From Bhargavaea cecembensis (GTDB lineage Bacteria > Bacillota > Bacilli > Bacillales_A > Planococcaceae), in assembly GCF_000826125.2 (NCBI RefSeq), contig NZ_LN651373.1:73137-107552 (forward strand): 34,416 nucleotides of DNA, in the 5' to 3' direction. This document shows, in pieces, positions 1 to 34,416 of the stretch (positions are counted from its first letter, which is position 1; each line of letters opens with the position of its first letter). Below the pieces are notes generated by a model. It searched no databases. It was not told the DNA's origin and worked only from the letters and a program-made list of their open reading frames with translations. Position numbers and translations under genes: made by a program.

Positions 1-1
1 C

Positions 2-1126
2 GCCCGCTATTTCGAGTTTTACGGCGGAGCGGCCGACAAGGTCATGGGCGACACGATCCCGATCGAGGACGGCCTGCTCAATGCCACCGTGCTTGAGCCG
101 GCCGGCGTGACCGCCCACATCATCCCGTGGAACTATCCGCTGCAGATCATCGCACGCAGCGTCGGCGCGGCGATTGCAACCGGCAACGCCGTCGTCGTGA
201 AAAGTGCGGAAGACACGCCGATGTCCGCCCATGCGCTGACGGAATGGTTCGCGGACTGCGGGCTTCCGGTGGGAATATTTAACCATGTGACGGGACTCGG
301 TGCCGGAGCGGGCGCGGCACTTTCCGCCCACCCAAACATCAACCATGTCACGTTCACCGGCTCGGTCGGGACCGGCATTGCAGTCATGCAGGCAGCGGCC
401 AGGAATGTCGTGCCGGTCACGCTCGAACTCGGCGGCAAGTCTCCGAACATCGTCTTTGCGGATGCGGACGAAGAGAAGGCACTCGACGGCGTCGTCCGGG
501 CGATCATCCAGAACGCCGGCCAGACGTGCTCGGCCGGATCCCGGCTACTCGTTGAGGAAAATTATAAAGAAGAGTTCCTCGGCAAGCTGAAAGAACAATT
601 TGATGCACTCGAAGTCGGACGCGGCATGGATGACAAAGACATCGGCCCGATCCTCAACAAGCGCCAGTTCGACGGCATCATGCGGCGCATCAATGAAGCA
701 AAAAAACAAGGCAAACTGATCGCTGGTGGAGAAGAAGTGAAAGTCGACGGTGCGGACGGCGGCCACTACATCGCCCCGACAATCATCGACGGGCTCGATC
801 ACAGCTGCGACGTCGCCCAGGAAGAAATCTTCGGCCCGGTGCTCTCGGTCTTCACATTCCAGACCCCGCAGGAAGCGATCGACCTCGCCAACTCCACCGA
901 CTACGGACTCGTCGCCGGCGTCTGGACCAAAGAAATCGACATCGCCCACACCCTCGCCGCCCGCATCAAAGCCGGCCAAGTCTTCATCAACAACTACGGC
1001 GCCGGCGGGGGAATTCAGATGCCGTTCGGCGGATACAAAAAGAGCGGGATTGGGAGAGAGAAAGGGTTTATTGCGCTGAGGAATTATGTGCAAGTGAAGA
1101 ATATTGCGGTGAAGTTTGGGGTTTGA
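2..1126 (+). CDS. Aldehyde dehydrogenase, NAD(P)+-dependent, 5' end outside window
   Basis: This is the C-terminal three quarters of an aldehyde dehydrogenase superfamily protein, which oxidises an aldehyde to the acid with NAD(P)+. The frame is open from base 2, reading ARYFEFYGGAADKVMGD, so the apparent ATG at 44 is internal and the true start lies upstream. Visible landmarks are the cofactor-domain stretch HIIPWNYPL, the general-base region TLELGGKSPNIV with its Glu, the nucleophile Cys in QNAGQTCSAGSR, EEIFGPVLSVF, and the C-terminal PFGGYKKSGIGRE. Base composition is GC-rich like the catabolic half of the window and unlike the next operon. The substrate cannot be read from sequence. A betaine-aldehyde type enzyme is possible given the carnitine genes 20 kb away, but nothing here shows it. 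A hairpin terminator follows at 1161. Confidence 0.93.
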   Translation, partial: ARYFEFYGGAADKVMGDTIPIEDGLLNATVLEPAGVTAHIIPWNYPLQIIARSVGAAIATGNAVVVKSAEDTPMSAHALTEWFADCGLPVGIFNHVTGLGAGAGAALSAHPNINHVTFTGSVGTGIAVMQAAARNVVPVTLELGGKSPNIVFADADEEKALDGVVRAIIQNAGQTCSAGSRLLVEENYKEEFLGKLKEQFDALEVGRGMDDKDIGPILNKRQFDGIMRRINEAKKQGKLIAGGEEVKVDGADGGHYIAPTIIDGLDHSCDVAQEEIFGPVLSVFTFQTPQEAIDLANSTDYGLVAGVWTKEIDIAHTLAARIKAGQVFINNYGAGGGIQMPFGGYKKSGIGREKGFIALRNYVQVKNIAVKFGV

Positions 1127-1160
1127 TAAGGTGAACCGTACTTAAGTGAGGATGAAACTG

Positions 1161-1194
1161 AAAGGGACATCAATGTGGCCCTTGTCTGTTTTTT
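1161..1194 (+). terminator. Intrinsic terminator after the aldehyde dehydrogenase gene
   Basis: A stem AAGGG/CCCTT continues, after a small bulge, into ACAT/ATGT, and a run of six T follows at 1189-1194. It lies 35 bp after the stop codon. Confidence 0.6.
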
Positions 1195-1530
1195 CACTGT
1201 ATTAATTTTTATTTAAGGGCGCCAAATCAACATTCTTATTATTAGCATAGCTTGTCATCTTAGGGTAAGACTATTAATGCTATTTGAAGAAGAGCAAACT
1301 AAAGCACCTTACCAAACGAGAACGAGACTTTTCTATCACGTTGAAAGGAATGCTATATAATTGGAAAGGCCGGATTTAATAAACACCAAAACTAGTCGGA
1401 GAAGAGACGGATTCTCACTCTCACCAAGTAGTTCAATGATAAAACTCTTATTCTTACTATGTCCAAAGCTTTAATTTTCTAGGATTAACAGCTACAGCCG
1501 TATATAATTAAATAAAAAAGGGGGGGTATT
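1195..1530 (+). promoter_or_regulatory. AT-rich leader and promoter region of the defence operon
   Basis: I see no gene here. Base composition falls abruptly compared with the upstream gene, so this is the left border of the transferred segment. Two TATAAT boxes are visible. The one at 1356-1361 sits in TGCTATATAAT, with a partial -35 (CTATCA, 1333-1338) 17 bp upstream. The one at 1503-1508 has no convincing -35 and would give a leader of only about 15 nt. The Shine-Dalgarno before the helicase gene is odd: six A then seven G (1514-1526), only four bases from the ATG. Confidence 0.4.
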
Positions 1531-4395
1531 ATGTCGACGGTCTATCATGCGAAATACTTTGCACATGAATTAACTAGACAATCGTCAAAAGAAGGAGTGG
1601 AAAAGCTATCAAGGTCGTTATTTGATGCTTCCGTAGATCTAAATCCCCACCAAATTGAAGCGGCTCTTTTTGCTTTTCGCTCTCCGTTATCAAAAGGTGT
1701 AGTGCTAGCCGATGAAGTAGGACTTGGTAAGACAATAGAAGCAGGGCTAGTATTGTGCCAAAAATGGGCAGAACGTAAGCGTAGTCTTTTAATTATATGC
1801 CCCGCTTCATTACGCAAACAATGGAGCATGGAGCTCTACGAAAAGTTTAATTTACCAAGTGTAATACTAGAGGCAAAATCATTTAATGACTATATCCGCA
1901 AAGGAAAAAGTAATCCATTCGAACAAGATGCAGTAATAATAACTTCTTTTCAATTTGCTAATCGTAAAAGGAGTGAACTGCGGCTTGTTCCTTGGGATAT
2001 AACTGTAATAGATGAGGCACATAAGCTAAGAAATGTCTACCTCAAAAGCAACAAAATGGGAAAGGGTATAAATTGGGCGCTAGAAGATCGAAAAAAAATA
2101 CTTTTAACTGCCACTCCACTGCAAAATTCATTATTAGAACTTTTTGGTTTGTCTACGCTAATAGATGACCATATTTTTGGTGATATAGGCTCCTTTCGTT
2201 CACAATATATGAATAGTAAGGCCCAGTTGGCGGATTTAAAAGAACGTCTAAGTACCTTTGTTCATCGTACTCTCCGTTCACAAGTTCTAGAATACATAAA
2301 ATATACAGAGAGAATACCAATAACATTCCCATTTAAACCGTCAGAAGATGAACAAGCACTCTATAAAGGTGTTTCAAACTTTTTGTTAAAAGAGGATACC
2401 TATGCAATACCAAATAGCCAAAAGGTGTTAACAACGCTTATCATTCGAAAATTACTAGCATCATCTTCTCAAGCTCTTGCTGGAACCTTACAGACCATTA
2501 AGGAGCGTTTAGAAGCAATGCTTGAGGAACAGGATTTAAAAGATGATTGGCTAGAGGAAATTATAGATTATGATGAGATGGAAAATGATTTATTAGATGA
2601 GAAAGAAATGGAAGATGAAGCGGAAGAAGATGTTATTTCCGATAAGTCGATAGATGTTGAAAAATTAAAAGAGGAAATAAATGAGGTTAATCGTTTATTA
2701 ACTTCAGCCAGGTCTATACGAATAGATAGTAAATCAAGATCATTAATTAAGGCTCTGCGGACAGGGTTTAACCAAATGAGTAAAATGGGTGCTAAAAATA
2801 GAGCACTTATTTTTACCGAATCTCGTCGTACACAACAATATTTAAAAGATTTCTTAGAAGCTAATGGTTATGCAGGAAAGATAGTTCTATTTAACGGAAC
2901 GAATAATGATGAGGAATCAAAAAACATTTATAAACGTTGGTTAGATAAATACGAAAATACGGATAAAATAAGTGGATCTAAGACATCAGATAAGAGGGCT
3001 GCGTTGGTTGAACATTTTCGGGATGATGCCGAGATTATGATTGCAACAGAGTCTGCTGCAGAAGGCGTCAATTTGCAATTTTGCTCTTTAGTAATTAATT
3101 ATGATCTTCCGTGGAATCCGCAACGGATTGAGCAACGAATAGGGAGATGTCATCGTTATGGTCAAAAGCATGATGTTGTAGTAATTAACTTTTTAAATGA
3201 GCGAAACGAAGCAGACCAAAGAGTATATGAGCTGCTAAATGAAAAGTTTAATCTATTTACAGGTGTGTTAGGAGCATCTGATGAGGTGTTAGGTAGTGTA
3301 GAATCAGGAGTTGACTTTGAAAAACGTATCTTATCAATTTATCAGCAGTGTCGTACAACGGAGGAAATAGAATTTGCATTTAATGAGCTTCAAGAGGAAT
3401 TAGAAGAGCAAATACAAACAAAAATGATAGATACAAGACAAGCAATATTAGAACATTTTGATTCTGACGTACACTTTAGATTAAAGATAAATTTGGAAGA
3501 CACTAAATATCAGCTTGATCGTGTGAGTAAAATGTTTTGGGCACTGACCAGGGTTATTCTAAATGATAAAGCACAATTCAATGATGAAGAATTAAGTTTT
3601 ACTTTAATGAAAGAACCTACCAATCTTGAAGTGTACAAAGGTCAGTATGAACTAATTTCGAAAGAGAAAAAGGAAACAAGTGCAAATCTATATAGACTCT
3701 CCCATCCATTAGGTGAATATGTTATTAAATCTGCTAAGATGCTATCAACTCCACAAAGTGAAATTGTATTTGATATTACAAATCATCCCGTACGGATATC
3801 TGTTATTGAGTCACTAAAAGGACAAAGCGGTTACTTAATACTTACGAAATTAACAATAGATTCATATGAAAAGGAAGAGTACCTACTTTTTAATGGAATA
3901 ACTGATGAAAATCAACAAATTGACCAGGAAATATGTGAAAAGTTATTTCAATGCACAGGAAATGAGGAACATTCAACACAGTGGTCTAATGAAAGGCAGC
4001 AATCTTTGATTAAAGATGCAAATCGACATGTACAAGCTACCATTAGTCAATCACTTGAAAATAATAATAGATACTTCCATGAAGAAAGAGAACGGTTAGA
4101 ACGATGGGCAGATGATATGATATTAGCATCGGAAAAAGAATTGCAAGAAACTAAAGCTAAACTTAAAGAAGCTAAGAGACGAGCAAGAATGGCCAAATCA
4201 ACAGAAGAACAGCATCAAATTCAAAAGGAAATTAAGAGCTTAGAGCGCACTCAACGAAAACAAAGACAACGCATTTTTGAAGTAGAAGATGAAATAATGG
4301 ATAAACGTGACGATTTAATTGACGAGCTTGAGGAGAGAATGGTACAGAAAACCGAAAAAGAAGAGTTATTTACGGTTCGATGGAAAGTAATCTAA
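1531..4395 (+). CDS. SNF2-family DEAH helicase of a three-gene restriction/defence operon
   Basis: This 954-residue protein is a superfamily 2, SNF2-like ATPase. Motif I is DEVGLGKT (61-68), motif Ia follows as CPASLRKQW, motif II is DEAH (161-164) and motif III is TATPLQN (193-199). The second RecA domain has RALIFTESRR near residue 424, the motif V region AEGVNLQF near 510, and the motif VI region RIEQRIGRCHRYGQ near 533-546. The spacing resembles RapA-type and other bacterial SNF2 translocases. Between the helicase halves (about 337-375) lies a very acidic, probably flexible segment. The last 110 or so residues are charged and heptad-like (ETKAKLKEAKRRARM onward), a likely coiled coil for binding a partner. 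It is the first gene of an operon, with the Mod gene 12 bp downstream behind its own AAGGAGG. The expected role is ATP-driven translocation on DNA within a defence complex. Codon use is AT-rich, unlike the flanking genes. Confidence 0.9.
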   Translation: MSTVYHAKYFAHELTRQSSKEGVEKLSRSLFDASVDLNPHQIEAALFAFRSPLSKGVVLADEVGLGKTIEAGLVLCQKWAERKRSLLIICPASLRKQWSMELYEKFNLPSVILEAKSFNDYIRKGKSNPFEQDAVIITSFQFANRKRSELRLVPWDITVIDEAHKLRNVYLKSNKMGKGINWALEDRKKILLTATPLQNSLLELFGLSTLIDDHIFGDIGSFRSQYMNSKAQLADLKERLSTFVHRTLRSQVLEYIKYTERIPITFPFKPSEDEQALYKGVSNFLLKEDTYAIPNSQKVLTTLIIRKLLASSSQALAGTLQTIKERLEAMLEEQDLKDDWLEEIIDYDEMENDLLDEKEMEDEAEEDVISDKSIDVEKLKEEINEVNRLLTSARSIRIDSKSRSLIKALRTGFNQMSKMGAKNRALIFTESRRTQQYLKDFLEANGYAGKIVLFNGTNNDEESKNIYKRWLDKYENTDKISGSKTSDKRAALVEHFRDDAEIMIATESAAEGVNLQFCSLVINYDLPWNPQRIEQRIGRCHRYGQKHDVVVINFLNERNEADQRVYELLNEKFNLFTGVLGASDEVLGSVESGVDFEKRILSIYQQCRTTEEIEFAFNELQEELEEQIQTKMIDTRQAILEHFDSDVHFRLKINLEDTKYQLDRVSKMFWALTRVILNDKAQFNDEELSFTLMKEPTNLEVYKGQYELISKEKKETSANLYRLSHPLGEYVIKSAKMLSTPQSEIVFDITNHPVRISVIESLKGQSGYLILTKLTIDSYEKEEYLLFNGITDENQQIDQEICEKLFQCTGNEEHSTQWSNERQQSLIKDANRHVQATISQSLENNNRYFHEERERLERWADDMILASEKELQETKAKLKEAKRRARMAKSTEEQHQIQKEIKSLERTQRKQRQRIFEVEDEIMDKRDDLIDELEERMVQKTEKEELFTVRWKVI

Positions 4396-4407
4396 GGAGG
4401 AAGAGCA

Positions 4408-7395
4408 ATGGCAACAACGCAGCAAAAGAAGTTTATTGATTTGCTAGAAGAGATATTTCAGTTTGACCAAGCAGATTTAGATTTTGGTATATACCGAATC
4501 ATGAACCAAAAAAGAGAAGAGGTAACGAATTTTTTAAATAATGAATTGTTACCACAAGTTAAGAAAGCATTTGACAAGTATAGGAACGCTGATGTAGAAG
4601 CGGTTAAGCAACAAATGGAAGAGTTAGAACAAAAACTAAATGAAATGGGAGTAGCAAAAGACAGCTCGGTGAAATACTTAACATTAAAGGAAAGAATTAA
4701 CAAAGACGTTGACATAATGGCCCTAGAAAATGAGGTTTTTTCAGATTTAACGAATTTTTTCCGCCGTTATTATTATGAAGGTGATTTCCTTTCTTTACGT
4801 AGATATAAAAAATACATATATGCTATCCCATATGAAGGCGAAGAGGTGAAGTTACACTGGGCTAACGCTGATCAATATTATGTGAAAACATCAGAGTATT
4901 TTCGTAGTTACACATTTAACCTTCCTTCTGGAAAAGCAGTGCATTTCAACCTAATAGAAGCGAATACGGAAAGAAATAATAATAAGGCACAAGAAGGAAA
5001 AGAACGCCGATTTATATTGTTTGAGGAAGAACCAATAAAAGAGGAGGATGAAGAATTATATATTCAGTTTGAGTATAGGCCGCCAGAAGGGAAACAAAAT
5101 CAAAAGCAACTAAATGAGAATGCACTAGAGTATTTATTTTCCCTAACCGAGTACAATGATTGGTTAAGAGAATTAAAAAAACTTGCTCCAACTGAAAAGA
5201 ATAAGAAACGAACAATTTTAGAAAAATATTTAAATGATTATACATCACGTAATACATTTGACTACTTTATTCACAAAGAACTAGGTAAATTCTTACGAAG
5301 GGAACTAGATTTTTTCATTAAAAATGAGGTAATGCATTTAGATGATGTTGACACAGAAAATGAAAGAGGATTTGAACAGTATCTTTCTAAAGTAAAAGTT
5401 ATAAAGTCAATAGGAAATAAGATTATTTCATTTCTAGAACAGATTGAAGACTTTCAAAAACGGTTATGGCTGAAGAAGAAGTTTGTTGTTGAAACAAATT
5501 ACTGCATTACTATAGATAGAATTCCAAAAGAGTTTTATAAAGAAATTATTGAAAATAAGGATCAAGTTGATGAATGGATAAAGCTATTTAATATAGATGA
5601 AATAGAAAGTTTTACCAATCCTGTTACTACTGAATTTCTAAAAGAAAATCAGAATCTAATTCTTGACACTAAGTTTTTTGATACAAAATTTAAAGAAAAT
5701 TTATTATCTAACTTTGATGACATTGACCACGACACTAATGGTCTTTTAATTCATAGTGAGAATTTCCAAGCACTTAATCTTATTCAAGAGAAGTATTCAA
5801 ATAAAATCAAATGTGTATATATTGATCCGCCGTATAACTCACCTTCAAGTGAGATATTGTACAAAAATAATTATAAACACTCGACTTGGCTAACTCTGAT
5901 GGAAAACAGGCTAAACTTGAGCAAATACTTATCAACAAGAGATGGTTCTACAGTAGTTGCAATAGATAAATATGAGCACAATGGACTTTTTGCTTTATTA
6001 AGCCAGCTTCATCCTAATTCGGATATAGCTTCAGTATCAATTGAACATAATAAAAAAGGTACACAGGGTGACCATTTTTCATATTCAAATGAATACGCCA
6101 TATTCACAATGCCAAATGAACTTAAGTCTTTAAATAGAGTGGAGATTCCTGAGGATGAATGGGAGTTTTCAAATCTTAGAAATTGGGGTGGTGAGTCTTT
6201 GAGAGAAGATGCTGCCAATTGTTTTTACCCAGTATATGTTAAGGATAATGAAATAATTGGGTTTGGTGAAGTAAGTGAAGATGATTTTCACCCTAGTTCC
6301 TCTAATTTAATAAGTAAGGATGGAGTAATCGAAATTTATCCAATTGACGATGAGGGGATAGAAAGGAAATGGAGATATGCAAGACAAACCGTAGAAGACA
6401 TTAAAAAATATTTAAAGGTAGACAAATCAAGAAAAGGTAATCTACAGGTTAAACTTGCTAAGGCAACAGAACAATATAAAACTATGTGGTATTCTTCAAA
6501 ATATAATGCTGGTGATTATGGAACAAAGGTATTAAGTGCCCTGGGACTAGGAAAAAACTTTGACTATCCAAAATCAATTTATACAGTTAGAGATTGTATA
6601 TTCGCAGTATCCGACAAAAATGATATTGTATTAGATTATTTTGCTGGTTCTGGTACAACTGGTCATGCAACAATCAATCTCAACAGAGAAGATGGAGGAG
6701 ATAGAAAATACATTCTGGTTGAAATGGGTGAGTACTTTAATACGGTTACAAAACCACGTGTTCAAAAAGTTATTTATTCCGAGGATTGGAAGGATGGTAA
6801 ACCAGTTTCACGGAGAGGCTCCAGTCATATCTTTAAATATATAGAATTAGAAACCTATGAAGATACACTGAACAATATAAAATTTAATCGTACACCAGAG
6901 CAGCAAGCTGCAATGGAAGAGATTATGTCTACTGATGCACGTGAGGATTATTTACTTTCTTATATGCTGGATGTTGAAGCTGAGGGTAGTCCATCACTAT
7001 TAACTATTGAGGCTTTTAATAATCCGTTTGAGTATAAAATGAAAATTATGGAAGGCGCGGAAATTAAATCTAAGAAAATTGACTTGGTAGAAACATTTAA
7101 TTATTTGATTGGGATACATGTTAAAACAATCGATATGATTAACGGGGTCAAAGTGATCACTGGTGTTCTTCGGAACGGAGAAGAAGTACTGATTCTTTGG
7201 AGAAATATAGATGAGGTACCCAATGAACAACTAGAGGATTTCTTTAAAAAACAAGGATATAGTACCCGTGATACTGAATTTGACCGTATTTATGTTAATG
7301 GTGATAACCACTTAGAAAACTTAAAATTAGCAGTCGATAGATGGAAAGTAGTACTTATTGAGGAAGAGTTTAAACGTTTAATGTTTGATGTATGA
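4408..7395 (+). CDS. Type III Mod-like adenine-specific DNA methyltransferase
   Basis: This 995-residue protein should transfer a methyl group from S-adenosylmethionine to adenine N6, marking self DNA and reading the recognition site. Catalytic motif IV, DPPYN, is at 473-477. The AdoMet motif I (DYFAGSGTTGH, from 743) comes after it, which is the beta-class order typical of type III Mod subunits. The roughly 265 residues between them, longer than the usual connector, probably hold the target-recognition domain. The first 450 or so residues form an extension not found in short Mod proteins. It begins FQFDQADLDFGIYRIM and includes a basic/aromatic stretch FFRRYYYEGDFLSLRRYKKY. A further C-terminal domain of about 200 residues follows motif I. 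The start is set by AAGGAGG at 4396-4402. The Res gene begins 19 bp after the stop. No frameshift is visible and all motifs are intact. Confidence 0.93.
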   Translation: MATTQQKKFIDLLEEIFQFDQADLDFGIYRIMNQKREEVTNFLNNELLPQVKKAFDKYRNADVEAVKQQMEELEQKLNEMGVAKDSSVKYLTLKERINKDVDIMALENEVFSDLTNFFRRYYYEGDFLSLRRYKKYIYAIPYEGEEVKLHWANADQYYVKTSEYFRSYTFNLPSGKAVHFNLIEANTERNNNKAQEGKERRFILFEEEPIKEEDEELYIQFEYRPPEGKQNQKQLNENALEYLFSLTEYNDWLRELKKLAPTEKNKKRTILEKYLNDYTSRNTFDYFIHKELGKFLRRELDFFIKNEVMHLDDVDTENERGFEQYLSKVKVIKSIGNKIISFLEQIEDFQKRLWLKKKFVVETNYCITIDRIPKEFYKEIIENKDQVDEWIKLFNIDEIESFTNPVTTEFLKENQNLILDTKFFDTKFKENLLSNFDDIDHDTNGLLIHSENFQALNLIQEKYSNKIKCVYIDPPYNSPSSEILYKNNYKHSTWLTLMENRLNLSKYLSTRDGSTVVAIDKYEHNGLFALLSQLHPNSDIASVSIEHNKKGTQGDHFSYSNEYAIFTMPNELKSLNRVEIPEDEWEFSNLRNWGGESLREDAANCFYPVYVKDNEIIGFGEVSEDDFHPSSSNLISKDGVIEIYPIDDEGIERKWRYARQTVEDIKKYLKVDKSRKGNLQVKLAKATEQYKTMWYSSKYNAGDYGTKVLSALGLGKNFDYPKSIYTVRDCIFAVSDKNDIVLDYFAGSGTTGHATINLNREDGGDRKYILVEMGEYFNTVTKPRVQKVIYSEDWKDGKPVSRRGSSHIFKYIELETYEDTLNNIKFNRTPEQQAAMEEIMSTDAREDYLLSYMLDVEAEGSPSLLTIEAFNNPFEYKMKIMEGAEIKSKKIDLVETFNYLIGIHVKTIDMINGVKVITGVLRNGEEVLILWRNIDEVPNEQLEDFFKKQGYSTRDTEFDRIYVNGDNHLENLKLAVDRWKVVLIEEEFKRLMFDV

Positions 7396-7414
7396 TGATA
7401 GGAGGTGAGATGTA

Positions 7415-10400
7415 ATGGCACCAGGAAAGAAAAAGAAAATACAGTTGAGTAACCAGCTCGTATTGAATCAATATATGCTTCATCTTTTTGAAGTGGACAG
7501 TTTTAAAGATTTAGCTAAAGACATGAAGGATAGATCACTTGAGGAGTTTGATACAGATAATGTATCACGTTTTTACAAGCATTTATCCACAAGACTCGTT
7601 GATAGGGTAGAATTAAGTGCCGATATACTAAGACAATATGATGAAAATATAGTAAGCCATACTATGAAGATAAATGAAAAAAGAGATAAAAAAATAAAAT
7701 GGAAATATTTTCAGTATCTTTCATTATTATTTACTGAAGTATACCTTGATCGTTATTTTCATCAGAGAGAAAAATTACTACAAGATTTAAACGCTTTTGT
7801 TGATAGATTTAACGAAGATAAATCTAAAGCAGAACAACTTAGCTATTATGATCAAGAAGGCCTGAAAAAGTTAGCATTCTGGAATGCTACTGGCTCGGGA
7901 AAGACTTTACTAATGCATATCAATATTCTTCAGTATCTGCATTACTTTCACAAAAATAATCGTCGTGAAGACTTAGAACAGGTTATTCTTTTAACGCCCA
8001 GTGAAGACCTATCGAAGCAACACTTGAGGGAATTTGAAGCTTCAGGTTTACAAGCCGCACTCTTTGATAAGAATATACAGGGACTTTTCAGAGGGGAAGA
8101 AATTTCGATTATTGATATTCATAAATTAAAAGATGATATGGGTGAGAAAACCGTAGCAATTGATTCATTTGAAGGAAACAACCTGGTTCTTGTGGATGAG
8201 GGCCATCGTGGTTCTTCAGGTGATGAATGGAGAAATAAACGAGAAAGATTAAGCGAACAAGGTTTTGCTTTTGAGTATTCAGCAACTTTTGGCCAAGCTG
8301 TATCAGGAAAACCGAAGTTGATGCAGGAATACGCAAAATGTATTCTTTTTGATTACTCATACCGTTATTTCTACAATGATGGATACGGGAAAGATTATCG
8401 TATATTGAATTTGCAAGATGATAGCGATGAACAGATTCGTCACCTATATCTAACAGCCTGTTTAACATCCTTTTATCAACAAATTAAATTATACAAAGAA
8501 AATGAATACTCTTATCGTCCGTTTATGGTAGCCAAACCACTATGGGTCTTCGTAGGTGGAAGTGTTAACGCTTTACGTACTCAAAAGGGTAGAAAGGTTT
8601 CTGATGTAACAGATATTCTATTATTCATTGCTCGGTTTGTGAAAGAAAGTCAAGAAAGTATCAATATGATTAAGCGCCTTCTAAGCGGAAATCCAGGATT
8701 GTTAGATGCTAAAGGAAATGAAATATTTGGTAACTCTTATCCTTACCTTATTGACGAGAAAATGTCTGCAGAAGAAGTTTATCAAGATATATTATTGCTT
8801 GTTTTCAATTCTACGATTGCTAATGCAACATTGAGAGTAGAAAACCTAAAAGGCGTAGATGGCGAAATAGCACTTCGCATCGGCGAGCATGAACCATTTG
8901 GTGTCATTAATGTAGGGGATACAAATGATTTGAGCAAACTTTGTGCTACTTATCAGGAATTACTGGTAACTGATCGGGATTTCTCAACTTCCTATTTCCA
9001 TGAAATCGATAAGAAGGAGTCATCAATCAACCTTCTAATAGGATCGAAAAAGTTTACGGAAGGATGGAGTAGTTGGCGTGTAAGTACAATGGGCCTAATG
9101 AATCTAGGGAGAAGTGAAGGTTCACAAATCATACAATTGTTTGGACGTGGGGTCCGTTTGAAAGGATACAATTTTAGCCTGAAACGTAGTGAAGCCTTAA
9201 CAGGTGAGATTCCTCAGGTGCCGAAGTATCTTCGCTTTGCGGAGACACTAAATATTTTTGGAATACGTGCAGATTACATGCAACAATTTAAAGAGTATCT
9301 TGAAGATGAAGGAATTCAGACGGAGTTCGATTATGAGGAGATTTATCTTCCAGTTTTAAAGGACTATCATAAAAGAAAACTTAAGCTAAAGGCATTGCGT
9401 TTAAAAGAAGGTATTAATTATAAAAGGCAGGGACCTAAGCCATTGTTTCAGTCACCAACGGAACATTTACCTAGTAACGCTAAAATAGTAGTAAACTGGT
9501 ATCCTAAACTTCAGGTTCAGGATAGTCGATTAAAAGGATTTAGTATTCGTGAAACGCAGGCAGCCGAACTTAACAAAGAAACATTTTCAGACAAGCATAT
9601 AGCCTTTATGGACATGAATCATATATATTTTGAGATGCAGAAGTTTAAAAATGAGCGCTCTTGGTACAATTTGATACTATCGAAAGAAGAAATTGTAAAT
9701 CTTTTGTTTAATGATTACTGGTATGAGATTGAGATCCCAAAAGAAGAATTGACTTTTGATTCTTTTAGCAAAGTAAAACGCTGGGAGGAAATAGCGTTAG
9801 TACTTCTTAAAAAGTATTGTGAGAAGCAATATCTATATGCTAAAAAAGATTGGGAAGCACCACATATGGAGTACTATGATGTAACAGAGGCGGATAGCAA
9901 CTTTTTTGAAGAATATAAGGTGTCTGTTGACTCAAATGACGATAGTATGTTAGCAAAATTAAAACAGTTGAAGGATGCACTTAAAAAGAACAAACTATTT
10001 GATGTTAAGTTTGGTGGCTTAGAGTCATTTACTTTTAATCAACATTTGTACCAACCATTAATTACTGTGGATGGAGCGGCAATCAAGGTCACACCAGTAC
10101 CCCTAAATGAAGGTGAATATAACTTTGTGCGAGATTTGAAGGATTATTATGAACGGAATCAAGACTTCTTCGAGGATAAAGAATTGTATCTGTTACGAAA
10201 CCAAAGTAAAGGAAAAGGAATAGGCTTCTTTGAAGCAGGTGGATTTTATCCAGACTTTATTCTTTGGATTTTACATGGAAATAAACAGTACATTACCTTT
10301 GCCGATCCAAAAGGAATCAGGAATCATTCTATTACAGACTCCAAGCTACAGTTTTACCGACATATTAAAGAGCTAGAACATCGCTTAAATGATAATGAGA

Positions 10401-10585
10401 TAATCCTTAATGCGTTTACAATCGCCAATACTTATTACAGTGATATCTTGAATACAGGGCTTAAACTAAGTAAAGAGGAAATGGAAGAGCAGCATATATT
10501 GTTCCAAAATGACGATAAGGATACTTATATAGATAAAATGATTCATGGCATTTTAGAAGAGAATAACATCACATCATGGTATTAA
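7415..10585 (+). CDS. Type III Res-like helicase-nuclease with PD-(D/E)xK domain
   Basis: This 1056-residue protein combines a superfamily 2 ATPase with a nuclease. Walker A is ATGSGKT (158-164), Walker B is DEGH (261-264), and SATFGQAVSG fits motif III. KKFTEGWSSWRVSTMGLMN and QLFGRGVRLKG correspond to motifs V and VI, as in type III restriction Res subunits. Near the C-terminus FYPDFILW (Pro946-Asp947) is followed 16 residues later by FADPKG (Asp964, Lys966). That fits a PD-(D/E)xK endonuclease, with Asp where Res proteins more often have Glu. The predicted role is ATP-dependent cleavage of unmodified DNA with the Mod protein. The ribosome site is AGGAGG at 7401-7406. It is the last intact gene of the operon; a weak terminator and a cut-off ORF follow. 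A classical Res would pair with Mod alone, so the SNF2 gene marks this as a variant. Confidence 0.92.
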   Translation: MAPGKKKKIQLSNQLVLNQYMLHLFEVDSFKDLAKDMKDRSLEEFDTDNVSRFYKHLSTRLVDRVELSADILRQYDENIVSHTMKINEKRDKKIKWKYFQYLSLLFTEVYLDRYFHQREKLLQDLNAFVDRFNEDKSKAEQLSYYDQEGLKKLAFWNATGSGKTLLMHINILQYLHYFHKNNRREDLEQVILLTPSEDLSKQHLREFEASGLQAALFDKNIQGLFRGEEISIIDIHKLKDDMGEKTVAIDSFEGNNLVLVDEGHRGSSGDEWRNKRERLSEQGFAFEYSATFGQAVSGKPKLMQEYAKCILFDYSYRYFYNDGYGKDYRILNLQDDSDEQIRHLYLTACLTSFYQQIKLYKENEYSYRPFMVAKPLWVFVGGSVNALRTQKGRKVSDVTDILLFIARFVKESQESINMIKRLLSGNPGLLDAKGNEIFGNSYPYLIDEKMSAEEVYQDILLLVFNSTIANATLRVENLKGVDGEIALRIGEHEPFGVINVGDTNDLSKLCATYQELLVTDRDFSTSYFHEIDKKESSINLLIGSKKFTEGWSSWRVSTMGLMNLGRSEGSQIIQLFGRGVRLKGYNFSLKRSEALTGEIPQVPKYLRFAETLNIFGIRADYMQQFKEYLEDEGIQTEFDYEEIYLPVLKDYHKRKLKLKALRLKEGINYKRQGPKPLFQSPTEHLPSNAKIVVNWYPKLQVQDSRLKGFSIRETQAAELNKETFSDKHIAFMDMNHIYFEMQKFKNERSWYNLILSKEEIVNLLFNDYWYEIEIPKEELTFDSFSKVKRWEEIALVLLKKYCEKQYLYAKKDWEAPHMEYYDVTEADSNFFEEYKVSVDSNDDSMLAKLKQLKDALKKNKLFDVKFGGLESFTFNQHLYQPLITVDGAAIKVTPVPLNEGEYNFVRDLKDYYERNQDFFEDKELYLLRNQSKGKGIGFFEAGGFYPDFILWILHGNKQYITFADPKGIRNHSITDSKLQFYRHIKELEHRLNDNEIILNAFTIANTYYSDILNTGLKLSKEEMEEQHILFQNDDKDTYIDKMIHGILEENNITSWY

Positions 10586-10588
10586 CAG

Positions 10589-10621
10589 GTAGGGGTCTTT
10601 TTAGCTCCTACTTTTATTTTT
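10589..10621 (+). terminator. Probable terminator after the Res gene
   Basis: GTAGGGGT pairs with GCTCCTAC, using two G-U pairs, around a CTTTTTA loop. A T-rich tract with one A interruption follows. It is weaker than the other terminators and may be leaky. Confidence 0.5.
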
Positions 10622-10637
10622 AGAAGGGGGAATACGA

Positions 10638-10760
10638 TTGAATGAGCATATTCTCAAAAAGATAAGTCAAATAATCATAGAGTCTGCTAGTAATAATGAA
10701 ACTATCGAGTACAATCAAATTAGCAAACAATTAGAGGGTGTTATTGCTAGTCTCCATTGA
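10638..10760 (+). pseudogene. Truncated fourth gene of the defence operon (40-codon remnant)
   Basis: A GAAGGGGG ribosome site (10623-10630) precedes a TTG start and 40 codons. They begin LNEHILKKISQIIIES and continue through ETIEYNQISKQLEG, ending at TGA 10758-10760. The helix-rich start looks like the N-terminal part of a longer protein, possibly a winged-helix or nuclease-associated domain, and has the AT-rich codon use of the operon. Base composition changes at the stop, so I infer that the rest was lost at a recombination junction near 10755. The family is not recognised. It could instead be a genuine small protein, but the abrupt composition switch argues for truncation. Confidence 0.45.
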
Positions 10761-10832
10761 CCAAATGCTGACGGCATTGCCTGTCCGGAGATTGACGGAT
10801 ATACTGTCCATAAGAATCTATAGAAAGGAAAA

Positions 10833-10949
10833 GGACGCCTCCCCTGAGCGCATGGTCTTGCCGGACCATGCGGGAAGCGTCCCCACCAAAAAGTATATGA
10901 TGATCATATCAGATTACACATTGGTTTTAAACCCCGAAAGCGGGGTTTT
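10833..10949 (+). ncRNA. Candidate structured RNA: three hairpins ending in a terminator
   Basis: Three perfect inverted repeats occur in a row. The first is two-part: an outer stem GGACGC (10833-10838) with GCGTCC (10877-10882), and inside it CGCATGGTC (10849-10857) with GACCATGCG (10864-10872). The second is ATATGA-TGA-TCATAT near 10895-10909. The third is AAACCCC/GGGGTTT (10929-10948) around GAAAGC, ending in TTTT, which looks like an intrinsic terminator. No convincing ORF spans the unit. It may be a small RNA, a mobile-element end, or a leader whose gene was deleted. I recognise no known RNA family. Confidence 0.35.
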
Positions 10950-11069
10950 CGGTTAAGCCGACGGGAGCCACCATCCCTTGCCTTGCCTGCGACGCTGTCG
11001 CCGATCATCGGAAGTTAGGTGTTCAGGCAGAAGAAGAGACAGTATTAAGGAACAATATCTAATTGAAGA

Positions 11070-11263
11070 CTGAAAAATCCAACCATTGGAATGACCGCTG
11101 AGGAAGTGGAAATGTCACTAGGGGGCAGAAAAAAGTCATCGCATAGTTTTCAATACATGAATAGTGGGTTTATTGAAACGGACAATACCTTTATTTTACT
11201 GACGGCATCCTAACAAGTTTTAACGAATGGAAATATAGAAAACCAGACATCAGTGTTACATGA
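11070..11263 (+). pseudogene. Frameshifted fragment of a BamE/SmpA-like small protein
   Basis: Two adjacent frames give pieces that look like one protein. Frame one (from 11070) reads KNPTIGMTAEEVEMSLGG, the 'IGMT.EEV' opening typical of BamE/SmpA-fold lipoproteins of Bacilli. After a shift near 11186 the other frame reads YLYFTDGILTSFNEW, the usual YxYFxDGxLTxxxE ending of the same family. Neither frame alone makes a protein, and a stop (11064-11066) lies just upstream. This is a decayed 3' fragment. The family assignment is from recalled motif patterns only. Confidence 0.5.
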
Positions 11264-11305
11264 ATTGGTCAAATTATTGCTTTACAGAAAGGAGTGGCTT
11301 GAGTC

Positions 11306-12109
11306 GTGGCTGAAATCAACTATGGCCAATTGAGTGAACCGCCTCTCGTCCTCTGGCTGATTTGGCAGAACACCGAAACTCGGAACCGCTATCATGTGGG
11401 CAACCTCATTTATGAAAAAGGACAGTATCTTTTCTATTATGAAAAGAAAAACCGTCGTTCTTTAAGCGAGGCCGAAAAGGATGGATATGAGCCGCACTTG
11501 GCGTTCCCGGATACCGAGAAGGTTTATCGTTCTTCAGCGCTCTTTCCGGCCTTCGAACGTCGTCTTCCGGATCGGCGCCGGGTCCGGTTCAAAGAAATTC
11601 TGAAGTCCCTTGACCTGGATGAAACAGCTGATGACTTCGAGTTATTGGCCGCCACAGGCGGAAGGTTGGCGACAGATCCCTATGAGTTCGTCATGCCGAT
11701 CACTAGAAACGAGAACGAGTTTATCTTTAGTTTTTATATTGCCGGCTGGAGATACAACCAAGGCGAAGAGATGCTTGATCAGTTAACCCGCGGAATGAGC
11801 GTTCAACTGAAGCTGGAACCGGAAAATGAGAAGGACCCTAAGGCGGTTGCTCTTTATGATTCAGTATTAGGGCAGAAGCTGGGGTATGTCCCGGCGTTTT
11901 ATAGCGGGTTTATCTTCGACTTACTGCAAAGTGGCTCATCGTGCAGGGCCGACATCACTGAAATCAATCGAAATGCTTACCCTCAAAAGAAAGTGAAAGT
12001 CTCCATCCGGGGAGGCGTGCAGGGCAAAGAGCCTGGGTTCATCTCGGAATATACGATGTCCGTCGAAGAAGCCACCGAAACGTATAATGCATTGCGGAAA
12101 GATGCGTAA
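11306..12109 (+). CDS. HIRAN-domain protein, function unknown
   Basis: A 267-residue protein with a GTG start, set by AAAGGAG at 11288-11294. Residues of roughly 133-230 fit the HIRAN domain. They include FSFYIAGWRY, a central LKLEPENEKDPKAVALYD, and KLGYVPAFYSGFIFDLL, which match the family pattern of 'L.EP.N..D..AVaVyd' followed by 'lGYvP'. HIRAN domains bind DNA ends or single-stranded 3' ends and are often found with SNF2 helicases and nucleases. The N-terminal 130 residues (PLVLWLIWQNTETRNRYHVG onward) are not recognised. There is no signal peptide or membrane segment. It stands alone between two decayed genes, with a strong terminator 80 bp after its stop. Base composition is intermediate. 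It could be a DNA-damage or defence accessory, but nothing shows its partner. Confidence 0.75.
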   Translation: MAEINYGQLSEPPLVLWLIWQNTETRNRYHVGNLIYEKGQYLFYYEKKNRRSLSEAEKDGYEPHLAFPDTEKVYRSSALFPAFERRLPDRRRVRFKEILKSLDLDETADDFELLAATGGRLATDPYEFVMPITRNENEFIFSFYIAGWRYNQGEEMLDQLTRGMSVQLKLEPENEKDPKAVALYDSVLGQKLGYVPAFYSGFIFDLLQSGSSCRADITEINRNAYPQKKVKVSIRGGVQGKEPGFISEYTMSVEEATETYNALRKDA

Positions 12110-12189
12110 GCCGGGTTAAATGCTCTGCATCCATGTTAAATTGCAGCGAAGCGGTATATAGGCAGATGGGCGATAAACTTAAAACTGCG

Positions 12190-12229
12190 TTAAAAAACTT
12201 CCGGCTGTCTTAGCTTGGAAGTTTTTTAA
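12190..12229 (+). terminator. Strong terminator after the HIRAN gene
   Basis: A perfect 13-bp stem TTAAAAAACTTCC/GGAAGTTTTTTAA with a 14-nt loop. The A and T arms make it usable from both strands. Confidence 0.85.
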
Positions 12230-12524
12230 TCGCCTTTAACCCATAATCTATCGAGGAACGACCATCAGCGAGCAGGAGACCTAAGTATACAAAGTCCCTC
12301 TTTTCGTTCTCATTCCATAAAAAAGCTTGGGAATGAAACTAGGGAAAAGGCATCTGCAAAATTGGAAGGTGTCTTACGAGTGACAATGGAAAGTATGGTC
12401 TTGCTTTTACATTTGAAGTCCAGGTCGATAAATTCACAACAACAGAGCTTCCCACCGTAACCGTCCAACGGTTTCAGGCTGACACTTCGTCTTGATCTGC
12501 AAAGAGTCCATGCTCATCCCATTA
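12230..12524. other. Gene-poor decayed stretch
   Basis: No intact gene is visible. One plus-strand frame reads GKYGLAFTFEVQVDKFTTTE and ends at TGA near 12496, but it has no plausible start or ribosome site. It is probably the tail of a lost gene that I cannot assign. Confidence 0.3.
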
Positions 12525-12870
12525 TTACGGGTGAATTTGATAGTCGATGTACGAGAAACGCATTAAAATAATCAGACCGATATCGCGCATTTCCTTCATC
12601 CGCTCATCATCCATCGTAAAACCTTTGATCGATTATTCATTTAATATAGCCCATTGGCGGAACTGTGTACCACGATGGGAACGAACACGATAGCCCACTG
12701 CAATAATCATTTCTAGATTGTAGTGTTTAACTCTTCTTTTGACTTCCTTCATTTTGAACTTGTAAGTAATCCTTATAAGTTGCTTCCTCTGACAATTCAC
12801 CTTCAGCATGTATATTGTTATATGCAAAGTAATATTGGAACGCATCCGTGAGTATTGGTGCCTCTAAAAG
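12525..12870 (-). pseudogene. RhuM-family protein pseudogene
   Basis: Minus-strand fragments match the RhuM family (first described in a Salmonella pathogenicity island; function unclear, common in defence and mobile regions). Reading from 12870 down, one frame gives LLEAPILTDAFQYYFAYNN and ELSEEATYKDYLQVQNEG, then runs into a stop. A second frame picks up with EVKRRVKHYNLEMIIAVGYR and VRSHRGTQFRQWA, the most conserved part of RhuM. After another stop, KGFTMDDER appears before the match ends. So there is at least one frameshift, one in-frame stop and missing ends. It is a non-functional relic on the strand opposite its neighbours. Confidence 0.75.
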
Positions 12871-12891
12871 ACGATTCTACCAAAAAACGAT

Positions 12892-12933
12892 CTGTCCAGG
12901 TAGGGAAGCTACAGAAAATAAAAAACAGGCCCT
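12892..12933 (+). repeat. Imperfect direct repeat, copy 1
   Basis: CTGTCCAGGTAGGGAAGC followed by ACAGAAAATAAAAAACAGGC closely matches 14823-14866. This copy holds only the left arm of the terminator that is complete in the other. It may mark a duplication or insertion border. Confidence 0.55.
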
Positions 12934-12946
12934 ATGTAGATTCTAT

Positions 12947-12977
12947 TTGCAAATGTAACCCATTTTAAAGTTATAAT
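12947..12977 (+). promoter_or_regulatory. Possible SigA promoter for the 62-residue ORF
   Basis: TTGCAA (12947-12952) and TATAAT (12972-12977) are separated by 19 bp, longer than the usual 17. The downstream ATG lies 33 bp away. Confidence 0.45.
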
Positions 12978-13009
12978 TAGTCAAGTCATAAACAAAAAGG
13001 ACGGATGGT

Positions 13010-13198
13010 ATGAAATATAATAAATCAATTATGCTCAAGCTGATCAATGAACACCGAGAGTTGCATGATGAATTAAAAAGGCTGAAAGCTGAAATGGGTT
13101 TGGAGAAAAACTTTGCAGTCAAGGCGTTGTATCATTCATATGTTGCAGAGGACGGTCCTTACATGAAAGAATACCAGAATTTAGACAGGTTACATTAA
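13010..13198 (+). CDS. Small hypothetical protein, 62 residues
   Basis: The ORF starts at an ATG preceded by AAAGGACGG and by a plausible promoter. The product is charged and helical, with LINEHRELHDELKRLKAEMG likely to form a short amphipathic helix or coiled coil. There is no signal peptide, and I recognise no family. Codon use is ordinary. The ribosome site and promoter favour a real gene, but the decayed surroundings leave open that it is the start of a longer lost protein. Confidence 0.5.
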   Translation: MKYNKSIMLKLINEHRELHDELKRLKAEMGLEKNFAVKALYHSYVAEDGPYMKEYQNLDRLH

Positions 13199-13203
13199 AT
13201 CGT

Positions 13204-13586
13204 AGCAGCCGGTTTTGGGTGTATGTCTTGGTTACCTATCCGGACACTGCTGACGAGATTGTGAAGCGTGAGATTGACCGATGCCATTAGGTCGCTGTTG
13301 GAGTCGCGACGGGTGTGACCACCAGGCCGCAACCGCATCGACGGTAGTTGGTCCACAGGCCACAATCGCTGCTGCCACTGGCGCAATCGGGCCAGCCGCC
13401 AAAGCGTATGGGGAGGCGTTTTACGGATGTTTGGCTTCGATCAGCTTTCCGGATGCCATTCGCGGCCAGATCAAGGCAGTACTGAACCACGATGACAAGG
13501 GGATTACGGATTGGAGCGGGTCCCACCATCCGATCCGCCATCCGTATGGGCCGCAGTTTGCGTACTACGGGTACGGTTATTTTTGA
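13204..13586 (+). pseudogene. Broken ORF, Ala/Gly-rich, family unknown
   Basis: One frame reads VTYPDTADEIVKREIDRCH, stops (TAG), and continues VAVGVATGVTT before a further stop. Another frame then carries TASTVVGPQATIAAATGAIG and an extended tail ending HPYGPQFAYYGYGYF. Joined, they would form one protein of about 120 residues with a hydrophobic Ala/Gly-rich middle. No start with a ribosome site is visible for the second frame. I read it as a frameshifted gene of unknown function; a small intact ORF from 13281 is the alternative. A terminator follows directly. Confidence 0.35.
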
Positions 13587-13626
13587 ACAGAGGCATCTGT
13601 CCAGAAAGGGCACACCCACATCCCAG

Positions 13627-13665
13627 ATCCGGACACTTGAAAAGAGTCCGGATTTGGGGCTTTTT
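13627..13665 (+). terminator. Intrinsic terminator
   Basis: Stem ATCCGGAC/GTCCGGAT with an 11-nt loop, followed after TTGGGGC by five T. Confidence 0.75.
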
Positions 13666-13683
13666 CGTTCCGGCTGACTCCGT

Positions 13684-13689
13684 TATACT
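13684..13689 (+). promoter_or_regulatory. Possible -10 box upstream of the nuclease gene
   Basis: TATACT lies about 110 bp before the chosen start. The -35 region is only the T-rich tail of the preceding terminator, so the promoter is weakly supported. Confidence 0.3.
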
Positions 13690-13801
13690 AAACGGGTGCT
13701 GAAAGCCGTCAATCTGGATGCGTTTTTTTTTGAAAGAATTGTTTCAACACCTAATCAAGCATTTCGAAGAAGCACTTGACATCATAGAGGAGAACATCAA
13801 A

Positions 13802-14803
13802 ATGAAAAAGAAACTCAACTATTTAATCTTGCTTTTTACACTCACCTTTATGGTTGGTTGTACAGAGGGTGAAGATGCTGCCATTTCAGATGAAACAAAA
13901 TCACAAGTAGAAACAACTGTTAATACCAGTGATCTTGATGAAAAACCAGTTGAAGAGACAGATCCGGAAAAAGCCACTGCAGACACAAATAACGAAAACG
14001 AAGAGGCTGCCACTACGGCTGCCGATGAAGCGATAGCGGAAGAAATATCAGATGAAACAAATGATGAACAGTTCTCAGGATACAAACTGATTGAAGTGGA
14101 TGGCGGTGATTTGTCTGGACACCGTGAACCTAAAGTCGCCGTCGATATTGGATATGGAGACCGCGAGTATTGGGCGTTTACTAACGAACACGGGCAGCTG
14201 GTGCGGGTGATTGCCGACGAAATTATTCTGCAGGATGACAGTAGCGAGCCTGTAACGTCAAATGGCAGATACTATAATGACGAGGCAAAGGTTCCGGGGG
14301 TTGAAAGTGACACTTTAGATGAAGGACATGTGATTGCCGATTCTCTCGGAGGAGTGTCGAATGCTTATAATATCACTCCGCAAGACAGTACGCTCAACCG
14401 GCACGGTGACCAGGCGTACATGGAAAAGGTCATTCGTGATGCAGGTGGGGTTACGGATTTTGAAGCGATTATCACCTATCCAAACACGGAAACGCAGACC
14501 CCTTCGAGTTATCAGTACACCTATACTTTGATGGGTAACGAGGTCGTTGATAAATTTGATAACGTGAACCCTGATCAAGTAAACGAATCACTCGGCTTAA
14601 CAGACAGCAAAACTACCAGTGAAACTTCAGAGCCAACCGGTTCAACCACAAATGGTGATATTTCTAGTATTGATACAAATGGTAATGGCCAGGTTACCAT
14701 CAAAGAAGCAAAAGCAGCTGGTTTCAGCATGCCGATCACGAGTGATCATTGGTTATACCCTTATATGCGCGATAATGACGGAGACGGAATGGTCGGAGAG
14801 TAA
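13802..14803 (+). CDS. Secreted lipoprotein DNA/RNA non-specific endonuclease with EF-hand-like tail
   Basis: The start chosen is ATG 13802 behind GAGGAG. It gives a lipoprotein signal, MKKKLNYLILLFTLTFMVGC, with the lipobox Cys at residue 20; an ATG at 13718 would bury this signal. Mature sequence: an acidic, Thr/Glu-rich linker of about 65 residues, then a nuclease domain. Its core DEGHVIADSLGGVSNAYNIT and the Asn-Arg pair in TLNRHGDQAYMEK fit the DNA/RNA non-specific endonuclease fold (His catalytic, Asn metal ligand). The C-terminus carries two EF-hand-like calcium loops, DTNGNGQVTIKEAK and DNDGDGMV, flanking SDHWLYPYM, a module also seen in other secreted Bacilli nucleases. Predicted role: degradation of external nucleic acid at the outer face of the membrane, for nutrients or competition. 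It runs convergently toward the cold-shock gene and shares its terminator. Confidence 0.85.
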   Translation: MKKKLNYLILLFTLTFMVGCTEGEDAAISDETKSQVETTVNTSDLDEKPVEETDPEKATADTNNENEEAATTAADEAIAEEISDETNDEQFSGYKLIEVDGGDLSGHREPKVAVDIGYGDREYWAFTNEHGQLVRVIADEIILQDDSSEPVTSNGRYYNDEAKVPGVESDTLDEGHVIADSLGGVSNAYNITPQDSTLNRHGDQAYMEKVIRDAGGVTDFEAIITYPNTETQTPSSYQYTYTLMGNEVVDKFDNVNPDQVNESLGLTDSKTTSETSEPTGSTTNGDISSIDTNGNGQVTIKEAKAAGFSMPITSDHWLYPYMRDNDGDGMVGE

Positions 14804-14822
14804 GCCCTAGTAAATTGAGCAA

Positions 14823-14866
14823 CTGTCCGGATGGTTCAGGGAGTTGCAGAAAATAAAAACAGGCCC
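14823..14866 (+). repeat. Imperfect direct repeat, copy 2
   Basis: CTGTCCGGATGGTTCAGGGA followed by GTTGCAGAAAATAAAAACAG matches copy 1 at 12892-12933, and here continues into the complete terminator hairpin. The two copies bracket about 1.9 kb. Confidence 0.55.
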
Positions 14867-14884
14867 CCTAAAGGGCCTGTTTTT
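14855..14884. terminator. Bidirectional terminator between nuclease and cold-shock genes
   Basis: Perfect 12-bp stem AAAAACAGGCCC/GGGCCTGTTTTT with a CCTAAA loop. T runs on both strands let it serve both converging genes. Confidence 0.9.
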
Positions 14885-14897
14885 AAAGACGATTTAA

Positions 14898-15098
14898 TTA
14901 AGCTTTTTGAACGTTGGCTGCTTGAGCGCCACGAGGGCCTTGCTCAACGTCGAATGTTACTTGTTGACCTTCGTCCAGCGTTTTGAAGCCGTCGCTTTGG
15001 ATTGCGGAGAAGTGTACGAATACGTCGTCTCCACCTTCACGTTCGATGAAGCCAAAACCTTTTTCTGCGTTGAACCATTTAACTGTACCTTGTTCCAT
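14898..15098 (-). CDS. csp: Cold-shock protein, CspA family
   Basis: A 66-residue OB-fold protein that binds single-stranded nucleic acid and acts as an RNA chaperone. RNP1-type KGFGFIE (residues 14-20) and RNP2-type DVFVHFSAI are both present, as is the opening [11 protein letters not shown], at the full length normal for the family. The ribosome site is GGGAGG on the minus strand, 8 bases before ATG. Just upstream in the leader, GTGCGATCACGCAC forms a small perfect hairpin (15114-15127), and more than 100 bases without a gene precede it. Long structured leaders are common for csp genes. Which paralogue (cspB, cspC or cspD) cannot be decided. Confidence 0.97.
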
Positions 15099-15340
15099 GT
15101 TTGTTGCCTCCCAGTGCGTGATCGCACATTGTATTACTATTGTTGCTCAAAGTATTAGCGAGATGAAAAGTGGATATTCATACGATCCTTTACACCGAAC
15201 AAAAATAATTAACTTCATCATAACAGACGGAGGGAGAAATTGCAAATGAGATTTAAATTTTACAACCTCATCATGTGCCCATTTGCTTTCTCGCATGAAC
15301 CTTCACGAATCTCGCAGGCTTCATCCGTACATCACCATCA
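15099..15340 (-). promoter_or_regulatory. csp leader and upstream region
   Basis: No gene is supported here. On the minus strand a candidate TACAAT -10 lies near the hairpin described for csp, without a good -35. The rest is AT-rich and without further features I can support. Confidence 0.35.
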
Positions 15341-15392
15341 AAAGCTCCCCGCCGCCAGCCGATTCAATCCGGCTGCGAGGGGGAGCTTCTTT
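15341..15392 (-). terminator. Terminator of the amino-acid permease gene
   Basis: Stem AAGCTCCCC (15342-15350) with GGGGAGCTT (15380-15388), and an inner CAGCCG/CGGCTG stem. It lies 17 bp past the stop of the minus-strand permease gene. Confidence 0.75.
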
Positions 15393-15404
15393 TATTCCCT
15401 TCAA

Positions 15405-16841
15405 TCACTCCGGCGACCGTTGCACACCCACCGGGGCCTTGCCGAATCCCACCGCTTCTTTCTTCCGGTAGAACAGGAAGTAGATGCCCACTACTCCCAC
15501 CGCAACGAGGCTTGTCAGGATGACCTGCACCCGCATCGACGGGATGAAGAACATGGCGAGGTAGATGCCGGAGACGACGGCGATCGTGGCGTAGGTGAGA
15601 TAAGGGAAGAGCCACATTTTCACCGCGAGTTCGCCTTGTTCGGCTTCGAGCTTCCGGCGCATCCTGAGCTGGGAGACGCTGATGATGAGGTAGACGAGGA
15701 GTGCGACGGCGCCGGACGAGTTGATGAGGAACAGGAAGACTTTGTCCGGCGAGATGAAGTTCAGGACGACCGCGACATATGAGAATACGGTTGAGAACAG
15801 GATGGCGCGTGTCGGGACGCCGCGTTTGCTGAGTTTCAGGAAGGCTTTCGGGGCGTCGCCTTTTTGGGCCATCCCGAACAGCATGCGGGAGTTTGCGTAC
15901 AGCGCCGAGTTCAGGCAGCTGAGGACCGCCGTCAGGACGACGAAGTTCATGATCTGCGCGGCCGCCGGGATGCCGATGTAGTCGAGCACGGCGACGAACG
16001 GGCTCACCAAGATGTTTGCCGAGTTCCACGGCAGGAGCGTGACGACGACGGCGATTGAGCCGATGTAGAAGATCAGGATGCGCCAGATGACGCTGTTCGT
16101 CGCGGTCCGGACCGATTTCACCGGGTTTTCCGATTCGCCGGCTGCGATGGCGACGATTTCCGTGCCCATGAACGAGAAGATGACGACGGTGATGCCGAGC
16201 ATGATGGCGCCGAAGCCGGACGGCATGAATCCGCCTTCGCCGATCAGGTTCATCGTTCCCGGAGCGCCGACGCCCGGGTACCAGCCGAACAGGACGACAA
16301 GTCCGAGGACGAGGAATGCCGTGATGGCGACAACTTTGATGAGAGAGAACCAGTATTCGAACTCGCCGAACGACTTGACCGAGAACAGGTTCGTCGCGGT
16401 CAGGGCGACGGTGAGGATGAGGCTCATGAGCCAGATCGGGAAGTCGGGGAGCCAGTACTGGACGATGGCCGCGCCGGCGAGTGCCTCGATCGCGATGACG
16501 ACGACCCAGAAGAACCAGTACAGCCAGCCGATGGCGAATCCGGCCCACGGGCCGATCGCTTCATTCGCATAAGTGGCGAACGATCCGCTCGTCGGTTTGG
16601 CGGCCGACATTTCCCCGAGCATCCGCATAACGAGGACGACGATCAGGCCGGCGAATGCATAAGACAGGATGGCCCCCGGCCCGGCGGAGTTGATGACGGC
16701 ACCGCTTCCGATGAAGAGGCCGGCGCCGATGACGCCTGCGATCGAAATCATCGTAATGTGGCGGGTTTTCAGGTCGGACTTCATGCTGGGTTCCTGGAGT
16801 CCGGGTTCTGGTGGTTGGTGACTTTCGGTAGACAAAAGCAT
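15405..16841 (-). CDS. Amino-acid permease, APC superfamily (AAT/GabP-like)
   Basis: A 478-residue membrane protein with about twelve hydrophobic segments, predicted to import an amino acid with protons. Family marks are the first-helix motif SIAGVIGAGLFIGSGAVI, then SYAFAGLIVVLVMRMLGEM, PTSGSFATYANEAIGPWAGF, and FGEFEYWFSLIKVVAI, as in GabP/AnsP/ProY-type transporters. The cytosolic N-terminal tail is unusually Pro-rich. The start is uncertain: AAGGAG lies only two bases from ATG 16841, while an in-frame TTG at codon 3 (16835) has the better spacing. It diverges from the amidohydrolase-hydantoinase pair, and a cre-like site lies before it. Its substrate may be a product of that pathway such as beta-alanine or a carbamoyl amino acid, but this is inference. 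Confidence 0.9.
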   Translation of the reverse strand: MLLSTESHQPPEPGLQEPSMKSDLKTRHITMISIAGVIGAGLFIGSGAVINSAGPGAILSYAFAGLIVVLVMRMLGEMSAAKPTSGSFATYANEAIGPWAGFAIGWLYWFFWVVVIAIEALAGAAIVQYWLPDFPIWLMSLILTVALTATNLFSVKSFGEFEYWFSLIKVVAITAFLVLGLVVLFGWYPGVGAPGTMNLIGEGGFMPSGFGAIMLGITVVIFSFMGTEIVAIAAGESENPVKSVRTATNSVIWRILIFYIGSIAVVVTLLPWNSANILVSPFVAVLDYIGIPAAAQIMNFVVLTAVLSCLNSALYANSRMLFGMAQKGDAPKAFLKLSKRGVPTRAILFSTVFSYVAVVLNFISPDKVFLFLINSSGAVALLVYLIISVSQLRMRRKLEAEQGELAVKMWLFPYLTYATIAVVSGIYLAMFFIPSMRVQVILTSLVAVGVVGIYFLFYRKKEAVGFGKAPVGVQRSPE

Positions 16842-16864
16842 TTCTCCTTCCGGCGCTTATCAAG

Positions 16865-16878
16865 CGTAAGCGCTTTCT
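16865..16878 (-). promoter_or_regulatory. cre-like CcpA site before the permease gene
   Basis: On the minus strand AGAAAGCGCTTACG matches 12 of 14 positions of the cre consensus TGWAANCGNTNWCA. It lies 24 bp upstream of the permease start. Confidence 0.5.
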
Positions 16879-17043
16879 TTTTATTCGAAAAGTGAATCTA
16901 TTCATTCATCATGAAGGCGCGGCCGGCAAGAGGAAATAGACAGGACGTCAAATAAACAGCCGAACCGGCGGACGGAATGTAAAAGCAGGAACGCCGATTC
17001 GTGATTTGACCGCCGACCAATCAATCGCGTTCAGTCATTGACA

Positions 17044-17059
17044 GAGTGTCCAGACACTC
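17044..17059. promoter_or_regulatory. Perfect inverted repeat, likely operator
   Basis: GAGTGTC-CA-GACACTC is a perfect 7+2+7 dyad between the divergent permease and amidohydrolase genes, 50 bp upstream of the candidate -10 at 17109. It is probably a regulator binding site; the protein is unknown. Confidence 0.5.
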
Positions 17060-17062
17060 GTT

Positions 17063-17076
17063 TGTAATCGTTTACA
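17063..17076 (+). promoter_or_regulatory. cre site (CcpA), perfect consensus match
   Basis: TGTAATCGTTTACA fits all positions of TGWAANCGNTNWCA. It sits 33 bp upstream of the candidate -10 box of the amidohydrolase operon, so carbon-catabolite control is expected. Confidence 0.75.
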
Positions 17077-17105
17077 TACTGACCGCCGGCTGTGCCTGGC
17101 GGGAA

Positions 17106-17114
17106 TGTTACAAT
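17106..17114 (+). promoter_or_regulatory. Extended -10 promoter of the hydantoinase operon
   Basis: TGTTACAAT combines an extended TGn element with TACAAT. The -35 position is GC-rich and poor, which suggests dependence on an activator. Confidence 0.45.
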
Positions 17115-17163
17115 GAAAACATAAACTTTTCTACTAATCAATCTTTTGATCGGAGGGGAGGTC

Positions 17164-18417
17164 ATGGAGAAGGTGAACGGGCAGCGGCTCCGGGAGACGC
17201 TGGAACAGTTCAGTGCATTCGGAGCGACGGCTGCGGGCGGGGTGACCCGGCTGTCGCTTTCGGAGGAAGATCTGGCGGCGCGGAATGAATTCCGGCGGCT
17301 TTGTGAAAAGGCCGGACTCTCGGTGACGGTCGATGACATGGGCAATATGTACGGGCTGCTGCGGGGGAAGAAGGACCTGCCGCCGATCGCGACCGGTTCG
17401 CATCTGGATTCGGTCGTGAAGGGCGGGCGGTTTGACGGCGTGCTCGGTGTGCTGGCGGCACTCGAGGTGGCCCGGACGATCGTCGACCGGAAGCTGGAGC
17501 TTGATCATCCGCTCATGGTCATCAACTTCACGAATGAGGAAGGGGCCCGCTTTGATCCGGCGATGATGTCGTCGGGTGTGCTGGCTGGGAAGTTCGACAA
17601 GGAAGAAATGCTCAGGTCCGCAGACCCGGACGGCGTGACGTTCGGCGAAGCGCTGGAGGCGAGCGGATTTCGGGGAGATGAGGAGAACCGTCTTAAGGAA
17701 GCGGCAGCGTTCGTCGAGCTTCATATTGAGCAGGGGCCGGTGCTCGAGCACCACGGCGAGGAGCTGGCGGTCGTGGAGGGCGTCATGGGTATGTGCTGCT
17801 ACGAGATTTCGCTTCACGGGGAATCCAACCATGCCGGGACGACGCCGGTTTCCATGCGCAAGGATGCGATGTTCGCCGCGGCGGGCGTCCTGAAGGACCT
17901 TCAAAAGCAACTTCTCGAACTGCCGGATGATCTCGTGTTCACGGCCGGTCGTATCAATGCCTATCCGAACATCCATACCGTCATTCCGAACCGGGTGATG
18001 TTCACGCTGGAAGCACGCCACAAAGATCCCGACGTGATCCGCCGTGTTGAGGAGATCATTCAGGGACTGCCGGCAGAGGAAGCGGGCTGTGCGCTGGAAA
18101 GTCGGAAACTGTGGGGCCGGGACACCGTCGTGTTCAATGATGCGGTCGTCGGCGCTGTGGAAAAGTCGGCGGAGGAACTCGGGTTGAACTACCGGAAAAT
18201 GTACAGCGGCGCCGGCCATGACGCCCAGTTCATCGCAGGCTTCGTCCCGTCCGCGATGATCTTCGTGCCGAGCGCCAACGGCTACAGCCACCGCGAAGAC
18301 GAGTATACGACCTGGGAAGAATGCACCCGCGGAGCCGACGTCCTGCTCAACGCCATCCTGAAGCTGGACAAGGAGCTTTCTGAGCCGGGCCAGGAGGCGC
18401 AGGAGGCTGTGCAGTGA
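17164..18417 (+). CDS. M20-family N-carbamoyl amino acid amidohydrolase (hydantoinase/carbamoylase family)
   Basis: This 417-residue enzyme belongs to the Zn/Mn-dependent hydantoinase/carbamoylase family (HyuC, AmaB, beta-ureidopropionase, allantoate amidohydrolase). Metal-ligand motifs are ATGSHLDSVVKGGRFDG (His, Asp), NEEGARFDPAMMSSG (the Glu-Glu pair), ELHIEQGPVLE (His), and near the end YSHREDEYT (His). SGAGHDAQFIAGFVPSAMIF is the usual C-terminal landmark. ATG 17164 is chosen because GGAGGGGAGG ends three bases before it. It is first of a two-gene unit with the dihydropyrimidinase, 68 bp downstream. In that setting it most likely hydrolyses N-carbamoyl-beta-alanine to beta-alanine, CO2 and ammonia; the substrate could also be another N-carbamoyl amino acid. 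The promoter carries a perfect cre site. Confidence 0.9.
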   Translation: MEKVNGQRLRETLEQFSAFGATAAGGVTRLSLSEEDLAARNEFRRLCEKAGLSVTVDDMGNMYGLLRGKKDLPPIATGSHLDSVVKGGRFDGVLGVLAALEVARTIVDRKLELDHPLMVINFTNEEGARFDPAMMSSGVLAGKFDKEEMLRSADPDGVTFGEALEASGFRGDEENRLKEAAAFVELHIEQGPVLEHHGEELAVVEGVMGMCCYEISLHGESNHAGTTPVSMRKDAMFAAAGVLKDLQKQLLELPDDLVFTAGRINAYPNIHTVIPNRVMFTLEARHKDPDVIRRVEEIIQGLPAEEAGCALESRKLWGRDTVVFNDAVVGAVEKSAEELGLNYRKMYSGAGHDAQFIAGFVPSAMIFVPSANGYSHREDEYTTWEECTRGADVLLNAILKLDKELSEPGQEAQEAVQ

Positions 18418-18485
18418 AAACGGCGTTTTGATTCGCCGGCGATGTTTCGCGAACGCTTTCGATGATGAAAAAGGAGTGACCACTC

Positions 18486-19904
18486 ATGAAAAAACTGATC
18501 ACAGGCGGGACGGTCGTCACGGCGGCCGATGAATACCGGGCGGATGTGCTCGTGGAAGACGGGAAGGTGGCGCAGATCGGCCATGACCTGGACGCGGGCG
18601 GTGCGGAAGTGGTGGACGCATCGGGCCTGCTCGTATTTCCGGGCGGCATCGACCCGCACACGCATCTCGACATGCCGTTCAACAACACGGTGACCGACGA
18701 TGACTGGGAAACGGGGACGATCGCGGCCGCACACGGCGGCACGACGACGATCATTGATTTCTGCTTGACGGCGGGGGAGAAGCGGCTGAAGGATGCGGTC
18801 GTCAAGTGGCACGAGAAGGCGGACGGCAAGGCGGTCATCGACTACGGCTTCCACCTGATGGTCGGCGAGCTGAATGAAGACACGCTGAGCCAGCTGCCGG
18901 ACGTGCTGGAGGAGGAAGGGATCGCGTCGGTGAAGGTGTTCCTCGCGTACGCCCGCGAGTTCCAGGCGTCCGACCGCACCTTGTTCCAGGCGTTCAAAGT
19001 GGGCGCGGACACCGGAGCGGTCGTTCTCGTCCACTGCGAAAACGGGTCGGTCATCGACGAGCTCGTCGACACGGCGCTCGCGGAAGGACACACCGAGCCG
19101 AAGTACCATTATCTCACACGTCCGCCCCAGCTTGAGGGCGAGGCGACGAAGCGGGCGATCGAGCTCGCGAACCTCGCCGGGGCGAAGCTGTACGTCGTGC
19201 ACGTGACGTGCAAGGAAGCGGTCGATGAGATCATCGAAGCGCGCAACAAAGGCTACGACGTGCTCGGCGAAACATGCCCGCCGTACTTGACGCTCGACCA
19301 GACGTATCTCGAGAAGCCGGGCTTTGAAGGGGCGAAGTATGTGTGGTCGCCGCCGCTGCGGGAAAAGTCCAATCAAGACGTGCTTTGGCACGCACTCCAG
19401 TCCGGCCAGCTGCAGACGATCGGGTCGGATCAGTGTTCGTTTAACTTTAACGGCAAAAAGCGCCTCGGCATCGACGACTTCTCGAAGATTCCGAACGGCG
19501 GGCCGTTCATCGAAGACCGGTTCGGCGTCCTGTATTCCGAGGGAGTGGTGAAAGGGCGGATCAGCCTCCAGGAATTCGTCGCGGTCGTCTCTACAAACGC
19601 CGCGAAGACATTCGGCCTGTTCCCGCAGAAAGGGACGATCGCGGTCGGCTCGGATGCGGACATCGTGCTGTTCGACCCGGGCGTCGAGCGGACGATTTCA
19701 GCTAGCACCCACCATATGAACGTCGACTACAATGCGTTCGAAGGGATGGAAGTCCGGGGCGAACCGGTCAGCGTCATGGTTCGCGGCGAGTGGGTCATCA
19801 AGGACCGAAAGTTCGTCGGTAACCCGGGGAGCGGCATGTACCTGCGCCGGGAACTGGCGAATGCCAAAACGGAGCGGCAGCCGGTCGGACTGGGCGGCAA
19901 ATGA
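18486..19904 (+). CDS. hydA: Dihydropyrimidinase / D-hydantoinase
   Basis: A 472-residue cyclic amidohydrolase that opens dihydrouracil, dihydrothymine or hydantoin rings to N-carbamoyl products. The metal-binding DPHTHLDMPF is near residue 60. The carbamylated Lys sits in VKVFLAYAREF, just after residue 150. Further ligands are in VLVHCENG (His) and YVVHVTCKEA (His), and the catalytic Asp in GSDQCSFNF. Length and motif order are normal for the family. The start has AAGGAG nine bases upstream. It lies behind the amidohydrolase gene, so the pair covers two consecutive steps of reductive pyrimidine breakdown. A terminator follows at 19947. Dihydropyrimidine dehydrogenase, which would make the substrate from uracil, is not in the window. 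Confidence 0.95.
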   Translation: MKKLITGGTVVTAADEYRADVLVEDGKVAQIGHDLDAGGAEVVDASGLLVFPGGIDPHTHLDMPFNNTVTDDDWETGTIAAAHGGTTTIIDFCLTAGEKRLKDAVVKWHEKADGKAVIDYGFHLMVGELNEDTLSQLPDVLEEEGIASVKVFLAYAREFQASDRTLFQAFKVGADTGAVVLVHCENGSVIDELVDTALAEGHTEPKYHYLTRPPQLEGEATKRAIELANLAGAKLYVVHVTCKEAVDEIIEARNKGYDVLGETCPPYLTLDQTYLEKPGFEGAKYVWSPPLREKSNQDVLWHALQSGQLQTIGSDQCSFNFNGKKRLGIDDFSKIPNGGPFIEDRFGVLYSEGVVKGRISLQEFVAVVSTNAAKTFGLFPQKGTIAVGSDADIVLFDPGVERTISASTHHMNVDYNAFEGMEVRGEPVSVMVRGEWVIKDRKFVGNPGSGMYLRRELANAKTERQPVGLGGK

Positions 19905-19946
19905 TTGGCGAATTGACGGGGAATCCGTCGGACAATATCGCTCTTG

Positions 19947-19983
19947 GGACACGATCCGCATATGGATCGGTGTCTCTTTTTTT
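19947..19983 (+). terminator. Terminator of the hydantoinase operon
   Basis: GACACGATCC pairs with GGATCGGTGTC with one bulged base, around GCATAT, followed by a run of seven T. Confidence 0.8.
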
Positions 19984-20053
19984 GTGTTATCGCATTTGGC
20001 GCGATGATGAAACCATAATGAAGCAAGAGGAGCCGGCACTGGAAAGAACAAGT

Positions 20054-20082
20054 TTGTCAAAATACCGTCCAGGTAGTATAGT
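20054..20082 (+). promoter_or_regulatory. Promoter of tetR with embedded operator
   Basis: TTGTCA (20054-20059) and TATAGT (20077-20082) have exact 17-bp spacing. The spacer holds ACCGTCCAGGTAGTATA (20064-20080), which recurs almost unchanged in the BKACE operon promoter at the same offset. Autoregulation by the TetR protein is inferred. Confidence 0.7.
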
Positions 20083-20116
20083 GAAATCTAAAATTCTTTT
20101 CTTAAAGGAGATCAAT

Positions 20117-20653
20117 ATGGGCAGAGCTTCTCGGAAAGAGGAAATCCTCCTTGCGGCATCCAAGATTGTCAGTGAACGCGGTATTTTTTCTTTAACGCTG
20201 GAGTCAGCGGCTTTGGAAGCCGGCATCAGCAAAGGCGGTCTGCTGTATCATTTTCCATCGAAAGAAGCGCTCGTCAAAGGCATGGTGGAGCATTTGGCTC
20301 AAAATTACCGGGAAAAAGTCGCAGCGAAAGCCGCCGAATCGCCTGAGGAAAAGGGAAAATGGATCAAGTCATACGTCACCGTCACATTCAAGGAACAGTA
20401 TCAGAATCAAGGCATGCATGCCGGTCTCCTTGCTGCAAAGGCAGTGAATAAAGAGTTATTGAACCCGATCCAAGAGTTGTATCATGATTGGGAGACAGAA
20501 GTGGAGACGGATGGCATTGATCCGATCAAAGCCTCGATCATCCAATTGGCTGCGGATGGGATCTGGCTATCGGAGCTGCTCGATACCCGTCACATCGACG
20601 AAGAGAAAAAAGAAGCGATTTACGAACGGCTGATCGAGTGGGCGAATGAATGA
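20117..20653 (+). CDS. TetR-family regulator, probably of the carnitine operon
   Basis: A 178-residue repressor-type protein. The N-terminal helix-turn-helix is clear: RKEEILLAASKIVSERG, LTLESAALEAGISKGGLLYH and FPSKEALVKGM (residues 6-57). The rest is a helical ligand-binding and dimerisation domain. ATG 20117 is chosen for AAAGGAG eight bases upstream; longer frames starting near 19901 overlap the preceding gene's terminator and promoter. It sits head-to-tail before the carnitine operon, with a terminator between. A shared sequence in both promoters suggests that it represses itself and the operon. The inducer might be carnitine, 3-dehydrocarnitine or a CoA ester; this is inference. Confidence 0.92.
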   Translation: MGRASRKEEILLAASKIVSERGIFSLTLESAALEAGISKGGLLYHFPSKEALVKGMVEHLAQNYREKVAAKAAESPEEKGKWIKSYVTVTFKEQYQNQGMHAGLLAAKAVNKELLNPIQELYHDWETEVETDGIDPIKASIIQLAADGIWLSELLDTRHIDEEKKEAIYERLIEWANE

Positions 20654-20693
20654 CCCGGCGTGCCAGTCGGCAGAAAAATCATACAGGTCGAAG

Positions 20694-20722
20694 CGCATCA
20701 TCCACTGGGTGATGCGTTTTTA
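20694..20722 (+). terminator. Terminator of tetR
   Basis: CGCATCA/TGATGCG stem with a nine-base loop (TCCACTGGG), followed by TTTTTATTTG. Confidence 0.8.
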
Positions 20723-20836
20723 TTTGAAAAATTTTAATCGCCGATTCATTATCGTAAAAGCCGTCAGCATAAGGGCTGGCGCGTGATTTTAAATTCCGAA
20801 AATTATTCCCGAAATCGTCTCGTGCCGGAAATCGCC

Positions 20837-20865
20837 TTGAAGCTAAACCGTCCGGATGGTACACT
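20837..20865 (+). promoter_or_regulatory. Promoter of the carnitine operon with TetR operator candidate
   Basis: TTGAAG (20837-20842) and TACACT (20860-20865) are 17 bp apart. ACCGTCCGGATGGTACA (20847-20863) fills most of the spacer. It matches the tetR promoter copy at 13 of 17 positions, all differences being transitions, at an identical distance from the -35. Confidence 0.7.
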
Positions 20866-20875
20866 TCCAAAGTGG

Positions 20876-20889
20876 TGAAAGCGGTTTCA
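20876..20889 (+). promoter_or_regulatory. cre site (CcpA), perfect consensus match
   Basis: TGAAAGCGGTTTCA fits TGWAANCGNTNWCA at every position. It lies 10 bp after the -10 box, so bound CcpA would cover the start of transcription. Confidence 0.8.
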
Positions 20890-20947
20890 CGGTAAACCGA
20901 GAGAAAAAATGAGCAAATGGGCTCAGCAAACAGGGAGGAGCATCAAA

Positions 20948-21841
20948 ATGAAAAACAAGATTTTATTGACAGCGGCAGTGACGGGTGCCGGGAGCACAAC
21001 TTCCAAAAGCCAACATGTACCGGTGACACCGAAAGAAATCGCAGAATCGGCGATCGAATCCGCAAAGGCAGGCGCGACCGTTGCGCATGTGCATGCCCGC
21101 GATCCCGAAACAGGCGGCATCAGCCATAACCTGGACCATTACCGGGAAATCGTTGAGCGCATTCGTGAGTCGGAGACGGATGTCATCATCAATATCACTT
21201 CAGGCGGCGGCGGAGATTTCATTCCGGATCTGATGAATCCGTCGGCAGGCGGAGAAGGAACGGACATGCAGACACCGGCGGAACGCCATGAACCGGTCGG
21301 TTCGCTGCTTCCTGAAATGTGCACGCTGGACTGCGGCAGCGTCAACTTCGGCGACATGGTTTACATGAGTCCGACAGACTGGCTCCGGGAACAGGCAAAA
21401 CTGGTCCAGCAGAGCGGCGTGAAACCGGAACTGGAATGCTTCGATACCGGACATCTCCGCTTCGCCAAGCAATTAATCGCTGAAGGGCTGATCGATGGAG
21501 ATCCGATCTTCCAGTTCTGCCTCGGCATCCCGTGGGGAGCGGAAGCGGATGAAGAGACCATCCAGTACATGAAAAACCGCATTCCTGAAAATGCCCACTG
21601 GTCGGCGTTCGGCATCGGCCGCATGCAAATGCCGATCCTGGAGCAGACGGCAAAGCTCGGCGGAAACGTCCGGGTCGGGCTTGAAGATAATCTGTATTTG
21701 GAAAAAGGGGTACTGGCGCGCAATGAGCAGCTCGTTGATAAAGCGGTAACGCTTTTGCAGGCCTCGAATATCGAAGTGATGACACCGGCAGAAGCACGCA
21801 GTCACTTCAACCTGATGAATCCTTACGGAGGTGGAAACTGA
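20948..21841 (+). CDS. BKACE family (DUF849) beta-keto acid cleavage enzyme, likely 3-dehydrocarnitine-specific
   Basis: A 297-residue Zn-dependent TIM-barrel enzyme. BKACE proteins transfer acetyl-CoA's CoA to a beta-keto acid, releasing acetoacetate and a new acyl-CoA. Motifs: AAVTGAG at the start, THVHAR-type VAHVHARDPETGG, NITSGGGGD, LDCGSVNFGD, ECFDTGHL, FCLGIPWGAE, and the conserved NVRVGLEDN. ATG 20948 is chosen behind GGGAGGAG. Its stop overlaps the next ATG by one base, so translation is coupled. Beside L-carnitine dehydrogenase and a betainyl-CoA thioesterase, its substrate is most likely 3-dehydrocarnitine, giving betainyl-CoA and acetoacetate. The family assignment is firm; the substrate is inferred from neighbours. 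Confidence 0.93.
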   Translation: MKNKILLTAAVTGAGSTTSKSQHVPVTPKEIAESAIESAKAGATVAHVHARDPETGGISHNLDHYREIVERIRESETDVIINITSGGGGDFIPDLMNPSAGGEGTDMQTPAERHEPVGSLLPEMCTLDCGSVNFGDMVYMSPTDWLREQAKLVQQSGVKPELECFDTGHLRFAKQLIAEGLIDGDPIFQFCLGIPWGAEADEETIQYMKNRIPENAHWSAFGIGRMQMPILEQTAKLGGNVRVGLEDNLYLEKGVLARNEQLVDKAVTLLQASNIEVMTPAEARSHFNLMNPYGGGN

Positions 21842-22809
21842 TGGCCGATCCAGTCAATGAAGTGAAAAAAGTTGCCGTCGTCGGAACCGGCGTGATCGGA
21901 AACGGGTGGATCAGCCGTTTCCTGGCACGGGGATACGAGGTCGCGGCATTCGATCCTGCGCCGGGAGCGGAAGAGCGGACCCGTGATGCCGTCACGCGCG
22001 CCTGGCCTTCTCTTGAAAAGCTGGGTCTCGCGGAAGGGGCGTCGCAAAACGGGATCACATTCTATCCGACAATTGCAGAAGCGGTGCGTGAAGCGGATTT
22101 AATTCAGGAAAATGTTCCGGAACGGGAAGCGCTGAAGAAATCGGTTTTGGCGGAGATCGATGAACACGCCAAACCGGGTGCGCTCATCGGTTCCAGCACA
22201 TCCGGCATTATGCCGAGCGTTCTTCAGGAAGGGCTGAACCACCCGGAACGTCTGATTGTGGCCCATCCCTTCAACCCGGTATATATTTTACCGCTTGTTG
22301 AACTCGTTGGCGGCGAACAGACGGACCCGGCAGTCATGGAACGGGCAAAGCGCTTTTATGAAAGCGTGCAGATGAAACCGCTTGTGATTCAAAAGGAAAT
22401 CGAAGGCCATCTGGCCGACCGGCTGATGGAGGCGCTGTGGCGGGAAGCGCTGCATCTTGTAAACGACGGTGTCGCCACAACAGAAGAAGTGGATGCGTCG
22501 ATCATTTACGGGGCCGGCCTGCGCTGGGCACAGATGGGGCCGTTTCTGACATTCCACCTGGCTGGAGGCGATCAGGGGATGCGGCACATGCTGGAGCAAT
22601 TCGGCCCCGCATTGAAACTGCCTTGGACGAAGTTGGAAGCGCCGGAACTGACGGACGAACTGAAAGAGAAGGTCATTGCGGGCACTGCAGGCCAGGCGGA
22701 CAATGTGTCGATTGCCGAGCTGGAAAATAAACGCAACGCCTTTTTAGTGGAATTGCTTGATCTGGTCGCGTCGTACTGGCCGGAGACGAAAACAGCTGTA
22801 AAAATGTAA
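21841..22809 (+). CDS. lcdH: L-carnitine dehydrogenase (3-hydroxyacyl-CoA dehydrogenase fold)
   Basis: A 322-residue NAD+-dependent dehydrogenase that oxidises L-carnitine to 3-dehydrocarnitine. The Rossmann motif is VAVVGTGVIGNGW (about residues 10-22). ENVPEREALK, SSTSGIMPS and AHPFNPVYILPLVE are typical of the 3-hydroxyacyl-CoA dehydrogenase fold, as are the C-terminal helices around VNDGVATTEEVDASI and GLRWAQMGPF. Length is that of single-domain L-carnitine dehydrogenases, shorter than some fused forms that carry the thioesterase on the same chain. Here the thioesterase is separate and directly downstream. Its ATG overlaps the BKACE stop codon (TGATG). Confidence 0.9.
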   Translation: MADPVNEVKKVAVVGTGVIGNGWISRFLARGYEVAAFDPAPGAEERTRDAVTRAWPSLEKLGLAEGASQNGITFYPTIAEAVREADLIQENVPEREALKKSVLAEIDEHAKPGALIGSSTSGIMPSVLQEGLNHPERLIVAHPFNPVYILPLVELVGGEQTDPAVMERAKRFYESVQMKPLVIQKEIEGHLADRLMEALWREALHLVNDGVATTEEVDASIIYGAGLRWAQMGPFLTFHLAGGDQGMRHMLEQFGPALKLPWTKLEAPELTDELKEKVIAGTAGQADNVSIAELENKRNAFLVELLDLVASYWPETKTAVKM

Positions 22810-22830
22810 AACTGCAAAGGAGCCTTCGGC

Positions 22831-23301
22831 ATGCCGGAAAAATCATTTCTTTACAAAACGCATGTGAACAGCGAATGGGTGGACTACAACGGACACATGA
22901 ATGACGCGGCTTACGCGAAAGTATTCAGCCTCGCAGTCGATAAACTGATCGACTTTGTCGGGCTGGACGCAATAGCGCGGGAGCAATACAGCTATACGAT
23001 GTTCACGCTCGAAACGCATTTGTGCTACCTGAAAGAAGCGCATGAAGGGGAAAAACTCATCGTGAGTGTCCAGCTTCTGGACAGAGATTCGAAACGGTTC
23101 CACTTGATGTTCACGATGAAAAACGAAGCGGGCGACGTAGTGGCGACAAGCGAACAGATGCTGATGGGAATGGACGCGGCACAAGGCCGGCCCGCCCCTT
23201 TCCCGGAAGCTGTCGCGGAATCAATCGAAGAGTTATGGGATGAACACAAAAAACTGGAAGCGCCAAAGCAGGCCGGCAGGAAAGTCGGCATCAAGCGCTA
23301 A
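22831..23301 (+). CDS. Hotdog-fold thioesterase, probable betainyl-CoA thioesterase
   Basis: A 156-residue 4-hydroxybenzoyl-CoA-type thioesterase. VNSEWVDYNGHMNDAAYAKV (residues 12-31) is the typical active-site region, with its D-Y-N-G-H-M-N motif. LETHLCYLKEAHEGEKL and the central strand RFHLMFTMKNEAGDVVATSE complete the hotdog fold. AAAGGAG precedes the ATG. In this operon it should hydrolyse betainyl-CoA to glycine betaine and CoA, completing carnitine to betaine plus acetoacetate. Glycine betaine can then serve as osmoprotectant or carbon source. Confidence 0.87.
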   Translation: MPEKSFLYKTHVNSEWVDYNGHMNDAAYAKVFSLAVDKLIDFVGLDAIAREQYSYTMFTLETHLCYLKEAHEGEKLIVSVQLLDRDSKRFHLMFTMKNEAGDVVATSEQMLMGMDAAQGRPAPFPEAVAESIEELWDEHKKLEAPKQAGRKVGIKR

Positions 23302-23332
23302 CCCGAATACGGAGTACACAAGGAGGTTATAT

Positions 23333-24773
23333 ATGAGGAAATACAGTTCAGTATTTTATATTTCATTAACGGTCAGTTTGATGTTTCTGGGATTTGGCGC
23401 TGTCTTTCCCGATCGACTGGAGACCTTCTCAAACACGTTTTTAGGCCTGATCTATGATAAACTTGGCTGGCTATTTCTGCTCTCTGTTTTTATTTTGCTC
23501 GTCTTTTGTTTATATGTGGCATTTTCGAGGTTTGGAAAAATAAAACTCGGCAAGGATTCGGATGTTCCCGAATACAAGACCGTCACGTGGATTGCCATGC
23601 TTTTCAGTGCTGGAATCGGCTGAGCGGGCCATGCAGTTCGTTTACTTGCACTGGGGTGTATCGGCATGGGCATGCTACGCATTTGTCGGCGCTTGTCTCG
23701 CCTATTTTCAATTCCGAAAAGGGCTTCCGGCCACGATGAGCTCAGCGTTTTACCCATTAATCGGAAAAGGTATATACGGTCCGATCGGCAAAACGATTGA
23801 TATTGTCGTGGTGCTCTCCGTGGTCGTCGGAATTTCCACTTCACTGGGATTCGGCGTGCTGCAAATCAACAGCGGCCTGGAATATCAATGGAACATCATC
23901 AATAATACGACGACGCAGATGGTCATCATCGGAGTCGTCACGATCATTTACTTATGGTCCGCCTCTACGGGGATCCAAAAGGGAATCAAATACTTATCCA
24001 ATACAAATATCATCTTGGCATTGGTGCTCATCCTCACCATCTTTGTACTTGGCCCGACGGAAGCAATCATGAAAATTCTTTTCCAGGGCATCGGGGACTA
24101 TGCAAATAATTTTCTTCAAATGTCCTTCAGAACGGATCCATATGGAGATGGCGAATGGATAGCCGGCTGGACCCTGTTTTATTTCGGCTGGTGGATTGCG
24201 TGGGCTCCGTTGGTGGGCAGTTTTGTGGCGCGTATTTCCAAAGGCCGTACTCTAAGGGAATTCATGATGGGTGCCTTGTTCATACCGGTCCTTTGTTCAT
24301 TTTTCTGGTTTGCCGTGCTGGGTGGATCTGCACTCGATTTGATTCAAAACCAGGGAGAGACCGCTTTGGCCGACACCGTCATTGCGGATGTGACGGTGGC
24401 CTTGTTTGACTTCATCAGTTATTTCCCTATGTCCGGGTTGATCAGTGTGGTGGGAATGGTTCTGATTTTCACCTTCTTCATCACGTCGGCGGATTCGGCG
24501 ATGTTTGTCCTGGGGATGATGAGCGAGAACGGGAACCAAAATCCGTCCAATGTCAGCAAAATGACATGGGGAATCATCATCGGCTTCGTTTCGGCCGTGT
24601 TGATCGTGACCGGCGGATTGGCCGGTCTGCAATCGGCATTGGTCGCCATGGCCGTCCCGCTTTCCGTTATTCTTTTAGTGATGTGTTATGCAGCGTATAA
24701 AGGATTTAAAAAGGACTATGATTCGGATATTGAGATGAAATCCCGGGATTTGAAAGGTCATGACGCTGAATGA
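23333..24773 (+). pseudogene. BCCT-family (betaine/carnitine/choline) transporter, broken by deletion and frameshift
   Basis: The gene starts well, with AAGGAGG before ATG 23333, and reads MRKYSSVFYISLTVSL through WIAMLFSAGIG. It then meets TGA at 23621-23623, after 96 codons. From about 23619 another frame continues as AERAMQFVYLHWGVSAWACY to the normal C-terminus at 24773. It includes the conserved GWTLFYFGWWIAWAPLVGSF and SKGRTLREFMMGALF. BCCT proteins normally have some 30 residues between SAGMG and the AMQ..HWG segment, including the GLVFWGVAEP part of a substrate-binding helix. These are missing, so the event is a net deletion of about 90 bases that is not a multiple of three. The transporter should be inactive. 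A sequencing error could explain a frameshift but not the missing segment. Confidence 0.9.
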
Positions 24774-24839
24774 CCGTAAAACAGGCAGCAGCCGGCCCAA
24801 AAACAGCGTCAACCTGAATAGAGAGTATACATAGGCAAA

Positions 24840-24878
24840 GAAGCCCTCGGACTGGAGCTGGTTCCATCCGAGGGCTTC
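24840..24878. terminator. Bidirectional terminator between BCCT remnant and gltS
   Basis: A perfect 12-bp stem GAAGCCCTCGGA/TCCGAGGGCTTC with a 15-nt loop, between converging genes. The T run after it is short. Confidence 0.8.
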
Positions 24879-24914
24879 TTGCATTTGAATCTGTAAACAG
24901 AAACGGGTGAGTTT

Positions 24915-26096
24915 TTATTTGAACAGATTGATCGTCGTGATGATGATCGGGGCGCCGAACACGTCGATCAGGAACGCGCCGACGATCGGAACGATGAGGA
25001 ACGCCTGGCGCGACGGGCCGAATTTGCCGACGACGGCAGACATATTCGCCATTGCGTTCGGCGTGGCGCCGAGGCCATGGCCGAGGAAGCCCGAGACCAT
25101 GACGGCCGCATCATAGTTGCCGCCCATGAGGCGGAACAGAATGAAAACGGCGAACAGGACGATGAAGATCACCTGGACGATGACGATGCCGGCGAGCGGC
25201 AGGGCGAGTCCCGCCACTTCCCAGAGCTTGATGCTCATGAGGGCCATCGACAGGAAGATCGACAGTGATACGTCGCCGATCAGGTTGATTTCTTTCATAT
25301 TGATCGTGCCCGGGAGGAACCGGTCCATCAGGTTGCGGGCGATCACGGCGACGAACATCGCACCGATATAAGCCGGGAGGACGAATCCGGTCAGGTCCGT
25401 GAACAGGTCGCCGAGGTAGGTGCCGGCCGCCATGGACAGCGTGATGAGGGCGACCTGGATCATGAACGACCGCTCGCTCACCGGCCGCTCGTCTTTCTCG
25501 ACGTACTCGGACATTTCTTCGGTGGACGGCTTGAGATCGTGTTTCGTGATCAAGTACTTGGCGACGGGGCCGCCGGTGAGACTGCCAAAAATGAGTCCGA
25601 GCGTCGCAGCGGCGAGCCCGATCGTGACGGCCGAGTCGATGCCGAGCGCTTCAACGGTCTGTCCGTACGCCGCCGCGCCGCCGTGTCCGCCTTCCATCGA
25701 TACCGCTCCGGCCATGACGCCGAGGAGGGGGTGGATGCCGAACAGTTTCGAGAGGGAGACCCCGATCACGTTCTGGACGAGCGCCAGGAAGCCGCAGACG
25801 AGCCAGTAGATGACGAGGAGCTTCCCGCCGAGCTTGATGAGCTTGAAGCTCGCGCCGAGTCCGACCGTCGTGAAGAACGCAATCATGAAGAGGCTCTGAA
25901 TCGACGTGTCGAGCGTGACTTCCACGAGGCCTGTTTCCTTCAGGACGAGCGCCAGGATGGCAAAAAGCAGTCCGCCGACAACCGGGGCAGGGATGCAAAA
26001 GCGGTTGAGGATTCCGATTCGGTTCACCATGGCCGTCCCGATGAGGAACAGGGCGACCGACAGGAACAGCGTGGTGATCTGGTTGAGTTCGATCAT
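24915..26096 (-). CDS. gltS: Sodium/glutamate symporter, GltS family
   Basis: A 393-residue membrane protein with ten or more hydrophobic helices, expected to import L-glutamate with sodium. Family features are MVNRIGILNRFCIPAPVVGG, FFTTVGLGASFKLIKLGGK, AGAVSMEGGHGGAAAYG (the first re-entrant loop) and GGNYDAAVMVSGFLGHGLGA (the matching second loop). Its ATG overlaps the TGA of the upstream formimidoylglutamase gene, so the two form one translationally coupled unit. Formimidoylglutamase produces glutamate, so a glutamate carrier beside it fits, though the transport direction in vivo is not shown. Confidence 0.93.
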   Translation of the reverse strand: MIELNQITTLFLSVALFLIGTAMVNRIGILNRFCIPAPVVGGLLFAILALVLKETGLVEVTLDTSIQSLFMIAFFTTVGLGASFKLIKLGGKLLVIYWLVCGFLALVQNVIGVSLSKLFGIHPLLGVMAGAVSMEGGHGGAAAYGQTVEALGIDSAVTIGLAAATLGLIFGSLTGGPVAKYLITKHDLKPSTEEMSEYVEKDERPVSERSFMIQVALITLSMAAGTYLGDLFTDLTGFVLPAYIGAMFVAVIARNLMDRFLPGTINMKEINLIGDVSLSIFLSMALMSIKLWEVAGLALPLAGIVIVQVIFIVLFAVFILFRLMGGNYDAAVMVSGFLGHGLGATPNAMANMSAVVGKFGPSRQAFLIVPIVGAFLIDVFGAPIIITTINLFK

Positions 26097-27049
26097 TGCG
26101 GTGGACCGCCTTTCTTGAAGGCCATGACGGCTTCATTGATCATATAGGCCGCAAGCTTCGCTGTGCGGTTGTCTTCATCAAGTTCGGGGTTCGTTTCGCA
26201 GAGGCTGAAGCTGGTCGTTTTTGGCCCGGAGCAGATGTGCTTCGTGAGCGCCCGGACGGTTTTCGGGTCCAGACCAAAGACGGACGGTGCGCTGACGCCC
26301 GGCGCGTCGGCGGCTTTCAAGACGTCCATGCACAGTGTGAGAAGGACAACATCGCAGCCGGCCATGAACTCGTCGATTGGCTGCCGGCAGTTTTCGAGGC
26401 TCGTTTCTTCTTCAAGCATGTAAGTGACGCCGAGCTCGTCCGCCCGGTTGAACAATTCAGTCGTGTTGCCGTATTCCTGGATGCCGCAGACGAAATAACG
26501 GGCGTTCGGATCGCTGTCGAGAATCTGTTTGAACATCGTCCCGGAAGACGGCTGATCGGTGTATTCCCGCAGGTCGAAGTGGGCATCAATGTTCACCAGG
26601 CCGATCACAGCGCCGGGCCCGGCCTGTTTGCGGACGCCGAGGTAATGGCCGTAAAGGGTTTCGTGGCCGCCGCCTGCAATGATGCAGCGGGATCCGGACT
26701 GCAGGATGTCCGATACCCGGTCGCCGAGTTCTTCCTGCGCGGCTTCCAGTTCGGTGCCTTCGCAGATGACGTTCCCGGTATCGAGCAGGTTGGCGGATCC
26801 GGCGCGCCACGGGAGACCGGCTAGCTGCCTGCGGATCTGATCCGGTCCTTTCCGGGCGCCGGCACGGCCTTTATTTCTCCGGACGCCTTCATCGCATTCA
26901 AACCCGATAAGCGTGATTGGAGACGCTTTCATGTTGGTCAAATCGTTGATTGCCGCAGGGCGGATGACCTGATGATAGCGGAAGCTCTCCGGATTCGTCT
27001 CGCTGTCTGTCCGGCCGGACCATAGATTGAAATCGCTTTCCTTAAACAT
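26093..27049 (-). CDS. hutG: Formimidoylglutamase, ureohydrolase (arginase) family
   Basis: A 318-residue Mn2+-dependent hydrolase that splits N-formimidoyl-L-glutamate into glutamate and formamide, the last step of one histidine-degradation route. Metal ligands are visible in GGGHETLYGHY, NIDAHFDLR and CMDVLKAADAPG. The order and ARKGPDQIRRQLAGLPW near the start match HutG more than arginase or agmatinase. ATG 27049 is chosen because GGAAGG lies nine bases before it; a frame reaching 27196 would overlap the divergent regulator. It is the first gene of a two-gene unit with gltS. No hutH, hutU or hutI is present, so either these lie elsewhere or the enzyme acts on another guanidino or formimidoyl compound. 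Confidence 0.88.
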   Translation of the reverse strand: MFKESDFNLWSGRTDSETNPESFRYHQVIRPAAINDLTNMKASPITLIGFECDEGVRRNKGRAGARKGPDQIRRQLAGLPWRAGSANLLDTGNVICEGTELEAAQEELGDRVSDILQSGSRCIIAGGGHETLYGHYLGVRKQAGPGAVIGLVNIDAHFDLREYTDQPSSGTMFKQILDSDPNARYFVCGIQEYGNTTELFNRADELGVTYMLEEETSLENCRQPIDEFMAGCDVVLLTLCMDVLKAADAPGVSAPSVFGLDPKTVRALTKHICSGPKTTSFSLCETNPELDEDNRTAKLAAYMINEAVMAFKKGGPPQ

Positions 27050-27132
27050 TTGAATCATCCTTCCCTGAAATTCGATGTTTTTAGTATAAAGGGGAGGACT
27101 TATAATTTCTAATACCGATTTTCCATAATACA

Positions 27133-27147
27133 ATAGCCTTAGGCTAT
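27133..27147. promoter_or_regulatory. LysR-type binding site between hutG and lysR
   Basis: ATAGCC-TTA-GGCTAT is a perfect dyad containing the T-N11-A pattern of LysR boxes. It lies 18 bp upstream of the regulator's start, where it could control both divergent genes. On the minus strand a TATACT -10 candidate for hutG lies near 27085. Confidence 0.6.
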
Positions 27148-27164
27148 AAGCAGGGGTGAGGAAA

Positions 27165-28052
27165 TTGGATTTAAGGCAAATGGAGTACTTTGTCACAGTC
27201 GTTCAGTATCGAAACTTTTCCAAAGCTGCGGCGGCCCTGCATATTTCCCAGCCGTCGCTGAGCAAGGCAATCAGCAATATGGAAGCGGAGCTCGGGGCGC
27301 GGCTTCTCGAGCGCACCACGCGGGATTTCCGTCTGACGGACGCCGGTCAGCTTCTGTACAACCGGGCACTTCCGGTTCTCCGGCAGATGGATAAACTGAA
27401 GAAGGAAGTGGGCGAGAACGTCAGCGGCGCCCGGACGGAGATCCTCGTCGGCGTCATCGAATCTGCCCATAAATGGTTCACCGGCTTGATGGCGGAGCAT
27501 AAAGATCAGTATCCCGGCAATACATTTACCGTTGTCGATACGCTGTATGACAAGACGGTCATGGAGGCACTGATCCAGTACGACGTTCATGCGGTCGTCA
27601 CGAACCAGGAGATCAAAAACGACCAGATCGAGGCGATTCCGCTTTATGAAGAGTCATTTCTCGTCGTGTTTCCGAAAGGACATGAGATCGGCCGGCTGGA
27701 GACGATTCGACTGGAAGACATCTGCCGATTCCCGCTCGTTCTCGGAATGCCGTCGTTCAAGACGCGGCAGCAGATCATGGATGCGTTCAAGGAGGCGGGG
27801 CTTGCCCCGAAAGTCGACTACCAGATCGAGCGGTTCGAGATGGTGAAACACCTTGTGGACAAAGGGCTCGGAATCGCCCTGCTGCCCGAGCAGTACGTGT
27901 CGGGGAACTTGCCGGAAGGGCTCGGCGGCCGAGCGGTCGACGACTCCCGCCTGAAGAGGACCGTCTTCTTCTGCTATGTGAAAGCAAGATCCTATCCGGA
28001 ACCCGTCAAAGACTTTTTCCGGCGCTTGCTGGAGCGTTTCGAATCACAATGA
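27165..28052 (+). CDS. LysR-family regulator
   Basis: A 295-residue protein. The N-terminal winged helix-turn-helix is clear in MEYFVTVVQYRNFSKAAAAL and HISQPSLSKAISNMEAELG. LLERTTRDFRLTDAGQLLYN follows, then a two-lobed effector-binding domain starting near EILVGVIESAHKW. TTG 27165 is chosen because GGGGTGAGG lies a few bases upstream and the product then starts LDLRQMEYF as is usual in the family; GTG 27156 is an alternative. It diverges from hutG-gltS with a LysR box between, so activation of that unit is likely, perhaps with a histidine-pathway intermediate as inducer. Confidence 0.92.
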   Translation: MDLRQMEYFVTVVQYRNFSKAAAALHISQPSLSKAISNMEAELGARLLERTTRDFRLTDAGQLLYNRALPVLRQMDKLKKEVGENVSGARTEILVGVIESAHKWFTGLMAEHKDQYPGNTFTVVDTLYDKTVMEALIQYDVHAVVTNQEIKNDQIEAIPLYEESFLVVFPKGHEIGRLETIRLEDICRFPLVLGMPSFKTRQQIMDAFKEAGLAPKVDYQIERFEMVKHLVDKGLGIALLPEQYVSGNLPEGLGGRAVDDSRLKRTVFFCYVKARSYPEPVKDFFRRLLERFESQ

Positions 28053-28054
28053 AG

Positions 28055-28104
28055 AAACCCCCTGAAACGGAAGTGCGGCAACTTCCCGTTTCAGGGGGTT
28101 TTTA
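28055..28104. terminator. Bidirectional terminator between lysR and pucR-type genes
   Basis: A 20-bp stem begins AAACCCCCTGAAACGG and pairs with CCGTTTCAGGGGGTTT, with one bulged base. T runs on both sides serve the converging genes. Confidence 0.9.
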
Positions 28105-29739
28105 TTTGCCCGCCGCAAGCTCTCTGCCCTCACGCGCCAGCATCCGGTGTGCCTGAACCGCGACTTCCAGCGCGAGCCGGTTGTCGGATTCCATGAAGTC
28201 CTTGCCGAGCAGGGCTTCAAGCTTTTCGAGCCGGTGATAAAGGGTCTGGCGGACGATGAACAGCCGGTCCGCCGCTTCTTTTTTGACGCCGCCGCATTCC
28301 AGGTAGACGACGAGTGTCTCGAGGAGATCACTGTCGTGCCGCCGGTCGTGTGCGATGAGGTGGCCGAGGTAATCGTCCACATAGCGCTCCAGTTCGCCGC
28401 CCCGCTTGAGCAGCAGGAGAAGCCGGTGGATGCCGAGCTTTTCGAAGAACGGGGAGGCGGCGACCGCCTGTTTCTGGAGGGAGATGACGTCTTCCGTTTC
28501 CCCGAACGCCCGCTTTGCGTCCGCGATGTCCTGATACACTTTGCTCACGCCGAACCGGCAGCCGGTGAACTGACTTTCCGGCATCTGCCGGATTTCCTGG
28601 ATCATCTGTTCAAAGCGGCCGGCCGTGTTTCGCTGATCTTCGCCGGAGATGAAGAAGGCGAGGATGACGAGTTCGCTTTTTCCCGATGTGATGGCCGGGA
28701 AGAACCCGCCGCGCTGGAACACGCTCCGGATGATCATCGAGCGCTGGATGAGCTCTTCCTCCAGCAGGTCCTCCGAGTCGAACGTACTTTCGGAGGCGAG
28801 CCGGATGGAGAACACCCGGTAGTACATATTGCGGCCCTGGGCGGGGAGGGCGGACAGGACGGTGTCCGGGTCGGTGTTCCGCCCGGTGATGAGTCCGCGG
28901 ACGACTTTGTCTTCGAGATTCTGCTTGCGCTCCTCGACGGTCCGGTTGCGAAGGAGGATCTGAGAGACCGCGAGCCCCGCGCGGTCGAGGATGAGGAAAT
29001 AGAAATCATCATGGAGCATGTCGTCCATCGCCAGGCAGAGCCGGCCCCACACTTGGCCGAAGCCGCGGACCGGCACGGTGGCGAACAGGCCGTGCGCCGT
29101 TTCGAGGTAGCGGCCGGTGTCCTGGAGGGTCCCGTCCTTCTCGAGCTGCCGGCGGATCGCCGATTCCGTTTCCTTCACATGGGACGGATAAAAGTAGTGG
29201 GACGGCCGGTCGGTGATGAACAGTACGTCCCGGCGGAAGTACTGATGCAGTTCCTGGAGGATCTTCAGGATGCCGTTCGACGTGAGGGACAGCTCGATGA
29301 ACCGGCCGGACAGCCGGTCGAGTTCGGAGATCATCTGGTGATGCCGGTTGATGATCGCCGTGTGCAGGTCCTGCGTCAGGTCGACGAACCGGATCACTTC
29401 GTCGAACAGGATAAGCGGGAAGTCGAGTTCGTCGGCGAGCGAGACGACTTCCGGCGCGATGTTGATGTTCGGATTGGGCAGCTCGATGCAGAGCGCGGAG
29501 ACGCCGAGTTCATTCAGCTGCCGGATGTAGGCGATCTGGGTTTCGAGATCGAGCGTCATGCTGATGCCGGTCGTCAGGATGAGTTCCCCGCCGCTGATGA
29601 GCGACTCGAAATCCCGAACTTCGAGAATATGCGACCAGCGAACTTGCCGGCCGAGCCCCTTTTCTCCCGCCACGAGCTTCGCCTTTTGGAATGAATCCCG
29701 GGCCAGCACGTCCCGGACGGTCAGTTCGATCTCTTTCAT
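28102..29739 (-). CDS. PucR-family transcriptional regulator
   Basis: A 545-residue regulator of purine/amino-nitrogen catabolism type. The N-terminal PucR domain begins LTVRDVLARDSFQKAKLVAG and contains WSHILEVRDF and GGELILTTGISM. The C-terminal helix-turn-helix (HTH_30) is in YLECGGVKKEAADRLFIVR and QTLYHRLEKLEALLG. The middle resembles a GGDEF-like domain found in this family. It diverges from the semialdehyde dehydrogenase-aminotransferase-alanine dehydrogenase genes. PucR-type proteins are known to act on pyrimidine and beta-alanine pathways in Bacilli, so it is a good candidate activator here. The ribosome site is AAAGGAG nine bases before ATG. Confidence 0.92.
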   Translation of the reverse strand: MKEIELTVRDVLARDSFQKAKLVAGEKGLGRQVRWSHILEVRDFESLISGGELILTTGISMTLDLETQIAYIRQLNELGVSALCIELPNPNINIAPEVVSLADELDFPLILFDEVIRFVDLTQDLHTAIINRHHQMISELDRLSGRFIELSLTSNGILKILQELHQYFRRDVLFITDRPSHYFYPSHVKETESAIRRQLEKDGTLQDTGRYLETAHGLFATVPVRGFGQVWGRLCLAMDDMLHDDFYFLILDRAGLAVSQILLRNRTVEERKQNLEDKVVRGLITGRNTDPDTVLSALPAQGRNMYYRVFSIRLASESTFDSEDLLEEELIQRSMIIRSVFQRGGFFPAITSGKSELVILAFFISGEDQRNTAGRFEQMIQEIRQMPESQFTGCRFGVSKVYQDIADAKRAFGETEDVISLQKQAVAASPFFEKLGIHRLLLLLKRGGELERYVDDYLGHLIAHDRRHDSDLLETLVVYLECGGVKKEAADRLFIVRQTLYHRLEKLEALLGKDFMESDNRLALEVAVQAHRMLAREGRELAAGK

Positions 29740-29888
29740 GGTTTCAGTTCTCCTTTCCGTCCAATCAATTCACCGGATGGTTTGACACTATGTAAAATGA
29801 CAAACATTCTGATAGCTTGTAATGTTGATTATGGAATGAACGACGAACCGAGTCAAGTCAACTTACAAGGCACAGGGAGGAATAGATC
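29740..29888 (+). promoter_or_regulatory. Promoter region of the beta-alanine catabolic genes
   Basis: TTGACA (29782-29787) is a perfect -35, but the position 17 bp further is only CATTCT, so the promoter likely needs an activator such as the divergent PucR-type protein. GGGAGG precedes the ATG. Inside the gene start, CGCAAACGCTTTCA (29911-29924) matches 12 of 14 cre positions. Confidence 0.45.
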
Positions 29889-31349
29889 ATGGAAACAACA
29901 ACAGTAAAATCGCAAACGCTTTCAAACTTCATCGGTGGACAATGGGTAAAGTCGGCCACGGACCGGTACGAAGAAGTCCCGAACCCGGCAACGGGCGAAA
30001 TCATCGCCGAAGTTCCGGTTTCGACGAAGGAAGATCTCGACAAGGCGGTTGCGGTCGCAAAGGAAGCGTTCAAGACCTGGAAGAAGACGCCGGTGCCGCA
30101 GCGCGCACGGATCATGTTCAAGTACCAGCAGCTGCTCGTCGACCACTGGGATGAGCTCGCGAAACTCATCACGGTCGAAAACGGCAAGAGCCTCACAGAA
30201 GCGCACGGCGAAGTGCTCCGCGGCATCGAGTGCGTCGAGTTCGCGGCAGGCGCGCCGTCCCTCATGATGGGCCAGCAGCTCCCGGACATCGCGACGAACA
30301 TCGAATCGGGCATGTACCGCTACCCGCTCGGCGTCGTCGGCGGCATCACGCCGTTCAACTTCCCGATGATGGTGCCGGCCTGGATGTTCCCGCTCGCCAT
30401 CGTGGCGGGCAACACATTCATCATGAAGCCGTCCGAGCGTACGCCGCTCCTCGCCAACCGGCTCGCGGAACTTCTTAAGGAAGCGGGTCTTCCGGACGGG
30501 GTCTTCAACATCGTCCACGGGGCGCACGACATCGTGAACGGCCTGCTCGAGCACCCGGACGTCCCGGCGATCTCGTTCGTCGGCTCGCAGCCGGTCGCAG
30601 AGTACGTCTACAAAACGGGCACGTCCCACGGCAAGCGTGTCCAGGCACTCGCCGGCGCGAAAAACCATTCGCTCGTCCTGCCGGATGCGGACCTCGACAA
30701 CGCCGTGAAGAACATCACCGGAGCGGCATTCGGCTCCGCCGGCGAGCGCTGCATGGCCGCCGCGGTCGTCGTCGCAGTCGGTGATGTGGCGGATGAGCTT
30801 GTCGACCGCCTGAAGAAAGCGGCCGACGACATCACGATCGGCAACGGCCTGGAAGAAGGCGTCTTCCTCGGACCGGTCATCCGCCCGGCGCACAAGGACC
30901 GCACGCTCGGCTACATTGAAACCGGCGTGGAAGAAGGCGCGACCCTCGTCCGCGACGGCCGCGGCGAGTCCGGTTCCGGAGGCGGCTACTTCGTCGGCCC
31001 GACGATCTTCGACCATGTCACGCAGGAGATGAAGATCTGGCAAGACGAAATCTTCGCCCCGGTCCTCTCGATCGTCCGCGTGGAGACGCTCGAAGAAGCG
31101 ATCGAGTTCACGAACGCCTCCGATTTCGCAAACGGCGCCTGCCTCTACACCGACAGCGCCTCCGCCATCCGCGAATTCCGCGACAACATCGACGCCGGCA
31201 TGCTCGGCGTCAACCTCGGCGTCCCGGCCCCAATGGCATTCTTCCCGTTCTCGGGCTACAAAAAGTCCTTCTACGGCGACCTGCACGCCAACGGCAAAGA
31301 CGGGATCGAGTTCTATACGAGGAAGAAGATGCTCACGCAAAGGCACTAA
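29889..31349 (+). CDS. mmsA: CoA-acylating (methyl)malonate-semialdehyde dehydrogenase
   Basis: A 486-residue aldehyde dehydrogenase that converts malonate semialdehyde to acetyl-CoA and CO2, or methylmalonate semialdehyde to propionyl-CoA, with NAD+ and CoA. It matches MmsA/IolA closely: [10 protein letters not shown] opening, [51 protein letters not shown], the catalytic Cys288 in [10 protein letters not shown], and the ending [20 protein letters not shown]. There is no second copy of inositol genes here, so a role in beta-alanine breakdown, with the downstream aminotransferase, fits best. Codon use is strongly C/G-ending, as in a well-expressed host gene. Confidence 0.95.
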
Positions 31350-31380
31350 GAGATCGAAGAAGGGCGGCTGAGGTAGGGGA

Positions 31381-31437
31381 ACTCTCCTCACTCGGGGGCA
31401 AACTCTCCTCACTCGAGCAGAAACTCTCCTCACTCGC
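31381..31437 (+). repeat. Tandem array, three copies, exact 21-bp period
   Basis: AACTCTCCTCACTCG occurs identically at 31381, 31402 and 31423, each followed by six variable bases. It lies in the 149-bp gap between mmsA and the aminotransferase gene. The hexamer CTCTCC in every copy is complementary to GGAGAG in the next gene's ribosome site. Confidence 0.95.
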
Positions 31438-31498
31438 GCCATCCGAAGCCTGAAATAAGCTTGAACGACACGACCAGCCCAACTTGAAGGGAGAGAAA

Positions 31499-32860
31499 AT
31501 GATGACGACTGTAAAACAGGAAGAGCAGACGCTCGTCGAGAAGGACCGCCAGAACGTCTGGCACCATATTTCGCCTTACGTGGAAAAATCGCCGCCGATG
31601 ATCTGGGCGAAAGGGGAAGGCGCGTGGGTGACGGACCATGAGGGGAACCGCTATCTGGACGGCATGTCCGGCCTCTGGTGCGTGAACGTCGGCTACGGCC
31701 GCGAAGAGCTCGCGAAGGCGGCGTACGATCAGATGAAGGAATTGTGCTACGTGCCGATGACGCAGGGCCATGAGCCGGCGATCGAGCTCGCCGAGAAGCT
31801 CAACGAGTGGCTTGATGATGACTATCAGATCTTTTATTCCAACTCGGGGTCGGATGCGAATGAAGTCGCGTTCAAGATCGCCCGCCAGTACCACCAGCAG
31901 AACGGGGAAGGGTCCCGCTACAAGTTCATCAGCCGGTACCGCGCGTACCACGGCGGCTCGATGGGCGCTCTCGCCGCGACGGGCCAGGCGCTGCGCAAGT
32001 ATAAATACGAGCCGCTCGCGCCCGGCTTCCTTCACACGGCACCGCCGGACAATTACCGCCGGCCGAAAGGCATGAGCGTTGAAGAATACAACATCATGCG
32101 CGCCGAGGAGATCGAGCAGAAGATCATCTGGGAGCAGGAGGAGACGATCGCCGGCGTCATCATGGAGCCGCTCATCACGGGCGGAGGTATCCTTATCCCG
32201 GATCCGGTCTACGTGCAGAAAGTCCAGGAGATCTGCGACAAGCACGGCGTCCTGCTTATCATCGATGAAGTCATCTGCGGATTCGGCCGCACGGGCAAGA
32301 GGTTCGGCCACCAGAACTTCGGCATCAAGCCGGACATCGTCACGATGGCGAAGGGCCTCACGAGCGCGTACCTTCCGCTGTCGGTGACGGCGGTGCGCAA
32401 GGACATCTACGAGAAATTCAAGGACAGCGCGGAGAACAGCCACTTCCGCCACGTGAACACGTTCGGCGGCAACCCGGCGGCCTGCGCCGTCGCGCTGAAG
32501 AACCTCGAGATCATCGAGCGCGAAGGCCTCGTTGAGCAGGCGGACCGCCACGGCGAGCGGCTTCGCAAGGAACTCGCGCATCTCGCGGACCACCCGCATG
32601 TCGGCGACGTCCGTGGCATCGGCTTCCTCCTCGGGATCGAGATGGTCGAAGACAAGGAGACGCGCGAGCCGGCAAGCGCCGCGCGCGTCGGCAAGATCAT
32701 CGCCGACTGCAAGGCGAACGGCCTCATCGTCGGCAAAAACGGGGACACGGTCGCCGGCTACAACAACATCATCACACTCTCGCCGCCGCTTTCGTGCACC
32801 GATGAAGACGTCGACTTCATCATCTCGGTCGTGAAAAAGGCATTCGAGGAAAATAAATAA
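31499..32860 (+). CDS. Class III omega-aminotransferase, probable beta-alanine:pyruvate type
   Basis: A PLP enzyme of about 453 residues, moving an amino group from a terminal amine to a keto acid. Landmarks: YLDGMSGLWCVNVGYGREEL, FYSNSGSDANEVAFK (phosphate binding), YHGGSMGALAATG, LIIDEVICGFGRTGK (Asp for the PLP ring), and the Schiff-base Lys in VTMAKGLTSAYLPLS. HVNTFGGNPAACA and GFLLGIEMV follow. GLWCVNVGYG and LPLSVT place it with beta-alanine, taurine or GABA:pyruvate transaminases. Between semialdehyde and alanine dehydrogenases, beta-alanine to malonate semialdehyde with pyruvate to L-alanine is the best reading. ATG 31499 and ATG 31502 both follow GGGAG; the second has the better spacing. 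Confidence 0.92.
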   Translation: MMTTVKQEEQTLVEKDRQNVWHHISPYVEKSPPMIWAKGEGAWVTDHEGNRYLDGMSGLWCVNVGYGREELAKAAYDQMKELCYVPMTQGHEPAIELAEKLNEWLDDDYQIFYSNSGSDANEVAFKIARQYHQQNGEGSRYKFISRYRAYHGGSMGALAATGQALRKYKYEPLAPGFLHTAPPDNYRRPKGMSVEEYNIMRAEEIEQKIIWEQEETIAGVIMEPLITGGGILIPDPVYVQKVQEICDKHGVLLIIDEVICGFGRTGKRFGHQNFGIKPDIVTMAKGLTSAYLPLSVTAVRKDIYEKFKDSAENSHFRHVNTFGGNPAACAVALKNLEIIEREGLVEQADRHGERLRKELAHLADHPHVGDVRGIGFLLGIEMVEDKETREPASAARVGKIIADCKANGLIVGKNGDTVAGYNNIITLSPPLSCTDEDVDFIISVVKKAFEENK

Positions 32861-32866
32861 TAGAAG

Positions 32867-32900
32867 AGGGGAGGCGTCGTGCCTCCCTTTCCGATGGAGG
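32867..32900 (+). promoter_or_regulatory. Hairpin overlapping the alanine dehydrogenase ribosome site region
   Basis: GGGAGGC (32869-32875) pairs with GCCTCCC (32881-32887). The same CCTCC can instead pair with GGAGG (32896-32900), the Shine-Dalgarno of the next gene. Two exclusive folds are thus possible. It could also be a plain weak terminator. Confidence 0.4.
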
Positions 32901-32908
32901 GAAAGGCT

Positions 32909-34039
32909 ATGAAAATTGGGGTGCCGAAGGAAATCAAGAACAACGAAAACCGCGTCGCGATGACGCCGGCCGGAGTCGCCACGCTAGTCGGGGCGGGCCA
33001 CGAAGTCATCATCGAGAAAGGGGCGGGCCTCGGCTCGAGCTTCACCGATGAAGAGTACCTGAACGAAGGGGCGACCATTTCCGAAACGGCCGCCGGGACA
33101 TGGGCTGCCGACATGGTCATGAAAGTGAAGGAGCCGCTGCCGGAAGAGTACGGCCATTTCCGTGACGGGCTCATCTTGTTCACGTACCTTCACCTCGCGG
33201 CGGAGCCGGGCCTGACGAAAGCGCTCGTCGAGGAAAACGTGACGGCGATCGCCTACGAAACGGTCCAGCTGCCGAACCGCTCGCTGCCGCTCCTTTCGCC
33301 GATGAGTGAAGTCGCAGGCCGCATGGCGACGCAGATCGGCGCCACGTTCCTCGAGCGCAACCACGGCGGCAAGGGGATCCTCCTCTCCGGCGTGCCGGGT
33401 GTCGGCCGCGGCAAAGTCACCGTCATCGGCGGCGGCATGGCCGGTGCGAATGCGGCGCGCGTCGCAGTCGGCATGGGCGCCCGCGTGACGGTCATCGACC
33501 TGAGTCCGGAGCGGCTCCGCCAGCTCGACGATCAGTTCGGCCACGACATCGAGACGCTCATGTCGAACCCGTTCAACATCGCGGAAGCCGTGAAGGATTC
33601 CGACCTTGTCGTCGGTGCGGTCCTGATCCCGGGCGCGAAGGCGCCGAAGCTCGTCACGGAAGACATGGTCAAGTCGATGCAGCCGGGCTCCGTGCTCGTC
33701 GACATTGCGATCGACCAGGGCGGCATCTTCGAGACGAGCGACCGGATCACCACGCACGATGACCCGACATACGAGAAACACGGCGTCGTCCACTACGCCG
33801 TCGCCAACATGCCGGGCGCCGTTCCGCGCACGTCCACGATGGCGCTCACGAACAACACGGTTCCGTACGCGCTCCAGATCGCGAACAAAGGCTGGAAACA
33901 GGCCGCACTCGACAACGAGCCGCTCCGCAAAGGCTTCAACACCCACGCGGGCCGCGTCACCTACAAATCCGTCGCAGCCGACCTCGGCTACGAGTACGCG
34001 GATCTTCTTGGCCTGCTTGAGCCGGTCGCACAATCATAA
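32909..34039 (+). CDS. ald: Alanine dehydrogenase
   Basis: A 376-residue NAD+-dependent enzyme, converting L-alanine to pyruvate and ammonia. [20 protein letters not shown] is the family's signature start; ATG 32909 is chosen for this and for GGAGGGAAAGG upstream. Also visible are the substrate-site Lys in [11 protein letters not shown], the catalytic His in FTYLHLA, the NAD motif [15 protein letters not shown], and [13 protein letters not shown]. The length is normal. Behind the aminotransferase it would recycle the L-alanine produced, returning pyruvate as acceptor and releasing nitrogen as ammonia. A strong terminator follows. Confidence 0.97.
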
Positions 34040-34045
34040 AATGCA

Positions 34046-34089
34046 AACAGGCGCCGTCCGGATCGACCGGACAGGCGCCTGTTTTTTTT
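34046..34089 (+). terminator. Terminator of ald
   Basis: Stem CAGGCGCC/GGCGCCTG with inner GTCCGG/CCGGAC, then eight T. Confidence 0.93.
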
Positions 34090-34104
34090 GCAGTTGAGTG
34101 AGAG

Positions 34105-34180
34105 CGTTATCTTTATCCGAGAGAGCGTTATCTTTATCGGCCGAAACGTTATCTTTATCAAGCGGAACGTTATCTTTATC
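34105..34180 (+). repeat. Tandem array, four copies, exact 21-bp period
   Basis: CGTTATCTTTATC occurs identically at 34105, 34126, 34147 and 34168, separated by eight variable bases. It lies between the ald terminator and the 3' end of a minus-strand gene. The core differs from the 31381 array but the period is the same. Confidence 0.95.
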
Positions 34181-34184
34181 TCGG

Positions 34185-34415
34185 CTACGCAACCCGCTTC
34201 TTTTTGAACACCGCCGATACCCGGTTCTCCTCGCCGGCGCACAGCCTGCGGAAGTTCTCCATATGCTTCCATAGGGCCATCAAGAACAATCCGGCCGCGA
34301 TCAGGTCCGGTCCGATGCCCGGCGCGAGGACGATCGCGGTGTAGATGAACGCGGCGTAGAGCATGAGCACGCCGAACACGATGAAGTCGGTCGCGAGCGA
34401 TACGACGATGAGCAG
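34185..34415 (-). CDS. Membrane protein of unknown function, 5' end outside window
   Basis: The minus-strand frame is open to the window edge and ends at TAG/TGA-type stop 34185-34187 after a basic tail FKKKRVA. The visible 76 residues hold two hydrophobic segments, around FGVLMLYAAFIYTAIVLAPG and DLIAAGLFLMALW, then a short basic cytosol-type tail. A GTG at 34379 has no ribosome site, so the start is probably outside. It looks like the last two helices of a small integral membrane protein; I recognise no family. Confidence 0.6.
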   Translation of the reverse strand: MLIVVSLATDFIVFGVLMLYAAFIYTAIVLAPGIGPDLIAAGLFLMALWKHMENFRRLCAGEENRVSAVFKKKRVA

Positions 34416-34416
34416 G

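Follow-up and report, generated by a model that had tools for sequence, protein, structure and literature searches.

An SNF2-Mod-Res operon of the three-gene type III restriction-modification kind at a variable site in Bhargavaea cecembensis

Among type III restriction-modification systems, a conserved gene for a helicase-like ATPase has been described 5' of mod in Eco86II (from Escherichia coli NCTC86), in BspHIV (from Acinetobacter species H), and in more than 500 genomes (Murray et al. 2021, PMC8259958). The mark reported for Eco86II is m4C, which is protective in both characterised three-gene members, and Eco86II methylates one strand and cuts, in an ATP-dependent manner, about 25 bp away from inverted sites that form a pair (PMC8259958). 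Plasmids with head-to-head sites were cut at type III positions; digestion in vitro was partial, no peptides of the extra ATPase were detected in the preparation, and the cloned mod alone suffices for methylation (PMC8259958). The terms SNF2 and DISARM each have zero occurrences in the main text of that paper.

Here we describe a 34,416-nucleotide stretch of Bhargavaea cecembensis DNA (hereafter the window), in which positions 1531-10585 hold an intact, low-GC operon of SNF2, Mod and Res genes, all on the plus strand. This three-gene layout was already published in 2021 (PMC8259958), and the SNF2-Mod-Res locus of NCTC86 aligns with that of the window over nearly full length at 55% (SNF2), 37% (Mod) and 40% (Res) identity. 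Cutting in vitro without detected SNF2, as reported for the published homologue, is equally expected if SNF2 did nothing. The features are as follows (loci and genomes of the survey carry L and G numbers).

1127..15402, no strand: variable island, from blastn of the window against four congener loci and from the ORFs that G300 and G301 have there
1531-4395, plus strand: SNF2 ORF, 954 aa
3988..4341, plus strand: coiled-coil tail of SNF2 (residues 820-937), from an AlphaFold model
4408-7395, plus strand: Mod ORF, 995 aa, a beta-class amino-methyltransferase in which motif IV (DPPY) precedes motif I (FAGSGT), with a long N-terminal extension
5905..6627, plus strand: hypervariable central Mod segment (residues ~500-740), the likely target recognition domain
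7415-10585, plus strand: Res ORF, a helicase-nuclease of 1056 aa with Walker A GSGKT, DEGH, and Pfam ResIII and DEAD
10250..10312, plus strand: PD-x16-DxK nuclease site of Res (residues 946-966: P946 D947 ... D964 x K966), with conservation counts given below

The preliminary description, made from the letters alone, saw a tight AT-rich operon, and the three ORFs proved exact, with intergenic gaps of 12 bp (SNF2-Mod) and 19 bp (Mod-Res) and a GC content of 0.29-0.39 across positions 1001-11000; the first kb has 0.61, and values past 15 kb are 0.47-0.65. The operon is inserted at a variable site: by blastn, congeners G299 and G302 have an empty site between aldehyde dehydrogenase and amino-acid permease genes, while blastn and the ORFs of the interval reveal other DNA in G300 and only the right part of the window island in G301. 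A fourth operon gene downstream of Res was considered and dropped, as none of the loci searched has an equivalent of the 40-aa ORF at 10638, and repeat-driven phase variation was likewise set aside, the only repeats found being two weak arrays of 7 bases, one at 7376 and the other at 10312.

The SNF2 gene encodes a RapA-like motor protein of the RapA/DrmD family. Its Pfam matches are to helicase families only (SNF2-rel_dom and Helicase_C); the Walker A GLGKT, DEAH and QRxGRxHR motifs are intact, with motif columns invariant across 51 relatives; and RapA is the best Foldseek match of its predicted structure. The tail, for which AlphaFold models a pair of long helices (820-887 and 891-937), agrees with the coiled coil that had been proposed from the sequence. 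The top PADLOC model is DrmD (PDLC02619, 687 bits), and the protein falls below the cut-offs of both NCBIfam models compared (DrmD_b NF038318, 685 bits against 950; NF038317, 282 bits against 610). In the SNF2 tree, from which six near-identical or repeated rows were removed and in which the spurious row L057 is still present, the DISARM DrmD_b rows form a separate branch; L184 branches beside them, a placement flagged as long-branch attraction.

Mod belongs to the type III beta-class family, with motif IV ahead of motif I. PADLOC MTase_III (PDLC03646) matches it at 785 bits, and its profile matches the solved type III Mods 6k0w, 7dsu (Mbo45V) and 4zcf (EcoP15I), with fold matches to the same structures. 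Pfam N6_N4_Mtase spans residues 467-777, so that about 450 residues precede it as an N-terminal extension. The beta class and the extension thus stand as first described, but the word "adenine" attached to the methyltransferase is not established: the NCTC86 Mod carries the same DPPY and FAGSGT, and the Eco86II mark is reported as m4C (PMC8259958). Judged from sequence, these motifs cannot tell m4C from m6A, and motif I (FAG or FGG) fails as a guide. A role of the extension in holding SNF2 was rejected because SNF2-less Mods of the lineage are similar in length (L015, 989 aa; L016, 1088 aa), and because SNF2-bearing Mods of other lineages (~510-695 aa) are without it. The central segment shares about 16-45% identity per 25-residue block with close relatives, against mostly 60-90% in the flanks, and over 202 pairs whose Res proteins share at least 70% identity the median is 20% in the segment and 72-74% in the flanks (74% in the N-terminus). 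Residues ~500-740 are exchanged between close relatives, and likely form the target recognition domain.

Res has both the SF2 ATPase and the PD-(D/E)xK nuclease that a type III enzyme requires, in line with the Res-like helicase and PD-DxK site first noticed. PADLOC REase_III (PDLC03654) matches it at 785 bits, and its Walker A and DEGH motifs are conserved in relatives. In an alignment of 106 sequences, the window included, D947 is present in 106/106 and D or E at position 964 in 106/106, with K at position 966 in 94 and H in the remaining 12. A Res profile of seven rows found no match among solved chains at E 0.01. Together with the Mod match and an SNF2 gene conserved alongside, these scores bear out the idea of a type III-like defence to which a further motor has been added.

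A lack of conserved linkage of SNF2 to mod and res had been named as what would refute the first proposal, and linkage was found from either side. The order SNF2-Mod-Res is kept in 84 of the 87 loci that hold all three genes (leaving out L037 and L042, whose Res sequence is identical to that of L023), a recurrence that chance cannot explain. Anchored on Res, SNF2 is present in 53/59 loci with enough upstream DNA; these come from a contig scan of which only the best 80 of 531 relatives were kept (21/80 not judgeable), and the figure therefore applies to close relatives (at least 47% identity). Anchored on SNF2, Mod and Res are found in 18/18 viral contigs in which the SNF2 is full-length and is followed by 4.4 kb or more of DNA. 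This viral count covers 27 loci (L167-L193) of 79, namely 18 testable, 6 with full-length SNF2 but without room, and 3 fragments, leaving out the 38 loci L208-L245; it takes in two DISARM-like loci (L188 and L189), as well as L183 (Mod-Res upstream), L184 (Mod-Res on the other strand) and L172 (Res cut off). In 14 more distant viral loci (L194-L207) no Mod or Res was found with the reference sequences used. Among 299 Bacillota genomes, Mod and Res adjoin SNF2 in 7 of the 8 SNF2-positive ones, and plasmid and E. coli loci hand-picked from longer match lists have both in 10/12; four further E. coli loci stand outside that count, L261, L263 and L264 with Mod/Res and L260 without.

The same SNF2 family is found beside three Res lineages (PDLC03654, PDLC03648 and PDLC03647), and the L132-type Res proteins were confirmed as REase_III. 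Over 54 loci, SNF2 identity correlates with that of Res (r 0.92) and of the Mod N-terminus (r 0.91), and not with that of the Mod specificity segment (r 0.10); this set leaves out the spurious L057, the partner-swapped L066 and L096, and L037 and L042 (L023 Res), and with L057 and the two partner-swapped loci kept, the SNF2-Res correlation is 0.63 over 57 loci. SNF2 divergence thus follows that of Res and of the Mod flanks, and not the sequence that is recognised. Gaps of more than 300 bp separate genes in 38 of the 84 ordered operons; of 20 chosen gap proteins scanned with Pfam, 13 lie above a family's cut-off, ten were also scanned with PADLOC, and known defence genes are among those scanned, which makes these gaps a place to seek accessory defence genes. 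Our search of the open-access literature (bioRxiv outside its coverage) found no report of an SNF2 tie to DISARM or of gene slots in the operon; a preprint reportedly deals with defences nested inside other systems.

We read the whole, with middling confidence, as a mobile type III restriction-modification system built of three genes, in which SNF2 is an accessory remodeller that helps restriction. Mod would recognise a short asymmetric site via its swappable central domain and methylate it, as m6A or m4C, and Mod and Res together would form a sliding nuclease, triggered by ATP, that cleaves unmarked DNA; both methylation and cleavage of the type III mode are carried over here by analogy with the published homologue. 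SNF2 would be dispensable for methylation, and probably for the cutting of naked DNA too, and inside the cell it may aid restriction, the likeliest way being to clear protein obstacles (candidates are RNA polymerase, nucleoid proteins and stalled Mod-Res) from incoming DNA. We favour an SNF2 directed at the protein core of the type III system and accessory to it, several deeper Res branches managing without it. Counting against this reading are the SNF2 genes that have no adjoining Mod/Res (L014 and L260, both intact-looking, and the divergent L252) and the lower SNF2-Res correlation of the 57-locus set.

It is doubtful that SNF2 is instead a cleavage motor, translocating until it meets a sliding Mod-Res and so making cutting more efficient or freeing it from the need for two inverted sites. 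Intact motor motifs, close co-divergence with Res and the partial Eco86II digestion (PMC8259958) would suit such a role; against it, type III cutting was obtained without detected SNF2 peptides on plasmids with head-to-head sites (PMC8259958), and SNF2 is missing in 6/59 close Res loci and in several deeper ones. The earlier suggestion that SNF2 licenses cleavage is weakened by the partial in vitro cutting by Eco86II without detected peptides of the extra ATPase, and by methylation with mod alone (PMC8259958). We think it unlikely that SNF2 is a separate DISARM- or BREX-like arm, a sensor or blocker using only the methylation mark and halting phage replication without Res cutting: DrmD is its best named match, DrmD stands beside type III Mod-Res in L188, L189 and L249, and a BrxHII-like SNF2 is essential for ARMADA defence (PMC12458937), yet the operon proteins show no DrmA/DrmB (phmmer) and no PglZ or YprA partner (among the matches listed), and the Res nuclease site is retained across the family. 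Quite improbable, too, is a safety factor that removes Mod-Res from host DNA and limits self-cutting in repair or replication, for which the predicted RapA-like recycling fold and the dispensability of SNF2 for the reported enzyme reactions (PMC8259958) speak, and against which relatives without SNF2 stand. That SNF2 is a passenger of defence-gene clustering is scarcely credible, although intact-looking SNF2 genes (L014, L260), a divergent one (L252) and a fragment (L190) lack adjoining Mod/Res, because the linkage counts (order in 84/87, 53/59 and 18/18 from the two sides) disfavour it strongly, as does the correlation with Res.

Type III Mod-Res occurs in all three DISARM-like loci with DrmD seen in full (L188, L189 and L249), with the order drmD-mod-res-drmA-drmB in L189 and L249 and a weak REase_III match (45 bits) for the Res of L188. 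We tentatively suggest, with considerable doubt, that a DrmD-like SNF2 and type III Mod-Res together make up a chassis common to both kinds of system. Alone it would be a three-gene system with slots for backup effectors between its genes, and with DrmA-DrmB it would be the DISARM form (L189, L249), SNF2 being the common coupler by which the type III core would pass unmethylated DNA on to a plugged-in effector.

Compared with known systems, the window resembles ARMADA in combining a RapA/BrxHII-like SNF2 with a methyltransferase and another helicase, and departs from it in having type III Mod and Res in place of the PglX-like methyltransferase and YprA helicase of that system (PMC12458937). 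With Hma and the BREX-related DUF499 systems it shares an SNF2 helicase and a DNA methyltransferase, but the gene in third place encodes a type III Res (REase_III) and not a DUF499 ATPase. Hma requires such an ATPase, HmaC (PMC8565338, PMC12839542); no HmaC is among the PADLOC matches listed for the three operon proteins and two flanking ones, and the HmaA model gives SNF2 192 bits against 687 for DrmD, so the early proposal of Hma or a variant falls. Like DISARM class 1 (DrmD_b), the window has an SNF2 scoring highest with DrmD PDLC02619; unlike it, this SNF2 is about 80 aa longer, below the NCBI DrmD cut-off and outside the DISARM DrmD_b branch, and phmmer with the DrmA and DrmB of L188 and L189 found neither in the window, so DISARM proper was rejected. 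The nearest relative, L017, has DrmA- and DrmB-like genes downstream on the opposite strand, which we read as a neighbouring system. The beta-class Mod with a central recognition domain and the Res with SF2 motor and PD-(D/E)xK nuclease are as in EcoP15I and EcoPI, from which the SNF2 gene and the ~450-residue Mod extension set the window apart. As in Eco86II and BspHIV, mod and res are immediately preceded on the 5' side by a helicase-like ATPase gene without a nuclease motif; the host phylum and the specificity segment differ from those of the published systems, and another target site is therefore expected for the window Mod. The RapA/DrmD placement, the three Res lineages, the core-following divergence and the named E. 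coli copies make the third-protein question of Murray et al. directly testable by single-gene deletions.

The operon at 1531-10585 consists of three intact open reading frames on one strand, separated by intergenic gaps of 12 and 19 bp, with a GC content of 29-39% as compared with 61% in the first kilobase of the window and 47-65% past 15 kb. By Pfam and PADLOC, the first protein is a SNF2 ATPase and the other two are Mod and Res of type III. The three-gene operon proposed in the preliminary description stands, and the type III reading given there is right. The top named PADLOC model for the SNF2 protein is DISARM DrmD (PDLC02619, 687 bits), and the protein falls below the NCBI DrmD_b cut-off (685 of 950 bits). 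Its predicted model (mean pLDDT 80.7) has two long helices at the C-terminal end, and its best full-length structural match is RapA (TM-score up to 0.53). Among solved type III Mods, 6k0w, Mbo45V and EcoP15I match the Mod profile, and the predicted Mod model also resembles them in fold. Walker A and DEGH motifs are present in Res, as is a PD-x16-DxK nuclease site, in which both acidic positions are present in 106 of 106 aligned relatives and the lysine in 94/106; the 12/106 with histidine instead come from loci with and without SNF2.

This Res (E up to 1e-60) was found in one of 61 relatives searched, the window's own genome. In the congeners G299 and G302 an amino-acid permease comes within about 200 bp after an aldehyde dehydrogenase, where the window has 1127-15402; congener G300 has different DNA at the island site, and G301 differs from the window on the left side of the island but has its right part in common with it. 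The island also holds:

10638-10760, +: 40-aa ORF directly 3' of Res, ending abruptly; counterpart absent in the related loci searched
11306-12109, +: protein with HIRAN and HipA N-terminal domains; PADLOC candidate family PDC-M03B, 310 bits
13718-14803, +: lipoprotein-like reading frame carrying a DNA/RNA non-specific endonuclease domain; similar stretch in G301

A search of genome contigs with a seven-row Res alignment as query gave 531 relatives, and among the best 80 of these, which come from many phyla, SNF2 was present in 53, absent despite enough upstream DNA in 6, and not judgeable in 21. SNF2 is missing from the deeper branches of Res, found on plasmids of a haloarchaeon and of Priestia and in several Bacillota. 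Three SNF2-less loci, L015 (4069-7014), L077 (3116-6103) and L084 (4127-7009), have other large genes 5' of Mod, encoding a UvrD helicase with a PD-(D/E)xK domain or NACHT proteins with an FGE-sulfatase domain. Across 299 Bacillota genomes, this Res occurs in 22 (E up to 1e-30), SNF2 in 8 (E up to 1e-60), and both in three, including the window's own. Five SNF2-positive Bacillota genomes lack this Res, and in four of them a different type III Mod and Res adjoin SNF2, the Res matching REase_III models PDLC03648 (L130, L132) or PDLC03647 (L131), or being a ResIII plus RE_endonuc protein (L133); the fifth, G182, has a partial SNF2 match with no Mod or Res beside it. The DrmD_b model picks up the remaining seven SNF2-positive Bacillota genomes, none above its cut-off.

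On viral contigs, Mod and Res accompany SNF2 in all 18 testable loci (SNF2 of 800 aa or more, with 4.4 kb or more downstream); outside these are six full-length SNF2 genes without room and three fragments, and the viral fragment L190 has room available and no Mod or Res. PADLOC confirmed a type III Res in 9/9 Res proteins checked from SNF2-anchored loci. Among plasmid and E. coli loci, 10 of the 12 read carry Mod and Res, the exceptions being L014, disrupted by IS elements, and L252, a divergent 1238-aa protein; in L260, an additional locus with SNF2, an IS element occupies the expected Mod position. A small helix-turn-helix gene, named MAD1 by NCBI in L014 and L261, precedes or overlaps the SNF2 start in these two loci and in L010, L011, L012, L250, L253 and L254, and none is found at the SNF2 start in the window.

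In the SNF2 tree, partner lineages are grouped (11 changes versus a shuffled mean of 27), with loci L012, L066 and L096 placed among another lineage's SNF2s. Over 54 loci, SNF2 identity correlates with that of Res (r 0.92) and of the Mod N-terminus (r 0.91), values reached by 0 of 999 permutations, but hardly with that of the central Mod segment (r 0.10); the SNF2-Res value is 0.63 over 57 loci when a spurious row and two loci with swapped partners are included. Among 202 pairs whose Res proteins share 70% identity or more, median identity is 20% in Mod segment 500-735 versus 74% in the Mod N-terminus, and loci L064 and L065 are 93% identical in Res and 18% identical in the central segment. 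This contrast is the mark of exchange of a putative recognition domain, and with recognition domains exchanged, relatives should recognise different target sites.

The DrmD_b rows of DISARM form a separate branch of the SNF2 tree. On three viral contigs, type III Mod-Res and DrmA-DrmB accompany DrmD_b: L189 (6559-18448) and L249 (9980-22017) are DISARM-like operons ordered drmD-mod-res-drmA-drmB on a single strand, and L188 has Mod and a weak Res-like gene upstream. In L017 (13473-23168), whose operon is the closest relative of the window's, DrmA- and DrmB-like genes adjoin on the opposite strand, followed by helicase-like reading frames and the first part of a possible cytosine methyltransferase.

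Of the 87 loci in which all three genes occur, 84 keep the order SNF2-Mod-Res, and in 38 of the 84 the SNF2-Mod or the Mod-Res gap exceeds 300 bp. Thirteen of 20 chosen proteins encoded in the gaps exceeded a Pfam cut-off, representing AAA ATPases, DUF4276, Fic, DUF1016/YhcG nuclease, Schlafen AlbA_2, 23S rRNA-intervening protein, Abi_2, DUF3800, GmrSD_N, RhuM, PHP and RecD-like helicase; PADLOC labels several as HEC-01, SoFic, AbiD, Ppl or candidate families, and annotated plasmids add AIPR, VapC and DUF262. In L264 (10379-13756), on the E. coli O104:H4 chromosome, genes for an AAA ATPase and an S8 peptidase lie between SNF2 and Mod. Such slots are also present in loci without SNF2 (L047, L142), and are therefore not tied to it. 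The window operon has no cargo between its genes; 2 kb downstream, a decayed RhuM-like segment (12594-12854, -), interrupted by an in-frame stop, shares 42% identity over 96 aligned residues with the RhuM encoded between Mod and Res of L040. Nesting of one defence inside another is known from Hma and type I loci (PMC12255303).

The analysis sharpens the question of what the SNF2 motor does. We favour accessory remodelling as its putative role, because SNF2 is found with three Res lineages, its divergence follows the protein core and not the recognised sequence, it is RapA-like, and its published counterpart is dispensable for methylation and some in vitro cutting: methylation did not need the helicase-like ATPase, and its peptides were not detected in a preparation with partial DNA-cutting activity (PMC8259958).

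The Hma identity suggested earlier was not borne out, as the set is not Hma, nor is it new in kind, its layout being already published (PMC8259958). Murray et al. 2021 described a conserved helicase-like ATPase 5' of mod in Eco86II and BspHIV, whose methyl mark is m4C, with homologues adjoining type III genes in >500 genomes (PMC8259958). Our search located a SNF2-Mod-Res locus in E. coli NCTC86 and also turned up strains F9792 and B4103-1, which share the GAGCC motif of NCTC86 in Murray's list; five of the six strains there, all but Acinetobacter species H, are stated to have just one putative type III system (PMC8259958). As strain, layout and the single-system statement agree, the NCTC86 locus is taken to be Eco86II. 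The layout of Eco86II and BspHIV (ATPase 5' of mod, then res; PMC8259958) is that of the window operon, and the NCTC86 proteins are 55% (SNF2), 37% (Mod) and 40% (Res) identical to those of the window.
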